A stretch of DNA of 64,000 nucleotides from Sulfitobacter geojensis (GTDB lineage Bacteria; Pseudomonadota; Alphaproteobacteria; Rhodobacterales; Rhodobacteraceae). Positions 1 through 64,000 of this stretch are shown here, in pieces (position 1 is the stretch's first letter; every line of letters begins with the position of its first letter). The notes beneath the pieces were generated by a model, which saw only the letters and a program-made list of their open reading frames with translations, was not told the DNA's origin and searched no databases. The position numbers and the translations under genes were made by a program. The stretch spans positions 186,001 through 250,000 of the forward strand of contig NZ_JASE01000005.1 of NCBI RefSeq assembly GCF_000622325.1, written 5' to 3'.

Positions 1-1101
1 GTCCTGTTGGAATTCTTGCGCATCATTCGCCTGCATATCGACAACGGGGTACAAATCATCCGGCTGGATGCTGTGGCCTTCTTGTGGAAGGAAATCGGCA
101 CTTCTTCAATTCATCTGCCGCAAACCCATGCGGTGATCAAATTGATGCGGCTGCTGTGCGATTTTGCCACGGAGAAGGTGATCCTGCTGACGGAAACCAA
201 TGTGCCAAAGGCCGAAAACCTAAGCTATTTCGGGTTAGGCGACGAGGCCCACGCCATCTACAACTTTCCTTTACCCCCATTGATCCTGCACGCAATGATG
301 TCCGGGAACGCGCGGTACTTGCGCCAGTGGCAACGTGGCATGCCGCCCGCACCAATGGGATGCGCCTATCTTAATTTCACGGCAAGCCACGATGGCATCG
401 GTATGCGCCCCGCCGAGGGAATATTGCCGGACGACGAGAAACAGGCGGTGATTGACACGGTACGCGACATTGGCGGGTTGGTATCGATGCGCACAATGCC
501 TGACGGCAGCGAAAGCCCATACGAGCTGAACACAACCTTTTATGATGCGATGTCGCGTACCTTTGCGGGGCCGGATACGCACCAACACGCACGGTTTATC
601 TGTTCGCAAACCATCGTGATGTCGCTTGAGGGTATTCCCGCGTTTTACATCCACGCGATGCTGGCAACGGCCAATGATCACGACGGCGTCGTGCATCGCG
701 GCATGAACCGTGCCATCAACCGGCATCGCTGGGATTATCCCAGCCTGCGGGCCTTGTTAGCCGATCCAACTACACCCAATGCGCGCGTGCTCGCGGATCT
801 TTCCGCGCGTCTGAGAATCCGGCAAAAACAGGCGGCATTTCACCCCAATGCCACGCAGTTCACCGTCAACATGGGGGATGAACGCGTGTTCGGGATCTGG
901 CGCCAAAGTCTAGATCGCCATCAGTCCATTTTCGCACTCCACAACGTCAGTGACGCCGATGTGTCCGTTCCCGCAGCCGCGCTCAACTTGATCGAAGATC
1001 AAGAATGGGTGGATTTGCTAAGCGGTGCCCCGATTGACGCAACCGCCGACGAACTGACGGTCGCCCCCTATCAATGCATGTGGATTTCGAACAGGACCTA
1101 A
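1..1101 (+). CDS. GH13_18 sucrose/glucosylglycerate phosphorylase-like enzyme, 5' truncated by window
   Basis: This is the C-terminal part of a glycoside hydrolase family 13 subfamily 18 enzyme; the reading frame is open to the window edge, so the true start lies outside. The visible catalytic landmarks are the nucleophile segment IIRLDAVAFLWKE, the acid/base segment ILLTETNVP and the transition-state Asp in TASHDGIGMRP. Family members phosphorolyse sucrose, glucosylglycerol or glucosylglycerate to glucose-1-phosphate. The neighbours are a GT81 glucosylphosphoglycerate synthase and an MPGP-type phosphatase, converging on it with a 3-bp gap. That context favours glucosylglycerate phosphorylase over sucrose phosphorylase, but the acceptor specificity is inferred. 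Confidence 0.8.
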   Translation, partial: VLLEFLRIIRLHIDNGVQIIRLDAVAFLWKEIGTSSIHLPQTHAVIKLMRLLCDFATEKVILLTETNVPKAENLSYFGLGDEAHAIYNFPLPPLILHAMMSGNARYLRQWQRGMPPAPMGCAYLNFTASHDGIGMRPAEGILPDDEKQAVIDTVRDIGGLVSMRTMPDGSESPYELNTTFYDAMSRTFAGPDTHQHARFICSQTIVMSLEGIPAFYIHAMLATANDHDGVVHRGMNRAINRHRWDYPSLRALLADPTTPNARVLADLSARLRIRQKQAAFHPNATQFTVNMGDERVFGIWRQSLDRHQSIFALHNVSDADVSVPAAALNLIEDQEWVDLLSGAPIDATADELTVAPYQCMWISNRT

Positions 1102-1104
1102 GCG

Positions 1105-2325
1105 CTAGACATACTCGGCTTCGTCCGCAGCTGCGGCGGCGTGCAGTTCTTCAAGAAAATCCGGCTCTGCCGAATGGACGCGGTTCCATGTGGTGATGAA
1201 AGGGGTCTCATGCGGGTTATCCAGAAAGAACTGCCCGGCGCGCATGATGTTTTCTGCAAACAGTTCGATGGCGCGTTCTTCCTTGTGACGGTCGATGCTG
1301 AGGCCGTTCATCTTGGCATCGTTGTAATATGCTTCCATCACATCAAGCGCGCAGCGATAGTAGGTCGCTTTGAGCGTCCGGAAAACATTCGGTGTAAAGA
1401 CAGTGCCATCCGCGGCAAGCTTGCGAAAGATCGCCTTGCAAATGTCGGTCGACATACGGCTAAGGCCGGCATTTGCGTCATCCTCACTTAGCACTTGATG
1501 CTTGTGGTCGTATTGGTCCGCGATTTCGACCTGACAGACCGCTTGCGGTGCCAGATTGCGCCAAGCCTCGGACAGGATTCCAATTTCAAGACCCCAATCC
1601 GAAGGGATCCGCAAATCAGGCAACATTGTTGTGCGCATCGCGAATTCGCCGGACAGAGGGTAGCGGAAGCTACGCAAATAATCGATGTAATCGCGGTCGC
1701 CCATCACCTTCTTCAGCGCAATCAGCAACGGGCTGACAAGCAGGCGCGACACGCGACCGTTCAAGCGGTCCTGCCCAACGCGCGCGTAATACCCTTTGGC
1801 CAATTGATAAGGAAAATTCACGTTCGCAACAGGATAAACCAACCGCGCCAACATCTCGTTCGTATAGGTCAGGATATCGCAATCATGTATCGCCATGACC
1901 GCGCTGTCCTGACAACTGATGAGATAGCCGATCGATGTCCAGACGTTCTTGCCCTTGCCAGGTTCCGACGGTGCCAACCCCATCGCGACAAGCTTTTCAC
2001 CAAGCGCCAGCATCCTTGGACTGTCGTTCCAGATCACAATATGGTTCTGGTTCAACCCTTTGAAGAATTCTTTGGCGTGGCGATACTGCGCCTCGTCAGC
2101 GCGATCCAAACCGATGATAATGCGGTGGAGATAGGGGACCTTGGACAGCTCGTCCAATATCCGCGGCATCGCGTCCGTCTCCAGTTCCGAATACAAACAC
2201 GGCAAAACCAGCGACATTTTGCGCGTCTGGGCAAAGCTTTCGAGGTCGGACGTCATTTCCGCAACCGAGCGCGTGCGCAGGTTATGAAGCGTTGTGATAT
2301 TTCCGTTTTGATGAAAATCAGCCAT
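1105..2325 (-). CDS. Glucosyl-3-phosphoglycerate synthase-like glycosyltransferase (GT81 type)
   Basis: This 406-residue GT-A type glycosyltransferase probably makes glucosyl-3-phosphoglycerate (or the mannosyl analogue) from a sugar nucleotide and 3-phosphoglycerate. The sugar-nucleotide segment GKGKNVWTSIGYL is followed by the metal-binding HDCDILTYT, and PLSGEFAMRTTML and SDWGLEIGIL are typical of the GT81/GT78-like acceptor region. The HAD phosphatase just upstream on the same strand (16-bp gap) would dephosphorylate the product, as in known gpgS-gpgP pairs. The sugar donor cannot be read from sequence. The product is a compatible solute in other bacteria. Confidence 0.8.
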   Translation of the reverse strand: MADFHQNGNITTLHNLRTRSVAEMTSDLESFAQTRKMSLVLPCLYSELETDAMPRILDELSKVPYLHRIIIGLDRADEAQYRHAKEFFKGLNQNHIVIWNDSPRMLALGEKLVAMGLAPSEPGKGKNVWTSIGYLISCQDSAVMAIHDCDILTYTNEMLARLVYPVANVNFPYQLAKGYYARVGQDRLNGRVSRLLVSPLLIALKKVMGDRDYIDYLRSFRYPLSGEFAMRTTMLPDLRIPSDWGLEIGILSEAWRNLAPQAVCQVEIADQYDHKHQVLSEDDANAGLSRMSTDICKAIFRKLAADGTVFTPNVFRTLKATYYRCALDVMEAYYNDAKMNGLSIDRHKEERAIELFAENIMRAGQFFLDNPHETPFITTWNRVHSAEPDFLEELHAAAAADEAEYV

Positions 2326-2341
2326 CGGGACTCGTCCTTTT

Positions 2342-3124
2342 CTACAGTTTCAGGCGGGCGAGATGGCCCATGATCGCCGCATTCCACCCCTGCGGTCCAG
2401 CAAGTCGGGTGCGCATGATCCGCCCCGTCTTTTCGCCTTCAAGCAAGGGTAGGTCTGCGCCGTGGGGATTTGCAACGATGACACCGAAATCCGCGCTCTC
2501 CAGCATTTCGGCATCATTGGGCGCATCACCAAGGGCAATGGTGTGACGGGGGCGGAGTTCATCAATGATCTGCGCCATCTGATCGGCTTTTGTGCCACCA
2601 AACGAAAGCGTCAAAAACCGCCCCCCCTCGCGAGCGACAACACCTTGTTTTGTAAGATCTTCAAGAAACTGGGCTTTTTCTTGGGATGTGCCCGACCACG
2701 TTCCGGGCTCCGAATATCCGCGCTGCTTGGCAAGGGCCGCTGCCGAAGCCGTCAGACCCGTCAGCCGGACGACTTGCGCCGTATCCATATCGCCAAAACC
2801 ACAGAAGCCCCGCCTAAGGTTTGCCGGAATATTACCCAGAACGGCGCGCAATTGGGCATAAGTGAAACCGTCCGCAACGGCCTGTGCATGTGGCGCAAGC
2901 AGTCCTGCGCCATTCTCAACGATCGCAGGCCAGTGTTGCAGTCCCATTTCTTGACGCAATTCACTGATTTCGAGCGCCGTTTTGCTGCTGGCCAACACGA
3001 CCCCCGCACCAATATGCGCCAGTCTTTCAAGGGCCGGCAGCGCTGCATCCCAGCGATAGTCACCGTGCGACAGCAGCGTCCCGTCAAGATCAGTGAATAC
3101 AAGTAGCGGCATATCGGATGTCAT
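2342..3124 (-). CDS. HAD-family mannosyl/glucosyl-3-phosphoglycerate phosphatase-like (MPGP)
   Basis: A 260-residue HAD hydrolase. Motif I is VFTDLDGTLL, with the nucleophile Asp near residue 11. ASSKTALEI carries the motif II Ser/Thr region, and the C-terminal ALGDAPNDAEML is motif IV. The cap type and ALGDAPND match the MPGP/Cof-like subgroup that removes the phosphate from mannosyl- or glucosyl-3-phosphoglycerate. It lies 16 bp upstream of the GT81 synthase and probably shares its transcript. The frame extends to 3226, but the ATG at 3122-3124 starts right before the HAD motif; MPLLVF at 3112 is the alternative start. Confidence 0.8.
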   Translation of the reverse strand: MTSDMPLLVFTDLDGTLLSHGDYRWDAALPALERLAHIGAGVVLASSKTALEISELRQEMGLQHWPAIVENGAGLLAPHAQAVADGFTYAQLRAVLGNIPANLRRGFCGFGDMDTAQVVRLTGLTASAAALAKQRGYSEPGTWSGTSQEKAQFLEDLTKQGVVAREGGRFLTLSFGGTKADQMAQIIDELRPRHTIALGDAPNDAEMLESADFGVIVANPHGADLPLLEGEKTGRIMRTRLAGPQGWNAAIMGHLARLKL

Positions 3125-3292
3125 AGATCCAAGCCTGCAAAAATTGACCTCGGGTGGCAAGTCGCGTCCTTGCAGGTATCCGTTACAATGGGTCAGCGCC
3201 TGTGGCCGCGTATGGTTCACGGCCAAACGGCGCGCCGGAGGTGTCCGTTACGCGGACCTATGCAAAATATGCCATTCGCCCGCGCGACACAT

Positions 3293-4045
3293 TCAGTAAG
3301 TCGCGCGGCCGCCGGAAAGATCGAACACCGCGCCCGTAGAATATGAACATTCTTGCGAACACATCCAGCCGACCATCGCTGAAATCTCTTCAACTGTTCC
3401 CATGCGCCCCATCGGAATCTTGGCCAGCATATAACCGATTTGTTCTTCGGTGACGTCATCCAGCATTTCGGTTTTGATCACAGCGGGACAGATCGCATTC
3501 ACGCGGATGTTGCTTGTCGCCAGCTCCTTGCCCAAGCTCTTGGTCAACCCGATCACGCCCGCCTTGGACACCGAATAGGCCGAGGCATTGGGATTGCCCT
3601 CTTTGCCTGCCATGGACGAGATGTTCACGATCCGCCCGTAATCGCTTGTTTGCATGTAGGGCACGATGGCGCGGCAGGTGTGAAAGATGCCGTTCAAATT
3701 CACGTTCATCACGGCGTTCCACGTGTCGAGGGGGTAGTCGACCACGGCTGTGTTAACCCCCGCAATTCCTGCCGCGTTTACCAGAATTTCAATACCGCCA
3801 AGGGCCTCGGACACGCTTTTGGCTGCTGCTTCGACGGTGGCGTAATCTGATACATCAACCTTGTTGACGACCACATCACCCAATCGATCAAGCGCGGTTT
3901 TGGCGCGCGCCAGCGCCGTTTCGTTGACGTCCCACAGGGCGACAGAAGCCCCGCTTTGCAAAAACCGTTTGGCAAAGGCAAAACCCATGCCGCGCGCGCC
4001 ACCCGTGATCACGGCCCGACGGCCCTTGAGGTCCAGAGTATTCAT
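3293..4045 (-). CDS. SDR-family NAD(P)-dependent dehydrogenase
   Basis: This 250-residue classical short-chain dehydrogenase has the cofactor motif TGGARGMG (residues 14-21), NAAG (90-93), the Ser in NISSMAG and the catalytic YSVSK (Tyr157, Lys161). It is the last gene of the leftward kinase-enolase-FAH-SDR operon. Family members beside an FAH-type hydrolase include 2-keto-3-deoxy-L-fuconate 4-dehydrogenase, which oxidises a 2-keto-3-deoxy sugar acid to the 2,4-diketo acid. That role is inferred from context. A GTG at 4052-4054 is possible, but the ATG at 4043-4045 is preferred. Confidence 0.85.
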   Translation of the reverse strand: MNTLDLKGRRAVITGGARGMGFAFAKRFLQSGASVALWDVNETALARAKTALDRLGDVVVNKVDVSDYATVEAAAKSVSEALGGIEILVNAAGIAGVNTAVVDYPLDTWNAVMNVNLNGIFHTCRAIVPYMQTSDYGRIVNISSMAGKEGNPNASAYSVSKAGVIGLTKSLGKELATSNIRVNAICPAVIKTEMLDDVTEEQIGYMLAKIPMGRMGTVEEISAMVGWMCSQECSYSTGAVFDLSGGRATY

Positions 4046-4076
4046 ATTGGTCACTTTCGTCGTGTCACGTATGTCC

Positions 4077-4925
4077 CTAAAGGGCGGTAACAGTTTGCTT
4101 TTGTGTGCCTAGCCCGTCGATACCAAGGGACACTTCATCGCCCTCGTTCAGCCAGACAGGCGGTTTCATACCGGCGCCCACACCCGGAGGAGTGCCGGTG
4201 CAGATCAAATCGCCCGCCTCCAGACGGGTGAATTCGGACATATAGCTCACGATGGTTTCAACATCGAAGATCATGGTCGCGGTATTGCCGGTTTGCATGC
4301 GCTTGCCATTCACCTCCAGCCACATGCCAAGGCTTTGCACGTTTTCAATTTCGTCCTGCGTCGCCATGAATGGCCCTGTCGGACAGAAGTTAGGAAAACT
4401 CTTTCCCTTGACCCACTGGCCTGCCCGCTCCATCTGCCAGGCGCGTTCGGACAGATCGTTCACCAAAACAAAACCGGCGACATGATCCATCGCATTCTCT
4501 TTGGAAATGTTCAGCGCAGGTTTGCCGATCACGATACCCAACTCGACCTCCCAGTCGAGCTTTGTCATCTGCGCGGATTTCAAGATATTATCGTTCGGTC
4601 CGCAGTAGGTCACCGTGGATTTGTTGAACAGAATAGGTTCATCAGGCACGGGCAGCCCCGCTTCTTTCGCGTGATCTGTATAATTCAGACCGACGCACCA
4701 GATGTTAAAGGGCTGCGCCACGGGCGGTGCCAAGCGCTTGCCTGCGATATCCGCAACGGGCAAGGTTTTGGGGTCGGTGTTAGACAGTTGCTCCAACAGC
4801 TCTGGGGACATAGTTCGCGGACCGAAATCTGTAACGATCGACGACGCGTCGCGTGCCACGCCATCATCGTCAATGATGCACGGGGTTTTCGTACCGTGCC
4901 GGTCGCCGTAACGCGATAGTTTCAT
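4077..4925 (-). CDS. Fumarylacetoacetate hydrolase family protein, diketo-acid hydrolase-like
   Basis: A 282-residue FAH-fold hydrolase. The conserved core GLNYTDHAKE is followed by the metal ligands in KLDWEVELGIVIGK and by NDLSERAWQ, with CTGTPPGVG near the C-terminus. Length and motifs resemble 2,4-diketo-3-deoxy-L-fuconate hydrolase and ureidoglycolate-lyase-annotated proteins, which cleave a 2,4-diketo acid to pyruvate plus a hydroxy acid. Its ATG overlaps the enolase-paralogue stop (ATGA), with AAGGGACC as ribosome binding site, so translation is probably coupled. Paired with the downstream SDR it would end a sugar-acid pathway. The substrate is inferred, not shown. Confidence 0.85.
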   Translation of the reverse strand: MKLSRYGDRHGTKTPCIIDDDGVARDASSIVTDFGPRTMSPELLEQLSNTDPKTLPVADIAGKRLAPPVAQPFNIWCVGLNYTDHAKEAGLPVPDEPILFNKSTVTYCGPNDNILKSAQMTKLDWEVELGIVIGKPALNISKENAMDHVAGFVLVNDLSERAWQMERAGQWVKGKSFPNFCPTGPFMATQDEIENVQSLGMWLEVNGKRMQTGNTATMIFDVETIVSYMSEFTRLEAGDLICTGTPPGVGAGMKPPVWLNEGDEVSLGIDGLGTQKQTVTAL

Positions 4926-6238
4926 GTTTTTGGTCCCTTTTTATTCTCTTTGCCCCACCATGTGTTTGCCAATGGCGCGCCGCCAACAAAGGCTGCTGCG
5001 CCCAAAACGTCCTGAATGCGCAGGCATTCGTTCCACTTCACCATCCGCTCGGATCGGGTAAACGAGCCAACCTTTAACTGGCCTCCGCCCAATCCTGTCG
5101 CCAGATGGCTGATTGAGACATCTTCGGTTTCGCCGGACCGCGCAGATACAATCGCCCGCCATCCGGCGCTTTGCGCTTTTCGGAACGCCTCTATGCTTTC
5201 GCTGACAGTGCCGGCTTGGTTGACCTTGATCAGCACTGCGTTGCATGCGCCGTCTTTCTGCGCCTGATCAACAAGGGTCGCGTTGGTCACAAGATAATCA
5301 TCGCCGATGATCTGCACCCTGTCCCCGAAACGGCGGGTGAATTCGCAAGTCCCCTCTTTATCGGTTTCGGCAAGCGGGTCTTCGATGGATGCAATCGGAT
5401 AGGCGTCAAGCCAGCCCCCCAGCATGTCGATCATGGCGTTGCTATCCATATCACGGTCTTCAAGTGCCAGCCGGTAACGGCCGTCATTGCAGAATTCGGA
5501 AGCCGCAATATCAAGTGATATGACAACCCGATCACCGGGCTTTTCACCCGCTTTTTCGATCGCACCGATCAGGGTTTCCAAAGCTTCCTCGTTGCTGTCG
5601 AACATCGGCCACCAGCCGCCTTCGTCCGCGACGCCTGCCAGTTTTCCTTTGGACTGCATAATGTCGCCAGCGGCGAAATAGACCTCGTTGGTGATCTCCA
5701 TCACCTCGTCAAAGCTGTTGGCACCGGGGACCATGATCATAAAATCCTGAATATCGACGCGGCGTCCAGCATGGGCCCCGCCGCCAAAGATCTGGATTTC
5801 GGGCAAGGGCAGAGAGGGCGTAAACCCGTTTTGCTCCGCCACATGTTGCCACAGGGCGCAACCCGCATCCGCCGCCGCCGCATGAAGAACCGCAAGGGAG
5901 GTCGCAACCGTGGCGTTGCCACCAAGCGTCTTTTTCAGCGGGGATGGATCAAGCGCAAGAATTGCACCGTCAGCGCCTGACTGGTCTTGCACATTACGCC
6001 CCCTTAGTGCGGCAGCGATGGGCCCGTTAACGTTCTTCAGCGCCTGCACGACGTTCTTGCCTTGCAAGGCCGCGCCGCCATCTCGCAGATCAATCGCCTC
6101 GCGTGTGCCGCGCGATGCCCCTGCTGGCGCAATGGCGCGCCCGACGACGCCATTTTCCAAAATAACATCAACTTCGACGGTTGGATGCCCGCGCGAGTCC
6201 CAGACCCGCCGCGCGAATACGTCTTTGATATGCGACAT
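4922..6238 (-). CDS. Divergent enolase paralogue with His373->Ala and Glu168->Asp substitutions
   Basis: This 438-residue protein aligns end to end with enolase. Using yeast numbering, the retained residues are Ser39 (here 42), His159 (156), Glu211 (206 in ADEGGWWP), Asp246 (243), Glu295 (286 in SIEDP), Asp320 (in GDDYLVTN), Lys345 (338 in LIKVNQAG), Arg374 (367) and Lys396 (389 in QLKVGS). Two catalytic positions differ: Glu168 is Asp165 in VDIQDFMI, and His373 is Ala366 in SARSGETED. Both codons were read directly from the DNA. The gene sits between a kinase and an FAH hydrolase in a catabolic operon, so it is probably not the glycolytic enzyme. Its reaction is unknown. Confidence 0.85.
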   Translation of the reverse strand: MSHIKDVFARRVWDSRGHPTVEVDVILENGVVGRAIAPAGASRGTREAIDLRDGGAALQGKNVVQALKNVNGPIAAALRGRNVQDQSGADGAILALDPSPLKKTLGGNATVATSLAVLHAAAADAGCALWQHVAEQNGFTPSLPLPEIQIFGGGAHAGRRVDIQDFMIMVPGANSFDEVMEITNEVYFAAGDIMQSKGKLAGVADEGGWWPMFDSNEEALETLIGAIEKAGEKPGDRVVISLDIAASEFCNDGRYRLALEDRDMDSNAMIDMLGGWLDAYPIASIEDPLAETDKEGTCEFTRRFGDRVQIIGDDYLVTNATLVDQAQKDGACNAVLIKVNQAGTVSESIEAFRKAQSAGWRAIVSARSGETEDVSISHLATGLGGGQLKVGSFTRSERMVKWNECLRIQDVLGAAAFVGGAPLANTWWGKENKKGPKT

Positions 6239-6240
6239 GT

Positions 6241-7248
6241 TTATGCTTCCTTTAAACCTGTTATCAGGCGCTCAATCCCTTTTGACAGGGTCGAAGACGG
6301 CTCTTTGATCAGGGAAATCGCCAAGGCACGCACCTGCGCGCGCTCGGCCTCATCCAGATATTCCACCGGTGATTTTCCGTCGACGCGCCCCAACATCAAC
6401 GCTGGCAGAAGACGGGCAATGCGACCCTCCAACACGTCTGTCGGCTCCCAAGTGACGTGCGCGGCATAGGCAGACCAGAACGCGCCGACCTCGGCCAATA
6501 ATTCGCTGCGCCGTTCGGGGATGTGCACGGATTTAAGCACCAGATGGTTCAGGCAAAATGCCGGATCGAAACTGGCATCCCCCATCGTTGCACATTCGGC
6601 ATCCAGAATGATCGCGCCACCGTCGCGAAACAGGATGTTCTTGGGGCTAACGTCGCCATGCACCAAAACCGCGGAACTGTCATAAAGCATCCCCGCCAAT
6701 GCATTCAGTTGCCCAGCAACATCCGGATGGGACCGTGCCGTGAACGTAAGATAGGGTTCAATGCGAAGCGCGCGGAAATCGTCACGGTTTTGAAACGGGG
6801 TGCGATCAAATCCCCCTGCGCTTGACGCTGCATGAATGCGCCCGATCATATCACCAACGACCGCGGCCTCCCCTTTCGGGGCGGCACCCGCCAGCAATCG
6901 GGCCTTCCAAAGGTAAACGTCATTGCCGGTCACATATTCCATTGCGAAACCGTGCGCCTGTTCCGACCTGCCAAAAAGCTGCACAGCACTTTGCGGCACG
7001 ATGTCTGCGGCAACCTGCAACCACGCGTATTCGGCCGCGTTGCGGTGGACCGGTGCCCGCCAATCTGCCGCGACCTTGAGCTTGGGCAAAGCGAACTTGA
7101 CGCAATACTGCGTATCACCCACCACGACCGTGGCAATATCGGACGCAACGCCCCCCGTCAGCGGCACAATTGACGCTATTTCGTCGCTGCGACCCAGGTT
7201 CAAATCCACAATCAGGTCTTTGCATTTTTGTTCAAGTGTCTGGGTCAT
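6241..7248 (-). CDS. APH/choline-kinase-fold small-molecule phosphotransferase
   Basis: A 335-residue kinase of the aminoglycoside-phosphotransferase/choline-kinase fold. The catalytic loop is VHGDVSPKNILF (His197-Gly-Asp199, Asn204) and the metal-binding segment is ILDAECA (Asp216). The N-terminal lobe carries YCVKFA with the ATP-binding Lys. No resistance-gene context is present. It is the first gene of the operon, 2 bp before the enolase paralogue, so it probably phosphorylates a catabolic substrate that the enolase paralogue then uses. Families of this fold phosphorylate choline, homoserine, methylthioribose or hydroxylysine; the substrate here cannot be read from sequence. Confidence 0.8.
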   Translation of the reverse strand: MTQTLEQKCKDLIVDLNLGRSDEIASIVPLTGGVASDIATVVVGDTQYCVKFALPKLKVAADWRAPVHRNAAEYAWLQVAADIVPQSAVQLFGRSEQAHGFAMEYVTGNDVYLWKARLLAGAAPKGEAAVVGDMIGRIHAASSAGGFDRTPFQNRDDFRALRIEPYLTFTARSHPDVAGQLNALAGMLYDSSAVLVHGDVSPKNILFRDGGAIILDAECATMGDASFDPAFCLNHLVLKSVHIPERRSELLAEVGAFWSAYAAHVTWEPTDVLEGRIARLLPALMLGRVDGKSPVEYLDEAERAQVRALAISLIKEPSSTLSKGIERLITGLKEA

Positions 7249-7267
7249 TCGCCACTAATCCACCTTA

Positions 7268-7283
7268 ATGTTCACGTGAACAT
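7268..7283. promoter_or_regulatory. Perfect 16-bp palindrome, probable LacI-family operator
   Basis: ATGTTCACGTGAACAT is a perfect inverted repeat centred in the 114-bp gap between the divergent kinase operon and the LacI-type regulator. LacI-family operators are typically such even palindromes with a central CG. Its position 20 bp upstream of the kinase start fits repression of the kinase operon and possible autoregulation. Confidence 0.7.
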
Positions 7284-7362
7284 ATATTGTAATGCCGCTT
7301 TTTATGTCAAGACACATCACAATCTAAATGCTACTAAACCGGAATTCTGAAAGGTTTCCCCA

Positions 7363-8340
7363 GTGGCCCGCGTTACGATCAAATCAATTGCAAAAGACCT
7401 TGGCATTTCGCACATGACGGTGTCCCGCGCGCTGTCAAATAATCCTAATGTTCTGAAAGAAACGCGCGATGCCGTTCAAAACCGTGCGCGTGAGCTTGGC
7501 TATGTCAAAAACGCGGCAGCCATGGCGATGCGGGGGGATGGAGCGAAAATTGTCGGCTTGGTTTTGCCCAATATTGTAAACGAATTCTATGCGCGTTTTG
7601 CCAATGCCATGGCGCTCGCCTGTGATGCGCAATCCTTGCAACTGGTCATTCATCTGACCAACGATAATATGGAAACCGAAGAACAGGCATTGGAACGGCT
7701 GCGCGAAATTCAGGCGTCTTGCGTTGTAATGGTTCCTGCACCGGGTCAGGCTAATTCGAAAGCGGATCACCAAGGATCTATGCGGATTATCGAATTGATC
7801 CGCCGGCGGGATAGCCCAACGCCGAACCCCGCAATTCTGGTCGAGGATTCCCCAGCCATTGGCGCAGCGGTTGCACATCTGGCACAGGCAGGGCACAGCC
7901 GAATTGCCTATATTGGTGCGGACAAATCCCTGTCCAGCGGCCGCGGCCGGCTTGCTGCATTTCTGGGCGGCATTCAGGAGGCAGGGCTGGAAGCCCCGGG
8001 CACGTTGATACGAACCGGCACTCCTTCGTTCGAAATGGGGCGCAAAAATGCGTCCGATATTCTGGCGTCGGGATCGGCAACCGCACTGGTGTGTGGCGGG
8101 TTCGAAATATCGAACGGTGCCCTGAGTGCATTCATGGATCATACCGGTAGCGATGGTTCAAAACCGGCTTTTGTGGGTTACGGCGACCCGTCGTTTTACA
8201 AGTGGGTGAACGGTGGCGTAACAACAATCAGGGTGCCCGTTGTCCATCTGGTAGAATGCGCCCTTACATTGATATCCGCACCCACGCCCCTTGAACCCAT
8301 TCTGGCACAATCGTTTCCCGCAGAACTGGTTCTGCGTTAG
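7363..8340 (+). CDS. LacI-family transcriptional regulator
   Basis: A 325-residue LacI/GalR repressor. The N-terminal helix-turn-helix reads VTIKSIAKDLGISHMTVSRA, followed by the hinge region. The periplasmic-binding-like effector domain includes KIVGLVLPNI, AILVEDSPAIG and RIAYIGADKS. The start is GTG at 7363, where homologous regulators begin. It is divergent from the kinase-enolase-FAH-SDR operon with the 16-bp palindrome between, and convergent with the TRAP genes. A sugar or sugar-acid effector is the usual case for the family and is inferred here. Confidence 0.9.
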   Translation: MARVTIKSIAKDLGISHMTVSRALSNNPNVLKETRDAVQNRARELGYVKNAAAMAMRGDGAKIVGLVLPNIVNEFYARFANAMALACDAQSLQLVIHLTNDNMETEEQALERLREIQASCVVMVPAPGQANSKADHQGSMRIIELIRRRDSPTPNPAILVEDSPAIGAAVAHLAQAGHSRIAYIGADKSLSSGRGRLAAFLGGIQEAGLEAPGTLIRTGTPSFEMGRKNASDILASGSATALVCGGFEISNGALSAFMDHTGSDGSKPAFVGYGDPSFYKWVNGGVTTIRVPVVHLVECALTLISAPTPLEPILAQSFPAELVLR

Positions 8341-8459
8341 GCGAGGCGCGCAAAGAAACGGCAGCAATTTGGCCTCGCATACAAAAGCGACCAGAACCGA
8401 ATGTATACTTCGGATCATTGGCCGCTTTTGATCGACAGCGTGCGGGGATCACCGCACCC

Positions 8460-9767
8460 TCATTTTGCATACGCCAGTTCGGGTAAAAAGGTGGCGATGG
8501 CCGGGATGAACATGATCATCAGCAGGGTAATGACCTCGACCTGCAAGAACCACCAGATGCCGCCAAAGATCTCTTTCAGCGAGAACGAGGGCGCGACACC
8601 TTTCAGGACAAAAGCGTTCAACCCGACAGGCGGTGTGATCAGGCCAATCTCAAGCGTTTTGACCACAACAATCGCCAACCAGATCGGATGCGCACCCAGT
8701 TCGATCAGCGGCGGCACAAAGATCGGCACAGTCAGGAACATCACCGATACCGGATCTACCATGCAGCCCAACACCAGCAAGAGCAGCACGTAGATGCACA
8801 CGATGCCCATCATCGACATATCAAGGCCGACGATGTACTCCGACACCGCCCCTGATGCGCCACTTACCGCAAGGTAGGACGAGAAAATCAGAGCCCCCAC
8901 GAGAATGATGAAAATGACCGATGTTGTTTGCGCCGTATCGAGAAAGACTTCCTTCAAGACGGCGAATGACATCCGCTTGCGCAGCAAAGCGATCAGGAAA
9001 GACCCGACAGCACCAATTGCGCCTGCCTCCGTCGGGGTGATGATGCCCGCGTAGATACCGCCGATCACGATGCCACCAAGGGTCAGGAAGCTCCAGACAC
9101 CCTTCAAGGACTGTAAACGTTCTTCGATACCGGCTTTCGGAAGGGCGGGTGCCATTTCCGGATTACGGCTGACGCGGATATAGATCATCACGAGATACGC
9201 AAAAGCGGTCAGCAGTCCCGGAACAATGCCGGCGATCAACAGTTTGGGCACGGATTCGCGCGCGATAATACCGTAGACAATCAAGTTAATGCTTGGCGGT
9301 ATCATCCCGGCCAGCGTGCCCACGGTGGCGACACAACCGGCCGCAAGCTTGCGGTTTACCTTCAGGCGCAGCATTTCAGGGATCGCCACGCGCCCGAAAA
9401 CAGCGGTGGAGGACGTGGTAGACCCCGAACACGCGGCAAAGGCAACGGCGGCAACTGTCGTTGCGATCACTACGCTGCCTTTCAGGTGTCCCAGCCAGGC
9501 GCGCGTGGCCCGATAGATATCTTGCGTGATACCAGCCTTGGCTGCGACGTGCCCCATCAAAAGGAACAGGGGCACCGCGCTTAGCGCATAACCGGAGCCG
9601 ATATCGAAAAGCCGCCCGCCAATGGCATCAAAGGTGATTGTTACACCGCGAATGAATGCAAATCCCGTCGCCCCCGCCAACAGCAGGGAAATCCCCACAG
9701 GCACGCGCATGATCATCAAGACCGCGACCATGCCGATCACAAACGGTAGTTGAAGTGATTCAATCAT
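8460..9767 (-). CDS. TRAP transporter large permease (DctM type)
   Basis: This 435-residue polytopic inner-membrane protein is the large permease of a tripartite ATP-independent periplasmic transporter. Typical segments are MRVPVGISLLLAG near the N-terminus, FAACSGSTTSSTAVFG, GTLAGMIPPSINLIVYGI and ITPTEAGAIGAVG, all conserved in DctM. It carries out Na+- or H+-coupled uptake of a small organic acid delivered by the binding protein. Its start overlaps the small permease stop by 4 bp. It is last in the dctP-dctQ-dctM order and convergent with the LacI gene. Confidence 0.92.
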   Translation of the reverse strand: MIESLQLPFVIGMVAVLMIMRVPVGISLLLAGATGFAFIRGVTITFDAIGGRLFDIGSGYALSAVPLFLLMGHVAAKAGITQDIYRATRAWLGHLKGSVVIATTVAAVAFAACSGSTTSSTAVFGRVAIPEMLRLKVNRKLAAGCVATVGTLAGMIPPSINLIVYGIIARESVPKLLIAGIVPGLLTAFAYLVMIYIRVSRNPEMAPALPKAGIEERLQSLKGVWSFLTLGGIVIGGIYAGIITPTEAGAIGAVGSFLIALLRKRMSFAVLKEVFLDTAQTTSVIFIILVGALIFSSYLAVSGASGAVSEYIVGLDMSMMGIVCIYVLLLLVLGCMVDPVSVMFLTVPIFVPPLIELGAHPIWLAIVVVKTLEIGLITPPVGLNAFVLKGVAPSFSLKEIFGGIWWFLQVEVITLLMIMFIPAIATFLPELAYAK

Positions 9768-10327
9768 GGCTTTTCCCCGGCTTCAACGGCACCCTGATGC
9801 GAAAGATCATTGACGCCAGAGTCCTCAAACAATTCGTTTTTTGTGATCAGATGGATCAATTGGGTCAGAAACCTGAGCGCAAACAGCGCCAGCCCAATCG
9901 GGATGCCAGCGCGGGCCCACCATGTTTTTACTTCGATGATGCCAAGGACCGTGTCACCCATGAGATAATTGGTCCACGCGGATTCAGCGCTGGTCCATGT
10001 CAGCATGGAAAAGAACAAAAACGCAGCAAGAAGGTAGACACCTTCGATCGTCTTTCTGACGCTTCGGGGCATGTGGTCATATAGAATGCCCACTGTGATA
10101 TGTGCGTCGTGGCGTTGCGAGTATCCAAGGCCCAGATAGATCAGATAGACAAACATCAAGCTGACATATTCATAGGCGCCGGGTAAGCTTTTGGAAAACA
10201 ATGCCCGCGCAAGAACTTCGAGTACGGTGATTGTCATCATTGTCGCGACGGCCATCGCCGACACATAACAGGCGATTTCCTCCAGCTTCTTTTGCACCAA
10301 CAGGGCGCGGCTGGCTAAATTTGTCAT
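9764..10327 (-). CDS. TRAP transporter small permease (DctQ type)
   Basis: A 187-residue membrane protein with about four hydrophobic segments and the DctQ signature around VLARALFSKSLPGAYEYVSL and YLGLGYSQRHDAHITVGIL. It pairs with the large permease it overlaps by 4 bp. A 176-bp gap containing a strong hairpin separates it from the binding-protein gene upstream. Confidence 0.9.
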   Translation of the reverse strand: MTNLASRALLVQKKLEEIACYVSAMAVATMMTITVLEVLARALFSKSLPGAYEYVSLMFVYLIYLGLGYSQRHDAHITVGILYDHMPRSVRKTIEGVYLLAAFLFFSMLTWTSAESAWTNYLMGDTVLGIIEVKTWWARAGIPIGLALFALRFLTQLIHLITKNELFEDSGVNDLSHQGAVEAGEKP

Positions 10328-10431
10328 TCAGACATCCCCCTCCAAAATGTAGGAATTCGAACAGACAGAACACGTCTTGAGTTAAGTCGAGGACCAGACA
10401 GCCCGCACAATCCCATAGCGTTCCGATAGGT

Positions 10432-10470
10432 CGCGCCGCCCAGAACTGTTCAGATGTTCCGGGCGGCGCG
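10432..10470 (-). terminator. Strong hairpin between dctP and dctQ, probable attenuator
   Basis: CGCGCCGCCC (10432-10441) and GGGCGGCGCG (10461-10470) form a perfect 10-bp GC-rich stem. An inner GAAC/GTTC stem extends it past one mismatch. On the transcribed minus strand no clear T-run follows, so it is more likely a partial terminator or an mRNA-stabilising 3' structure than a full stop. Such hairpins commonly let the binding-protein gene be expressed above its permeases. Confidence 0.6.
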
Positions 10471-10503
10471 TTTTGTGTTCAGGCGAGTGGCCTGAACTTG
10501 AAC

Positions 10504-11523
10504 TTAAAGGTCGTCGTTCTTTTCAAGAAGCGCAACGAACTCGTCCAGTACGGCCTGACCCGCAAGGCCATCTGCCTCGCGTGCATCGACCCAGTTCTGC
10601 CAGGCAACATCACGCGCACTGATCATCTTTTCCCATTCTGCCTCGTCGAACTTAACGACATCAGTCTGTTGGTTCAGGGCATCAATCGCTTCACCTTCAG
10701 TTGCTTCCAACAGCAGGCGCGCTTGCGAAACTGTCTCGTCACGAACCTCTTCGATCACAGCTTTCACGTCATCAGGCAGACCGTTCCAAGTATCTAGGTT
10801 GATGGATACTGGCAGTGGGAAGTAGAACCAATCTACCGCATCCCAGTAGCTGAAGATTTCGCCAAAGCCGAAGGCATATGCATCTGCTGGCGCACCAATG
10901 ATCGCCGCTGTGACAACTTTACGTTCTGCAGCAGCTGGCAGTTCGCCCCAAGGGATACCGTAAACCGTGATGTCCAGTGCTTTCAATAACTCGGCCGCAC
11001 CACCGTGCGCGCGGATCTTGGCAGCTTTGAGGTCTTCGACCGAACGGATCGGATCGTGAGACAGCATCTGGATGGACCCCCATTGACCCGGGAACAGATA
11101 CTTTTGGTTCATCGCAGTGAACTCAGCTTCGACCGCCGGCGTCTGGAACAGTTCGTGACCTGAGTGCACGTGCGCCATCGGGTTGTCTGTCATGAACGGC
11201 AGCGACGTCACATTCGCAAGCGGAAAGAGGCCGGGGTTATAGACCGGGGAAAAATCCCCCATGTCGAATGCGCCGACCTTGATGTTTTCCGGCTGACCGG
11301 AAAGCTTGCCAAGCGCGCCGCCGAAGATGCGGGTGAACTTCACCTTGCCTTCTGTGCGTTTTTCAACTTCGTCCATAAACCAGCGCGTTGCCAGATTGGA
11401 TGGACCTTTGCCCGTAAATGCATGGTACTTAAGGTTGATTTCCTCGGCCATAGACAGCGTCGGTACCGCCAGCGATGCTGCTGCAACCAAGGCGCTTGCA
11501 CATAGCGTTTTAACAAAATTCAT
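10504..11523 (-). CDS. TRAP transporter periplasmic solute-binding protein (DctP type)
   Basis: A 339-residue extracytoplasmic binding protein. A signal peptide (basic MNFVK, hydrophobic ALVAAASLAVP, cleavage near SMAEE) precedes the DctP fold, with NLKYHAFTGKGPSN, KFTRIFGGALGK and the AKIRAHGGAAELLKAL region that usually carries the carboxylate-binding Arg. The frame runs to 11613, but the ATG at 11521-11523 follows GGGAGAGGA and begins the signal peptide. The ligand is probably a carboxylate such as a sugar acid. A TGCGGGTACCCGCA palindrome lies 178 bp upstream. Confidence 0.9.
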   Translation of the reverse strand: MNFVKTLCASALVAAASLAVPTLSMAEEINLKYHAFTGKGPSNLATRWFMDEVEKRTEGKVKFTRIFGGALGKLSGQPENIKVGAFDMGDFSPVYNPGLFPLANVTSLPFMTDNPMAHVHSGHELFQTPAVEAEFTAMNQKYLFPGQWGSIQMLSHDPIRSVEDLKAAKIRAHGGAAELLKALDITVYGIPWGELPAAAERKVVTAAIIGAPADAYAFGFGEIFSYWDAVDWFYFPLPVSINLDTWNGLPDDVKAVIEEVRDETVSQARLLLEATEGEAIDALNQQTDVVKFDEAEWEKMISARDVAWQNWVDAREADGLAGQAVLDEFVALLEKNDDL

Positions 11524-11700
11524 GTTTTTTCCTCTCCCTTTATTTCCCGCTTTTGCAAACGCAAAGCGGTCTCCCTTAACAGCGATAAAATTACATATCG
11601 GCAGTCTCCTCACTGCCGAAATTGCCTGAACGGCCTAATCGCTTAATCTTTGCTTAACTTCCTTTCGAATGGGTTGGCACGGGGGTTCGCGCCGTGACTT

Positions 11701-11714
11701 TGCGGGTACCCGCA
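11701..11714. promoter_or_regulatory. Palindromic site TGCGGGTACCCGCA upstream of the TRAP operon
   Basis: This perfect 14-bp palindrome lies in the 239-bp gap between dctP (starts 11523, leftward) and the OsmC gene end. Two near-identical copies occur at 13574 and 15954, each also upstream of a leftward operon. It is a probable transcription-factor site, with the adjacent LuxR-type response regulator as first candidate. Confidence 0.6.
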
Positions 11715-11762
11715 CCAAGACGGGGCACATCCGCAAGGCCCTTTATCGACGCAAAGCTCCAG

Positions 11763-12218
11763 TCACTTTCGCACCCAGCTTTCCTGAATTTCACAGCCTG
11801 CCCGGCGCAGCAAAACCGAGACAGGGCATTTTTCGCCAACGACTTTGGCAAGCTTTGCGATCTGCGCATCATCAGCGTCTGTGTCCAAAACGACCTTGAG
11901 TTCGATCACCGGAAATGGCGTTCCGATTTCCGCTTTGCCGAACACGCCACGCGTGTCGAAATGCCCGCAAACGTCAAATTCCATGCCGCGCACATTCATC
12001 TTGAGAACACCGGCAACATAATTCGCGATGACGTTCGTACAGCCGAGAAAGGACGACAACATCGTTTCCAGCGGCGTTGCAAAAAGATCCGTGCCACCGC
12101 GTTCTGGCGGCTCGTCTGTCGTCACCACCTTGCCACGGGCGATCATCTCGGCCCGCGCATGGCTGACCGCATGACCGGATACATCGATTTTGAATAGGTC
12201 GGGCATCACATGTGCCAT
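11763..12218 (-). CDS. OsmC family protein
   Basis: A 151-residue OsmC/Ohr-fold protein. The two redox cysteines are in SSFLGCTNVIA and VGEKCPVSVLL, spaced as in the family. Members reduce organic hydroperoxides, or in the YhfA subgroup have unknown thiol chemistry; the short N-terminus fits the YhfA-like branch. The ATG at 12216-12218 follows CAGGAGAAAC and is preferred to the upstream start at 12266. It lies 146 bp downstream of the SMP-30 gene on the same strand. The physiological role here is unclear. Confidence 0.85.
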   Translation of the reverse strand: MAHVMPDLFKIDVSGHAVSHARAEMIARGKVVTTDEPPERGGTDLFATPLETMLSSFLGCTNVIANYVAGVLKMNVRGMEFDVCGHFDTRGVFGKAEIGTPFPVIELKVVLDTDADDAQIAKLAKVVGEKCPVSVLLRRAGCEIQESWVRK

Positions 12219-12364
12219 AGGTTTCTCCTGTCGTTGATCGGTTTTTCTGTGCGAAGTCCGGGTCATCGCTTGCGTTGCAGTGAGGTTCGAAACGCAGCCC
12301 CGGTTGTTTCATTTTTAGAACGGATTTTTCTGGCCGAAGGGGTCATGCCTTCGGCCAGCAAGCG

Positions 12365-13255
12365 TCAAAACAGCGGGAGGCCTGAGGATTTGACGCTTAT
12401 GCGATACAGTGATGTTGAAGAGGTGATGTAGAGGTCTGTCAAATCCTCGCCCCCCCAAGCAAAGTTGGCCGTAAACTCTGCCGTGCGGATCACGCCTAAC
12501 GTCTCGCGTGACGGCGTGATTACGTGGATCCCGCCGGGACCTGTGCAATAGACATTTCCCTTGCTGTCGATTTTCATCCCGTCAGGGTGGCCTTCGCCCT
12601 CGCCTACAGTGACCTCGACCCAGACATCGCCACCCGTTGCTGTCCCGTCTTCGGCAATATCGAATTTGCGGATGTGCTTGTGTTCTGTGTCGTTGACATA
12701 AAGCGTCGCGTGATCGAGCGAGAAACACAGACCGTTGGGCTGTGCAAAGTCATCCGCAAGACGGGTGATGGTCTTGCCGTCGGGCGTCACGCAATAGACG
12801 CCTTGAGCCCCCATTTGGAGTTCGCGTTCGACGCCAAAATAATCAAGTCGCCCATAGGTCGGGTCGGTGAAATAGATCAACCCGTCGTTGCGCACTACTA
12901 CGTCATTCGGACTGTTCAGTTCTTTGCCGTCAAAATGGGTGGCCAGCGTTGTGATTGATCCGTCTGCTTCGGTACGGGTGAGTGAACTGGTGGCGTGCTG
13001 ACAGGTCAAGATACGCCCCTGCGCATCATAGGTATTGCCGTTGCCCATGTTGCTTGGCTTGCGAAACGACGCAACCTTGCCGTCTGGCCCCAGTCGAAAC
13101 ATTTCGTTGCCGGGGATGTCGGAAAAGGTCAGGTGCTTTTCCACCGGATGCCAGATCGGCCCTTCGGTGAACAGGAACCCACCCGCTACTTTTTCGAGGG
13201 TTGCGTTGGCATCAATGATATCATGCATGCCCTCAGTGCGGATTTCGACGCTCAT
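12365..13255 (-). CDS. SMP-30/gluconolactonase family lactonase
   Basis: A 296-residue six-bladed propeller of the SMP-30/gluconolactonase/LRE family. Metal-site segments are FTEGPIWHP (Glu), ELNSPNDVVVR (Asn-Asp), FAQPNGLCFS (Asn) and GHPDGMKID (Asp), in the expected order. Family members hydrolyse aldonolactones to aldonic acids in a divalent-metal-dependent reaction. The ATG at 13253-13255 overlaps the tautomerase stop (ATGA), so the two are translationally coupled. Beside a TRAP importer and a sugar-acid type operon, a sugar lactone is the likely substrate, but this is inferred. Confidence 0.88.
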   Translation of the reverse strand: MSVEIRTEGMHDIIDANATLEKVAGGFLFTEGPIWHPVEKHLTFSDIPGNEMFRLGPDGKVASFRKPSNMGNGNTYDAQGRILTCQHATSSLTRTEADGSITTLATHFDGKELNSPNDVVVRNDGLIYFTDPTYGRLDYFGVERELQMGAQGVYCVTPDGKTITRLADDFAQPNGLCFSLDHATLYVNDTEHKHIRKFDIAEDGTATGGDVWVEVTVGEGEGHPDGMKIDSKGNVYCTGPGGIHVITPSRETLGVIRTAEFTANFAWGGEDLTDLYITSSTSLYRISVKSSGLPLF

Positions 13256-13461
13256 GAGTTCGCCCGCAATTCTTTGACCCGCGTTCCACCGGCGAACCAA
13301 TCCGTTTCGTCGATCTCGTCAAAAGTGACCCAAACGTTTTCGGCGGGAATTCCCGCAGCCTGAGCCAAAGACTCCGTCACGTCGGCCTGCACCTTGGCCT
13401 TAATGCCATCCGGGTCTTTTTCTATCACCTGTTTTACAATGCGGATGTTCACAAACGGCAT
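13252..13461 (-). CDS. 4-oxalocrotonate tautomerase family protein
   Basis: A 69-residue tautomerase-superfamily protein. The sequence begins MPFVNIRIV, so removal of Met exposes the catalytic Pro1, and VWVTFDEIDETDW is the usual C-terminal strand. Family members interconvert enol and keto forms of unsaturated acids. It is the first gene of a coupled pair with the SMP-30 lactonase. The TGCGGGAACCCGCA palindrome is about 115 bp upstream of its start. Confidence 0.88.
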   Translation of the reverse strand: MPFVNIRIVKQVIEKDPDGIKAKVQADVTESLAQAAGIPAENVWVTFDEIDETDWFAGGTRVKELRANS

Positions 13462-13573
13462 CTCGTCTCTCCCAGTATTTTCTGATTTGGATCAAATCCA
13501 AAACGTCCAGTTTTCCAGAAGAACGATTAAAAGAGATGGCACCCTTGGTATGCGTAGGGTCGCGCATCATATC

Positions 13574-13594
13574 TGCGGGAACCCGCAAATACGT
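13574..13594. promoter_or_regulatory. Palindromic site upstream of the tautomerase/lactonase operon
   Basis: TGCGGGAACCCGCA is followed by AATACGT; all 21 bases recur identically at 15954-15974. The site lies in the 145-bp gap between the leftward tautomerase gene and the end of the response-regulator gene. The core matches the palindrome at 11701. Confidence 0.62.
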
Positions 13595-13606
13595 AAGTGG
13601 CCTTGG

Positions 13607-14338
13607 CTAGTTTGAAGAAAGCGATATCCAGGCCTCAAGTTTTTCCTCTTCGCGGCGCAATGCTTCTGCGTTTAAAATACCCTGCGTCAACGCCAGAGAA
13701 ATCGCCCGCGTGCGCGAATTGAAGCTTGCCCCCCACGCGCCAGAAGGAATGTCGTCCTTATCCAAACCAAGTTTCTGGTAAAGGCTCTGCAATCTGCTTT
13801 GTGCGCCGCGCAAGGATACGTTCCGCCGCGCTGCCATCGCTTTGTCCGTGAGGCCCAGACAAAGATCGACAAGCGCCTCGAATTCCAGCTCGCTTAGCCC
13901 CGAAAGACGGTTTCCTGCCCTTTGCTGCACGCTGCGCACTTCGCGGTCGATGACACATTGCTCTGCGATAAAAACGCCTTGAAGTGCCAGTTTCAGCTGT
14001 TCATCAGGGGCCGATTTCAGGATGTATCCGTAAACAGCGGCCTCCGGCACAATTTTGGTAATGCCGCGGATATAAGCCTCTTCGGTATAGTTCGACCAAA
14101 ACAGGATCTTCGTCGCGGGCGCTTTGGCCCAGATCGCTTTTGCTACATCGACACCGGTTACTTTGGGCATTTGCAGATCCAGAAGGACGCAGTCGTATTC
14201 TGCAGATCTAAAGGCCTCAATCGCCCCCTCACCGTCGCTTGTCAGCGTCAACTCATCCAACTCAGCGAAGGTATTGCGCGCCAAGCTCTCCAGAAAAGTC
14301 CGGTGCAGCTTGTCATCTTCGGCAATTAATAGGCGCAT
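13607..14338 (-). CDS. LuxR/NarL-type response regulator
   Basis: This 243-residue regulator has an N-terminal receiver domain: acidic pair in LLIAEDDKLH, phospho-acceptor Asp in CVLLDLQMPKVTG, and the conserved Lys in GYILKSAPDE. The C-terminal helix-turn-helix reads LSELEFEALVDLCLGLTDKA with SLYQKLGL. This is a divergent LuxR-type DNA-binding domain, weak at the usual recognition-helix positions, and is followed by an extra tail of about 50 residues. It starts 21 bp after the histidine-kinase stop and forms a two-component pair with it. It is the best candidate to bind the three TGCGGGWACCCGCA sites around it. Confidence 0.85.
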   Translation of the reverse strand: MRLLIAEDDKLHRTFLESLARNTFAELDELTLTSDGEGAIEAFRSAEYDCVLLDLQMPKVTGVDVAKAIWAKAPATKILFWSNYTEEAYIRGITKIVPEAAVYGYILKSAPDEQLKLALQGVFIAEQCVIDREVRSVQQRAGNRLSGLSELEFEALVDLCLGLTDKAMAARRNVSLRGAQSRLQSLYQKLGLDKDDIPSGAWGASFNSRTRAISLALTQGILNAEALRREEEKLEAWISLSSN

Positions 14339-14359
14339 GCAGTGTTCCGCTTTAAGAAG

Positions 14360-15595
14360 TTAAATGTTGTCACTTTCGACCTGACCCGCATTCATCGGAA
14401 CCACGATCATAACGCGGGTTCCGACAGGACCATCCAGACGTTCGAAAAAGACCTGTGCGGATATCAGATCCGTGCGGGTCTTGATGTTGCTGATACCGCT
14501 ATGGGATTTCAAATCAGCCTCCTGAATGCCTGTGCCATTGTCGTCGATTGCAACCGTCATATCAGCACCGGATTGTGCGATCCGCACGTCAAGCCGGCTG
14601 CACTCCCCGTGTTTCAGCGCATTGTTTACGGCTTCCTGAACGATACGGTAAACTGCGGTGCGCACGGTATCTTGCAGATCATCCATCTTGCCATTGGATG
14701 CATCATCAACATGCATCTCTATCGGACGATGCGTGTTCTTGAGACACCGCTGCAAATGAGCATCAACAGCTTCCGCAAAACCAAAAAGCTGTAGCACACC
14801 CGGTTTCATATCTTCGACAATACCACGGACCTCGTCCAGACAGTGATCCAGTTCGTCCTGAATGGCCGCGATTTCGTCCATGGCCGCTTTCGACCCGCCC
14901 TCGATGCGAGACATGCGCCGCCGTATCCGCGACAGATCTGCCAACGTTTGATCGTGAAGGTCCATCCCCAACCGCTGGCGTTCGCGCTCCATGCCTTCGG
15001 TCAAACGCAGGGCTCCAATGCGCAAAGTGCGCTCGCGCCCGGTTGCCTCAAGCTCTGTGACTGCAGAATCTTTTGCTTCTTTTCCCCGCTCCAGCGCAAA
15101 CAGATAGGCCGACACAAGATCAGCAGCCCCTTGGGCGAGCACAAGTAAATCTTCGCTGTAAAAGTTCTGTTTGTGGCTGGAAATGGCAAGCGAGCCGATC
15201 AGTTCACCCTGCACGCGCAGCGGCACAACAATACGGCTTCGCAGGTTGGCCTCAAAAATCGGTTTGCTGTCTGACCCCTCAAAATGGAAAACCGGATCAG
15301 TCCATGCGTCGTTGGTCAGAATATGGGGTACGTCGCCGCGCAACACCGCACGGATCGGGCTTTTTTCTGTCGGTTTTGCGGGGGCTTGCGTATGGCTCCA
15401 TGACGTATGCATGCGGGCCTCATAGCAAATCTGCGTCCCGGTCGGATGCAACAGCACGATGTCGAGGTGATCGTGGGCGATCAACACACGCAGGCGATTG
15501 GCAAAGTTCTCAAGAACCAGCTCATAATCTGTCGGACCGGCAATGGCCTGCGCAATCGACAGATAACAATCCAAAGCTTCAGCGGCATTTGGCAT
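14360..15595 (-). CDS. Soluble GAF-domain sensor histidine kinase (HisKA_3/NarX type)
   Basis: A 411-residue kinase with no membrane segments. An N-terminal GAF domain (roughly residues 15-165) is followed by a short coiled linker, the HisKA_3 phospho-acceptor region RLGMDLHDQTLADL, and an HATPase domain with NALKHGECSRL and DDNGTGI. It should sense a cytoplasmic or diffusible signal and phosphorylate the response regulator 21 bp downstream. The frame runs to a TTG at 15655, but the ATG at 15593-15595 follows AAGGAGGGGGG and is preferred. The signal is unknown; the neighbouring uptake and lactonase genes suggest a substrate cue. Confidence 0.85.
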   Translation of the reverse strand: MPNAAEALDCYLSIAQAIAGPTDYELVLENFANRLRVLIAHDHLDIVLLHPTGTQICYEARMHTSWSHTQAPAKPTEKSPIRAVLRGDVPHILTNDAWTDPVFHFEGSDSKPIFEANLRSRIVVPLRVQGELIGSLAISSHKQNFYSEDLLVLAQGAADLVSAYLFALERGKEAKDSAVTELEATGRERTLRIGALRLTEGMERERQRLGMDLHDQTLADLSRIRRRMSRIEGGSKAAMDEIAAIQDELDHCLDEVRGIVEDMKPGVLQLFGFAEAVDAHLQRCLKNTHRPIEMHVDDASNGKMDDLQDTVRTAVYRIVQEAVNNALKHGECSRLDVRIAQSGADMTVAIDDNGTGIQEADLKSHSGISNIKTRTDLISAQVFFERLDGPVGTRVMIVVPMNAGQVESDNI

Positions 15596-15988
15596 AAGAG
15601 CATACCCCCCCTCCTTGGATGTGTTCAGTTGATCATACTCCGGTTTTTTTATCAACTTAACCTCTTAATATCCGGCTGTTCTTTAACATCAAACGGGTTC
15701 TGGTGGTCGTGCAGGAACGTAAGCTAGGGTGCTATCCTGGTCTGAGCGTCGTCATAATCATGCGCGCTGATATCCACAGCTTGAGACACACGCGCATCGT
15801 CAATCGGGACAGGCTCGATTGTGTATTTATCCACCGGCAGATCCAGCCGCATGCTCTATCGGTCCTGTGCAAACAGCTGCCGCCACCGGCGGTGTCGGGC
15901 TGGTTTATAATCCGGTTGCCATTGAACAGGGTCTGCGATGCACGCAGCAATTTTGCGGGAACCCGCAAATACGTCGCCTCGGCGTCTT
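15596..15988. other. 393-bp intergenic region between the sensor kinase and thiX
   Basis: There is no supported gene here. It holds the leader of the two-component operon (RBS AAGGAGG near 15608-15614) and, at its right end, the palindromic site at 15954-15974, 14 bp beyond the thiX stop. No convincing terminator for the thiamine operon was seen. Confidence 0.6.
15954..15974. promoter_or_regulatory. Palindromic site upstream of the two-component operon
   Basis: This is an identical 21-base copy of the site at 13574-13594 (core TGCGGGAACCCGCA). It lies about 360 bp upstream of the sensor-kinase start and just past the end of thiX. If the response regulator binds it, the system is autoregulated. 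Confidence 0.58.
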
Positions 15989-16738
15989 TTAAGGTCTTGG
16001 CCGTCCCTGCGCATAGCGGGTCAACCGCGAAGCCAGTACGCCAACGGCAAGATGCAGCAGCACGGTCAGACACGCCAATACGATCAGGCTGGCGAACATC
16101 AAATCAATTTTTGCCCGTCCATTGGCCAGCAACATCAGATAGCCAAGCCCCTTTGAAGCCCCGACCCATTCGCCAATCACAGCCCCGATCGGGGCGTAAA
16201 CGGCCGCAAGCCGCAAACCCGAGCCAAGTGCAGGAAGGGCTTGAGGTATTTGGACGTAGCGCATGAAATTCCATTTGCCTGCACTCATCGACACCGACAA
16301 ATCGCGGTATCCGCTGTCGATCCGCGCCAATCCATCGTGGAATGCCGAGGTGACGGGAAAATAGATGATCAAAACCGCCATCACGATTTTTGACCCCATG
16401 CCGTAACCGAACCAAAGTGTCAGCAGAGGAGCCAAGGCAAACACCGGTACGGCCTGTGTAAAGACAAGGATCGGCAGCATTAGCCGCTCAGCCGTTTTAG
16501 ACATGGACAGCTGGATCGCCGTTACAACCCCCAGCACTGTCCCGATCAACAACCCCAGACATACCTCGATTGTGGTTACCCAAGCGTTTTGCGCGATGAT
16601 CGCCCGACTATGATATGCTGCCTGTGCGACGCGCCACGGCGACGGCAAAATAAAATGGGGCGCATTGGTAAGGATCACAGCCGCTTGCCACAGACCCAAT
16701 CCGATCAACACAGCGAACAGGATGTCACGCAACCTCAT
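15989..16738 (-). CDS. thiX: ABC transporter permease for thiamine pyrimidine precursor (ThiX)
   Basis: A 249-residue inner-membrane permease of the SsuC/TauC type with about six hydrophobic segments. The EAA loop is in the DGLARIDSGYRDLSVSMSAG region and GEWVGASKGLGYLML follows. It is the last gene of the thiamine operon and overlaps thiZ by 14 bp. With ThiY and ThiZ it imports an HMP-type pyrimidine such as formylaminopyrimidine. The specificity follows from the operon and riboswitch. Confidence 0.88.
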   Translation of the reverse strand: MRLRDILFAVLIGLGLWQAAVILTNAPHFILPSPWRVAQAAYHSRAIIAQNAWVTTIEVCLGLLIGTVLGVVTAIQLSMSKTAERLMLPILVFTQAVPVFALAPLLTLWFGYGMGSKIVMAVLIIYFPVTSAFHDGLARIDSGYRDLSVSMSAGKWNFMRYVQIPQALPALGSGLRLAAVYAPIGAVIGEWVGASKGLGYLMLLANGRAKIDLMFASLIVLACLTVLLHLAVGVLASRLTRYAQGRPRP

Positions 16739-17459
16739 GCGGTGCCCCCCGTAAGTACGCCAGCAACTTGGCCTGACATGTCAGTGTTTCAGGCGCGTTA
16801 ATGTCGCGCAAAGCCTTGGTCGGCGGCACGGGCCAGTTTTGCGTGCGTTGCGCTGACATGACAGAAATCTGATGGGCAAGCCGTGCCGCCTCGGCGGGGT
16901 CATGGGTGACCAACAGGACGGTGCGCCCCACCAGCAACTCCGCCGCCAATTCCTGCATGTCGGCCCTTGTTCCCGCATCCAAGGCAGAGAACGGTTCATC
17001 CAGAAAAACAACCGGCCGATCCTCGAACAGTGTGCGGGCAAGGGCAGCCCTCTGGCGCATCCCCCCTGACAGCGTGGTGGGTTTTTGATCTGCATGGCCG
17101 GACAGCCCGACCCTGTGCAACAGATCGCTGGCCCGATCTTTGTTTAAGGGTTTGCCGCGCAAACGCGCGCCGATCAGCACATTGTCCAAAACGGTCAACC
17201 ACGGCAGCATCAAATCCGACTGCGCCATATAGCTGATGCGACCGTCAATTACCGCCCCGTCTGTGGCCCGAATAGTGCCGTCAAATCTGCCACCTGTCTC
17301 AAGACCAAGGATCAACCGCAGGATCGTTGATTTTCCAACGCCGGAACGCCCCAAAAGACAGGTCCATTGACCACCGGGAATGTCGAGATCGACATCAAAC
17401 AACAGATCGCCGTTGATATAATGTCGTCCCTTGATCGAGATACCCGGCGACAGGATCAT
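16725..17459 (-). CDS. thiZ: ABC transporter ATPase for thiamine pyrimidine precursor (ThiZ)
   Basis: A 244-residue ABC ATPase. Walker A is LLGRSGVGKSTILRL, the signature is LSGGMRQRAALAR, Walker B is VVFLDEPFSALD and the switch His is in VTHDPAEAA. It energises ThiX/ThiY import. Its start overlaps the tenA stop by 4 bp, and it overlaps thiX by 14 bp at its 3' end. Confidence 0.9.
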   Translation of the reverse strand: MILSPGISIKGRHYINGDLLFDVDLDIPGGQWTCLLGRSGVGKSTILRLILGLETGGRFDGTIRATDGAVIDGRISYMAQSDLMLPWLTVLDNVLIGARLRGKPLNKDRASDLLHRVGLSGHADQKPTTLSGGMRQRAALARTLFEDRPVVFLDEPFSALDAGTRADMQELAAELLVGRTVLLVTHDPAEAARLAHQISVMSAQRTQNWPVPPTKALRDINAPETLTCQAKLLAYLRGAPHEVA

Positions 17460-18136
17460 CGACCGTTCAGCCCCATTTGCCAGAATCCGACTTCCAGTTT
17501 TGTGGCCATGCTAAAGCGGTCTTGCAGAACGCTGGCGCGGCTGGCCTGCGTCAGATCACCGATCCGGCGAATTACAGCGGCATCGATCATCGTACCCACG
17601 TTTTTGCAAACCATTTGATATTCAGGGTCCGCATAGGTGGCGATCCAATCCGCATAGGGCGTGTCGTCCGCTTTGCTCGCGGCCAAGCGCAACCCGATTT
17701 CTCCGTACCCCATCACGCAGGGGGACAACGCAGCCATCAAATCAAGAAAGTCGCCTTGCAGCCCCGCGTCCATAACATACCGCGTATAGGCAAGGTTCTC
17801 GACAGCTTCGGTCGCCGCGAACAAAGTTGCTTCGTCGATGCCTTCTGCCGCACAGGTTTTGACGTGCAGCGACATCTCGTGATTGACCAAGGCATCCACG
17901 GTACCCGCACAGATTTTCATTTCATCAAGCGTTTCCGATTTGACCACGGCAAGTGACCACGCCCGCGCAAAGTGAACCAGAAAAACGTAGTCCTGCACCA
18001 GATAATGCAGGAACGCAGGACGCGGCAGGGTGCCATCGCCAAGCCCCTGCACAAAGGCGTGATGCGTATAATCATGCCACAGCCCCGCCGCGCCCTCGCG
18101 CCAAAGCGCGAAGGTTTTTCCATAATCCGGTGTCAT
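17456..18136 (-). CDS. tenA: Aminopyrimidine aminohydrolase / thiaminase II (TenA)
   Basis: A 226-residue TenA-family protein. The active-site Cys is in SPCVMGYGEIG, and the N-terminal LWREGAAGLWHDYTHHAFVQ and LQDYVFLVHFARAW helices are typical. TenA hydrolyses aminomethylpyrimidine from degraded thiamine to HMP, feeding ThiD. Between thiY and thiZ the role is pyrimidine salvage: the ABC system imports the breakdown product and TenA deaminates it. Confidence 0.9.
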   Translation of the reverse strand: MTPDYGKTFALWREGAAGLWHDYTHHAFVQGLGDGTLPRPAFLHYLVQDYVFLVHFARAWSLAVVKSETLDEMKICAGTVDALVNHEMSLHVKTCAAEGIDEATLFAATEAVENLAYTRYVMDAGLQGDFLDLMAALSPCVMGYGEIGLRLAASKADDTPYADWIATYADPEYQMVCKNVGTMIDAAVIRRIGDLTQASRASVLQDRFSMATKLEVGFWQMGLNGR

Positions 18137-19074
18137 CAGTTCGCCGTCACGTCGATTGCGATTTGCGAAACTGGGTTTTGTGAGGGGATCAATCCTGCCT
18201 CGTGCAAGAACGCTTCAAACGCCGCATAGCGCCCTTCGTCCATTGCAGTGGGGCGCAGGGCGAAACGAGGCAATGTATCGACCCATGCTTTGGCGTTCAA
18301 CTCGTCCTGCAATTCAGCAGATGTGCCTGAAAAGATCTTCCAGCTGTCTTCGGGATGGTTCACGATATACTGCGTCGCCTTTTCGGTCGCGGCCAGAAAG
18401 CGGGCAATCATGCCTTTGTCCATCGTGCCAGAATGCGCCACGTAGATCAGTTCGTCATAAGGTGGCAGGCCTTCTTCCTCGACGAAAAAGCAGTTGCCCT
18501 CGATCCCTTCGATTTCCATCTGGTTCAATTCAAAGTTGCGATACGCACCGATCACCGCATCGACCTGCCCGGACATCAAAGAGGGTGACAAGGACCAGTT
18601 CACGTTTACCAACTCCACGTCGTCCAAAGACAACCCGTGATGCCGCAGGATCGACCCCAAGACGGCTTCTTCCACGCCGCCGACAGAAAACCCGACCTTT
18701 CGGCCTGCCAAATCCGCCGGGGACTGAATGGGACCGTCGGCAAGGGCTAGCAAGCAATTCAAGGGGGTCGCGACCAATGTGCCGACACGTTGCAAAGGTA
18801 ACCCTTCGTGGATTTGCAGGTGCAGTTGCGGCTGATATGAAATCGCAAGATCAGCCTGCCCCGCAGCAACCATTTTTGGCGGGTCGGACGGGTCGGCAGG
18901 TGCAATGATTTCCACCTCAAGATCCTGTTCGGCGAAATAGCCCTTTTCTTGTGCGACGATGATGGGGCCGTGGTCCGGGTTCACAAACCAATCCAGCAGA
19001 ACAGTCATGTCATCGGCCGCCATCAGCGGTGCCGCCGCAAACGAAATCGCGGCGGTAAGGGAAGTAAGTTTCAT
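18136..19074 (-). CDS. thiY: Periplasmic binding protein for thiamine pyrimidine precursor (ThiY)
   Basis: A 312-residue NMT1/THI5-like binding protein. A signal peptide (MKLTSLTAAISFAAAPLMA) precedes VLLDWFVNPDHGPIIVAQEK, the usual start of ThiY and related proteins; DLAISYQPQL and GRKVGFSVGGVEEAVL follow. It binds formylaminopyrimidine or a related compound for ThiXZ. Its stop and the tenA start share one base (TGATG). Confidence 0.9.
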   Translation of the reverse strand: MKLTSLTAAISFAAAPLMAADDMTVLLDWFVNPDHGPIIVAQEKGYFAEQDLEVEIIAPADPSDPPKMVAAGQADLAISYQPQLHLQIHEGLPLQRVGTLVATPLNCLLALADGPIQSPADLAGRKVGFSVGGVEEAVLGSILRHHGLSLDDVELVNVNWSLSPSLMSGQVDAVIGAYRNFELNQMEIEGIEGNCFFVEEEGLPPYDELIYVAHSGTMDKGMIARFLAATEKATQYIVNHPEDSWKIFSGTSAELQDELNAKAWVDTLPRFALRPTAMDEGRYAAFEAFLHEAGLIPSQNPVSQIAIDVTAN

Positions 19075-20066
19075 GTCGGTTGTCTTTCAGTTTCGGGCGT
19101 ATCGCCCATTGCGATTAAGGTAATCTCGCCGTCCCAATAGGAACGAAGATGCGTTGCCGCTTGCCAAGCCCGCAAACCGGAACGGCATGCAAAGACCGCG
19201 CGCTGGTTGGCTGCGGGCCTCGGGCATTGTTCGGCAAACTGTGCGACGTTCAGACGGCGCGCTTGGCGGGCAACAGGAACGGTTGCTTCGGTGGTGTCGC
19301 GCAGTTCAACCACGAAATCGCTGACGTCGATCTCGGATGCCGCAATAAATTTCAGATCCGGCGCAGGGTCCGGTGCCAGATCAAAGCGAAAGCTGCTGGA
19401 GTGGAACCGTTGCATGTCAAATCGGATCAGCTGTCCCAAGGGCGATGGTTTCTGATCAATCAAATGCGCCAAAGCCATCTGCGCCATTGCCGCGCCGATC
19501 ATGCCCACAACCGGCCCCATCACGCCTGCGGTCGCACAAGTCGCCGCGCGATCAGGCAGGTCGGGAAATACGGCGCGCAACGAGGGCGCGGTATGGCAAA
19601 ACCCGCCGACATACCCGCCGAACTCCAAAACAGAGGCGCTGATAAGCGGGACATCAAGTGCCTTGCACGTATCGGACAGAATATAGCTGGTCGCAAAGCT
19701 GTCGGCGCAGTCCAGAACAAGCGTGCTTTGCGAAACAAGCGCCAGTGCATTCACCGGATCGAGTTGCGCTTCGAGCGTTTCAATCGTGCAGTCCGTGTTC
19801 AATCCGCGCAGTGTTTCTGCCGCCGCCTCCACCTTGGTTTTACCAACGTCAGCTTCGCGAAACAGTGTTTGACGATGAAGGTTGGACAGGCTCACGCGGT
19901 CACCGTCCATCACTGTCAGCCGTCCAACACCCGCCCCGACCAGATATTGCAATGCCGGCGCGCCAAGCCCCCCAACACCAACCACAAGAACATGGCTTTG
20001 CCGGATTGCCGCCTGCCCAGCATCGGCGACGCTTGGTAAAACGGTTTGGCGTTCATACCTGCTCAT
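19071..20066 (-). CDS. thiF: ThiF/MoeB/HesA-family adenylyltransferase with C-terminal rhodanese-like domain
   Basis: A 331-residue E1-like enzyme. The nucleotide-binding motif is VVGVGGLGAPALQYL, the Arg/Asn pair is in LSNLHRQTLF, and DCADSFATSY carries the catalytic Asp. The last 70 residues resemble a rhodanese domain with Cys in VFACRSGLRAW. It adenylates the ThiS C-terminal Gly before sulfur transfer, and the rhodanese part may donate sulfur. The zinc CxxC pairs of MoeB are not evident. The ATG at 20064-20066 overlaps the thiE stop (ATGA). Confidence 0.87.
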   Translation of the reverse strand: MSRYERQTVLPSVADAGQAAIRQSHVLVVGVGGLGAPALQYLVGAGVGRLTVMDGDRVSLSNLHRQTLFREADVGKTKVEAAAETLRGLNTDCTIETLEAQLDPVNALALVSQSTLVLDCADSFATSYILSDTCKALDVPLISASVLEFGGYVGGFCHTAPSLRAVFPDLPDRAATCATAGVMGPVVGMIGAAMAQMALAHLIDQKPSPLGQLIRFDMQRFHSSSFRFDLAPDPAPDLKFIAASEIDVSDFVVELRDTTEATVPVARQARRLNVAQFAEQCPRPAANQRAVFACRSGLRAWQAATHLRSYWDGEITLIAMGDTPETERQPT

Positions 20067-20659
20067 CGCGTCGCTTTCAGCCACGCGCTTACGCGTTCTT
20101 CGGGGTCTTCGTTCAGCGTGATGTCGGTGACGGCCGCCACCACATCAGCGCCCGCGTCGAATGCGCCCGCGGCGCGGTCAATCGACATGCCCCCGATTGC
20201 AATTAAAGGCGTGCCCCCGATCAAAGCGCGCCATGTGGCCAGTTTGGCAACGCCCTGTTCGTGCCATTTCATCTTTTTCAGGATTGTCGGGTAAATCGGC
20301 CCGAGTGCGATGTAATCCGGCGCAAGCGCCAGCGCCCGTCTCAACTCTGCCTTGTCATGCGTGCTGATCCCGAGCCGCAGGCCAGCCGCACGGATGGCCG
20401 CGATGTCTGCATCATCAAGATCTTCCTGACCGAGGTGGATATAATCGCATCCTGTATCAATCGCCGCCTGCCAATAATCGTTAACGATCAAGGTGCAACC
20501 GTGGCGCGCGCACACCAGTTTCGACCGCTCGATATGCGCCGTCACGACGTCGGGTGGCATGTCTTTCATCCGCAGCTGCACCAGCTTGATGCCCAAGGGA
20601 ACAAGTCGTTCAATCCAGTCAGCGCTGTCGAAAATCGGGTAAAAGCGATCCAGTGTCAT
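20063..20659 (-). CDS. thiE: Thiamine phosphate synthase
   Basis: A 198-residue TIM-barrel enzyme that joins HMP-pyrophosphate and thiazole phosphate to thiamine phosphate. Recognisable segments are [49 protein letters not shown] and PLIAIGGM. It overlaps thiG and thiF by 4 bp each. Some bacteria carry a ThiE-like TenI here, but the retained VNDYW and HLGQEDL segments favour true ThiE. Confidence 0.9.
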
Positions 20660-21429
20660 TGCAGGAATGCCTTTCCGATCACAGGGGTCGAAGGGGATGC
20701 CATGTCGCGCGGTTCCATCGGGTCTGCGGCCTGGGCCAGTTGTCCCGCTTTGATGGCAATTGCGAATGCTTCGGCCATTGCGGCAGGGTCACCGGCCTTT
20801 GCCACAGCGGTGTTGAGCAGAACTGCGTCAAATCCCAGCTCCATCGCAGCGGCGGCTTGTGATGGCAGGCCAAGACCGGCATCAATTACCAAGGGCACGT
20901 CAGGAAAATGCGCACGCATGGCCCGCAACCCGAAGATATTGTTCAGCCCAAGCCCCGACCCGATCGGTGCACCCCATGGCATCAGCACTTCGCATCCTGC
21001 GTGCAGCAATTTGTCAGCCACCACCAGATCTTCGGTTGTGTAGGGAAACACCTGAAACCCGTCTTCGGTCAGGATGCGCGCCGCATCGACAAGGCCGAAA
21101 ACATCGGGTTGCAAGGTATCTTCTTCGCCTATCACCTCCAGCTTGATCCACTTGGTGTCAAAAACCTCGCGCGCCATATGCGCCGTCGTGACCGCCTCTT
21201 TCACACTGTGACAACCAGCGGTGTTGGGCAGTACGTGTACGCCCAGGTCCTTGATCAGTTCCCAGAAATCCTGTCCCGCGCGGTCCTGTCCACTTTCGCG
21301 TCGCAAGGACACGGTCGCGACGCTGGCGCCGCTGCGCGTAAAGGCATCAGCCAAGATTGCCGGTGACGGGTATTGGGCGGTCCCCAACATGAAACCGTTG
21401 GTCAGTTGCGTGCCATAGAAGGGGCGCAT
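20656..21429 (-). CDS. thiG: Thiazole synthase
   Basis: A 257-residue ThiG. The Schiff-base Lys is in [11 protein letters not shown], with [19 protein letters not shown] and [14 protein letters not shown] forming the phosphate-binding loops. It builds the thiazole ring from deoxyxylulose-5-phosphate, dehydroglycine from ThiO and ThiS thiocarboxylate. It starts 3 bp after thiS and overlaps thiE. Confidence 0.95.
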
Positions 21430-21432
21430 CTC

Positions 21433-21630
21433 TTATCCTCCCTGCATCGGTGCAAGGATCTCGACAGTATCGCCGGTGCTGAGCGCATGCTGCGCACGTA
21501 CCGTTGCCGGCACAAAGACCCCGTTCACCGCGGTTGCAATCTTGGCGTCCCCCAGACCCTCGGCCGTGATCAGGTCGGCCAAGGTCGTAACCCGCACATC
21601 AATTGGTTCACCATTAAGCTGCAGTCTCAT
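21433..21630 (-). CDS. thiS: Sulfur carrier protein ThiS
   Basis: A 65-residue ubiquitin-fold carrier ending in the required Gly-Gly (APMQGG). MRLQLNGEPIDV and VAVNGVFVPA are typical. The terminal Gly is adenylated by ThiF and then thiocarboxylated for ThiG. Its start overlaps the thiO 3' end by 17 bp. Confidence 0.95.
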   Translation of the reverse strand: MRLQLNGEPIDVRVTTLADLITAEGLGDAKIATAVNGVFVPATVRAQHALSTGDTVEILAPMQGG

Positions 21631-22609
21631 CCATCACCTCGGGTATTTCATTGTCAAAAATAAGCGCGGCGACCATGCGTGCGAGGGCAGGTGCCAACAG
21701 GAAACCGTGCCGGAACAAGCCATTGGCGCGGATCAGATTACCATCGCGGCGGATGCGCGGCAGGTTGTCGGGAAAGGCCGGTCGGCTGTCGACGCCGATT
21801 TCAAGCACTTCTGCTTCGCCAAACGCTGGGTTTAACGCATAGGCTGCGCTGAGCAATTCCAGCAAGGCGCGCGCGGTTACATGCTGGCCTGCGTGACCCT
21901 CAACCATCGTGGCCCCCAGCATAAAAACACCATCGCCCCGCGGCACGATATAAAGCGGCACGCGCGGGTGCAGCATCCTGACAGGGCGGGTCAATGTGAC
22001 CTCCAGGCAGGACAGGACCAGCATTTCACCTTTGACGCCACGCAAATCGGCCAAATCAGCCTTGGCCTGAAATCCACGGCAATCAACGGTCAGTCCGCGT
22101 TGGGCATATGCCACAGGATCGGCGTCATCCTGTTCAAACCGCGCACCATCCGCCAACAGGCGCGCGCGCAGTTGGGCAAGGGCGCGACGCGGGGCAAGGT
22201 GGGCTTCGCTTTCGAAGAATAGGCCTTTTGCAAAGCGATCCCCCAAGTCCGGCTCAAGGGATGAAATTTCGGTGCCTGATACTTCGCGATATCCCGTCGT
22301 GCGCCGCGCGAACCGCGTGAGGTCGGATTTGTCACGGGCCGGCGACACAACCAAAGAGCCACGTCGCTGCACCGCACCGGTTTTGGCATCCCACCAATCA
22401 GCCGCCTCGCACCCCAAGCGGACAACCGGCTCTTCCGCGCTTTCGCCCTCGCAGAACGGGGCCAGCATGCCACCTGCCCACCATGAACAGGCGTGCGGAC
22501 CAGCGGTGTCGTGCCGGTCCACCACGACCACGCTGGCCCCGCGATCCAACAATGCGCGTGCCACACACAGGCCTGCAACGCCCGCCCCTATGACCGTGAC
22601 ATCACTCAT
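21614..22609 (-). CDS. thiO: Glycine oxidase ThiO
   Basis: A 331-residue FAD-dependent oxidase of the DAAO family. The dinucleotide motif is VTVIGAGVAGLCVARAL and the C-terminal FAD contact is NLIRANGLFRHGFLLAP. It oxidises glycine to iminoacetate for ThiG, the oxygen-dependent alternative to ThiH. The ATG at 22607-22609 overlaps the thiD stop (ATGA); a TTG two codons earlier is less likely. Confidence 0.92.
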   Translation of the reverse strand: MSDVTVIGAGVAGLCVARALLDRGASVVVVDRHDTAGPHACSWWAGGMLAPFCEGESAEEPVVRLGCEAADWWDAKTGAVQRRGSLVVSPARDKSDLTRFARRTTGYREVSGTEISSLEPDLGDRFAKGLFFESEAHLAPRRALAQLRARLLADGARFEQDDADPVAYAQRGLTVDCRGFQAKADLADLRGVKGEMLVLSCLEVTLTRPVRMLHPRVPLYIVPRGDGVFMLGATMVEGHAGQHVTARALLELLSAAYALNPAFGEAEVLEIGVDSRPAFPDNLPRIRRDGNLIRANGLFRHGFLLAPALARMVAALIFDNEIPEVMDETAA

Positions 22610-23415
22610 GTCCAAAGACCGTGAAAGTGATGGACCGGCCCGTGCCCCTTGCCGATTTTCAAACTGTCCGCAGCCTTGATCGCCGCCTGAAGATACCCGT
22701 GCGCAACGCTTACCGCTTCGTTTAGGGCAAGTCCCTGCGCCAGTTGTGCCGCGATCGCCGCAGAATAGGTACAGCCGGTGCCATGGGTGTTTGCGGTGTC
22801 AATGCGCGGCGCAGATCGCGTGATTACAACACCCCCCTTGTCGACCAGCACATCGGTGCAGATGCCGCCGGTCGCGTGCCCCCCCTTCATCAAAACAGCG
22901 CGTGGCCCCATCGCCACAAGCCGCTCGCCCTGCGCGATCATTTCTTCCGGTGTCGTCGCCTCTGCTTCATTCAACAGGCGCGCAGCCTCCGGCAAATTCG
23001 GGGTAAGAAGGCTGGCCAGCGGTAAGATCTGTTCGATCAACGCAGCGACAGCGGCGTCCTGCAACAGGGCATCGCCCGATTTTGCAATCATCACCGGATC
23101 CACAACAACTGGCCCGTCAAATGTCGCCAAGCGCTGCGCCGTCGCCTTAATGATCGAAACAGAGAACAGCATCCCCAGCTTGATCGCATTCACAGCAAGG
23201 TCCGACAGAACCGCGTCGATTTGTGCGGCAACGACATCTGCGGGGATTTCGTGAACAGCAGTTACAGATTGGGTATTTTGAGCCGTTACCGCAGTAATGA
23301 CACTGGCACCATAGACCCTGTTCGCCGACATCGCCTTTAGATCGGCCTGCACACCAGCTCCGCCGCCACTATCAGAGCCGGCAATGGTCAGGGCAATCGG
23401 GGTCTGGTTCGTCAC
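22606..23415 (-). CDS. thiD: Hydroxymethylpyrimidine / phosphomethylpyrimidine kinase
   Basis: A 269-residue ribokinase-fold kinase that phosphorylates HMP and HMP-P. Motifs are TIAGSDSGGGAGVQADLK, VVVDPVMIAKSG, LLTPNLPEA and the anion-hole NTHGTGCTYSAAIA. It is the first gene of the thiamine operon. The GTG at 23413-23415, preceded by GGAGA, is preferred to upstream starts that would enter the riboswitch leader. ThiC is not in the window. Confidence 0.92.
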   Translation of the reverse strand: MTNQTPIALTIAGSDSGGGAGVQADLKAMSANRVYGASVITAVTAQNTQSVTAVHEIPADVVAAQIDAVLSDLAVNAIKLGMLFSVSIIKATAQRLATFDGPVVVDPVMIAKSGDALLQDAAVAALIEQILPLASLLTPNLPEAARLLNEAEATTPEEMIAQGERLVAMGPRAVLMKGGHATGGICTDVLVDKGGVVITRSAPRIDTANTHGTGCTYSAAIAAQLAQGLALNEAVSVAHGYLQAAIKAADSLKIGKGHGPVHHFHGLWT

Positions 23416-23483
23416 GTGCACATCTCCATACAATGGGTGTGCCAACGTGAGAATGAGCCTCGTGCGGTATCGGTCGCACAATC

Positions 23484-23575
23484 TACCCGTTCCCTACGCC
23501 GGCATAACCCGGATCAGGTTCGACGGGTCGGTGCACGCACCTCTCAGCCCAAACGGGCCCCCCGACGGATAATTT
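23484..23575 (-). ncRNA. TPP (THI-box) riboswitch
   Basis: On the minus strand the leader contains CTGAGAG (23541-23547), GAACCTGATC (near 23513-23522) and TATGCCGGCGTAGGGA (near 23491-23506), the conserved blocks of the TPP aptamer. The paired arm GGGCCCGTTTGGG is near the 5' end. It lies about 70 bp before the thiD start, so it can control the whole thiD-thiX operon, most simply by masking the thiD ribosome binding site. Confidence 0.95.
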
Positions 23576-23823
23576 CGCTACTGCGGTGCCGTGTCTGACG
23601 ACGCCGCAGCAGAATTCATGTGCTATCGATAGGACAGAAGATCGGGAACTGCAACAACTGTGATTGCGCAAGCGTGTACCGCTGCAAAAACTTCCAGCCG
23701 CGTCCGGTTCGCAAAAGCGTGCCAATTAAGTCAGGGAAAACACGCAATTATGCCGACCCGTTTCGCAGAAACCGCGCATTTGATGCTGCGACAAAGGCTG
23801 GCCCTAGAGGCGTGTGTACGCCC

Positions 23824-24387
23824 TTACTTCAACCCGTTGCGCGCGATGTATTGCGCCAGATCAAGGATCAATTGGCCACGCGCGCGGGCAATGGCGTTCG
23901 GGCCGCCCTTGGGGTCAAAAGCAACGCTCAGCTCGAACAGGCCGGAGCGCTCGCGTCGACCGTCCGCCACCGCCACGAAATACTGACCGGACGTGTTGAA
24001 TGACCCGCTGGTAGTTGCGACCAGTTCAGAGAAACGGATTTCCAAGCGGGCATCGGGAAACTCTTCAAAAGGCCAGGGTTCGGACGCGACGCGACGCTTC
24101 GTGAGCCGCGCGAGGTTCTGGCTAAGCTCCAGCGCAATCGCGCGATCAGGCGCGTCGGCCCACAGCACATCGGATGAACTGGTAAGCGTGCCGTCTTCGC
24201 GCCGGATAGAGATTTCGTCAGATGCTGCGTAACTGGGCAGGGAAACGTCCTTGACCTCGACCGAGGCAAACCCGATGCGCATGGTTTCCGCAATCACCGG
24301 CGGGCTGACGGCAAAGCGTTCGGGCGATCCGCAAGCTGCGATCAACGTCAGCAGCGCAAAAGGAATAAAACGGGCAGCAAAGGTCAT
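23824..24387 (-). CDS. pqiC: PqiC-like lipoprotein, ABC-type transport auxiliary component
   Basis: A 187-residue outer-membrane lipoprotein of the PqiC family. A signal peptide ends in the lipobox LIAAC with Cys19 lipidated, and the domain contains ISIRREDGTL, VLWADAPDRAIALEL and a C-terminal FDPKGGPNAIARARGQL. In the Pqi system PqiC receives lipids from the PqiB tube at the outer membrane. It starts 2 bp after the pqiB stop and is the last gene of the operon. Confidence 0.88.
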   Translation of the reverse strand: MTFAARFIPFALLTLIAACGSPERFAVSPPVIAETMRIGFASVEVKDVSLPSYAASDEISIRREDGTLTSSSDVLWADAPDRAIALELSQNLARLTKRRVASEPWPFEEFPDARLEIRFSELVATTSGSFNTSGQYFVAVADGRRERSGLFELSVAFDPKGGPNAIARARGQLILDLAQYIARNGLK

Positions 24388-24389
24388 GT

Positions 24390-26864
24390 CTATCTTCCCA
24401 GCAAAAGCGAATTGGGGTTACGTTCGATGGAGCGGGCCAAAGAGGCAAGAGCGTCAGCCGCTTTTTGAATATCTCGCATCGTGGTTTGTGCCTCGCGACT
24501 GATCTGGTCGCCCTTGTTATAGCCCTCAATGGTGCGCCCCGCTTGGGCGAACAGCGCGGTCAGGCGTTCCACGATCTTGGGCAGATCCTTGGACGACACC
24601 GCGATGCTGTCGGCGGCATTGCGGGCCGAGGCAAGCGTCTGGTTCACGTTTTCAATCGCGCCGCCCTCACGCAGTTCTTGCAAGGTATAATTCACCTCGT
24701 CCAACGCGCGTTTCAATGACCCCGGAAGCGCTTTGGCGTCCTCGGTCGCAACCACGGCTTCGGCGGCTTTGGTCAAGGCTGTCAGCTCCGCAATCAACTC
24801 GTTAACCTCAAGCGATTCCGCCTTGGCCGCAACCGCTTCGATCTGGGTGATCAGCGCGGGGACACCGGCAACGGAATTTTCCACGGTTTGGGCAGCGCTC
24901 ATTGCTGAATCCAGTACCTCGGAAATCTTGGCGGTGATGCGTTCCTGCTCCAGCTGCGCCACCAAGGCTTCGACCCGCACCAAGGTCGCATTCAGCGTAA
25001 CAGGGATGTTTTGCACATCGTCGGAGGCGACCAATCCTTGCACCTCGCCCAACAGCGAACGACCTTCGCTGAGGGTCACGTTGACCTCGTCCAACGTACG
25101 TTTGACCGCACCGGGCAATGCTTTGACGTCGTCGCTATCGACCATCGCTTCGGCGGATTTGATCAGGGCTGTGACTTCGGTCACCAACTCGTTCAGCTCA
25201 AGGGTTTCGACCTTGGCAGCCACTGCTTCGATTTGTGACAACAAGGCAGGCACACCCGCGACAGAGGTTTCTACCACACTGACCGCACCGGCAGCGGAGG
25301 TCAGCACCTCGGCCAGCTTGGTCGCGACCCGCTCTTTTTCCAACTCCGCGACAAGCGCTTCGACACGCTTCAACGTCGCATTCAGGCTCACAGGAATGTT
25401 GCGCACATCGTCGGAGGCGACCAGCCCCTGCACTTCACCCAGAAGCGCGCGCAAATCACCCGGTGTCGCGCGGATGTCTTCGCTGGACACCAGACTTTCG
25501 GCGGAATCCATAAAGGTGATGGCAGAATTCAGCAGTTCTTCGATCGGCAGATTATTGATGCGGGTAAACACCCCCTCAACTGTAGCAGAGGCATCAGAGG
25601 TTTCATTCTGCGTTGTCGGCAGTACAGGCAGATCATCAACTTCGCCCACCAGTCGCGCGGACGGGCTGTCTTCCACCATCACAAGTTCGACTTTCAGCCC
25701 ACCCGTCAACAAACTTGCAGAAGCAAGTCGCGCGCGCAGGCCAGCAACAACACGGTTCTGCAAAAAGGCCAAAGCCGCTTCGCTTGTGACTTCGTCAGGC
25801 AGGCCCAGACGCGCGGGTTGGATGGACAGAATTACGTTCAGACGCACACGGCTGTCGCCGAATTGGTCATAGTTGACGATGCCCGAAAGCGATTCAACTT
25901 CGCCGATTTTCAAACCACTCAGTTCAACAGGTGCGCCAACGGTCAGGCCAGAGATATTCTCGTCAAAGATTACGCTGACGCCCAGCGGTTCAACCTCCGA
26001 CGCGTTGAAAACAGAATTGCGGGCAGTTTCACGGTCAGGGAAAACTTCAAAAACGGTGCCGTCCGACACGCGCCCCCCGCCTGACACAAACGTGTCAAAG
26101 GTGATCCCGCCGCCGATCAGTGTCGCAAGCGAGGAGAAATCGATTTCGGCACCCGCCGTGCCGATGCTGACACTAAAACCGGAGGCATCCCAAAAACGGG
26201 TCGACTGGTTGATCAAATTGCGGTGGTCTTCAAAAATCAGCGCCTCGACAATCGCAAAATTACCCCGCTGAGAAATCCGCGCGCGGCCGATCCGGCCCAC
26301 TTCGATGCCTTTGTACAAGATCGGGGCGTTATCGGTCAGCTGGCTGTTGGCCACGGTGCGAAAGGCAATCTCAAGTCCACCCTGCCCCGGACGGATCAAA
26401 GGCGCTTCGGACGCGCCGCTGAAAGATGCGGGTACGGGCCCTTGCTGATCATCCCATGATCCCTCGATATACACACCGCTCAGCACTGTGCTGAGGCCGG
26501 TGATACCCTGCGCTGACACCTCGGGCTGCACGATCCAGAACACCGCACCATTGTCGATAAACGGGGCCACATCCTTGTCCACGCGAACATGCGCCTGAAC
26601 ACGCGTTAAACCACTGGCAAAGCTGACCTTTTCAACAACGCCAACCGTCACATCCCGATACCGCAACTCCGTCTCGCCGGATTTGATGCCCGCGCCGGTT
26701 TCAAATTCGATGGTGATGATCGGACCACGGGCGGTATAGGACTGCCAAGCGACAAACAGCGCGACAAGCAACGCACCAAGCGGGATGATCCACACCACGG
26801 ATGCGCCACTAAGAAAAGCTTTGCGGGCGGGCGAAACAGACACTTGTGGCACGTCATCAGTCAT
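24390..26864 (-). CDS. pqiB: PqiB-like MCE-domain protein (MlaD family) with duplicated C-terminal repeat
   Basis: An 824-residue periplasm-spanning protein that should form a lipid-conducting tube. One N-terminal membrane segment (VVWIIPLGALLVALFVAW) precedes three MCE domains, recognised by GIKSGETELRYRDVTVG, DNAPILYKGIEVGRIG and ISGLTVGAPVELSGLKIG. A long helical C-terminal part follows. It is much longer than E. coli PqiB (about 545) because of two tandem copies of a 130-residue segment beginning LGEVQGLVASDDV. The ATG at 26862-26864 overlaps the second pqiA gene by 8 bp. Confidence 0.9.
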   Translation of the reverse strand: MTDDVPQVSVSPARKAFLSGASVVWIIPLGALLVALFVAWQSYTARGPIITIEFETGAGIKSGETELRYRDVTVGVVEKVSFASGLTRVQAHVRVDKDVAPFIDNGAVFWIVQPEVSAQGITGLSTVLSGVYIEGSWDDQQGPVPASFSGASEAPLIRPGQGGLEIAFRTVANSQLTDNAPILYKGIEVGRIGRARISQRGNFAIVEALIFEDHRNLINQSTRFWDASGFSVSIGTAGAEIDFSSLATLIGGGITFDTFVSGGGRVSDGTVFEVFPDRETARNSVFNASEVEPLGVSVIFDENISGLTVGAPVELSGLKIGEVESLSGIVNYDQFGDSRVRLNVILSIQPARLGLPDEVTSEAALAFLQNRVVAGLRARLASASLLTGGLKVELVMVEDSPSARLVGEVDDLPVLPTTQNETSDASATVEGVFTRINNLPIEELLNSAITFMDSAESLVSSEDIRATPGDLRALLGEVQGLVASDDVRNIPVSLNATLKRVEALVAELEKERVATKLAEVLTSAAGAVSVVETSVAGVPALLSQIEAVAAKVETLELNELVTEVTALIKSAEAMVDSDDVKALPGAVKRTLDEVNVTLSEGRSLLGEVQGLVASDDVQNIPVTLNATLVRVEALVAQLEQERITAKISEVLDSAMSAAQTVENSVAGVPALITQIEAVAAKAESLEVNELIAELTALTKAAEAVVATEDAKALPGSLKRALDEVNYTLQELREGGAIENVNQTLASARNAADSIAVSSKDLPKIVERLTALFAQAGRTIEGYNKGDQISREAQTTMRDIQKAADALASLARSIERNPNSLLLGR
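24671..25450 (-). repeat. 390-bp tandem duplication inside pqiB
   Basis: Two adjacent 390-bp units (about 25061-25450 and 24671-25060) encode near-identical 130-residue segments. Both begin LGEVQGLVASDDV and contain SVAGVPAL, QIEAVAAK and ALPG. The anchor CATCGTCGGAGGCGACCA recurs exactly 390 bp apart. The spacing keeps the frame, so the helical barrel region is simply longer. Confidence 0.8.
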
Positions 26865-27516
26865 CGTGTTTCGAACCCTCATTTTCGGCCTGTGCATCCC
26901 AGATCATACGGGAATCAAAAGCCTGAGCAGACAGCATGGTAAATATTACCGACAGGGCAAAGAAAATCGCAGCCGGACCGGGGTTTATTGACGCCAGTGT
27001 CTTGAGTTGCACCAGCGCTGACAGGATCGCAACCACAAAGATGTCGATCATCGACCAGCGCCCGATGTATTCCACCACCTCATAAAGCATCTGGCGGCGG
27101 TAGTTCGAAACGCGGGTTGGTGTTTTTACGCTCACGGCGAGATAGGCAACAGCCCAGAATTTGGCCAGCGGGATCACCACCGATGCAAACAGGATGATCG
27201 CCGCAATGCCAAAGCTGCCGTGATGCGCCAGTTCGACCGCGCCGGAAACTATCGTGCTTTCGTCGACCTGAAACAGCGTTTGAGTACGCAGCATCGGATA
27301 GACATTGGCCGGGATGTAGCAAAGCGCACCCATGACCCAGAAGGCCCAGACTCGTTGCAGGCTAAGCGGATCGCGCGATTGCAGTTTGTGCCCGCAGCGC
27401 CCGCAGACAGCCGTGTCCATCGGCCACGCCTTGGTGCAGCGGCGGCAGGCGACAATGCCCAAGCTGCGTGCGCTCACGAATTTTTCGGATGTTCCAGACG
27501 ATACCATACTGACCAT
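26857..27516 (-). CDS. pqiA: PqiA-like membrane protein, second half
   Basis: A 219-residue protein with one PqiA domain. The N-terminal zinc-ribbon Cys pairs (VACRRCTKAW and AVCGRCGHKL) are followed by about four membrane segments. It corresponds to the second of the two domains found in the single E. coli PqiA. It overlaps the preceding pqiA-like gene by 43 bp and pqiB by 8 bp, so all three are co-translated. Confidence 0.85.
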   Translation of the reverse strand: MVSMVSSGTSEKFVSARSLGIVACRRCTKAWPMDTAVCGRCGHKLQSRDPLSLQRVWAFWVMGALCYIPANVYPMLRTQTLFQVDESTIVSGAVELAHHGSFGIAAIILFASVVIPLAKFWAVAYLAVSVKTPTRVSNYRRQMLYEVVEYIGRWSMIDIFVVAILSALVQLKTLASINPGPAAIFFALSVIFTMLSAQAFDSRMIWDAQAENEGSKHDD

Positions 27517-28121
27517 TTACACATAAAACTGTCTTGCGCGATGACAAGAACAACAAGAATTCCAAACATCCAGAACGCCGGACCAAAACCGACCGTCGCC
27601 AGATCGGCTACTTTGACCAGCGCCACAGCACAGCCAATCGCGAAAATTTCGGCCATTGACCACGGGCGCAATGCCTCGGAAATACGAAACGCGCGAATGG
27701 CGTGGCGTGCGGCGGGACGATCCAGCACAACAGGCACCAGCACATAAAGGGTCAGCAGCACCCGCGCGAGCGGTACAAAAATGATCAGCGCGGCCGTCGC
27801 CAGCGATAGAACGATCATCGGCCCGCCCGAAAACGCCAATGCGGCATCAAGGATAGAGACCGCGTTTTTGTTACCGGCCGCATCAATTGTCAGAAACGGA
27901 AATACCGCCGCGCCAATGATCAGGAACAGCACGGCAAGGGCAACGGCAATGATATGCAAACCGGCATTGCGGCGCGGCGCGATCAGCACCTTGTGGCACC
28001 GCTGACAGACCGCGCGCTCACCGTTTTCGGGTTTTTTCATCCGGTAGGCCGCGTCGCATTGCGGACAGACAATCAAGTCATCCAGCAGGGCCGTGGGATC
28101 AGAGGCGGCGAAATCCTTCAT
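27474..28121 (-). CDS. pqiA: PqiA-like membrane protein, first half
   Basis: A 215-residue single PqiA domain: zinc-ribbon pairs VCPQCDAAYR and VCQRCHKVL, then about four hydrophobic segments beginning IIAVALAVLFLIIGAAVFPF. With the downstream paralogue it makes up the two-domain PqiA inner-membrane component of the lipid-transport system. It is the first gene of the operon. Confidence 0.85.
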   Translation of the reverse strand: MKDFAASDPTALLDDLIVCPQCDAAYRMKKPENGERAVCQRCHKVLIAPRRNAGLHIIAVALAVLFLIIGAAVFPFLTIDAAGNKNAVSILDAALAFSGGPMIVLSLATAALIIFVPLARVLLTLYVLVPVVLDRPAARHAIRAFRISEALRPWSMAEIFAIGCAVALVKVADLATVGFGPAFWMFGILVVLVIAQDSFMCKWSVWYRLEHPKNS

Positions 28122-28158
28122 CGCGTAAAGATATAGGATTTATCCCCCATGTTACACC

Positions 28159-29178
28159 TCAATTCGCAGAGGATCTAAGCGGTCGAAAACGCGGGGCGGG
28201 GGCCGCTTGCAGCACCGCGTCGCGACGGACCAAAGTGGCACGCTGCGCCATATGGGGATGGTTTTCAGCCTCGGAAAAACTCAGCACGGGCGTGACACAA
28301 GCGTCGCTGCCATCAAAGATCTTGGCCCAGTCATCACGACTGCGTGAAGCGAATATCTGCGCGAATTCCGCCGTGCGGGCTGGCCAGTTCGTTCTGTCAT
28401 TCTGGTCCTTGCCATAAACGGCAGGCAGCCCGGTTTTTTCCAACAAAATGGCAAAGAACTGCGGCTCCAACGCCCCGACTGCGACAAACTTGCCATCCGC
28501 GCAGGTGTAGCACCGGTAAAACGGCGCGGCCCCGTCCAGCCAGTTCGACGCGCGGTCCTCGCGCCAACTGCCCTGCGCCAACATCGCATGGATCAGCCCC
28601 ATCATCGCGGGCACCCCATCTACCATCGCGGCATCTACAACCTGTCCCTTTCCGGTGACGCCCCGTTCGATCACCGCTGAAAGGATGCCAAAGATCAGGA
28701 ACATCGTGCCGCCCCCGTAATCCGCCACAAGGTTCAGCGGCGGCACAGGCGGTGCGCCCCCCTCCCCCATCGCGTTCAACGCGCCGGTCAGCCCCAGATA
28801 ATTGATGTCATGGCCCGCCATATGCGCCCAAGGGCCCGTCTGGCCCCAACCGGTCATGCGCGCATAGATCAAATTTTCAGGGCAGGTTTCCGGTCCCAGA
28901 CCCAAGCGTTCCATCACACCGGGCCGGAATCCTTCGATCAACACGTCACTTGCGTCGATCACGTCGCGCGCCGCTTTAATTCCTGCATCGGACTTGAGAT
29001 CCATAACAACCGATTGTTTGCCCCGCCGGTTAATGTCGGCCGGATCCGGCACAACTTCCTTGCGATCAACCGTCGTGACCTGCGCCCCCAAGTCTGCCAG
29101 CAATTGACCTGCCAGCGGCGCAGGGCCAAGGCCGGAAAACTCGACGACTTTCAATGATGCCAACGGACCTTTGTTCAT
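28159..29178 (-). CDS. Alpha-methylacyl-CoA racemase-like CoA transferase family III protein
   Basis: A 339-residue CaiB/BaiF-fold enzyme. GLGPAPLAGQLLADLGA and NRRGKQSVVMDLK are the CoA-binding N-terminal region. The racemase catalytic set is visible: His in AGHDINYLGLTG, Asp in VADYGGGTMFL and Glu in AVGALEPQFF. This favours alpha-methylacyl-CoA racemase over a CoA transferase. It would epimerise 2-methyl-branched acyl-CoA before beta-oxidation. It stands alone, convergent with nothing and divergent from the glutamate-synthase-like gene. Confidence 0.85.
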   Translation of the reverse strand: MNKGPLASLKVVEFSGLGPAPLAGQLLADLGAQVTTVDRKEVVPDPADINRRGKQSVVMDLKSDAGIKAARDVIDASDVLIEGFRPGVMERLGLGPETCPENLIYARMTGWGQTGPWAHMAGHDINYLGLTGALNAMGEGGAPPVPPLNLVADYGGGTMFLIFGILSAVIERGVTGKGQVVDAAMVDGVPAMMGLIHAMLAQGSWREDRASNWLDGAAPFYRCYTCADGKFVAVGALEPQFFAILLEKTGLPAVYGKDQNDRTNWPARTAEFAQIFASRSRDDWAKIFDGSDACVTPVLSFSEAENHPHMAQRATLVRRDAVLQAAPAPRFRPLRSSAN

Positions 29179-29292
29179 ATCTGTTCCTTAACCACGGGCT
29201 GTTGATGATCTGTAACACAGCAAGAGCTTGCGAAACCTGCCAATCCCGTCACACTAAGGCAAACGCCAATGTGACAGCACGATAGGAACGAT

Positions 29293-30915
29293 ATGCCAGA
29301 CTTGGGGTCGATGACCAGATTTACCACTTTCGCCGCCGCCGGTGCCCTGACGCTGGTCAGCTTTATCCTGATTTTCACATGGAGCGGCTGGTTCGTCCTG
29401 CCTTTCGCCCTGTTTGCTGCCCTTACAGGTATGGGTATCTATGATGTCACCCAAATCAAACATTCGATCCTGCGCAACTATCCTGTGCTGGGTCACATGC
29501 GTTTCTTTTTCGAAGGAATCCGCCCCGAGATCCGGCAATATCTGATCGAATCCGACCAAGACGAAGAACCCTTCAGCCGCGACAGCCGGTCCCTGGTCTA
29601 TCAACGCGCCAAGGGTGAAGAGGATTCGCGCCCCTTCGGCACACGGATGCGGGTCTATGATGCAGGATATTCGTGGATTACCCATTCGGTCGCCCCCGTA
29701 CATATCCATGACTTCGACTTTCGCACAACGATCGGCGGACCGCAGTGCACCAAACCCTATTCAGCGTCACTTTATAACATCTCTGCGATGAGTTTTGGAT
29801 CACTCTCGGCCAATGCCATTCAGGCGCTGAATACCGGTGCAAAGCTTGGTGGTTTTGCCCATGACACCGGCGAAGGATCGGTCAGCCGCTATCACAAAGC
29901 GGGCGGTGGTGATCTGATCTATCAACTGGCCTCCGGTTATTTCGGCAGCCGCGCGGCGGACGGGTCATTCGACCCTGACAAGTTCCGCGAAACGGCCTCG
30001 CTTGAGCAGATCAAGATGATCGAGCTCAAGCTCAGCCAGGGGGCCAAACCCGGTCATGGCGGGATGCTGCCCGCGTCCAAGATCACTCCCGAAATTGCAG
30101 AGGCACGCGGCGTACCGATGGGCAAGGATTGCGTGTCCCCTGCCGCTCACTCCGCTTTCTCCACACCCATCGAAATGATGGAATTCATTGGCCGGCTGCG
30201 CGAATTGTCGGGCGGCAAACCGGTGGGTTTCAAACTGTGCATCGGGCACCGGCGTGAATTCATGTGCATGGTGAAAGCCATGTTAGAGACTGGTATCACC
30301 CCGGACTTCATCGTTGTTGACGGTACCGAGGGCGGCACAGGCGCGGCACCGGTCGAATTTTCGAACCACGTCGGCATGCCGATGATTGAAGGGCTGACTT
30401 TTGTGCACAACACACTGCGCGGTGCTGGACTGCGCGACAAAATCAAGATCGGCGCAGCGGGCAAGGTTGTGTCGGCCTTTGATATTGCGCGGGCGCTGGC
30501 TTTGGGCGCGGACTGGTGCAATTCGGCACGCGGGTACATGTTTGCGATCGGGTGTATTCAGGCGCAGGCATGTCACACCAATCACTGCCCTGTCGGTGTC
30601 GCAACGCAAGACAAAACCCGCATGCGCGCCCTTGACGTCGGGCACAAAAGCGAACGCGTCGCCCGTTTTCACCGCAACACGATGGAGGCGCTGGGCGAGA
30701 TGACCGGCGCTGCCGGTCTGCACCATCCCAGCGATTTTCTGCCCCACCATATGATGCTGCGTCAGGGTGACAAAAGCATGGTCGAGGCCAAAGATGTCTA
30801 TGGTTACCTGCCCGAAGGGTATTTACTGGATGATGATGCCGAAGATTTCAACGGCAACAAAAACCGCTGGTCCCGCGCGCGCGCAGAAACCTTTGCACCC
30901 GTGGAACAGATCTAG
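29293..30915 (+). CDS. FMN-binding glutamate synthase family protein, stand-alone with membrane segments
   Basis: A 540-residue protein with the FMN and Fe-S half of glutamate synthase (GltB central/FMN region). Two hydrophobic segments (residues about 15-55) precede the core. The flavin-binding SAMSFGSLSANAIQAL, GEGSVSRYH, LSQGAKPGHGGMLPA, VVDGTEGGTGAAP and CIQAQACHTNHCPVG are typical; the last carries the cluster Cys. No amidotransferase domain or small subunit is nearby, so glutamate synthesis is doubtful. Its actual reaction is unknown. Confidence 0.85.
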   Translation: MPDLGSMTRFTTFAAAGALTLVSFILIFTWSGWFVLPFALFAALTGMGIYDVTQIKHSILRNYPVLGHMRFFFEGIRPEIRQYLIESDQDEEPFSRDSRSLVYQRAKGEEDSRPFGTRMRVYDAGYSWITHSVAPVHIHDFDFRTTIGGPQCTKPYSASLYNISAMSFGSLSANAIQALNTGAKLGGFAHDTGEGSVSRYHKAGGGDLIYQLASGYFGSRAADGSFDPDKFRETASLEQIKMIELKLSQGAKPGHGGMLPASKITPEIAEARGVPMGKDCVSPAAHSAFSTPIEMMEFIGRLRELSGGKPVGFKLCIGHRREFMCMVKAMLETGITPDFIVVDGTEGGTGAAPVEFSNHVGMPMIEGLTFVHNTLRGAGLRDKIKIGAAGKVVSAFDIARALALGADWCNSARGYMFAIGCIQAQACHTNHCPVGVATQDKTRMRALDVGHKSERVARFHRNTMEALGEMTGAAGLHHPSDFLPHHMMLRQGDKSMVEAKDVYGYLPEGYLLDDDAEDFNGNKNRWSRARAETFAPVEQI

Positions 30916-31787
30916 AAAGTTTCTTGCAGGGGCGTCACCGGGTGGTTTTCCTTGAGCCACGCCTCAATCTGCGCGTTCAGTGCCGCCCCGTAGAGCACCA
31001 GAAAACTGGTGATCCATAGCCAGATCAACATCGCCACCACCGCGCCAATCGACCCGTAAACCTGATTGTAATTGCCGAAATTGGTGACGTAATAGGAAAA
31101 ACCAAGGGACAGGATTACCCAAAGCGCAACGGCAACAATTGCACCCGCAGAGAGCCAGCGAAACCGCGCAACCTTGCGATTGGGACCATAGCGGTACAGC
31201 AATCCGACACCCGCAAACAACACCACAATCGCTACGATCCAGCGCAATCCGTCAATCAACAAGGTGCCGATCAGCCCAAGCGGGAAAAACGCCAGCAGCA
31301 CGGGGATCACCACAAGGCTGATCAATGCGACCAGGCCGACGCCAACCAACGCGGCCGTCAGCATCAGCGCCCGCAAATAATGCCATGCAGTGTTGCGGTT
31401 GGGTTGAAAGTAGACAGAATTCAGCCCGATGATCATTGCGCCAACCCCTGCACGTGCTGACCAAAGCGCGAGAAAAAGGGAAACCACTCCAGCCCAGCCC
31501 AACGTATCACTGCTCGCAGAGACAAGGCTGACGACCTGTTGGTGAATGATCTCGAACACATCCGCTGGCATCAACTCGCGCAGGTCTTCCAGTTGCGCGA
31601 CGACCTCTGCCGGATCGGCAATGATCCCGGCCATGGCAATCAGCGCCGCCAAGGCGGGAAACAACGACAGCATGGAAAAGAACGCGACACCGGCAGAAAT
31701 CAACGCCAGATTACTTTCGCCAATCTGGGTTACGCTGGACTTGAACACATCCCAATACCCGCGAAAACCAAGTCTGGAGATTTGCAT
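30912..31787 (-). CDS. YihY/BrkB-family inner-membrane protein
   Basis: A 291-residue protein with about six membrane segments and the YihY signature SNLALISAGVAFFSMLSLFP near the N-terminus; RWLSAGAIVAVALW and YGSIGAVVAMLIWLWI follow. Despite the old RNase BN name the family is membrane-bound, and recent work on relatives points to envelope lipid transport. It converges on the preceding gene with a 4-bp overlap. Confidence 0.88.
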   Translation of the reverse strand: MQISRLGFRGYWDVFKSSVTQIGESNLALISAGVAFFSMLSLFPALAALIAMAGIIADPAEVVAQLEDLRELMPADVFEIIHQQVVSLVSASSDTLGWAGVVSLFLALWSARAGVGAMIIGLNSVYFQPNRNTAWHYLRALMLTAALVGVGLVALISLVVIPVLLAFFPLGLIGTLLIDGLRWIVAIVVLFAGVGLLYRYGPNRKVARFRWLSAGAIVAVALWVILSLGFSYYVTNFGNYNQVYGSIGAVVAMLIWLWITSFLVLYGAALNAQIEAWLKENHPVTPLQETF

Positions 31788-31941
31788 TTGTACCAGTTCT
31801 CCCTAGCCCCTTTTACAAATGGGGCGCACTGGCGCTGCTGGCAAGGAAAAACCGGTTGGCTGTAAACCTTGCCGCGCGCGAAATTGCTCTTGCAGTGCCG
31901 CGCGCTTGCGCGATGATGCCGCCAGATCGAAAGGACATCAC

Positions 31942-33195
31942 ATGACCATTGCCGACCCTTCCCTGACCCGTGCCATCCGTGACCGCTTTGCCCATGTGGA
32001 CAACTGTCCGTTCTCTGGTCCGCGCATCTTTTTCGAAAACGCAGGGGGGGCGTTGACGTTGAATTCGGTGGTTGAAACCTCTGCCAAATTCGCGGCCATT
32101 CCGGATAACCAGGGGCGGGGAAATGCCGCATCACACGCGTTGGTTGCTGTGATCAAACAGGCCAAAACCGATATGGCGCTGTTCTTTAACGCGCCCGACG
32201 GCCAGTTTTTTGTAGGTGAGTCCGGCACCGAACTGACCTTTCGTCTGATCCGCACCGCTGTCATGGGCGCGCCTGAGGGCGGCAAGGTGATTGGGTCGTC
32301 GGTAGAGCATCCCGCGTCGCGCAGTGCCGCGCTGCATTGGGCCGATGTGGCGGGCAAGGATTACATCAATGTACCGCATGACGATGCCACCGGTCAGGTA
32401 ACGGCGCAGGCCTACGCCGCGGCCATGACGCCGGACGTGCGTGTTGCAACGATCCTGCATACCTCTCCGGTTACGGGTATCGGCAATGATGTACCCGCCA
32501 TTGTGTCAGCCATTCGCGCAGTCGCGCCGGATGCCTTTGTCATCGTTGACGGCATTCAGCACGCCAGTCACGGACGTATCGATATCGCCAGCTATGACAT
32601 CGACGGTTATGTTGTGTCCCCCTACAAGGTGTTTTCGCGCCATGGGTACGGTGTCGCTTGGGCGTCCGACCGGCTGACCGCGCTGCCAATTGAAACTTTG
32701 AAAGATGGCCCCGTCGGCAATTGGGAAATGGGAACGCGCGACACGGGGGCCTATGCGACCTTCAGCGATGTTGTAAATTATTTTGACTGGTTGGGCGGTG
32801 AAACCTCTGACGCAACAGACCCGCGTGCGCGGATCGAAGCCGCAGGTGCCGCGATCCACGCCCATGAAAAATCCCTGACCGATGCGATGCTGAACGGGGT
32901 GGATAACCTGCCCGGACTGGCCGATCTACCCGGGGTCACGATCCTTGGCGGACGGGATAATCCTGATCGCGAAGGCCTGGTCAGTTTTGCACTGGATCAC
33001 GTCCCAACCAGCGATATCGTTGACCAATTGAACGCGCAGGGCATTCGCACCCACATCCGTCGTGCGGATCATTATTCTGGCAATATTCTTAACCCTCTCG
33101 GGCTTGAGGCAGCGGTCCGCGTATCGCTGTGCCACTACAACACCCTTGAAGAAGTGCGTAATTTACTTGCAGCGATGAAGGATATCGCCGGCTAG
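31942..33195 (+). CDS. Class V aminotransferase / cysteine desulfurase-like protein
   Basis: A 417-residue PLP enzyme of fold type I. FFENAGGALTLNS opens the domain, DGIQHASHGRIDI carries the PLP-contacting Asp and His, and the Schiff-base Lys is in YVVSPYKVFSRHG. C-terminal GIRTHIRRADHY and AAVRVSLCHYNTLEEV match SufS-type proteins annotated as cysteine desulfurase-like. No Fe-S genes adjoin it. The frame opens at 31819, but the ATG at 31942, after AAAGGAC, starts the conserved region. Confidence 0.85.
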   Translation: MTIADPSLTRAIRDRFAHVDNCPFSGPRIFFENAGGALTLNSVVETSAKFAAIPDNQGRGNAASHALVAVIKQAKTDMALFFNAPDGQFFVGESGTELTFRLIRTAVMGAPEGGKVIGSSVEHPASRSAALHWADVAGKDYINVPHDDATGQVTAQAYAAAMTPDVRVATILHTSPVTGIGNDVPAIVSAIRAVAPDAFVIVDGIQHASHGRIDIASYDIDGYVVSPYKVFSRHGYGVAWASDRLTALPIETLKDGPVGNWEMGTRDTGAYATFSDVVNYFDWLGGETSDATDPRARIEAAGAAIHAHEKSLTDAMLNGVDNLPGLADLPGVTILGGRDNPDREGLVSFALDHVPTSDIVDQLNAQGIRTHIRRADHYSGNILNPLGLEAAVRVSLCHYNTLEEVRNLLAAMKDIAG

Positions 33196-33233
33196 CTCTT
33201 GCCAATACCGATGAACAGAGAAACGATGCCCGT

Positions 33234-34514
33234 ATGAACACACCTCTCTCAGAAGCCATTGCCGCAAAACGCGACGACCTGATCGCGCTGACCCAAGACC
33301 TGATCCGTATCCCGACGTTAAACCCGCCCGGTCAGGATTATCGTCTGATCTGCGAATATCTGGACAAACGCCTGTCCGCGCATGGTTTTGAAACCCAGAT
33401 GATCCGCGCTTTTGGCACACCCGGGGACAGCGAAAAATATCCACGTTGGAACATCATCGCGCGGCGCGACGGCAAACATGCCGGCGAATGTGTGCATTTC
33501 AACAGCCACACCGATGTGGTCGAGGTAGGCGCCGGTTGGACCTTTGACCCCTTCGGTGCCGAAATTTCGGACGGCAAAATTTACGGGCGCGGCACCTGCG
33601 ACATGAAAGGCGGGCTTGCCGCATCGATCATCGCCGCCGAAACTTTTATCGAACAACATCCCGATTTCGCGGGCGCGATCGAGATTTCGGGCACGGCGGA
33701 CGAAGAAACCGGCGGCTATGGCGGTGTGGCCTACCTTGCCGAGCACGGCCATTTCAGCCCCGACAAGGTTCAGCATGTGATCATTCCCGAACCGCTGAAC
33801 AAAGACCGGATTTGTCTGGGACATCGCGGCGGCTGGTGGGCCGAGATCGAAACCAAGGGCGAGATTGCCCATGGCGCGATGCCTTTCCTTGGCGATTGCG
33901 CCGTGCGCCACATGGGCGCGGTGTTGCAGGAGTTTGAGGATAAGCTTTTTCCCGCGATGGCCGCCCGCTACACCGAAATGCCGGTTGTCCCCGAAGGGGC
34001 GCGCAATTCGACGATGAACATCAACTCTATTCATGGTGGTGAAAACGAACCGGCCGATGATTTTGACGGGCTACAGGCCCATTGCGTCCCTGATTCCTGC
34101 CGCATCGTGATCGACCGGCGTTTCCTCGTCGAGGAACCGCTGGATCAAGTGCGCGACGAGGTCACCGGCCTGCTTGACGGATTGCGCGAAAGCCGTCCGA
34201 ATTTCGAATACGAGATCACCGAACGTAACTCGGTTCTACCGTCCATGACCGACAAGGAATCGCCGGTTGTGCGTACCGTAGCCAAAGCGATTGAGGATGT
34301 GATGGGCGTACCGCCCCAATATGTCGCGTCGCCCGGCAGCTACGATCAAAAACACATCGACCGGATCGGCAAGCTGAAGAATTGCATCGCTTATGGGCCG
34401 GGCATTCTGGACCTCGCGCATAAGCCCGATGAATACATCGGCATCGACGATATGATCGACAGCGCCAAGGTGATGGGAGCCGCGTTAGAGACGCTTTTAC
34501 TTCCCGTCACCTGA
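33234..34514 (+). CDS. M20-family metallopeptidase, ArgE/DapE type
   Basis: A 426-residue di-zinc amidohydrolase. Ligands are in FNSHTDVVEVG (His, Asp), YGRGTCDMKGG (Asp) and GTADEETGG (catalytic Glu pair), with the C-terminal His in SPGSYDQKHID. The dimerisation lid domain lies between. Family members deacylate acetylornithine, succinyl-diaminopimelate or N-acyl amino acids. With no arginine or lysine genes nearby the substrate is open. It follows the aminotransferase-like gene by 38 bp on the same strand. Confidence 0.88.
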   Translation: MNTPLSEAIAAKRDDLIALTQDLIRIPTLNPPGQDYRLICEYLDKRLSAHGFETQMIRAFGTPGDSEKYPRWNIIARRDGKHAGECVHFNSHTDVVEVGAGWTFDPFGAEISDGKIYGRGTCDMKGGLAASIIAAETFIEQHPDFAGAIEISGTADEETGGYGGVAYLAEHGHFSPDKVQHVIIPEPLNKDRICLGHRGGWWAEIETKGEIAHGAMPFLGDCAVRHMGAVLQEFEDKLFPAMAARYTEMPVVPEGARNSTMNINSIHGGENEPADDFDGLQAHCVPDSCRIVIDRRFLVEEPLDQVRDEVTGLLDGLRESRPNFEYEITERNSVLPSMTDKESPVVRTVAKAIEDVMGVPPQYVASPGSYDQKHIDRIGKLKNCIAYGPGILDLAHKPDEYIGIDDMIDSAKVMGAALETLLLPVT

Positions 34515-35747
34515 GGCCAACGCCAACCCGTCCACGATACCGGTCAGCGCCGCACCACGGTGCACTTGCGCGCGCGGCAACCGCGTGGTCAGCGCGTCCT
34601 GCACCACTTGCATCAGGCTGGAACCGCCCACAAAGATCAGCTTGTCCACCGCGTCCGGCTCTACGTCGGCAGCGGCCAGTGTCGCCTCTGCCGCGGTGCC
34701 AATCTGGTCTGCCAGCACCGCCAGTTTCGCCGTCATCATTTCGGCTGGCAGCGGCAGCACCGCCTTGCGCTTTAGCATCCCGACCTTAATCACCGGGTTC
34801 TCGATCCCCGGCGTGTTCGCCATAATCTTGCCCGCCTCGACGGCAAAGGCCAGATCATGCCCCAGCTCTTCCTCCAACACCTTGACCAGCCGCGCCAGAC
34901 GTCCCTCATGCACGGCATATTTATGCAAATCCTTCGCCGCGCGCAGGGTGTCGGGGCCGTAAAGAAACGGAATTTTTGCCCATGTCGCCAGATCGTTAAA
35001 GATCGCATTAGGTGCGATATGCGTATCACCGCCAAAGGCATGGCGGATCTGGCTGCCCATGCCGAGCTGCGGCATCACCCGTTTAATGCTGAGGCGGCGG
35101 TCAAAATCCGTACCGCCGATACGCACGCCATAGCTGGCCAGAATGTCGATGTCGGTGCTGCCGCTTTGGCGAAACAGGGTGAAATCCGACGTACCGCCAC
35201 CGATGTCCACCACCAGACCCAGATCACCTGCGTTCAGCACATCGCGACTGGCCCGTGCGGCCGCTTCGGGTTCGTTCAAAAAGCGCACACCTTCAAACCC
35301 GGCGCGCGCGTAACATTCCTTGAGGTCTTCCAATGCCTGCACATTGCGCGCTTCGTCCTCTGAATGAAACCGAACAGGGCGCCCCGATACGGCATGGGTA
35401 AAGGTTTGGCCGGTCGTCGCTTCAGCGCGTGTTTTCAGTTCGGTCAGGAACCGCGCCACAATGTCGATAAAATCCAGCCGCTCACCCAGCAACATCCGGC
35501 TTTCGCGGATCAGCCTTGTGCCCAGCAGGCTTTTGAGGCCCCGCATATAGCGCCCGTCGTCGCCCCCCAACAAGGCATCAGAGGCAGCCGCGCCAACCAG
35601 CATCTTCTTTTCTTCATAGTCAAAGAACACCGCTGTGGGCATGGTCGGCGCGCCGCCTTCCAATGCGATCAACTGCGGTTTGCCATTCACGCAAACCCCA
35701 GCCGCCGAATTTGATGTTCCGAAATCAATACCCAGTGTTGCCGACAT
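34497..35747 (-). CDS. Hsp70-family actin-like ATPase (YegD type)
   Basis: A 416-residue nucleotide-binding protein covering the Hsp70 ATPase domain only. LGIDFGTSNSAAGV is phosphate loop 1, LVVDIGGGTSDFTLF loop 2 and LIFVGGSSLMQVVQ the adenosine site. The substrate-binding domain of DnaK is missing, as in YegD, whose function is not settled. Its 3' end overlaps the M20 gene by 18 bp, convergently. Confidence 0.88.
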   Translation of the reverse strand: MSATLGIDFGTSNSAAGVCVNGKPQLIALEGGAPTMPTAVFFDYEEKKMLVGAAASDALLGGDDGRYMRGLKSLLGTRLIRESRMLLGERLDFIDIVARFLTELKTRAEATTGQTFTHAVSGRPVRFHSEDEARNVQALEDLKECYARAGFEGVRFLNEPEAAARASRDVLNAGDLGLVVDIGGGTSDFTLFRQSGSTDIDILASYGVRIGGTDFDRRLSIKRVMPQLGMGSQIRHAFGGDTHIAPNAIFNDLATWAKIPFLYGPDTLRAAKDLHKYAVHEGRLARLVKVLEEELGHDLAFAVEAGKIMANTPGIENPVIKVGMLKRKAVLPLPAEMMTAKLAVLADQIGTAAEATLAAADVEPDAVDKLIFVGGSSLMQVVQDALTTRLPRAQVHRGAALTGIVDGLALASGDGK

Positions 35748-35878
35748 CACCTGACCCTCTTCGCAAGCCCGCGTCTTTAGGCGCTACGCGCGGTAAAGGC
35801 AAACCCTGCTTGCGGCCACTGGTCACGGCCCTGTGTTTTGGCTAGCCTTCATTCCATAATCAATAAGGGAGACCACCC

Positions 35879-37357
35879 ATGTTACACCTGCCCCGCCTTC
35901 TGCTTGGCGTCAGCACCGCAGCCCTTTTGGCCGGTGCCGCCTTGGCCAAAGACGATATCACCATCGCGATCCAGCTTGAGCCACCTCATATGGACCCGAC
36001 ATCTGCCGCAGCCGGTGCCATCGATTCGGTGCTTTATTCCAACGTGTTCGAGGGTCTGACCCGCTTTATGAGCGACGGTTCGGTTGTGCCGGGCCTCGCG
36101 GAATCATGGGACATTTCCGATGACGGGCTAACCTATACGTTCAAACTGCGCTCTGACGTAACATTTCACGACGGCACGACGATGGACGCCGAGGATGTGA
36201 AATTCAGCCTCGACCGGATCGGGGCAGAAGACAGCGCGAATGCACAAAAGGCACTGTATTCAGCCATTTCCGAAGTGAACGTCGTTGATCCAATGACGGT
36301 CGAGGTGAAACTCTCCGAACCGAATGGCAACCTGATCTTCAACCTTGCATGGGGTGATGCCGTGATCGTGGCACCCGAAAGCATCGAAGGTATCAAACAG
36401 ACGCCCATCGGCACCGGCGCCTTCAAGTTTGACAGCTGGACGCAGGGCGACAAGGTCGAACTGTCCCGCAACGACGCCTATTGGGGGGACGCCCCTGCGC
36501 TGGCCTCGGCAACGTTCAAATTTATCTCTGATCCGACCGCTGCTTTTGCGTCGGTGATGGCTGAAGACGTTGATGTGTTCTCCGGCTTTCCCGCCCCGGA
36601 AAACCTGCCGCAATTCGAAGCAGACCCGCGTTTTCAGGTTCTTGTCGGGTCAACCGAGGGTGAAACCATCCTGTCGACGAACAACAAGATGCCACCCTTT
36701 GACAACGTAAAGGTGCGCGAGGCGCTGGCCCATGCGATTGACCGTCAAGCAATCATCGACGGTGCAATGTTCGGTCTGGGCACACCAATTGGGACGCATT
36801 TTGCACCGCATAATCCCGCCTATGTCGATCTGACGGCGCAATCCAATTACGACCCCGCAAAGGCCAAGGCCCTATTGGCCGAAGCCGGATTTGCGGACGG
36901 ATTTGAAACCACTTTGCACCTGCCGCCCCCTTCCTACGCGCGGCGCGGCGGCGAAATCATTGCTGCACAGCTGGCAGAGGTTGGCATCACCGCCAAAATC
37001 ACCAACGTCGAATGGGCACAGTGGTTGGAAACGGTTTTCAAGGGCAAGGATTTCGGCCTGACCATCGTCAGCCATACCGAACCGATGGACATCGGGATCT
37101 ACGCAAACCCAGAATACTATTTCCAGTATGAAAACAAGGAGTTTCAGGATCTGATTGCCAAGTTCAACACGACGGCCGATCCTGAAATGCGCGGCGAAAT
37201 GATGGCGCAGGCGCAGCAGATCATCGCCGATGACTATGTGAACGGCTACCTGTTCCAGCTGGCCTTGCCCACCGTCGCACAGGCCGGTGTTCAGGGTCTG
37301 TGGGAAAATGCACCGACACAGGCAAACGACCTGACCAGCGTCAGCTGGGCCGACTAA
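35879..37357 (+). CDS. Peptide/nickel-type ABC transporter substrate-binding protein
   Basis: A 492-residue family 5 binding protein. A signal peptide ends near GAALAKDD; LEPPHMDPTSAAAGAIDS, YSNVFEGLTRF, PGLAESWDISDDG and LRSDVTFHDGT are the classic DppA/OppA N-terminal signature. It probably delivers a peptide to the permeases encoded at 39.5-42.9 kb, although three unrelated genes intervene. RBS AAGGGAGACC precedes the ATG. Confidence 0.9.
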   Translation: MLHLPRLLLGVSTAALLAGAALAKDDITIAIQLEPPHMDPTSAAAGAIDSVLYSNVFEGLTRFMSDGSVVPGLAESWDISDDGLTYTFKLRSDVTFHDGTTMDAEDVKFSLDRIGAEDSANAQKALYSAISEVNVVDPMTVEVKLSEPNGNLIFNLAWGDAVIVAPESIEGIKQTPIGTGAFKFDSWTQGDKVELSRNDAYWGDAPALASATFKFISDPTAAFASVMAEDVDVFSGFPAPENLPQFEADPRFQVLVGSTEGETILSTNNKMPPFDNVKVREALAHAIDRQAIIDGAMFGLGTPIGTHFAPHNPAYVDLTAQSNYDPAKAKALLAEAGFADGFETTLHLPPPSYARRGGEIIAAQLAEVGITAKITNVEWAQWLETVFKGKDFGLTIVSHTEPMDIGIYANPEYYFQYENKEFQDLIAKFNTTADPEMRGEMMAQAQQIIADDYVNGYLFQLALPTVAQAGVQGLWENAPTQANDLTSVSWAD

Positions 37358-37377
37358 AACCGAAAAACACGCGACCA

Positions 37378-37406
37378 AGGGCCCCTGCACCGCGGGGGCC
37401 TGTTTT
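37378..37406 (+). terminator. Rho-independent terminator after the binding-protein gene
   Basis: AGGGCCCC and GGGGCCT pair around a short loop with one bulged G, followed by GTTTT, 21 bp after the stop. It should end or attenuate transcription before the small gene at 37422. Confidence 0.7.
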
Positions 37407-37421
37407 CTGACAGGAGCCACG

Positions 37422-37640
37422 ATGCGAAAGAGTCTAAGAGACAAAACCGTTGCGGTCTGTACCGACAAGATTGCAAAAAAGGGCGATACCGTTGGGCTGT
37501 CCTTTTATGCGTTCTTTGCCAACAAGAACGACGACCCGGAACTGTTAATGGAAGCGGCTGAATGGTGGATCAAAACACACCGGCTGGATCACTTCGAAAA
37601 GGCTGTAAAAATCCGCGATATGGTCCAAGCGGGTCTTTAA
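37422..37640 (+). CDS. Small conserved protein, DUF6500-like
   Basis: A 72-residue cytoplasmic protein (MRKSLRDKTVAVC, VGLSFYAFFANKNDDPELL, WWIKTHRLDHFEKAVKI). The pattern resembles the DUF6500 family from Rhodobacterales; the name is from memory. RBS CAGGAG precedes the ATG by 6 bp. It has no recognised catalytic motif. It lies between a terminator and the convergent deacetylase-like gene, so it is probably read at low level from the binding-protein promoter. Confidence 0.7.
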   Translation: MRKSLRDKTVAVCTDKIAKKGDTVGLSFYAFFANKNDDPELLMEAAEWWIKTHRLDHFEKAVKIRDMVQAGL

Positions 37641-37664
37641 CCGCATGCCCCCGCCAAGAAAGCG

Positions 37665-38780
37665 CTAGCGCATCTTACGGCGGAGCAGCGCGCAAACCGC
37701 GTCTTTCACCTCATCTCTCACATCGCCCTCACGCGCTGCGTCCCTTAACGTCGTGAACCAATGCTCTGGCGGGTTTTTGCCGCGTCTGTTGCCGTCGAAC
37801 CGCAAGCCGCGCAGAACAGTTTGCGCTGCGTCGGGCAAGACCTCCGGCGCCTCCCGTCCGTTCAGCACACCCCAAACCTGCGCCCATAACCGTCCAACCG
37901 ACCACGGATTATACCCGCCGCCGCCAAGGACCAGCAGGCGCGGGGCCATGCCCATCAGCCCGCGCAGGACATCCAACTGCGCATTATTGCTAAGCGCCAT
38001 ATGCGACAGGGGGTCTTCCTCCAGCCCGTCCGCCCCGCACAGCAGGACAATCGCATCAGGGCGAAACGCCGCGACCTTGGGCAGGATCAATTCGTCCCTG
38101 ATACAGGCCATTTCACTGTCGTTCAAACCGCGCGGCACGGGCAGATTATACGCATTGCCGCCTGCGTCATTCTCGATCTTGCCGGTGCGCGGCCACAACC
38201 GCGCCTCATGGACAGAGATCATCAGACAATCAGGATCGCCGCCAAACCCGACCTCGACCCCGTCAGGGTGATGGGCATCAATATCCACATAGGCAATGCG
38301 CCGCACCCCATGATGACGCAGGCTGAGCATCGCCAGCACCGGATCATTCAGATAGCAAAATCCGTTTGCGCGATCCGGCATACCATGGTGTGTGCCGCCG
38401 GCCGGATTGTAAATCACACCGCCCTCCTGTAACAGCTCACCCGCAAGGATCGACCCGCCAGCCGCCGTTGCAGGGCGGCGGAATATTTCAGGGAAAACGG
38501 GGTTGGTAACACTGCCGATGTCGTGCAAATCACGGTCTTGGGGCGTGACAGACTGACTTGCCTCAATCCGTTGCAGTGCCGCGATATAACGCGGGCTGTG
38601 CCAATGCTGCAATGCGGCCGGTTTCGCGCGCGGCGAGGTTATGAACTGGGTGGGCGGCAACCAGCCCAGCGCACGGCTTAGGTCCATTACTGTCGAAACA
38701 CGCGGAACCCGCAACGGGTGCCAACGGCCATAGGTTGAATGGCGGAAAATCTCGTGACCTATGAACTTCGGTATCTGCAT
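37665..38780 (-). CDS. Histone deacetylase/acetoin-utilisation (AcuC) family amidohydrolase
   Basis: A 371-residue zinc hydrolase of the HDAC fold. The metal ligands are in AYVDIDAHHPDGVEV (Asp, His) and LLCGADGLEEDP (Asp). YNPAGGTHHGMPDRANGFCY carries the catalytic His pair and VLGGGGYN the Tyr loop region. The usual HHGDG is HHPDG here, a small variation. It probably deacetylates a small molecule or protein lysine. Acetoin genes are not nearby. Confidence 0.88.
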   Translation of the reverse strand: MQIPKFIGHEIFRHSTYGRWHPLRVPRVSTVMDLSRALGWLPPTQFITSPRAKPAALQHWHSPRYIAALQRIEASQSVTPQDRDLHDIGSVTNPVFPEIFRRPATAAGGSILAGELLQEGGVIYNPAGGTHHGMPDRANGFCYLNDPVLAMLSLRHHGVRRIAYVDIDAHHPDGVEVGFGGDPDCLMISVHEARLWPRTGKIENDAGGNAYNLPVPRGLNDSEMACIRDELILPKVAAFRPDAIVLLCGADGLEEDPLSHMALSNNAQLDVLRGLMGMAPRLLVLGGGGYNPWSVGRLWAQVWGVLNGREAPEVLPDAAQTVLRGLRFDGNRRGKNPPEHWFTTLRDAAREGDVRDEVKDAVCALLRRKMR

Positions 38781-38802
38781 TGTCTGATATTAGACGACGC
38801 CG

Positions 38803-38830
38803 AAAAAAAGGGCACCCGAAGGTGCCCTTT
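38803..38830 (-). terminator. Rho-independent terminator with UUCG tetraloop
   Basis: AAAGGGCACC and GGTGCCCTTT form a perfect 10-bp stem; the minus-strand loop is TTCG, followed by seven T residues. It terminates the leftward HdeA-like gene that ends at 38851, 20 bp away. Confidence 0.9.
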
Positions 38831-38850
38831 GATCCGTAATTTCTTATCGC

Positions 38851-39267
38851 TTAGCGCGTGCCGTCAAGACCGGCTGCGGCTTCGCTGACCAATGTGTCCA
38901 GATTGCGGTCGCACTGTGCAACAAGCGCTTCCATCGCTTCGGTCATCTGGGACTCTTCAGTAGTGTTGTCCTCGTTACCATCAGCCTTGGCACCGGCAGT
39001 TGTGTTCCCTTCGGTCGCTTCAGCGGCAGTCGTTGTACCAACAGAGTCTTCTGTCGCTTTTGGTTCGCCGTCGGTGGGTACGCCATTGGCACCATCATCG
39101 ATCTCGGCGATTGCCATTTCAGCGACCTTCATCTGGTCACCGGACTCAAGCGCGTTGAACTCGGCACATGTCATGGTCGTCATGTCGAGGTGCGCCGCAG
39201 CAAAAGCGGGCATAGACATGGAGCTCAGCAGGGCGGCGGCGGCGATTGTTTTAAACGTACGGGTCAT
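38851..39267 (-). CDS. Secreted HdeA/HdeB-like small acidic protein
   Basis: A 138-residue exported protein. The signal peptide (MTRTFKTIAAAALLSSMSMPAFAA) precedes MTCAEFNALESGDQMKVAEM and a C-terminal ALVAQCDRNLDTLV. These two single Cys segments match the HdeA periplasmic acid-stress chaperone fold, in which the two cysteines pair. Between them is a low-complexity acidic Thr/Glu/Asn/Gly stretch (about residues 50-100) not found in E. coli HdeA. The ATG at 39265-39267 is preferred to one at 39315. It has its own terminator. Confidence 0.75.
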   Translation of the reverse strand: MTRTFKTIAAAALLSSMSMPAFAAAHLDMTTMTCAEFNALESGDQMKVAEMAIAEIDDGANGVPTDGEPKATEDSVGTTTAAEATEGNTTAGAKADGNEDNTTEESQMTEAMEALVAQCDRNLDTLVSEAAAGLDGTR

Positions 39268-39526
39268 TGTTTTCTCCTCATGTTCTGTTGTGAGATCAAC
39301 CAGCCAATGTCGCAAACAGTTCCGCTGCTTTGGGAAGAAACCAGCGTTTCGTTAACGAATAACTCTTGTAACCCATTGAAACTAAAGTCGTAAAACATGA
39401 GGTAAAATATCTCATGTCACTGCATCACATTCTGACTGCTCCATTTTCAGGCAGGTATTGCAAAGGAAGTAAGGTCAGAAGTTAACACCACTGGACGCCA
39501 CCCCTGACCGCGCATACCCTCGCGAA

Positions 39527-40474
39527 ATGTTACGTTATGCCCTCAAACGTCTGGTCTCGTTGATCATCAGTCTCGCCGTCGCTTCGGTGGTGATTTTCGT
39601 GGTGATCGAAGTGGCACCGGGCGACCCTGCGTCGTTTATGTTGGGAATGAATGCGCAGCCCGAAACGCTTGCTGCTCTGCGGTCGGAACTCGGCCTCGAT
39701 GTTTCCAAGGTCGAGCGTTACGTCACTTGGGTTACCGGCATGCTGACCGGCGATTTCGGCACTTCCTACACTTACCGCACCCCTGTTTCACAGATGATCG
39801 GCGACCGGCTGTGGGTTTCTTTGCCCTTGTCGCTTTACGCGCTGGTACTCAGCACGCTGGTCGCCTTTCCTGCCGGAATTTACGCCGCCAGCCGTCGGGG
39901 ACAGGCCGGGGACATCGGGGTGATGGGGGCCACGCAACTGGGCGTGGCTGTACCCAATTTCTGGTTCGCCATGATGCTGGTGCTGCTCTTTGCCATCAAC
40001 CTGCGTTGGTTTTCTGCTGGCGGGTTTGTCGGTTGGGACAAGGGGTTTTTCACCGGACTTCACGGTTTGACCCTGCCGGCCATTGCCCTTGCCCTGCCGC
40101 AGGCTGCGATCCTTGCGCGGGTGATGCGATCCTCTCTGCTTGACGTGATGGGCGAAGATTTCATGCGTACCGCGCGGGCCAAAGGGCTCACGGCGCGACA
40201 GGCGCTTTGGCGGCATGGTTTGCGCAATGCGCTGATACCGGTGCTAACGATCATCGGGCTGCAATTCTCGTTTCTGCTGGCGGGCTCTATCATCATCGAA
40301 CAAGTGTTTTACCTGCCCGGTCTGGGGCGACTGGTGTTTCAATCCATTTCAGCACGCGATCTGATTGTTGTGGAATCCGTTGTAATGCTCTTGGTTTTCT
40401 CCGTGATCCTTGTGAACTTTCTGGTTGATCTGGCCTATGCCCTTGTCGATCCGCGATTGAGGGCGCGATCATGA
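39527..40474 (+). CDS. Peptide-type ABC transporter permease (DppB type)
   Basis: A 315-residue permease with about six membrane segments. LKRLVSLIISLAVASVVIF and VAPGDPASFMLG open it, and the EAA loop reads DFMRTARAKGLTARQALWRH. It forms the membrane channel with the next gene, which it overlaps by 4 bp. No strong ribosome binding site was seen. The 259-bp gap upstream (39268-39526) should hold the operon promoter. Confidence 0.92.
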   Translation: MLRYALKRLVSLIISLAVASVVIFVVIEVAPGDPASFMLGMNAQPETLAALRSELGLDVSKVERYVTWVTGMLTGDFGTSYTYRTPVSQMIGDRLWVSLPLSLYALVLSTLVAFPAGIYAASRRGQAGDIGVMGATQLGVAVPNFWFAMMLVLLFAINLRWFSAGGFVGWDKGFFTGLHGLTLPAIALALPQAAILARVMRSSLLDVMGEDFMRTARAKGLTARQALWRHGLRNALIPVLTIIGLQFSFLLAGSIIIEQVFYLPGLGRLVFQSISARDLIVVESVVMLLVFSVILVNFLVDLAYALVDPRLRARS

Positions 40475-41286
40475 ACCGGAACCTAATCCTTGGCAGCCTT
40501 TTGACCGCAGTCTTCCTGTTTGCGGCACTCATCAGCTTTGTCTGGACCCCGTTTGATCACACGGCCCTGAATATCCCTGACAAACTACAAACGCCGTCCT
40601 CCACCCACTTGTTGGGGACCGATCATTTCGGTCGCGATTTGCTAAGCATGATTATGGTTGGCGCGCGCACCTCTATCGCAGTGGCGCTGGTGGCGGTGGG
40701 CATCGGCATGGGTCTGGGCGTGCCACTGGGCCTTTGGGCGGCAGCGCGGCAAGGCACAATGGTGGATGAATTGATCATGCGCGGCAATGATCTGGTGTTT
40801 GCCTTTCCAAGTTTGGTCATCGCCATTCTGATCACAGCGATTTTCGGGGCCGGTGCGATCAACGCCATCATCGCCATCGGCATCTTTAACATTCCCGTTT
40901 TCGCCCGCATTACCCGAGGTGCTGCACTTTCCCTCTGGCAGCGCGAATTCATCATGGCCGCCCGCGTTGCGGGCAAAAACGCGCGGCGCATTTCCATCGA
41001 ACATATCCTGCCCAATGTAACCAATCTGCTGATTGTTCAGGGCACCATCCAGTTCAGCCTTGGTATCCTTGCCGAGGCGGGGCTCAGCTATGTTGGGCTA
41101 GGGGCGCAACCGCCGACGCCATCATGGGGGCGGATGCTCGCGGATGCGCAAACACTGGTCAGCATCGCGCCCCATATGGCGCTGGTCCCGGGTTTCGCGA
41201 TCATACTGACCGTGCTGGGATTAAACCTGATGGGCGACGGATTGCGCGACTATCTTGATCCACGTTTGCGGGTGGCGCGGACATGA
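40471..41286 (+). CDS. Peptide-type ABC transporter permease (DppC type)
   Basis: A 271-residue second permease. SSTHLLGTDHFGRDLLSMIM is the family signature and FIMAARVAGKNARRISIEHI the EAA loop. It is overlapped by 4 bp on both sides within the dppB-dppC-dppDF type operon. Confidence 0.92.
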   Translation: MNRNLILGSLLTAVFLFAALISFVWTPFDHTALNIPDKLQTPSSTHLLGTDHFGRDLLSMIMVGARTSIAVALVAVGIGMGLGVPLGLWAAARQGTMVDELIMRGNDLVFAFPSLVIAILITAIFGAGAINAIIAIGIFNIPVFARITRGAALSLWQREFIMAARVAGKNARRISIEHILPNVTNLLIVQGTIQFSLGILAEAGLSYVGLGAQPPTPSWGRMLADAQTLVSIAPHMALVPGFAIILTVLGLNLMGDGLRDYLDPRLRVART

Positions 41287-42881
41287 CCCTTTTGCAGATC
41301 ACCAACCTTAGTCTGTCGATCTATAATTTTGATATCCTGCGCGATGTGACCCTTTCGATTGACGCCGGCGAAATCGTTGCCGTTACCGGCGAGAGCGGGT
41401 CAGGTAAATCCATGACGGCCCTTGCCGTCATGGGGTTGTTGCCAAAAGGGACACGGACCAAAGGTCACATCCTGCTTGGCGATCAAGAGCTGACGCAGCT
41501 AAGTGAACCGGACCTGTGCAAGATGCGCGGCAGTGACATGGGCATGGTGTTTCAGGAACCGATGACGGCATTGAACCCTGTCCAAACCATCGGTGCACAG
41601 GTGGCCGAAACGATCCGCATCCATGACGCAAACATCTCACGTGCAGACGCCGAAGCGCAAGCCGCCGCAACCCTGACGCGCGTCGGCCTGTCGCAAGATC
41701 GCTTTCCCCTGTCGCGCTATCCGCATGAATTGTCAGGCGGGCAACGCCAACGTGTTGTCATCGCCATGGCCATCGCGTTGCGGCCCCGCTTGCTGATTGC
41801 CGATGAGCCAACAACAGCGCTGGATGTCACCACACAGGCGCAAATCCTTGATCTGCTGAAATCACTCGCCCGCGAGGATGGCATGGGTCTTTTGATGATC
41901 ACCCATGATCTGGCCGTCGTCGCTGATATGGCCGACCGGATCATCGTCATGCGCAACGGCCAGATTGTCGAACAGGGGGCGACGCAAAGCCTGCTGCGCG
42001 ACATGCAACACCCCTATACCAAGATGCTGTTTGCTGCGTCGAACCATCAGGTTGATTTGCCCGCCGCCCCTGCGCCGCGCCCCTTGCTTGAGGTCAAAAA
42101 CGTCGTGCGCGACTACCGGTTGCCGCGAAAAACCCTGTTCGGACCGCCCGCATCTTTTCGCGCCATTGATGATGTTTCTTTCGATCTGCAACGGGGCGAA
42201 CGACTTGGGCTGGTTGGCGAAAGCGGTTGCGGGAAATCGACTCTAACACGGGCATTATTGGGTCTGGAAAAGGTTCAAGGCGGCGCAATTACACTGGATG
42301 GCGATCCTGTGTTTTCCGGCACGGCGCCCAATTTTGATGTCCGTCGCAAGATGCAAGTGGTGTTTCAAGACCCCTTCGGCAGCTTCAATCCGCGCCACAG
42401 GGTCGACCGGTTGATTACCGAACCCTTCCACCTTTTGCCCGACCCGCCAACCGGCAATAACCGAACGCGCGCGATTGACGAGGCGCTGACCGCTGTGGGT
42501 CTTTCCCCAAACGACGCCACCAAATACATCCACGAGTTTTCCGGTGGTCAACGTCAACGTATCGCGATCGCCCGCGCCCTGATCATCAAGCCAGAATTGA
42601 TCCTGTTTGATGAAGCGGTCAGCGCACTGGACGTTTCTGTGCGCGCCCAGATCCTTGATCTACTGGCCGACCTTTGCGGGTCTTACAATTTGACCTATCT
42701 GTTTATCTCTCATGATCTTTCGGTGGTACGCACCGTCACCGACCGTGTGCTGGTGATGCAATCTGGCAAAATTGTTGAGCAAGGCCCGACCGAAGATGTG
42801 TTTGAAAACCCGCAACACAGCTATACCCGAACCCTTATCGCAGCCGCGCCTGTGCTGCCCGACATCGGAGAATGCGCATGA
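41283..42881 (+). CDS. Fused dual ABC ATPase (DppD-DppF type)
   Basis: A 532-residue protein with two complete ABC ATPase domains. Domain 1: Walker [16 protein letters not shown], signature [14 protein letters not shown], Walker [13 protein letters not shown]. Domain 2: Walker [17 protein letters not shown], signature [14 protein letters not shown], Walker [13 protein letters not shown]; the usual EP is EA here. Both energise the peptide-type permeases upstream. Fusion of the two ATPases is common in this family. Confidence 0.92.
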
Positions 42882-43231
42882 CAATGCCCGTCAATCTTGC
42901 CGACAAACTAGCCCAAATCAGCACCCATTGGGATCCGCATGTGGTGGCCGATTATAATGGCAACGACATCATGGTGGTGAAGTTTCAGGGGGAATTTCCG
43001 TTTCATCTGCATGAAGACACCGATGATTTCTTTTTGGTTCTGAAAGGCGAGATGGTGATGGATCTTGAGGGCGCCTCCCATCCTGTGCGGTCCGGCGAAA
43101 TATTCGTTGTGCCCAAAGGTGTAACCCATCGCTCCAGAGCCGAAAAAGAATGCGAAGTTCTTTTGATTGAACCAAAAGGCGAGCCGAACACAGGGGATCC
43201 CGCCACCGCAGCGGCAAAGCCACGGCTATGA
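42878..43231 (+). CDS. Single-domain cupin protein
   Basis: A 117-residue cupin. FPFHLHEDTDDFFLVLKGEM supplies the metal-binding His/Glu set (motif 1) and IFVVPKGVTHRSRA the second His (motif 2). The ATG at 42878-42880 overlaps the transporter stop (ATGA) and has GGAG 8 bp upstream; the earlier ATG at 42872 is too close to it. It is in the transporter-peptidase operon. Its function is unknown and could be isomerase-like or ligand-binding. Confidence 0.85.
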   Translation: MTMPVNLADKLAQISTHWDPHVVADYNGNDIMVVKFQGEFPFHLHEDTDDFFLVLKGEMVMDLEGASHPVRSGEIFVVPKGVTHRSRAEKECEVLLIEPKGEPNTGDPATAAAKPRL

Positions 43232-44217
43232 TCGCAGGTCCGAAAAATCTGATCACCGACGTGCCTGGTTTGCTTGTCGGCAATGCGCAGGATGACACGT
43301 TGAAATCCGGCGCAACGGTGGTTCTGGCCGACATGCCCTTTACCGCCTCTGTGCATGTGATGGGCGGCGCACCCGGTGCGCGTGAAACCGATTTGCTGGC
43401 GCCTGATAAATCCGTTGCAGCGGTGGATGCCTTGGTCCTGTCTGGCGGGTCTGCTTATGGTTTGGATGCATGTTCAGGCGTCGTTGACGGCTTGCGGGCG
43501 GCGGGCCGTGGGTTTCAGGTTGGCACCGCCACCATCCCCTTGGTTCCCGGCGCGATCCTGTTTGATCTGCTGAATGGCGGTGACAAGGGCTGGGATGAAA
43601 ACCCTTACCGCGCCTTGGGCCGACAGGCCTTTGATGACGCGGGTGAAACTTTTGCGCTTGGGACACAGGGGGCAGGTACCGGCGCGATGTCGGCAATGCT
43701 GAAAGGCGGCCTTGGCTCTGCTTCGCTGGTTCTGCCCGATGGCAGTACCGTGGGCGCATTGGTCGCCGCAAACCCTGTAGGGGCTGTGACCACCCCCGGT
43801 GACAAACATTTTTACGCCGCTCCGTTTGAACTGAACGCGGAATTCGGCGGCATTGGCCCTGATCCTGCTTCAGGTCTCGGCATGTCGCTGGAAAGCCGCA
43901 AGACCGTCGCCATGACCCAGCGCGCCAATACGACAATCGCGATCATTGCGACAGATGCGACCCTAACGAAGGCCGAATGCCAACGTGTCGCCGTTGCCGC
44001 CCATGACGGGATCGGGCGGGCGACCGTCCCTGCGCATACCCCGATGGATGGGGATCTGGTCTTTGCAATGACCACAAACGGCAAGCCGGCGGGCGATGTG
44101 TCCCTGATCGGCCACGCCGCGTCGCTATGTCTGGCCCGTGCCATTGCCCGCGCCATCTATGAAGCGACGCCAAAACCCGATGATTTGCTGCCCTGCTGGA
44201 GAACCCTGAATGCCTGA
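43228..44217 (+). CDS. P1-family aminopeptidase/DmpA-like N-terminal nucleophile hydrolase
   Basis: A 329-residue Ntn-type peptidase. GAGTGAMSAMLKGGLGSASL holds the autoprocessing site, with cleavage expected between Gly and Ser to expose the Ser nucleophile, as in DmpA. N-terminal KNLITDVPGLLVGNAQDD and LVLSGGSAYGLDACSGV match the family. It would release N-terminal amino acids (D- or beta-residues in known relatives) from peptides. Its place after a peptide-type importer fits peptide use. It overlaps the cupin gene by 4 bp. Confidence 0.9.
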   Translation: MIAGPKNLITDVPGLLVGNAQDDTLKSGATVVLADMPFTASVHVMGGAPGARETDLLAPDKSVAAVDALVLSGGSAYGLDACSGVVDGLRAAGRGFQVGTATIPLVPGAILFDLLNGGDKGWDENPYRALGRQAFDDAGETFALGTQGAGTGAMSAMLKGGLGSASLVLPDGSTVGALVAANPVGAVTTPGDKHFYAAPFELNAEFGGIGPDPASGLGMSLESRKTVAMTQRANTTIAIIATDATLTKAECQRVAVAAHDGIGRATVPAHTPMDGDLVFAMTTNGKPAGDVSLIGHAASLCLARAIARAIYEATPKPDDLLPCWRTLNA

Positions 44218-45013
44218 TCTGCCTCTTGACGATGTGACTCTACATTACGAAATCGACGGCAACGGCCCACCGCTCTTGTTGCTCGCCGGCATGCTGAGTG
44301 ACAGTGCCGCATGGGGGGCATTTGTGCCGCTGATCAAGGATCACTTCACCGTCATTCGCCCGGACAACCGCACCACCGGTCGCACCACCCCATGGGACGC
44401 GCCCGCGGATTGCAACCTGATGGCTAAAGATGCACTGGCTTTGATGAACCACCTTGGCTTTGACCGCTTTCATGTCGGGGGGCATTCGCTAGGCGGTCTG
44501 CTATCGCTCGAAATCGCCCATATGGCACCGGATCAGGTGGCCAGTTGCGCGGTGCTTGCGTCGGGTCGTATCCGCGTACCCCGTACTGCGGCAGTTTTTG
44601 ACGCGTTGCTTGCCGTGCGCCGTGCGCCGGAAGGCGAGGAAACATGGCTGCGCGCCCTATATCCGTGGTTGTTTGGCCATGCGTTTTTCGAAGATCCGGC
44701 AAACATCGAAACCGCACTCGCAACAAGCCTTGCCTATCCTCACGCCCAAACAGCACAGGCCATGGCACATCAAATGGCTGCTTTCGCCAGCTTTCGCCCG
44801 AAGGCCAAGCCGGAACAGATCACCTGCCCCACCTTGGTGCTTTATGCGGGGCAAGACCTGATGGTGCCGCCGGCCGCGGCGCAGCCCAGTTTTGCAGGCA
44901 TTCCCAACCTGACAGAGGCCACGATAGATTCTGCCGGACATTCAATCCATTGGGATGCCCCGCAAGACGTGGCCGCACATCTGACAAAATTTCTGGCCGC
45001 GCACCCGATCTAG
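44210..45013 (+). CDS. Alpha/beta hydrolase
   Basis: A 267-residue alpha/beta-hydrolase-fold enzyme. The nucleophile elbow is GGHSLGG, the oxyanion region LLLLAGMLSDSAAW, and the Asp and His are likely in LYAGQDLMVP and DSAGHSIHWD. It overlaps the P1 peptidase by 8 bp and closes the transporter operon. The ester or amide substrate is unknown. Confidence 0.87.
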   Translation: MPDLPLDDVTLHYEIDGNGPPLLLLAGMLSDSAAWGAFVPLIKDHFTVIRPDNRTTGRTTPWDAPADCNLMAKDALALMNHLGFDRFHVGGHSLGGLLSLEIAHMAPDQVASCAVLASGRIRVPRTAAVFDALLAVRRAPEGEETWLRALYPWLFGHAFFEDPANIETALATSLAYPHAQTAQAMAHQMAAFASFRPKAKPEQITCPTLVLYAGQDLMVPPAAAQPSFAGIPNLTEATIDSAGHSIHWDAPQDVAAHLTKFLAAHPI

Positions 45014-45657
45014 ATTGCGTCAGGCTGGTTGGCAGGTGCTGCCTGTTCAAGGGCGGGCACAGCCATGCAATTGGCGTGAATGGCCCGAATTGTGGGATAA
45101 GCGGTCATATCCACGTCAAAGCGGGCGTTGTTCAGCACCTGCGCGTAAAGGCATAGATCCGCCAATCCAACGATGTCGCCATGGCAGAACGCACCGGTTT
45201 CCGCATCGGATGCCAGCCGTGTTTCTAGCGCGGTCATTCCTGCATGCGCCCATTTGCGAAACCACGCCGCTTTGCCCGCAGCATCGACGCCGAATTCGGT
45301 TTCCAGATGTTTGAGGACACGCAGATTGTTCACCGGATGGATGTCTGCGGCGATGATCTGCGCCAGACTACGCACCCGTGCACGTTCCCATGGATCACGG
45401 GGCAGCAAAGGCGGGTCCGGATACACCTCTTCCAGCCACTCAAGGATCGCCATTGACTGTGGCAGGGCCCCTTGCGGTGTCGCCAGCGTTGGTACCAACC
45501 CCGACGGATTCAACGCCAGATGTTCCGCGCCCGATTGTTCGCCATTCAAAAGCGACAGCGGAACATAATCATACCCAAGGCCCTTGAGGTTCAGCGCCGC
45601 ACGCACACGCACTGATGTCGAAGAGCGAAAGTAGTTATGCAGCGCCAGATCATTCAT
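45010..45657 (-). CDS. Zeta-class GST: maleylacetoacetate/maleylpyruvate isomerase
   Basis: A 215-residue glutathione S-transferase. The active-site motif is NYFRSSTSVRVRAALNLKGL (the SSxxxR of the zeta class) and SMAILEWLEEV follows. It isomerises maleylacetoacetate (homogentisate route) or maleylpyruvate (gentisate route). It overlaps the FAH-type hydrolase start by 4 bp, so the two form one operon. The acceptor cannot be decided without the missing ring-cleavage dioxygenase. Confidence 0.88.
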   Translation of the reverse strand: MNDLALHNYFRSSTSVRVRAALNLKGLGYDYVPLSLLNGEQSGAEHLALNPSGLVPTLATPQGALPQSMAILEWLEEVYPDPPLLPRDPWERARVRSLAQIIAADIHPVNNLRVLKHLETEFGVDAAGKAAWFRKWAHAGMTALETRLASDAETGAFCHGDIVGLADLCLYAQVLNNARFDVDMTAYPTIRAIHANCMAVPALEQAAPANQPDAI

Positions 45658-46346
45658 ACGCGTGGTCCAATGGTGACTTCCAACGTGCCGATCCCGTCAA
45701 CACCGCCAGTGATCACATCCCCTGTGACAACGGCCCCGACCCCGGCAGGCGTCCCCGTCATAACGATGTCGCCCGGCGCTAATTCCATGGAATGCGACAG
45801 GATTGAGATGTGTTCCCGCACCGACCAAATCAGGTCCGCAATATCGGCATCCTGACGGGTGACCCCGTTCACCGCCAACCAGATTCGCCCGTTTTCAACG
45901 CTGGGCACCTCTGCGATGGGTTTGATCGCACCAATCGGGGCGGAGTGGTCAAAGGCCTTGCCCCAGTCCCACGGGCGGCCCATCTTCTTTGCCTCTCCTT
46001 GCAAGTCACGGCGGGTCATGTCCAAACCAACAGCGGCCCCCCAGACGTGGTCCATTACGTCGGATTCCGCAATGTTAGAGCCGCCTTTGTGGATTGCGAT
46101 GACCAGTTCGATCTCGTGATGCAGATCTTCGGTTAACTTGGGGTAGGGGATCGTACAGGGCGTATCCAGCGCTGCATCCGCAGGTTTGGTGAAAAAGAAC
46201 GGGGCCTCGCGGGTCGGATCTTTGCCCATTTCGCGGGCGTGGGCCTCATAATTGCGGCCCACACAAAAGATACGGCGGATTGGAAAGCGGTCTGTGCTGC
46301 CCTGAACGGCAAGGCTGGCCTGTTCGGGCGCGTCAAATACATACAT
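45654..46346 (-). CDS. FAH-family hydrolase, fumarylpyruvate/fumarylacetoacetate type
   Basis: A 230-residue short FAH-fold hydrolase. FCVGRNYEAHAREMG is the conserved start, with HHEIELVIAIHKG (metal-binding Glu), GLDMTRRDLQ and MTGTPAGVGAV. The short length and motifs resemble fumarylpyruvate hydrolase (NagK). With the zeta-GST downstream it matches the lower gentisate pathway, but homogentisate remains possible. It is distinct from the longer FAH gene at 4.1-4.9 kb. Confidence 0.85.
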   Translation of the reverse strand: MYVFDAPEQASLAVQGSTDRFPIRRIFCVGRNYEAHAREMGKDPTREAPFFFTKPADAALDTPCTIPYPKLTEDLHHEIELVIAIHKGGSNIAESDVMDHVWGAAVGLDMTRRDLQGEAKKMGRPWDWGKAFDHSAPIGAIKPIAEVPSVENGRIWLAVNGVTRQDADIADLIWSVREHISILSHSMELAPGDIVMTGTPAGVGAVVTGDVITGGVDGIGTLEVTIGPRV

Positions 46347-46431
46347 CTGCGGTTTCCTTTTCGAGGTCTGGATTGATCATGGGCAACATGCCAGCAAGAC
46401 CTGACCGATTATAGTCCCTAACCGCGCTTGT

Positions 46432-46827
46432 TTATCCCTCTACCTCCTGCGCAAGATCGTTGAGGATCGGACAATCAGGGCGATTGTCGCCCGCACAAGA
46501 TCGCACCAAAGTGTTCAGCGTCTCGCGCATCGCGCCCAATTCCGCCAGTTTTTGATCGATCTCCGCTAAATGCTGCTCTGCGATAGCTTTGACATCAGCG
46601 CTGGCGCGGGCCTGATCGTCGTAAAGCGCCAACAGGCTGCGGCAGCTTTCAACAGGAAACCCCAATGAGCGCGATCGCGCCAAAAACGCCAGTTTGTGCA
46701 CGTCATTCTCTGAGAAAACCCGATACCCGTTGGCCTGTCGCGAGGGGCGGACAAGGCCGACTTCTTCGTAATAGCGGATCGTCTTGGTCGGTAATCCGGT
46801 GGCAATACTTACGGATTTGATGTTCAT
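46432..46827 (-). CDS. cueR: Copper-responsive MerR-family regulator (CueR)
   Basis: A 131-residue MerR-type regulator. The helix-turn-helix region reads SVSIATGLPTKTIRYYEEVG, and the dimerisation helix follows. The metal loop CAGDNRPDCPIL has the two Cys spaced as in CueR and binds Cu(I). Its start overlaps the copA stop, so it is expressed with its target, the likely reverse of E. coli where the genes are apart. Confidence 0.9.
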   Translation of the reverse strand: MNIKSVSIATGLPTKTIRYYEEVGLVRPSRQANGYRVFSENDVHKLAFLARSRSLGFPVESCRSLLALYDDQARASADVKAIAEQHLAEIDQKLAELGAMRETLNTLVRSCAGDNRPDCPILNDLAQEVEG

Positions 46828-49289
46828 GTCGAAATCCCCACACGCCGCAACCGCAGGGCGTTACCCAGCACAAAAATCGATGAAAACGCCATGGCGCCCG
46901 CCGCAAGGCCCGGCGACAAAAGAACGCCGAATGCGGGATAGAAAACACCGGCTGCCACAGGGATCAACGCCGCGTTATATCCGAACGCCCAAAGCAGGTT
47001 CTGTTTGATGTTGCGCAATGTTTTGCGAGACAAATCAATCGCATGCACCACGCCCTGCACGTCACCCGACATCAATACTACGTCAGCTGTTTCAATCGCG
47101 ACATCGGTGCCGGTGCCGATTGCGATCCCTACATCGGCATCGGCCAGTACAGGCGCGTCATTAATACCATCGCCGACAAAAGCGGTTTTACCATATGTTG
47201 CGCGCAACGCTTTCAGCGCGTCAATCTTGCCCTCAGGCAGGACATCAGCAACCACCGTTTCGATACCGAGGTTTTGCGCAACGGCTTGGGCTGTCCCCGC
47301 GCCATCACCCGAAATCATCGCCACTTGTACTCCGCGCATTTTTAATGCTGCGATTGCAGCTTTGCTGGTGGACCGCACCGGATCGGACACAGCGATCAAC
47401 GCTGAAATCGCACCGTCAATTGCGGCGAAGAATACGGTATGCCCTTGGGCTTTCAACTCTGACGCGCGGGCATCCAAACTGTCTGTCGATGCCCCTATTT
47501 CCTTCATCATCCGACTGTTTCCCACGGTGATGCGCTGTCCCTCGATAGATCCGCTGATGCCCTGCCCCGAAGTGACTTCGACCTCTGAAACTTCTGGAAA
47601 TGTCAGCCCCCTGTCGTTTGCTGCCTGAAGAACCGCTTGGGCAAGCGGATGTTCCGAGCGTGTTTCAACGGCCGCAACCCATGCCAGCATTTCGTCTTCC
47701 CGACCGGAGTCACTGCTGACGAATTCTGTCAGCATAGGTTTTCCTTCCGTCAGGGTGCCGGTCTTGTCAAATGCCACAAGTTTTACGTCAGCCAACGATT
47801 GCAGCGCGTCCCCTTGGCGAAACAACACCCCCAGCCCGGCCGCGCGCCCGCTGCCCACCATGATCGAGGTGGGCGTTGCCAAACCCATTGCGCAGGGGCA
47901 GGCGATGATCAGGACAGAAACACCTGCAACCAATGCGTAAGACAGCGCCGGATCAGGCCCGAAAACCAGCCAGACACCGACGGTTAACAGCGCAATACCC
48001 ATGACCGCCGGCACGAACCAAAGCGTCACACGGTCCACCAGCGCCTGAATGGGCAAACGCGCGCCTTGGGCTTGTTGCACCATCCTGATGATTTGCGCCA
48101 AAGTCGTATCATGACCAACATGCGTGACCTCGCAGGTCAGACTGCCGTTGCCGTTCACCGTCCCGCCGGTCAGCGCGTCACCCGATGATTTCGCCACCTG
48201 CATCGGCTCGCCCGTTAACATGCTTTCGTCAATCGCGCCTGTACCGTCGATCACAATGGCATCCGTCGGTACGCGCTCGCCGGGTTTAAGCAGAAACCGG
48301 TCCCCCACCGAAAGGTCAGCAACGGGCACTTCGATCCACTCCGTTCCACGGGCGACCCGCGCGCTACGCGGCTGCAGGCCAATCAGGTTTTGGATCGCAG
48401 CGCCTGTGCGCCCTTTTGCGCGCGCTTCGAACCAACGCCCTAAAAGGATCAGCGTTACGATCACAGCGGCCGCTTCGAAATAAACCGCACGTGTTCCTTG
48501 CGGCAAAACGGCGGGGGCAAACAATGCAACGGTCGAAAACACCCACGCCGCCCCGGCACCCAAAGCAACAAGGCTGTTCATATTTGGCGCAAGCCGCCAA
48601 AGCGCAGGCAATCCATTGGTGAAAAACTGCCGTCCGGGCCCGAAAAGAACTGCGGTGGTCAGCACAAACTGGATCATCCAGCTGTTTTCAAAACCGATGC
48701 TACGCCCGATGAGGTGATGCAGGGCCGGAAACAGATGGCCGCCCATTTCCAACACAAAAACCGGAGCCGACAAGGCGACAGCGATCCACGTCATCCGGCG
48801 CTGGTGATCTGCCTCTGCGTCCTTGCGTGCGCTGCGATCTTCAACCCCGTCTTTCGCCGGCGTCGCGGGATACCCCGCAGCGGCCGAAACATCAGCCAGT
48901 TCTCGCGCTGTGATCAGGGTCGGCACAAACCGCACGGTCGCGGAATCATCCGCCAAGTTGACCTGTGCGTCCACCACACCGGTCACCGCGCCCAGCGCAT
49001 TGTGCAACCTTCCGACACAGGACGCGCAAGACATGCCATCGACCATCAAGCGGATCTCCTGGAACTCCGCTGGATACCCGGCGGCGTTCAATGCCGACAA
49101 CGCGTCCCGCACGGTTTCCTCATCCGACGCTGAAAACTGCGCCGTTTCATCGGCAAGGTTTACCGAAACACCCTGCACTCCGCTGATACCTTCGATCGCG
49201 CGGCTGACCCGTGCCGCGCAGCCGCCGCAGGTCATGTTGCGTATCGGCAAAACCACTGTATTTCCCAAAACCGTCGCCCCTATTATCAT
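46824..49289 (-). CDS. copA: Copper-exporting P-type ATPase (CopA)
   Basis: An 821-residue P1B-type ATPase. Two N-terminal heavy-metal domains carry NMTCGGCAARV and GMSCASCVGRL. Then follow the actuator TGEP, the transmembrane CPC in IIACPCAMGLATP, the phosphorylation site FDKTGTLTEG and GDGINDAPVLA. It exports cytosolic Cu(I). The ATG at 49287-49289 lies almost at the predicted transcription start. A GTG at 49254-49256, after GGGA, would give a more ordinary leader and still keep both metal domains. Confidence 0.93.
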   Translation of the reverse strand: MIIGATVLGNTVVLPIRNMTCGGCAARVSRAIEGISGVQGVSVNLADETAQFSASDEETVRDALSALNAAGYPAEFQEIRLMVDGMSCASCVGRLHNALGAVTGVVDAQVNLADDSATVRFVPTLITARELADVSAAAGYPATPAKDGVEDRSARKDAEADHQRRMTWIAVALSAPVFVLEMGGHLFPALHHLIGRSIGFENSWMIQFVLTTAVLFGPGRQFFTNGLPALWRLAPNMNSLVALGAGAAWVFSTVALFAPAVLPQGTRAVYFEAAAVIVTLILLGRWFEARAKGRTGAAIQNLIGLQPRSARVARGTEWIEVPVADLSVGDRFLLKPGERVPTDAIVIDGTGAIDESMLTGEPMQVAKSSGDALTGGTVNGNGSLTCEVTHVGHDTTLAQIIRMVQQAQGARLPIQALVDRVTLWFVPAVMGIALLTVGVWLVFGPDPALSYALVAGVSVLIIACPCAMGLATPTSIMVGSGRAAGLGVLFRQGDALQSLADVKLVAFDKTGTLTEGKPMLTEFVSSDSGREDEMLAWVAAVETRSEHPLAQAVLQAANDRGLTFPEVSEVEVTSGQGISGSIEGQRITVGNSRMMKEIGASTDSLDARASELKAQGHTVFFAAIDGAISALIAVSDPVRSTSKAAIAALKMRGVQVAMISGDGAGTAQAVAQNLGIETVVADVLPEGKIDALKALRATYGKTAFVGDGINDAPVLADADVGIAIGTGTDVAIETADVVLMSGDVQGVVHAIDLSRKTLRNIKQNLLWAFGYNAALIPVAAGVFYPAFGVLLSPGLAAGAMAFSSIFVLGNALRLRRVGIST

Positions 49290-49299
49290 TCCTTTCTCT

Positions 49300-49330
49300 C
49301 ACATAGGGGTTCCAGCAACTGGAAGGTCAA
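49300..49330 (-). promoter_or_regulatory. MerR/CueR-type promoter of copA
   Basis: On the minus strand TTGACC (-35, 49325-49330) and TATGTG (-10, 49300-49305) are separated by exactly 19 bp, the overlong spacer typical of MerR-family promoters. The spacer holds the dyad TTCCAGTTGCTGGAA, close to the CueR operator of E. coli copA. Confidence 0.85.
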
Positions 49331-49579
49331 GACACAGTCGCAAATCAATCGCCCCGACCTCGGTGGGGATCGGGCGATCGAGCGTTATCGAATTCTCTCA
49401 AAGTTTTTCCCATGGAATACCACCATGCAGGGTATTTACCTGCCAAACTCCAACAAAATTCGTGACTTGGCGAAATCCCACTCATACTCTGGGTGGACTG
49501 GTCTATTGTCTCTTGCAACTCAGGGGCACGCCACTTTAACAGAAGGCGTTAACGGCTGCGGCAACGAAAAGGACGACAA

Positions 49580-51034
49580 ATGACAACCAATGACATCACT
49601 CCGGTGATCCTCTGTGGCGGATCAGGAACGCGTCTTTGGCCCGTCTCTCGCAAAAGTTTTCCAAAACAGTTCATTGATCTGATCGGTAAAGGCAGCCTGT
49701 TTCAGCAGTCCGGCAAACGCCTGTCCGGCAATGGGTTTGCAGAACCGATCATTGTCACCAACTCTGATTTCAGGTTCATCGCAACGCAGCAACTGCATGA
49801 CGCGGGCATCACACCGAACTCTGTCCTGATCGAACCCGAAGCGCGCAACACCGCGCCGGCACTTTTGGCGGCTGCTTTGGTTGCCGCGCAGAAAGATCCC
49901 GCACAACTGATGCTGGCCGCACCGTCGGATCACTATATCACGCAGGCCGATGTTTTCCGCGACAACGTGTGCCGCGGTGTTGCCGCCGCCAAAGCGGGTC
50001 AAATCGTGACCTTTGGCATCACGCCCGACAAGCCTGAAACCGGCTATGGTTATCTTGAACTGGGAACAGACACCGTGCATGGCGCGATGCCATTGAAGCG
50101 GTTTGTTGAGAAACCCGTTCTGGCAGAAGCACAGCGAATGCTGGATGCGGGCGGATACCTGTGGAACGCGGGTATCTTCATGTATGCCGCGCAAACAATG
50201 ATCGACGCCTTTGCGGCGCATGCGCCCGAAATGTTGGCCCATGTACGTGCCGCCGTCGATGCCGCCGAACCCGATCTGGGGTTTCTGCGCCTTGACCCCA
50301 ACGCTTGGGCGAAATGCGAAGATATCTCTGTCGACTTTGCGATCATGGAAAAGGTGAGCAACCTCAGTGTCATCGCACATGACGGGGACTGGTCTGACAT
50401 GGGGGGCTGGAACGCGGTGCATATGCATGCCGAAAAGGATGCGAACGGCGTTGCCCTTCAGGGTGCCGCCCATGCGGTGGAATGCAAGGATACCTTGCTG
50501 CGTTCGGAGTCCGGCGCGGTGCAACTGGTTGGTCTGGGGCTGGAAAACATTGTGGCCGTGGCCATGCCCGACGCCGTCTTGGTCGCTGATCGCAGCCGTA
50601 CCTCAACGTTGGGCGATGTGGTCAAACAAATGCGCGCCGCCGCCGTGCCGCAGGCCGATAACTTTCCCAAAGATCACCGGCCATGGGGGTTTTTCGAAAC
50701 GCTGATCCTGTCGGACAGCTTTCAAGTGAAACGCATCGTGGTGAACCCCGGTGCCGCACTTAGCCTGCAAAGCCATGAACATCGTTCTGAACACTGGATC
50801 GTTGTGGTGGGCACGGCCAAAGTCACTGTCGGGCCGGACCGCGATAATCTGGACGTCAAAATGGTCAACCAGAATGAATCCGTTTACATCCCGTTGCATG
50901 CCATTCACCGCATGGAAAACCCAGGCGACACCCCGATGGAACTGATCGAAGTGCAGACCGGCAGCTATCTGGGTGAAGATGACATCGTGCGCTATGAAGA
51001 CGTCTATTCCCGTGGCCAGGGGGCCAAAGGGTAG
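49580..51034 (+). CDS. manC: Mannose-1-phosphate guanylyltransferase / mannose-6-phosphate isomerase
   Basis: A 484-residue bifunctional enzyme. The nucleotidyltransferase part begins VILCGGSGTRLWPVSR with KSFPKQF, and FVEKP is the sugar-binding motif. The C-terminal cupin isomerase domain has RPWGFFETL and LSLQSHEHRSEHWIVV with the metal His. It supplies GDP-mannose for surface polysaccharide. RBS AAAGGACGAC precedes the ATG. It is convergent with the rhamnose operon. Confidence 0.92.
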   Translation: MTTNDITPVILCGGSGTRLWPVSRKSFPKQFIDLIGKGSLFQQSGKRLSGNGFAEPIIVTNSDFRFIATQQLHDAGITPNSVLIEPEARNTAPALLAAALVAAQKDPAQLMLAAPSDHYITQADVFRDNVCRGVAAAKAGQIVTFGITPDKPETGYGYLELGTDTVHGAMPLKRFVEKPVLAEAQRMLDAGGYLWNAGIFMYAAQTMIDAFAAHAPEMLAHVRAAVDAAEPDLGFLRLDPNAWAKCEDISVDFAIMEKVSNLSVIAHDGDWSDMGGWNAVHMHAEKDANGVALQGAAHAVECKDTLLRSESGAVQLVGLGLENIVAVAMPDAVLVADRSRTSTLGDVVKQMRAAAVPQADNFPKDHRPWGFFETLILSDSFQVKRIVVNPGAALSLQSHEHRSEHWIVVVGTAKVTVGPDRDNLDVKMVNQNESVYIPLHAIHRMENPGDTPMELIEVQTGSYLGEDDIVRYEDVYSRGQGAKG

Positions 51035-51038
51035 GCTG

Positions 51039-51911
51039 CTATTTCAATAGATCCTTGAGGTAGCGACCGTAATCGTTTTTCTCGAACATCTCGGCGCGCT
51101 TAAGCAACTCATCATCGCTGATCCAACCTTGATCATGGGCGATTTCCTCAAGGCAGCCGGTTTGCAGCCCCTGTCGTTGTGTCAGCGTGCGCACAAAATT
51201 TCCCGCATCCAGCAGGCTCGCATGGGTGCCGGTGTCCAGCCAGGCATACCCACGTCCCATCCGGTTCACCCGCAGCGACCCCTGCGCCAGATACATCTCC
51301 AGCAGGGTCGTAATCTCAAGCTCCCCACGAGCAGAGGGCACAACCTCCCGCGCCAGTTTCGACGCGTCCGCATCCAGAAAATATAGCCCCGTAACGGCGT
51401 AATTTGACGCCGGTTTTTCGGGTTTCTCAACAATGGTCTGCGCCACACCGGCCTTGTCAAAACCGACAACACCATAGCGTTCGGGATCAGCCACGTGATA
51501 GCCGAACACCGTACCGCCGTTGGTCTGCTTATCCGCATCGGCCAGTATCTCGGGCAAGCCGTGGCCGAAAAAGATGTTATCCCCCAGCACCATAGCAGAG
51601 GGCGCACCATCCAGAAAATCCTCCGCCAGAATATAGGCCTGCGCCAAACCGTCCGGTGACGGCTGCACGATATAGGTCAGGGAAATGCCCCATTGGCTCC
51701 CATCGCCAAGGGAGCGTTGGAACTGCGCCTGATCTTGAGGGGTGGTGATCATCGCGATCTCGCGGATACCGGCAAGCATCAGCACCGAAATCGGATAATA
51801 GATCATCGGTTTGTCGTAGATCGGCAGCAATTGTTTACTGATCCCCATGGTGATCGGGTACAGCCGCGTGCCGGACCCGCCCGCCAGAATGATGCCTTTG
51901 CGATTGGTCAT
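51039..51911 (-). CDS. rfbA: Glucose-1-phosphate thymidylyltransferase
   Basis: A 290-residue nucleotidyltransferase that makes dTDP-glucose. [20 protein letters not shown] is the nucleotide loop, with [18 protein letters not shown] and [11 protein letters not shown] following. It is the last gene of the coupled rfbC-rfbB-rfbD-rfbA series and overlaps rfbD by 4 bp. Confidence 0.95.
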
Positions 51912-52759
51912 TTTACTGCTCCGAGGTCGTTCAATATTTCAGTCAGGCCGGTCCGCCAGTCAGGAGGCGTGATGCCGAAAACTGTTTCGCTCAACGTGCA
52001 ATCCATCCGTGAATTCAACGGACGTTCGGCTGGCGTGGGATAAGCAGAGGTCGGAATGTCGGTCACCGCGCAGGCGAGCCCCGCCTGATCGAATATCGCA
52101 CGGGCAAACTCGGCCCAATTGCATGCCGGCGCGCCCGCGAAGTGATAGGTGCCTGCCTTGTCGGGGCTTTCGATCAACTGCCGCGCCATGCTGTGACAGG
52201 CCAACGCAATGTCTTTCGCTGCCGTGGGTCCGCCGATCTGATCCGCTACGACATTCAACGCATCCCGCTCTGACCCAAGGCGCAGCATGGTTTTGACAAA
52301 GTTATTCCCATGCGCCGAGACAACCCAAGAAGTCCGCAAAATCGCATAGGCCCCACCAGCAGCGCGCACCTTGTTCTCACCTGTCAGCTTTGATCGCCCG
52401 TAAGCACCTAACGGTCCGGTCGCATCATCCGGTCGCCACGGCTGTGTGCCACCCCCGTCAAATACATAATCCGTCGAGATATGCACAAACGGGATCCCCA
52501 GAACCGCGCAATCGCGGGCCATCACACCGGGCGCATCGCCGTTGATCAATGTCGCCAGCGCCTCTTCATCCTCGGCCCTGTCGACCGCGGTATAGGCCGC
52601 CGCGTTGATCACCGCGCTTGGCGTATAGGCGTGGATCGCATGCGAAACCTGTTCGGGCGCAGTCAAATCCGCCTCATCCCGCCCGATGCAAATGACGTCG
52701 GGCAATTTCGCCAATTCCTGCGCCACTTGACCGGTCTTTCCGATCACCAGAATGCTCAT
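51908..52759 (-). CDS. rfbD: dTDP-4-dehydrorhamnose reductase
   Basis: A 283-residue SDR-extended reductase catalysing the last step to dTDP-L-rhamnose. [12 protein letters not shown] binds [17 protein letters not shown] is family-specific and YGRSKLTGE carries the catalytic Tyr-Lys. It overlaps rfbB and rfbA by 4 bp each. Confidence 0.94.
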
Positions 52760-53796
52760 GCCTTGACCCCCAGACGTTGGCCCACGCCGTCACGCGCCTG
52801 CAAGGCCCGCCACCAGTCTTCGTTGTCCAGATACCATTGAACTGTGCGCTCCAACCCCTGCTCTAACGTGACCGAAGGCCGCCAGCCCAACTCGTCACGG
52901 ATGCGCGAAGGATCAATCGCATAACGCAGATCATGTCCCGCGCGGTCCTGAACATAGGTAATCTGATCCGCATAACCGCTGTCTTTGGGACGCGTCCGAT
53001 CCAGAATGGCGCAAATGCTGCGCACCAGATCAATGTTGCGCGCCTCGTTTTCGCCGCCGATATTGTAACTGCGGCCCAGCGCGCCTTTTTCCAACACCAG
53101 CAACAAAGCGTCTGCGTGATCTTCGACAAACAGCCAGTCGCGCACGTTTAAACCTTCGCCGTAAACGGGAATATCCTTGCCCGCCAAAGCGTTCAGGATC
53201 ACCACCGGCACCAGTTTTTCAGGGAAATGGAACGGACCGTAGTTGTTTGAACAATTCGTCAGAACCACCGGCAAACCATATGTCTCGTGCCATGCCCGCA
53301 CCAAATGGTCGCTGGCGGCCTTGGACGCGGAATAGGGCGAGCGTGGATCATAAGGTGTCTCTTCGGTGAACAATCCATCATTCCCCAACGATCCAAACAC
53401 CTCGTCGGTCGAGATATGATGAAAGCGGAACGTTTCCGGCTTGCCCGCACCAACCCAATAGCTGCGCGCCGCTTCCAGCATGTTGTAAGTGCCGGTGATG
53501 TTGGTTTCGACAAAATCACCGGGCCCGTCGATCGACCGGTCCACATGGCTTTCGGCGGCAAGATGCATCACCGCATCGGGGCTGTGGCGCGCAAAGACAG
53601 CGTCCAGTGCGGCTCGGTCCCGAATATCCACCTGTTCAAACGCATAAAGCGGGCTATCCGCCACGCTTGCCACATTTTCCAGACATCCCGCATAGGTCAG
53701 CGCATCAAGATTAACGATCTCATGCCCGCGGCTGACGGCAAGCCGAACAACGGCGGACCCGATAAAACCTGCGCCGCCTGTCACTAGGATTTTCAT
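52756..53796 (-). CDS. rfbB: dTDP-glucose 4,6-dehydratase
   Basis: A 346-residue extended [18 protein letters not shown] binds [18 protein letters not shown] and [10 protein letters not shown] are the substrate and catalytic Thr-Asp-Glu region, and [12 protein letters not shown] has Tyr and Lys. It converts dTDP-glucose to the 4-keto-6-deoxy sugar. It overlaps rfbC by 4 bp. Confidence 0.95.
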
Positions 53797-54362
53797 GCCG
53801 GGCCCTCGAACGTAAATAGACTGTCGAAATCACACATAAACGGGGCTTTCTCGTCCTTGTCAGACAATACCGCATCGCCGCTTAACCCCCAGTCGATGCC
53901 GATATCGGGATCATCGAACCGAACCGCGCCGTCACATTCAGGGGCATAATAATCGCTACATTTATAGATGATTTCTGTATCAGGCGCACGTGTTGCAAAA
54001 CCGTGAAGAAAACCGGCAGGGATCAATAATTGCAGCCCGTTTTCCGCTGTCAGCTCATAGCCGACCCACTGCCCGAATGTTGCAGACCCTTTGCGCACAT
54101 CCACAGCAACATCAAACAACGCACCGCGCCCGCAGCGTACCAATTTGGCCTGTGCATGCGGCGGGGATTGAAAATGCAGCCCGCGCACTGTGTTAACCGC
54201 AGCAGAAACCGAATGGTTGTCCTGAACGAAATCAATATCGATGCCGTGTTCCGACATTTTTTTGCTGTTCCAGCTTTCGCTGAAAAACCCGCGCGCGTCA
54301 CCAAAACGCGGCGGGCTCACCAAAACCACTCCGGGCAGTTTTGTAGGTGTTATGAAATCCAA
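53793..54362 (-). CDS. rfbC: dTDP-4-dehydrorhamnose 3,5-epimerase
   Basis: A 189-residue RmlC cupin. [12 protein letters not shown], the catalytic His in [19 protein letters not shown], and [11 protein letters not shown] are all conserved. The frame extends to 54404, but the added residues match nothing expected. A TTG at 54360-54362 with GGAG 7 bp upstream gives the family length and is preferred. It is the first gene of the rhamnose series. Confidence 0.9.
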
Positions 54363-54434
54363 CTGGTCGCTCCGTCCCTGATCGCCTGCTTTACAGCCTA
54401 ACAATACAAGGGACGCAGCGATTTGACGCCGCTT

Positions 54435-54605
54435 TTACGGCTTTTTCTTGGTTTTCTTCGCCGGTGTTGCCGCAGCATCCGGTTCCGCGCCAAAAACCTG
54501 CGTTAGCACTTCGGCGTCCGACATTCCCTGTGGCACTTGCACCTCGCCCAAACCGGGCAAATTCGCGGTGCGATAAAGCGTGGCGGTTTCATTAACATCA
54601 GTCAT
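54435..54605 (-). CDS. Small protein of unknown function
   Basis: A 56-residue protein (MTDVNETATLYRTANLPGLG to KKTKKKP). Its Lys-rich tail KKTKKKP is notable, and no family was recognised. The ATG at 54603-54605 follows the DUF2793 gene stop by 1 bp; the longer start at 54665 would lie inside that gene. Its place after the DUF2793 gene suggests co-expression and perhaps a phage-tail-like or surface context. Confidence 0.6.
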   Translation of the reverse strand: MTDVNETATLYRTANLPGLGEVQVPQGMSDAEVLTQVFGAEPDAAATPAKKTKKKP

Positions 54606-54606
54606 A

Positions 54607-55608
54607 TCATTTCCCCAGCGTGGACAGTGTAAACAAACGATTGGTGCCCATACGGTTTTCAACAAACAATTTGGGTGACGGACCGGTTACATCTATTGAA
54701 ATGTTAATCCCTCCCGCAGGGCCGGTCGTGCCGGTGAGCGGACCGGTCTGATAGGTCAAGGTCCCCGGCGGATTGGCGAACATTTCGCCAAAGTTATTCA
54801 CGCCAGTCAGCGTGCCCGTGATCGAAAACAGAAAATACCGGCCCTCCTGATTGACGCTCAACCACATAAGGATACGGGACGGATTGGACCACGGAATGGT
54901 CACCGACCATGCGCTGTCGTTCAGAATAAACACATCCTGAAAATAGGACTGGCCACTGGGCATCTGGACAGCGCCGGTCGCCGCTTCGGTACGAATGGCC
55001 GTTTTGAAGTTGCTTCCGTTCGGGCTGACTTTGATTTCAAAGTTGTCATTGCCGGCGGTGCCCATCTCCGCGCGGCCACCAAATCCGGTTTGAAACAACA
55101 GGCTCGCCGTATCGGTGGCCGCGGCCTTGTTCAGCTTCAACTGGTGCCCCCCGCCGGCATTGTTCAACAACGTTGCATCCGCTGAAACTGCCAGCTTGTT
55201 TGTTGCATCCGCCGTTGTGTTGACGCCCAGCAGGGGAACATTCTGCAAATCACCACCTGCGCCGCCGCCACCCGCCGGTTGCCAGTCGGTGCCATCAAAC
55301 CGCACCTCTTCGCCACTGCTGGCAATATCTGCCCGCCAGCCAATGTTGGGCGTAAAAAACTGCCAGGTGTTATCGACCCAGACAGCGACATTATGCTCTT
55401 GCCCGGCCCACACGCCAGTCGCCGCATCCGCTACAATAAAACGATCCCCTTCGGCGGTCTGGCCCGGGGGTGTGGTGAGCGTTGTACTGATCACGCTCAA
55501 TTGCGTGACAGCATCCAAAATCCGCAGCGCCTCATTATGGGTCACATGCTTTTGCGCCTGTGCCGGCTGGATGTAAGGCAGCGACAAGGTCGGAGACGTC
55601 TGAGACAT
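54607..55608 (-). CDS. DUF2793 domain-containing protein
   Basis: A 333-residue protein. The N-terminal region (LPYIQPAQAQKHVTHNEALR, RFIVADAATGVWAG, WQFFTPNIGWRA) is the DUF2793 domain seen in rhodobacterial phage and gene-transfer-agent-like loci. A Gly-rich linker (GGGGAGGD, near residue 115) precedes a beta-rich C-terminal half. The function is unknown. A tail-fibre or surface role is possible but not shown. Confidence 0.8.
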   Translation of the reverse strand: MSQTSPTLSLPYIQPAQAQKHVTHNEALRILDAVTQLSVISTTLTTPPGQTAEGDRFIVADAATGVWAGQEHNVAVWVDNTWQFFTPNIGWRADIASSGEEVRFDGTDWQPAGGGGAGGDLQNVPLLGVNTTADATNKLAVSADATLLNNAGGGHQLKLNKAAATDTASLLFQTGFGGRAEMGTAGNDNFEIKVSPNGSNFKTAIRTEAATGAVQMPSGQSYFQDVFILNDSAWSVTIPWSNPSRILMWLSVNQEGRYFLFSITGTLTGVNNFGEMFANPPGTLTYQTGPLTGTTGPAGGINISIDVTGPSPKLFVENRMGTNRLFTLSTLGK

Positions 55609-55791
55609 GGGCGGTCCTTTTGTAACGTGAATGAATTCTCAACGTCCCGAACCCTGTAACAGTTGGTTAAACATACCCTGACCCCTGCGGCCGCATAGAT
55701 CCGGTTTTAGGCAACATGGAACATTTCAAATCAGCCATATTCGCCCCAGAACCGCCATGTTCCGACCCCGCAGCTTCCACGAAACGACAAC

Positions 55792-58209
55792 ATGACCAGT
55801 CTCATCGAAAGAGGAGACAGATCTATTGTCAGAGCGGTATTCACCAATCACGGGGCGCTGCCCACGTCCGAGGAATTCGGCCTTGTCGGGCTGAACGATA
55901 TCACGGTCGTGGACGGCGCGGGCGGGCCAATGTTGTTCGCTGCAACCCGTGGGGATGGGTGGCTGTCGGCCTATGATCTGGGTGGCGGCGCGGGCAACAC
56001 TGTGCTGGATCAACAATGGCGCATTGCCCCCCATCTTTTGCAACTGGAAACCACCGATCTGGTGTTGCACGATCTGGGCGGCACACAGCAACTGTACATG
56101 GCTGGCCTGAACAACAGCGCTCTGACCGGCGTTCGACTGGACAGTGACGGTGCCGGCACTGCCATTGATGGCGGGGTTACTTATTCGGCTGCCGGTCGCA
56201 ACCTCAGCGGGCTTTCGGAAATGGAGTTGATTGGCGATGGCAATACCGGCCTTGGTGCGCTGCGTAATGGCGGGCTGGTCAATCTCTCGTTTGGCACAGG
56301 CAGCACCCTGAACGTGTCCAACATCAACCAAGGCAGCGCCATGCAGGGCGAACGCGCGACCGGCATCACCAGCGCCACACATGACGGTCAAACCTATGCC
56401 TTCGTCACCTATCAGGGCGAAGACACCGTGAGCATGTTTCGCCAAGGCACGAATGGCACGATGACCCATATTAACGATGTCGATGCCAGTGACGGGTTTT
56501 GGGTTGATCGCCCTGGCGCATTGACCGTGACATCTTCCAGCGACGGTAAACTCTATGTCGTGGTTGCAGGGTCGGGCAGTGATTCACTTTCCACATTTTC
56601 TGTCACTCCCCAAGGCATGGTGCCCGTGGATCACCTGATCGACAGTCTGGGTACCCGTTTCGCCGATGCCAGCCACGTGACCAGCGTCACGGTTGACGGT
56701 CAGAACTTTGTCCTCGCGGCAGGGTCCGATAGCGGGGTCAGCATGTTCACGGTTTTGCCTGGTGGCCGGCTCCAGCATATCGACGCCATGCCAGCGGAAG
56801 CAGCTACGCCCCTGCGTGGCATCACCTCGATCGACGCTATGTCAACGCCCGATGGCTTGCGGTTCTGGGTCTCTACCGAAGCCGCGCCCTATCTGGCAGA
56901 ATTTTCAGTTGCTCTGCCCAACCTCGGCATCAATTTGGGGGCCAGCGCGACCGGCAGCACGCTGAACGGCAGTGTTGGTGATGATGTGCTGTCCGGCGGC
57001 GCAGGCAATGACCGGTTGAACGGCAACTTTGGCAACGACATTTTGCTCGACGGGGCCGGTGCCGATACGCTGCGCGGTGACGGCGGGCTTGATACCTTTG
57101 TACTGACCGAAGACGGCGCACGAGACGTTATTCAGGACTTTCAGATGGGGTACGACCGCATTGACATGACCGACTTTAGCCAAACCGGTGCCTTTGGCGA
57201 AATGACCATCGTGTCGCAAAGTTGGGGTGCCGAGTTTCGGCTGGGCGCAGATGTGTTAGAGGTCCGCTCAGCTGACGGATCACGGTTTTATGCGCAGGAT
57301 TTTGACACGACGAACCTTATCACCGGCGGCCGCATTCAAACCGACCCCGCGCTATATCCCGGCGGTACGGGTCCGGCGCGCCCTGATTCAAACCCTGGAT
57401 CCAGCGCAAATCCGACAGGAATTGATCCTGAAACACTTGCCCCCGCGTGGCAAAACGAACCCACCTATGCCCTGAACCGCGGCGGAAACGACAATGGCGG
57501 CACAAATGCCCACGACCAAATCACAACCGGTGGCGGCAATGACCGCGTCTTCGGTGGCTTGGGGAACGATACGCTTCATTCGGGTTCAGGCCGCGATGCA
57601 GTGAATGGCGAAGGCGGGAACGATCTGATTCACGGCGGCGACGATGGCGACTTTTTACTTGGTGCGGCGGGGTTTGACACGATCGACGGGGGCAACGGGA
57701 ACGACACAATCTCCGGCGATACCTTTGCTGACTCCCTCTCGGGCGGTGCTGGCAATGATGTGATGCTGGGCGGCGACGGTTTTGACCAAATCAGGGGTGG
57801 ATCCGGACACGACCGCGTCTGGGCAGGCTCCTCCCCCGATCGCGTCTGGGGCGGTGAAGGCAACGACTGGATCAGCGCCGGCAGCAACTATGGCTATAGT
57901 GTCGATGGCGTCTTTGGTGAAGGCGGCAACGACACCTTGTTCGGCAACGCCGGTTTCGACCTGTTGAACGGCGGTGACGGCGATGACGTGCTGGACGGTG
58001 GCCACCAGTCGGACAATCTTTATGGCGAGGATGGCTACGATATCTTGCTCGGTGGTCTCGGGTTCGACCGGCTGTTTGGCGGACGCGGTGATGACCGGAT
58101 TTTCGGCGGTGACGCGGGCGACGGAGTGTTTGGCCAGGAAGGCAACGACACAATGTGGGGGGGCGAGGGCGGCGACCGTTTTTTGGCGGCCAAGGCGATG
58201 ATATCATAG
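55792..58209 (+). CDS. RTX calcium-binding repeat protein with N-terminal propeller-like domain, frameshifted near its 3' end
   Basis: An 805-residue secreted-type protein. Residues about 1-385 resemble a seven-bladed propeller (repeats such as YAFVTYQGEDTVSMF, FVLAAGSDSGVSMF). A first RTX block (SVGDDVLSGGAGNDRL) and a serralysin-like segment (VIQDFQMGYDRIDMTDF) follow, then a Pro/Gly-rich linker and a long second RTX block of GGxGxDx nonapeptides. The frame ends early in FLAAKAMIS because a run of six T (58179-58184) is one base short of the frame that continues to 58544. Type I secretion would need that missing C-terminus. Confidence 0.82.
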   Translation: MTSLIERGDRSIVRAVFTNHGALPTSEEFGLVGLNDITVVDGAGGPMLFAATRGDGWLSAYDLGGGAGNTVLDQQWRIAPHLLQLETTDLVLHDLGGTQQLYMAGLNNSALTGVRLDSDGAGTAIDGGVTYSAAGRNLSGLSEMELIGDGNTGLGALRNGGLVNLSFGTGSTLNVSNINQGSAMQGERATGITSATHDGQTYAFVTYQGEDTVSMFRQGTNGTMTHINDVDASDGFWVDRPGALTVTSSSDGKLYVVVAGSGSDSLSTFSVTPQGMVPVDHLIDSLGTRFADASHVTSVTVDGQNFVLAAGSDSGVSMFTVLPGGRLQHIDAMPAEAATPLRGITSIDAMSTPDGLRFWVSTEAAPYLAEFSVALPNLGINLGASATGSTLNGSVGDDVLSGGAGNDRLNGNFGNDILLDGAGADTLRGDGGLDTFVLTEDGARDVIQDFQMGYDRIDMTDFSQTGAFGEMTIVSQSWGAEFRLGADVLEVRSADGSRFYAQDFDTTNLITGGRIQTDPALYPGGTGPARPDSNPGSSANPTGIDPETLAPAWQNEPTYALNRGGNDNGGTNAHDQITTGGGNDRVFGGLGNDTLHSGSGRDAVNGEGGNDLIHGGDDGDFLLGAAGFDTIDGGNGNDTISGDTFADSLSGGAGNDVMLGGDGFDQIRGGSGHDRVWAGSSPDRVWGGEGNDWISAGSNYGYSVDGVFGEGGNDTLFGNAGFDLLNGGDGDDVLDGGHQSDNLYGEDGYDILLGGLGFDRLFGGRGDDRIFGGDAGDGVFGQEGNDTMWGGEGGDRFLAAKAMIS

Positions 58210-58544
58210 ACGGCGGCACCGAAAACGACACGATTTACGGCGACGCAGGATTTGACACGATCATCGGCGGCGAAGGCAATGACATGATGTTCGGCAGCTT
58301 TAATGCGGATGAGTTCTTGTTCGGGAACAACCATGGCAACGATACGATTGGCGATTTCGATGCGCTGAACGATAACGAGGTCATCGACCTGTCGGGACTG
58401 GACAGCCTAAATCGGTTCACGGATGTGCTCAACGCGGCCAATCAGTCGGGTCAGGACGTCGTGATCAACACCGGTGGAAACAGCTCGATCAAACTGACCC
58501 ACGTTAACCTAACCGATTTGGATGAAAATGATTTTGTGTTCTAA
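58185..58544 (+). pseudogene. Frameshifted C-terminal part of the RTX protein
   Basis: This frame continues the RTX repeats without a break (GGQGDDIIDGGTENDTIYGD) and ends in a C-terminal domain typical of type I secretion substrates (FLFGNNHGNDTIGDFDALND to DLDENDFVF). Restoring one T at 58179-58184 would join it to the upstream frame as a 917-residue protein. It has no start or ribosome binding site of its own. It may be a real mutation, phase variation or a sequencing error in the homopolymer. Confidence 0.75.
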
Positions 58545-58545
58545 G

Positions 58546-59775
58546 TCACGCGGCGCGTTCAGTGTCATGCAGAACTTGATCCACCAGCGCCGCAAATGCC
58601 TGCGCCTGATCGTCAAAGCAAACGACCGGATAGACCGGTCTGTTTCGCCTGTCCTTTTGCAAAACCTGCGAAACCGCATCACGCAGACGGTTAGGCGGGG
58701 CTGCGATCGGGATCAGGTTTTCCGACCGCACAGCACCGTGTTCAACCGTGCCACCGCTATCGGTCTGGATCACTGTGATGCCGCGCGCCAATGCTTCGCG
58801 GATGGCAAGGCCAAAGGTCTCCTTCCACTGTGACATGAACAGCAGCACATCAATCTCGGCGTAAAAGTCATCCATGTTGTGCTGTTCAAAGCGGGGGTAA
58901 ATCTCCCAAGCGCCCGAAAGCTTGCGCAAGTGTTTTTCCTGCCACCAGGAATTGTCGCGGCTGCCTTCAACGACAAGACCCCTGAAATCATCCGTCTTCA
59001 GGTCGGTAAAGGCTTGTTCGATTTGCGGCCAGCCCTTGATCTGCGCGGGCCCGCCAACATAACCAAACGTAATTCTAGTGTCCCGTGTACGGCGCGCTGC
59101 CTGTTTATCGAAAAAGTCCCGATCCGGCGGTTTTATCCCGTTTTCCCAAACAACACCGCGCCCTTCGGCAAAGCCAGACGCCTCGCTCAAATCCTTTGCG
59201 AACTGCGACGGATAGGTGACCAGCGCTACCTTTTCACTCATGCTTTTCAGATGATTGAACCGCATCTTCGCGGCCCAGAAATTATCCACGCAACCTTTGC
59301 AGTTTTCGATTCGAACGGGGTTTTGACCGCAGTACTTTTCATCCAGTTTGATCATGAACTGCCGCTCGCACAGCCACCAGAAATCATGCACGCTCAGGAT
59401 TACCGGCACATGCGATGCCTCCGCCGCGGTTATGATGCCTGTGCCGATATCCTGAATGCAATGCGCATGGATCAAATCGGGCTCCAGCGCGCTGATCAAC
59501 TCGGCCAGTCGCGCGGTGACCTCAGGGTTGTTATATATATCGGCATATGATCGATGTTCTGGAACATTGATTAAATAATTAACAATGCTCCCTTTTTGGC
59601 TTTTGATCACAACATAAGGGGCAAGATCGTTGCGCGCACAAAGGGACACGGCCGTCACACGATATCCACCCTTCTTTACCAGCGCAGATGCAACCTGTTC
59701 GGCAACAACTGTAGCACCTCCATAGCTGAAAGGCGCGAAAAACACATTCGCTACCAGAATATGGCGCGCATTCAT
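58546..59775 (-). CDS. Glycosyltransferase family 4 protein
   Basis: A 409-residue GT-B glycosyltransferase. The N-terminal FFAPFSYGGATVVAEQVASA and HAHCIQDIG (acceptor side) precede VLFMSQWKETFGLAIREALA, the donor-binding EX7E-like region. A Cys cluster (LCERQ, YCGQ, NCKGC) near residues 135-165 is seen in several GT4 enzymes. It overlaps the next GT4 gene start by 4 bp. Donor and acceptor are unknown. Confidence 0.87.
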   Translation of the reverse strand: MNARHILVANVFFAPFSYGGATVVAEQVASALVKKGGYRVTAVSLCARNDLAPYVVIKSQKGSIVNYLINVPEHRSYADIYNNPEVTARLAELISALEPDLIHAHCIQDIGTGIITAAEASHVPVILSVHDFWWLCERQFMIKLDEKYCGQNPVRIENCKGCVDNFWAAKMRFNHLKSMSEKVALVTYPSQFAKDLSEASGFAEGRGVVWENGIKPPDRDFFDKQAARRTRDTRITFGYVGGPAQIKGWPQIEQAFTDLKTDDFRGLVVEGSRDNSWWQEKHLRKLSGAWEIYPRFEQHNMDDFYAEIDVLLFMSQWKETFGLAIREALARGITVIQTDSGGTVEHGAVRSENLIPIAAPPNRLRDAVSQVLQKDRRNRPVYPVVCFDDQAQAFAALVDQVLHDTERAA

Positions 59776-61085
59776 GCCTCAACCCACTCAAGCAGTTCAG
59801 GCGCGATGATATGAGGTTGGTCAGAGGCCTGCCAATGATTTTCCAAATTGGAACGGGCCTTTTGACCCATCCTCTCTGCGATCTGCGGACTGGCCGCCAT
59901 CGCGCGCAAGGCATTCATCCAGTCGTGTTGTTCACGCGCCACAAACCCTGTTTCGCCGTTTTTCACAACAGTGGGCAGATCACCGACATCTGCAACAATC
60001 GCGGGCACGCCAACGGACGCCGCATCCAATACCCGCACAGCGCTTTTGCATCGGTTGAATGCATCATCACAAAGCGGCATCACGGTACAGTTCGCCCGCG
60101 TTAGGCTGGCAAGATAACGGTCATAATCCAGGAACTTCACCGTCTCGACTTGCGTCTCCAGTCCGTCAGGCAGGTGTGTCATATCAAAATGCCCGATGAG
60201 CATCAGCCGGCGATTTCGGTCAGACTGAATAAACTCTGACAGGGGGGCGATGATCTCGCCCAAATCAATCTCGTGACCCTGTGATCCGCTTGCAAATGCC
60301 ACACGAAAAAGCCCGTCCTTATCCCCCCGTTCAGCGATTGCTGCGGCACCCGCCTGAAGTGTCTGTGCATCGGCAAAATTGCGCCTGACATGCACCGGGC
60401 GACCCGTATAAAGCGCCGCATGCTTTGCCATGCCGGGGGTCGAAACGGACAAGACATCAGCGCCGTTCATCATGCTAAGGTACTTCGGTGCCTCCGACAC
60501 AAAATGGCTCTTCATTGTGGGGTCCAGAGCTTCCATATTTCGATAGGTCTCGTAAGCGGAAACCGAAAACAGTGGGTCGTCCAGATCATAAAGAATTGGC
60601 AGTCGCAGCCGCCGCGCCTCGTACCGGATCATGTCCGCCGCCGTGCCTGTTTGCAGTCGATATTCCATAAGATGGGTTGCGTGTTGCATGATCCGTGCTG
60701 CACGCGGGATATCCTGATAATGTGAATATTCGAATTCAACCCCCCTGCTCCGCCAGAACCCGGCAAGTTGCTCAACACGGTATTTCCGGCATTGCGGCAG
60801 ATTCAAATCAGCAATCATCGCAATCTGGCGCCGCCCCCGTTCAAGAGCTGGCGCTTGTAGCACGTGAAAAGCCTCTTGCTGTGCCAGCGCCTGCCAGACC
60901 CCATGCAGGTATTGGTCGGGCGCTTTGGCGCCTGAACCGGCCACCAAGGATACCGAGCCAATTCCCGACCCGCGCACCCGCCGAGAAACATAGTCAAACG
61001 CCCGTTGAACCGCCTGCCCCACGCCCTCCTGCTTCACGACCGACAGGAACCGCTTAAGCAATGTCAGCAAGGGCAATTTCGGCAC
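59772..61085 (-). CDS. Glycosyltransferase family 4-like protein
   Basis: A 437-residue protein. The first 100 residues are unlike the GT core. RLPILYDLDDPLFS and VLSVSTPGM match GT-B enzymes, and the donor-side SAVRVLDAASVGVPAIVADV and NGETGFVA are typical of GT4. It is the first gene of the leftward pair. A short divergent gap (61086-61167) separates it from the rightward GT2 gene. Confidence 0.84.
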   Translation of the reverse strand: MPKLPLLTLLKRFLSVVKQEGVGQAVQRAFDYVSRRVRGSGIGSVSLVAGSGAKAPDQYLHGVWQALAQQEAFHVLQAPALERGRRQIAMIADLNLPQCRKYRVEQLAGFWRSRGVEFEYSHYQDIPRAARIMQHATHLMEYRLQTGTAADMIRYEARRLRLPILYDLDDPLFSVSAYETYRNMEALDPTMKSHFVSEAPKYLSMMNGADVLSVSTPGMAKHAALYTGRPVHVRRNFADAQTLQAGAAAIAERGDKDGLFRVAFASGSQGHEIDLGEIIAPLSEFIQSDRNRRLMLIGHFDMTHLPDGLETQVETVKFLDYDRYLASLTRANCTVMPLCDDAFNRCKSAVRVLDAASVGVPAIVADVGDLPTVVKNGETGFVAREQHDWMNALRAMAASPQIAERMGQKARSNLENHWQASDQPHIIAPELLEWVEA

Positions 61086-61167
61086 AAGAACTCTCCTTTG
61101 TCGCGGTCAGGACGAGAACTAATTGACGACACTTAACAATTTGTGAACTTTTTTAGTTTGTTCTGAG

Positions 61168-62124
61168 ATGGACATGACAAGCAATTCAACCTCCCACGAC
61201 CGCCCTTTAAAGGTCACGATACTGTTGGGTATCCACAATGGTGCGGACCACCTGAACGCCCAATTGAAAAGTATATCACGGCAATCCCACGCCAATTGGC
61301 ACCTGATTTGCAGCGATGATGGATCGACCGATAACAGTCTGGCCATTTTAAGCGATTTCGCGAAATCCCATCCGGGTCAGGTAACCCTTAACGTCGGACC
61401 ATGCAGAGGCTTTTCGCATAATTTCATGTCCATGATATGCGCCCTTCCAAAGGAAGCCGGATATGTAAGTTTCGCCGATCAGGATGACGTCTGGCACCCT
61501 GAAAAACTTACCCGCGCCCTGCGGCAGTTAAACAATATCGGATCTACGCCCGCGCTGTATTGCGGACGACAAACCTATTGGTATCCAACAACAAACCGGC
61601 AAGTCACTTCACCGGAAATGATGCGCCCCTTCACCCTGCGCAATGCGCTCATTGAAAATGTGGCAACTGGAAACACCATCATGCTCAATCCTGCCGCTGC
61701 CCGACTTGCACAGCATGCCGCCTGCCGGACGCCGTCTGTTTTTGCCCATGATTGGTGGCTGTATTTGCTGATGACGGCGACGGGTGGCATTGTTCATTTT
61801 GACAACGGCCCGCCTGCCATTTTTTACCGACAACATCCCCGCAATGTCATCGGGGCCGGAAAAGGGTTGCTTGCACAAATCCATCGAAAATCCGGTGTCC
61901 TGCGCGGCGTCTTTTCCCGACGAATTGATGGAAACCTTCAGGCTTTGTTCGCAATAGAGGACCTGATGACACCACAAGCCCGCGATATCTGTCGCCGCTT
62001 TTCCCAAGCCCGCCGCAAATCCACATTGGCGCGACTTGCGGCCATGCGCCGGATTTCTCTGTATCGCCAACACCGCGCTGACACGCTGGGATATTGGGGG
62101 GCTGCAAGTCTTGGCCGACTATAG
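61168..62124 (+). CDS. Glycosyltransferase family 2 protein
   Basis: A 318-residue GT-A enzyme of the rhamnosyltransferase-like GT2 group. VTILLGIHNGADHLNAQLKS starts the domain, ICSDDGSTDNS carries the nucleotide Asp, and FADQDDVWHPEKL the DXD-type metal site. HDWWLYLLMTATGG is the catalytic ED-equivalent region. With rfbABCD in the same region, a rhamnose donor is plausible but inferred. Confidence 0.88.
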   Translation: MDMTSNSTSHDRPLKVTILLGIHNGADHLNAQLKSISRQSHANWHLICSDDGSTDNSLAILSDFAKSHPGQVTLNVGPCRGFSHNFMSMICALPKEAGYVSFADQDDVWHPEKLTRALRQLNNIGSTPALYCGRQTYWYPTTNRQVTSPEMMRPFTLRNALIENVATGNTIMLNPAAARLAQHAACRTPSVFAHDWWLYLLMTATGGIVHFDNGPPAIFYRQHPRNVIGAGKGLLAQIHRKSGVLRGVFSRRIDGNLQALFAIEDLMTPQARDICRRFSQARRKSTLARLAAMRRISLYRQHRADTLGYWGAASLGRL

Positions 62125-63403
62125 TTTTAAACCGAAAATCACGCTGGTGGGCGGGGACGGGCGCCCCTCAGGCGTGCCGCGTCATATTCTTCATCTGGTC
62201 TCCGTCCTGCAGGAAGAAGCCGACCTTTCCGTCATCAGCGACAAGGACGAAGGTGGCTATACCGCTTTGCAGGAGATGAAGGTCCGACACATCGTGATCA
62301 AAGGGCTGACCAACCGCCCGTCCTTGCGCCACCATTGGCACGGAATTTCCAGCCTTTTGAACACCCTTAGAAACGAGGCGTCCGACATGATCTGGGTCCA
62401 CGCACGGTTGCAGGTGCTGGTTTGCCGGTTGCTGTTGGCCTTTCGGATATGGAAACCCAACTGTCCGGTTGTATTTACCCACCATGGTCTCCCATACGGG
62501 CGCGGATATCACCCGCTGGTCCATCGCATCTGTAAGGGGTTGGAAAAACTGCTTGTCGCAACCTGCCCACCGCAGGATCTGGTATTTCTCAATCACCGGA
62601 TGGCAGGGTGGATGGCCAGGGACGCACATGCAACCAGATTAGCCCGTCATCGTATTCACATTTTACCAAATTGCTCGAACCTGCGCCCCCTTCCACAGGT
62701 GCACAAGACCGGAATCAAAAGGCTTGTCATGACCGGCCGAACTGGTCGTCAAAAAGACTACGATGTCGCGATCCGGCTTCTTGCTGAACTTCCGGACCAT
62801 TTTAGGCTTACCCTTTGTGGACCGGGCACAGACGATCTTAAATTCCAGTCCAACATCGCCGCGCTGACCACTCAAGCGGTTTTCGATCGGATCACGTTTA
62901 CGGGTCCCTTGCCAGATGCACGCCAACCCATCAGTACCGCAGACGCATATTTGCTGACCTCGCGGTACGAGGGGACGCCAATCGGTGCTCTCGAAGCATT
63001 CGAAGCTGGGCTACCGATCATCCTGCGCAATTTTGACGGTGCAAACGATCTTGTTTCAAAACACCCTTGCGGGTTGGTTATGGGCGACCAAAACCTTGCG
63101 CATGAAGCAAAACGGATCATTGCCCTACTGAATGAATTCGATCGCAACGCCGCCACTCTGCGCGCGAGCATTAAACGGGTTTGGCGTGCGCATTGGGCAC
63201 CAGCTATTTTTGCACGCAACGCCCGTGCACTTGTGCGGTCGGTTCTGCGCACCGCTAACCCTCAGGTGGAAGCGCGAGATTGTATTCGTGATGCTCCAAT
63301 GCTGCATCAAGGTCTTCATAAAAATGCAGCTGCCCGCGCTCAAGTACCGCCGCCATATTACACAGCCGCCGCACCATCGGCGCAGAATGGGTTACAACAA
63401 TAG
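62111..63403 (+). CDS. Glycosyltransferase family 4 protein
   Basis: A 430-residue GT-B glycosyltransferase. ITLVGGDGRPSGVPRHILHL opens the acceptor domain, VVFTHHGLPYGRGYH follows, and the donor side has RLVMTGRTGRQKDYDVAI and TSRYEGTPIGALEAFEAGLP. The TTG at 62111 after a G-rich stretch overlaps the GT2 gene by 14 bp; an ATG at 62036 would overlap 89 bp. The last 50 codons overlap the 3' end of the opposite-strand exporter ATPase by 149 bp, and the Ala/Pro-rich tail there is probably non-essential. Confidence 0.83.
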   Translation: MADYSFKPKITLVGGDGRPSGVPRHILHLVSVLQEEADLSVISDKDEGGYTALQEMKVRHIVIKGLTNRPSLRHHWHGISSLLNTLRNEASDMIWVHARLQVLVCRLLLAFRIWKPNCPVVFTHHGLPYGRGYHPLVHRICKGLEKLLVATCPPQDLVFLNHRMAGWMARDAHATRLARHRIHILPNCSNLRPLPQVHKTGIKRLVMTGRTGRQKDYDVAIRLLAELPDHFRLTLCGPGTDDLKFQSNIAALTTQAVFDRITFTGPLPDARQPISTADAYLLTSRYEGTPIGALEAFEAGLPIILRNFDGANDLVSKHPCGLVMGDQNLAHEAKRIIALLNEFDRNAATLRASIKRVWRAHWAPAIFARNARALVRSVLRTANPQVEARDCIRDAPMLHQGLHKNAAARAQVPPPYYTAAAPSAQNGLQQ

Positions 63404-63923
63404 CCCCGGCGGTTTCATTCCTTTTGTCGAAAACCTGAACACTCTTGTGTCGGAACGCCCCATCCCCGACAGAGGTCACTTCGTCGACCAGATAAGTATC
63501 AAACGGAATGCCCATCGACACGCCGAACGACAGGCGCGATTTCATGCCCGCAGAATAGGTGCGCAACGGCATGCGAAAATGTGCTCCCAACCCGGCAAAA
63601 TCCTCAACAAACCGGACCAGACCGTCGCTGTCCACGCCATAAAGCCGCGCCACAAATCGGGTGTTTTGCACCCCTGTCAGATCAGGATGAAACGATCCTT
63701 GAAAACCAACTGGATAGGAAATGCTACCCGTTGATAAAACCCGACCGGACGTCGGCCGGATCGTCCCCGCGATAAGTTTCAAGAGGGTGCTTTTACCCGC
63801 ACCATTCCGGCCCAAAAGCGCGACACTTGCGCCGGTCGGAAAAGTAGCCGTAAGGTTTTCGACAATCGTCTGGCGTCCACCGCGTGTTGGAAAATGTTTG
63901 GTCAAGTTTTCAAGATAGATCAT
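63255..63923 (-). CDS. Polysaccharide export ABC transporter ATPase (KpsT/Wzt type)
   Basis: A 222-residue ABC ATPase. Walker A is LLGRNGAGKSTLLKL, the signature region is RTYSAGMKSRLSFGVSMG, and Walker B is TYLVDEVTSVGD, as in capsule exporters of the KpsT family. The C-terminal carbohydrate-binding domain of some Wzt proteins is absent. It is convergent with the GT4 gene and 4 bp downstream of the permease tail. It exports a lipid-linked capsule or O-chain. Confidence 0.9.
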   Translation of the reverse strand: MIYLENLTKHFPTRGGRQTIVENLTATFPTGASVALLGRNGAGKSTLLKLIAGTIRPTSGRVLSTGSISYPVGFQGSFHPDLTGVQNTRFVARLYGVDSDGLVRFVEDFAGLGAHFRMPLRTYSAGMKSRLSFGVSMGIPFDTYLVDEVTSVGDGAFRHKSVQVFDKRNETAGAIVVTHSAPMVRRLCNMAAVLERGQLHFYEDLDAALEHHEYNLALPPEG

Positions 63924-63927
63924 ATGC

Positions 63928-64000
63928 TTAACTTCTGTCGCGAAGCGAATAATACACCAGGCACAGAATCGACCACGTGAAAAAACAAAACACAGCGCTC
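63928..64000 (-). CDS. Polysaccharide export ABC permease, C-terminal fragment
   Basis: The last 23 codons of a leftward gene are present, ending FFTWSILCLVYYSLRDRS with TAA at 63928-63930. A hydrophobic final helix and Arg-rich end fit a KpsM/Wzm-type permease, and the ATPase starts 4 bp later. The rest of the gene lies outside the window. Confidence 0.65.
   Translation of the reverse strand, partial: SAVFCFFTWSILCLVYYSLRDRS

Follow-up and report, generated by a model that had tools for sequence, protein, structure and literature searches.

The kinase KIN and the enolase paralogue ENO2, encoded side by side in the window (the whole stretch of 64,000 nucleotides that was analysed), are proposed to form a two-step module that converts a glycerate-type 2-hydroxy acid into phosphoenolpyruvate (PEP). 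The probability of this reading is put at roughly 0.45, somewhat short of even. KIN would phosphorylate the 2-hydroxyl of the acid at the expense of ATP, and ENO2 would remove the alpha proton with its retained lysine and metal machinery and expel the C3 substituent, yielding PEP. The acid, most likely L-glycerate, would be beyond the reach of the ordinary D-glycerate kinase and of canonical enolase. In the window and its FAH-type relatives, the FAH-family hydrolase would split a 2,4-diketo-3-deoxyhexonate, with C1-C3 leaving as pyruvate and C4-C6 as the glycerate that feeds the module. At other loci an aldolase route or a hydroxyacid dehydrogenase would supply the acid, or a carboxylate transporter would import it directly. 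The identity and stereochemistry of the acid, its 2-phosphorylation and PEP as the product are inferred; the residues, pairing, clade, operator and contexts were computed.

Table 1. Features at and around the KIN-ENO2 locus (positions in the window).
Feature	Position	Strand	Description and evidence
SDR-A dehydrogenase	3293-4054 (start 4054 or 4045)	-	Pfam adh_short / adh_short_C2
FAH-family hydrolase	4077-4925	-	Pfam FAA_hydrolase; nearest to L-2,4-diketo-3-deoxyrhamnonate hydrolase
ENO2, enolase paralogue	4922-6238	-	438 aa; D168/A373/R163/W215; TIGR01060 446 bits (cut-off 300), Pfam Enolase_N + Enolase_C, residue tables, tree
KIN, APH/methylthioribose-kinase-fold kinase	6241-7248	-	335 aa; Pfam APH
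LacI operator TGTTCACGTGAACA	7269-7282		LacI-KIN intergenic region
LacI-family regulator, divergent from KIN	7363-8340	+	Pfam LacI/Peripla_BP
TRAP transporter genes, membership uncertain	8460-11613	-	DctM 8460-9767, DctQ 9764-10327, DctP 10504-11613; Pfam
SMP-30/gluconolactonase-like protein, membership uncertain	12365-13300	-	Pfam SGL

The order of kinase, enolase paralogue, FAH hydrolase and SDR given in the preliminary description agrees with the open reading frames and Pfam matches (Table 1), and the FAH and ENO2 frames overlap by 4 bp. The operon contains no dehydratase, although the genome has five IlvD and four MR/MLE matches. The TRAP genes were rejected as regulon members, as the operator is absent in front of them; in the form found here (81-97% identity) they recur only in the nearest relative, L071, and other loci have a more distant TRAP system or none. 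Lactonase-like genes are present too in L033, L055, L060, L071 and L094.

A search of the window's genome with Enolase_C finds two places, the canonical enolase at C5:2487807 and ENO2, which are 41% identical. ENO2 passes the enolase model TIGR01060 and has both enolase domains, but lacks H373 and E168. Yeast residue numbers were transferred by motif anchors rather than by alignment to the yeast sequence. On this numbering the window ENO2 equals enolase at S39, H159, Q167, E211, D246, E295, D320, K345, R374, S375 and K396, and departs from it at two catalytic positions, D168 and A373, as the preliminary description had recognized. In enolase, His373 and Glu168 help to place the C3 hydroxyl. 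Among 96 ENO2 rows, 95 of them readable, Asp168 is present in 95/95 and Ala373 in 94/95, the remaining one having Gly, whereas the canonical enolases have Glu and His in 31/31. Such constancy means that the two changes are not a sequencing accident; three pairs among the 96 rows have identical sequences and are probably the same genomes met twice. The substitutions N152Q, N155G, P163R, A215W, T397V and Y409W, close in sequence to catalytic residues, are also invariant in the readable rows, Arg163 (95/95) being new relative to the canonical enzyme, like Trp215. The 2-phosphate residues S39, H159, R374 and S375 and the acid E211 are unchanged in every readable row, and the Mg ligands D246/E295/D320, the base K345 and K396 are kept. 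This conserved set of 2-phosphate and catalytic residues counts in favor of the glycerate-to-PEP proposal.

ENO2 is thus like canonical enolase (phosphopyruvate hydratase) in its domains, metal ligands, catalytic lysines and phosphate pocket, and differs from it by the eight substitutions and by forming one family apart, a separate clade. The clade spans several phyla of scattered bacteria. Its loop residues 40 and 43 vary between subclades, and therefore the substrates may differ among them as well. More tentatively, ENO2 could be described as an enolase with changed stereo- or leaving-group specificity, which together with KIN would make PEP from L-glycerate or a 3-substituted glycerate, e.g., 3-sulfolactate or a 3-O-alkyl glycerate. 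In the 3-substituted variant, FAH cleavage of a substituted hexonate would supply the 3-O-alkyl glycerate, and sulfite or an alcohol, rather than water, would be expelled. The enolase-like carboxyphosphonoenolpyruvate synthase, which acts in a different pathway, that of bialaphos, shows that an enolase paralogue can take on new chemistry.

KIN has the MTRK/APH fold with the HGD...N...D motif, and its invariant residues include H197-G198-D199, N204, D216, K51 and several basic residues, the latter as would be expected for an acid substrate. It differs from APH-fold kinases such as methylthioribose kinase (MTRK), to which it is only 15-19% identical, by its own invariant basic residues, and it scores 40.8 bits with TIGR01767 (methylthioribose kinase; cut-off 275). 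The reaction proposed for KIN, 2-phosphorylation of glycerate, is that of glycerate kinases of classes I, II and III, but KIN matches neither PF02595 (class I) nor PF05161 (class II, MOFRL). The Pfam search at E 0.001 lists APH alone, with no further family that would point to class III (the plant/yeast type). The class II kinase of T. tenax converts D-glycerate to 2-phosphoglycerate, with an activity of 30% on L-glycerate, as stated in an excerpt of PMC2063504.

KIN is present in the DNA around ENO2 at 91 of the 96 loci: 90 by gene calls, and L034 by a separate search, since the codon scoring used to call genes missed some, such as the KIN of that locus. At the other five, the genome has a KIN homologue that is 37-71% identical to a Verrucomicrobia KIN query. 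In the order-level sample, ENO2 occurs in 10/390 and KIN in 11/390 genomes, ten of them in common, the eleventh KIN genome containing a remnant with pieces of both genes. The co-occurrence of Ala373 enolase homologues with this kinase family, suggested as a check in the preliminary description, therefore extends to every carrier examined. The same description had held that an Ala373 homologue found as the only enolase of a genome would refute its reading; a canonical enolase is additionally present in 30/30 genome entries tested. A known glycerate-kinase family was found in 15/15 genomes (class III lay outside that search), so that D-glycerate would be a redundant substrate. Taken together, the two counts imply that KIN-ENO2 needs a different one.

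A LacI cluster was found at 42 of the 96 ENO2 loci, and TGTTCACGTGAACA occurs exactly in 32/34 LacI-KIN intergenic regions and with one mismatch in 2/34. With up to one mismatch, it is a single site in the window's genome. The operator read backwards, used as a control at the same tolerance, was found at two places in G000 against one real site, at one each in G048 and G399, and at none in the other 18 genomes; at one mismatch, the operator count by itself does not exceed chance. With three mismatches the window contains four matches against 2.77 expected, which is the chance level. What supports the operator is the recurrence of exact matches in a single fixed location. Genome-wide with up to one mismatch, G398 has the operator solely at KIN-ENO2, with no FAH in the stretch around the locus, and the sole other site in G396 lies before a tripartite carboxylate transporter; from these two genomes, KIN-ENO2 is possibly a self-sufficient unit. 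The one-mismatch site shared by G125 and G400 (C6:518155) is far from KIN and is read as chance, G397 has a one-mismatch site at C14:8098, and G018 and G402 have no site within one mismatch.

The window FAH finds its best PDB match in 8gsr (E 2.5e-73) and scores 351.9 bits with NCBIfam NF053535, the model for L-2,4-diketo-3-deoxyrhamnonate hydrolase, under the cut-off of 500. SDR-A, whose relatives occur in FAH-type clusters, has as nearest PDB relatives 6d9y, 9jve and 9kq1, named only as SDRs. It belongs to an SDR group other than L-2-keto-3-deoxyfuconate 4-dehydrogenase (L-KDFDH), and the three substrate arginines of that enzyme are not visible by eye in its unaligned sequence. SDR-B of the sister clusters is an L-KDFDH homologue. 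The substrate arginines are given as R148/R192/R214 in an excerpt of PMC11199699, and SDR-B of L094 keeps all three at a numbering offset of 4, inferred from alignment. SDR-B of L094 and FAH thus resemble the non-phosphorylative L-fucose/L-rhamnose route (1-dehydrogenase, lactonase, dehydratase, 4-dehydrogenase, FAH hydrolase). According to an excerpt of PMC13406643, this route takes 6-deoxy sugars to pyruvate and lactate; these products would need no KIN-ENO2; here the pair is an addition.

Ordinary sugar-acid dehydratase candidates (MR/MLE, IlvD, galactarate-dehydratase-like, UxuA-like) stand in 14/40 distinct FAH loci, or 14/32 once eight loci with a 2-hydroxyacid dehydrogenase are set aside, and in just 4/60 rows without FAH. 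Some MR/MLE proteins are not dehydratases. The gene row of G401 reads KIN-ENO2-FAH-IlvD-SDR, followed by a weak lactonase-like gene (23% identity). At the other 26/40 FAH loci, no ordinary dehydratase was found in the DNA around the locus, and the pair could therefore still be the dehydration step there. Some loci have KIN-ENO2 without any 2-keto-3-deoxy enzyme called alongside. An HpcH/HpaI aldolase is present in 10/13 Verrucomicrobia loci. L008 and L048, which look like one genome, have a tartronate-semialdehyde-reductase-like gene that scores 176 bits against a cut-off of 341. At 11 loci there is a 2-hydroxyacid dehydrogenase, whose representative comes closest to glyoxylate reductase, with 211 bits against a cut-off of 455. 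On three Rhizobium plasmids, a PEP carboxylase adjoins KIN. All four contexts could yield three-carbon acids. Enzymes of the 2-hydroxyacid dehydrogenase and tartronate-semialdehyde-reductase families generally form D-acids, a point against the L form in the clades that have them. Moreover, were the carboxylate and phosphate of the L isomer placed as in enolase, its alpha proton would point away from Lys345, yet Lys345 is kept.

The coexisting dehydratases and the G398 operator argue against the pair as the sugar-acid dehydration step, and both fit a product that can feed straight into metabolism, with PEP the likeliest. The pair had been considered as a generic sugar-acid dehydratase replacement, and this was demoted to a rival after dehydratase candidates were found in the same clusters. 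In its remaining form, KIN would phosphorylate the 2-hydroxyl of a four- to six-carbon aldonate, ENO2 would give a 2-phosphoenol-3-deoxyaldonate, and phosphate loss would deliver a 2-keto-3-deoxy acid to SDR and FAH or to the HpcH aldolase. The pair would stand in, by way of phosphorylation, for the usual aldonate dehydratase, with the C3 side of ENO2 opened by H373A and E168D. Such a route appears unlikely. It would agree with a 2,4-diketo-3-deoxy acid hydrolase being the closest match of the FAH, the L-KDFDH homology of SDR-B, the Verrucomicrobia aldolases, the 26 FAH loci without a dehydratase, and the alteration of exactly those residues that place the C3 hydroxyl. Beyond the coexisting dehydratases, what weighs against it are the loci where no 2-keto-3-deoxy enzyme was called beside the pair, the PEP carboxylase neighbor, and the lack of a recurrent phosphatase among the annotated neighbor clusters (many neighbors are unannotated), save a calcineurin-like one after ENO2 at three Verrucomicrobia loci.

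A phosphatase would be unnecessary if, as the preliminary description proposed, KIN phosphorylated the 3-hydroxyl or another hydroxyl and ENO2 expelled phosphate instead of water to form the 2-keto-3-deoxy acid, and the new Arg163 could in principle bind the displaced phosphate. This explanation is not favored and is the least probable of those weighed: besides the dehydratases and the loci with the pair alone, every readable row retains the residues for holding a 2-phosphate and for protonating a leaving hydroxyl, the acid E211 included, D168 and E211 would presumably face the leaving phosphate, and no enolase homologue is known to eliminate phosphate. The glycerate-to-PEP route, which the preliminary description named as an alternative, fits better. 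Its supposed link to glucosylglycerate genes was rejected as a clue: across 97 gene-call sets, the window alone contains clusters of the three genes at 1-3226. The substrate of the route is probably not D-glycerate. A second, separately controlled route from D-glycerate through 2-phospho-D-glycerate to PEP would have the same neighbors as the favored module and would suit the D-acid-forming dehydrogenases of some clades. It is nevertheless highly improbable, given the glycerate kinases and canonical enolases already present, and it would leave the loss of His373 and Glu168 from all readable members without a purpose.

In the open-access literature, titles and abstract openings revealed no description of the KIN-ENO2 pair or of a 2-phospho-L-glycerate dehydratase, and PMC9007349 contains neither "enolase" nor "glycerate".

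Enolase is the textbook one-substrate enzyme. In ENO2, the catalytic histidine is replaced in every readable member, and the clade is tied to a kinase of its own, frequently also to its own regulator, in sugar-acid clusters. Members of the clade, among them the plasmid copies that have been annotated, go under the name phosphopyruvate hydratase, and if the proposed reading holds, many misannotations would be corrected and it would be shown how enolase specificity can be moved. Should L-glycerate or a 3-substituted glycerate be the true substrate, the pair would open a new entry point to PEP, add another structural class of glycerate-type kinase and extend the enolase family by a new reaction. 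For the bacteria concerned, it would be a new means of salvaging, as PEP, the half of an oxidised hexose that does not become pyruvate.

The enolase paralogue of the window (ENO2), which adjoins an APH-fold kinase (KIN), represents a family rather than an accident. The 96 ENO2 rows, window included, come from a single scan of the species-genome collection (best 80 of 87 relatives), a plasmid search and genome searches. Three pairs of rows are identical, and, as the window's own protein was the query, other Ala373 families could exist. ENO2 was compared with 31 canonical enolases, in a yeast numbering that we presume from motif anchors. The residue table bears out the Asp168 and Ala373 of the preliminary description, which recur in 95 of 95 and 94 of 95 readable rows, respectively. 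Q152, G155, R163, V397 and W409 (each 95/95) and W215 (96/96) also set ENO2 apart from canonical enolases. S39, H159, Q167, E211, D246, E295, D320, R374, S375 and K396 are unvarying in readable rows, and K345 is retained in 94, the remainder being one unreadable row and one gap. A quick maximum-likelihood tree, built from 94 ENO2 rows (two fragments excluded) and the 31 canonical ones, separates the two sets by a branch whose SH-aLRT is 100; several rows in it are long-branched. The window's genome has one canonical enolase at another place (genome search), 41% identical to ENO2.

ENO2 carriers include Alpha-, Beta- and Gammaproteobacteria, desulfobacteria, SAR324 and Verrucomicrobia. In the window's order just 10 of 390 sampled genomes carry the gene, and the sample's 15 other genomes of the window's genus all lack it; this pattern suggests horizontal spread. 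An Oceanobacillus record (L034) holds an ENO2 with 80% identity to that of the window; for a Firmicute this is unexpected, and transfer or contamination would account for it. Flavimaricola marinus (G402, locus L055) has two copies, on C29 and C44 (L146, L147), both accompanied by KIN, an FAH-family hydrolase (FAH), an MR-family gene and SDR-B, an SDR group of sister clusters.

Features of the window and of related loci
Feature	Location	Strand	Size	Basis or remark
TGTTCACGTGAACA operator site	window 7269-7282			sole genome site at <=1 mismatch
Operon KIN, ENO2, FAH, SDR	window 7248 down to 3293	minus		gene reading
KIN		minus	335 aa	Pfam APH
ENO2		minus	438 aa	Pfam Enolase_N/Enolase_C
FAH hydrolase		minus	282 aa	Pfam FAA_hydrolase; 4 bp overlap with ENO2
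SDR		minus		Pfam adh_short; last gene of run
Three genes adjoining operon	window 7-3226			taken in the preliminary description as glucosylglycerate genes; their clusters found in no other KIN-ENO2 locus
Two genes upstream of SMP-30 lactonase	window 13607-15655			one response-regulator-like (13607-14338), with relatives in L071 and L094; L094 annotated with GAF sensor kinase and response regulator adjoining a lactonase
IlvD, SDR and MR/MLE genes	G000:C5:337693-344659 (partly L142)			window's own genome, ~145 kb from operon; sugar-acid cluster; SDR arginines at L-KDFDH places, judged by eye
KIN first half and short ENO2 piece	G021:C8:240675-241178 (L013, L141)		216-aa frame	a decayed pair
Split ENO2, Phaeobacter sp. 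J2-8	L071, about 7950-9270		191 + 245 aa	different frames; frameshift or assembly error
Metallo-beta-lactamase-fold gene	L080 1041-1883			between aldolase and KIN; over NCBIfam subclass B3 cut-off (306 vs 240); by context perhaps a lactonase; cluster members in L084, L087, L088

In the window, a LacI regulator gene points away from KIN. The palindrome is present in 34 of 34 examined LacI-KIN intergenic regions, some of them near-copies of each other (32 exact, two with one change). A reversed control pattern gives two places at <=1 mismatch in the window's genome, so what speaks for an operator is how exact the sites are and where they lie, rather than their number. The site lies at KIN in 17 of 21 carrier genomes searched (15 exact; places compared by hand), and it was not found at one mismatch in F. 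marinus. Several genomes have a second site. It stands before a sugar ABC transporter in G395, G397, G399 and G048, with one mismatch each, and in G391, where it is exact and some 440 kb distant from KIN. In G396 it precedes a carboxylate transporter, and G390 has an exact one ahead of a TRAP binding protein and an MR-family gene. In G398, the site occurs only at KIN-ENO2 (<=1 mismatch, genome search), and FAH was not seen within the 19 kb of sequence around the pair. KIN-ENO2 appears to have a private regulon.

Functions of neighbours are family matches, several under curated cut-offs. FAH is closest to L-2,4-diketo-3-deoxyrhamnonate hydrolase (8gsr, 2.5e-73). SDR-B is a homologue of L-2-keto-3-deoxyfuconate 4-dehydrogenase (8xwk and kin, 4e-60), although human DHRS6 scores higher (2e-65); it retains all three substrate arginines of that enzyme, whose entries are described in PMC11199699. 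Another SDR matches sulfoquinovose 1-dehydrogenase, ranked after two unnamed SDRs. Because of these nearest matches, the FAH clusters resemble oxidative sugar pathways whose end products are pyruvate and a hydroxy acid.

On an initial look, KIN-ENO2 could stand in for a missing dehydratase, but ordinary candidates of four unrelated families coexist with it in 14 of 40 distinct FAH loci (16 of 44 rows with duplicates), a count that may be too low, as only some loci were extended. As examples, G401 has the order KIN-ENO2-FAH-IlvD-SDR, joined by a weak lactonase-like gene, and L147 has KIN-ENO2-FAH-SDR-SDR-MR; in G001, IlvD is also present, further downstream. A 2-hydroxyacid dehydrogenase occurs in 8 of the 40 loci, none among those 14, and rows without FAH have a dehydratase candidate in only 4 of 60. 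KIN-ENO2 is constant across loci and the dehydratase variable.

FAH was not called in 13 Verrucomicrobia loci, which have an HpcH/HpaI aldolase (10) and an aldo-keto reductase (10). A second ENO2 clade has a 2-hydroxyacid dehydrogenase in 11 loci, several also with a TRAP transporter. Galactarate-dehydratase-like and tartronate-semialdehyde-reductase-like genes, both under curated cut-offs, lie upstream in L048. In a Rhizobium/Cupriavidus plasmid subclade (L096, L099, L143, L144), ENO2 occurs with a VOC protein (HpaD-like in L099, under cut-off), a cupin protein and an NAD(P)H/FMN-reductase-type gene; this subclade may use a different substrate.

Retention of the 2-phosphate residues suggests that the substrate carries a 2-phosphoryl group. 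Ordinary D-glycerate is unlikely to be the starting compound, since a glycerate kinase family is present in 15 of 15 genomes tested (13 have class II and 3 have class I, with both in one genome) and canonical enolase in 30 of 30 genome handles (two pairs of handles seem to duplicate one genome each). A remodelled C3 side would be expected if the substrate were the L isomer or a 3-substituted glycerate. The assignment of the L form is the weakest step: the dehydrogenases of some clades belong to D-forming families, and the geometry of the L isomer may not suit the retained Lys345.

The split of a diketo-hexonate by an FAH enzyme yields pyruvate and glycerate. FAH would perform this reaction in the clusters, and KIN and ENO2 would then convert a glycerate to PEP, with no phosphatase necessary. 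Such a product would explain the carboxylate transporters and the PEP carboxylase nearby, the latter adjoining KIN and a 2-hydroxyacid dehydrogenase on three Rhizobium plasmids, and would also allow the pair to stand alone.
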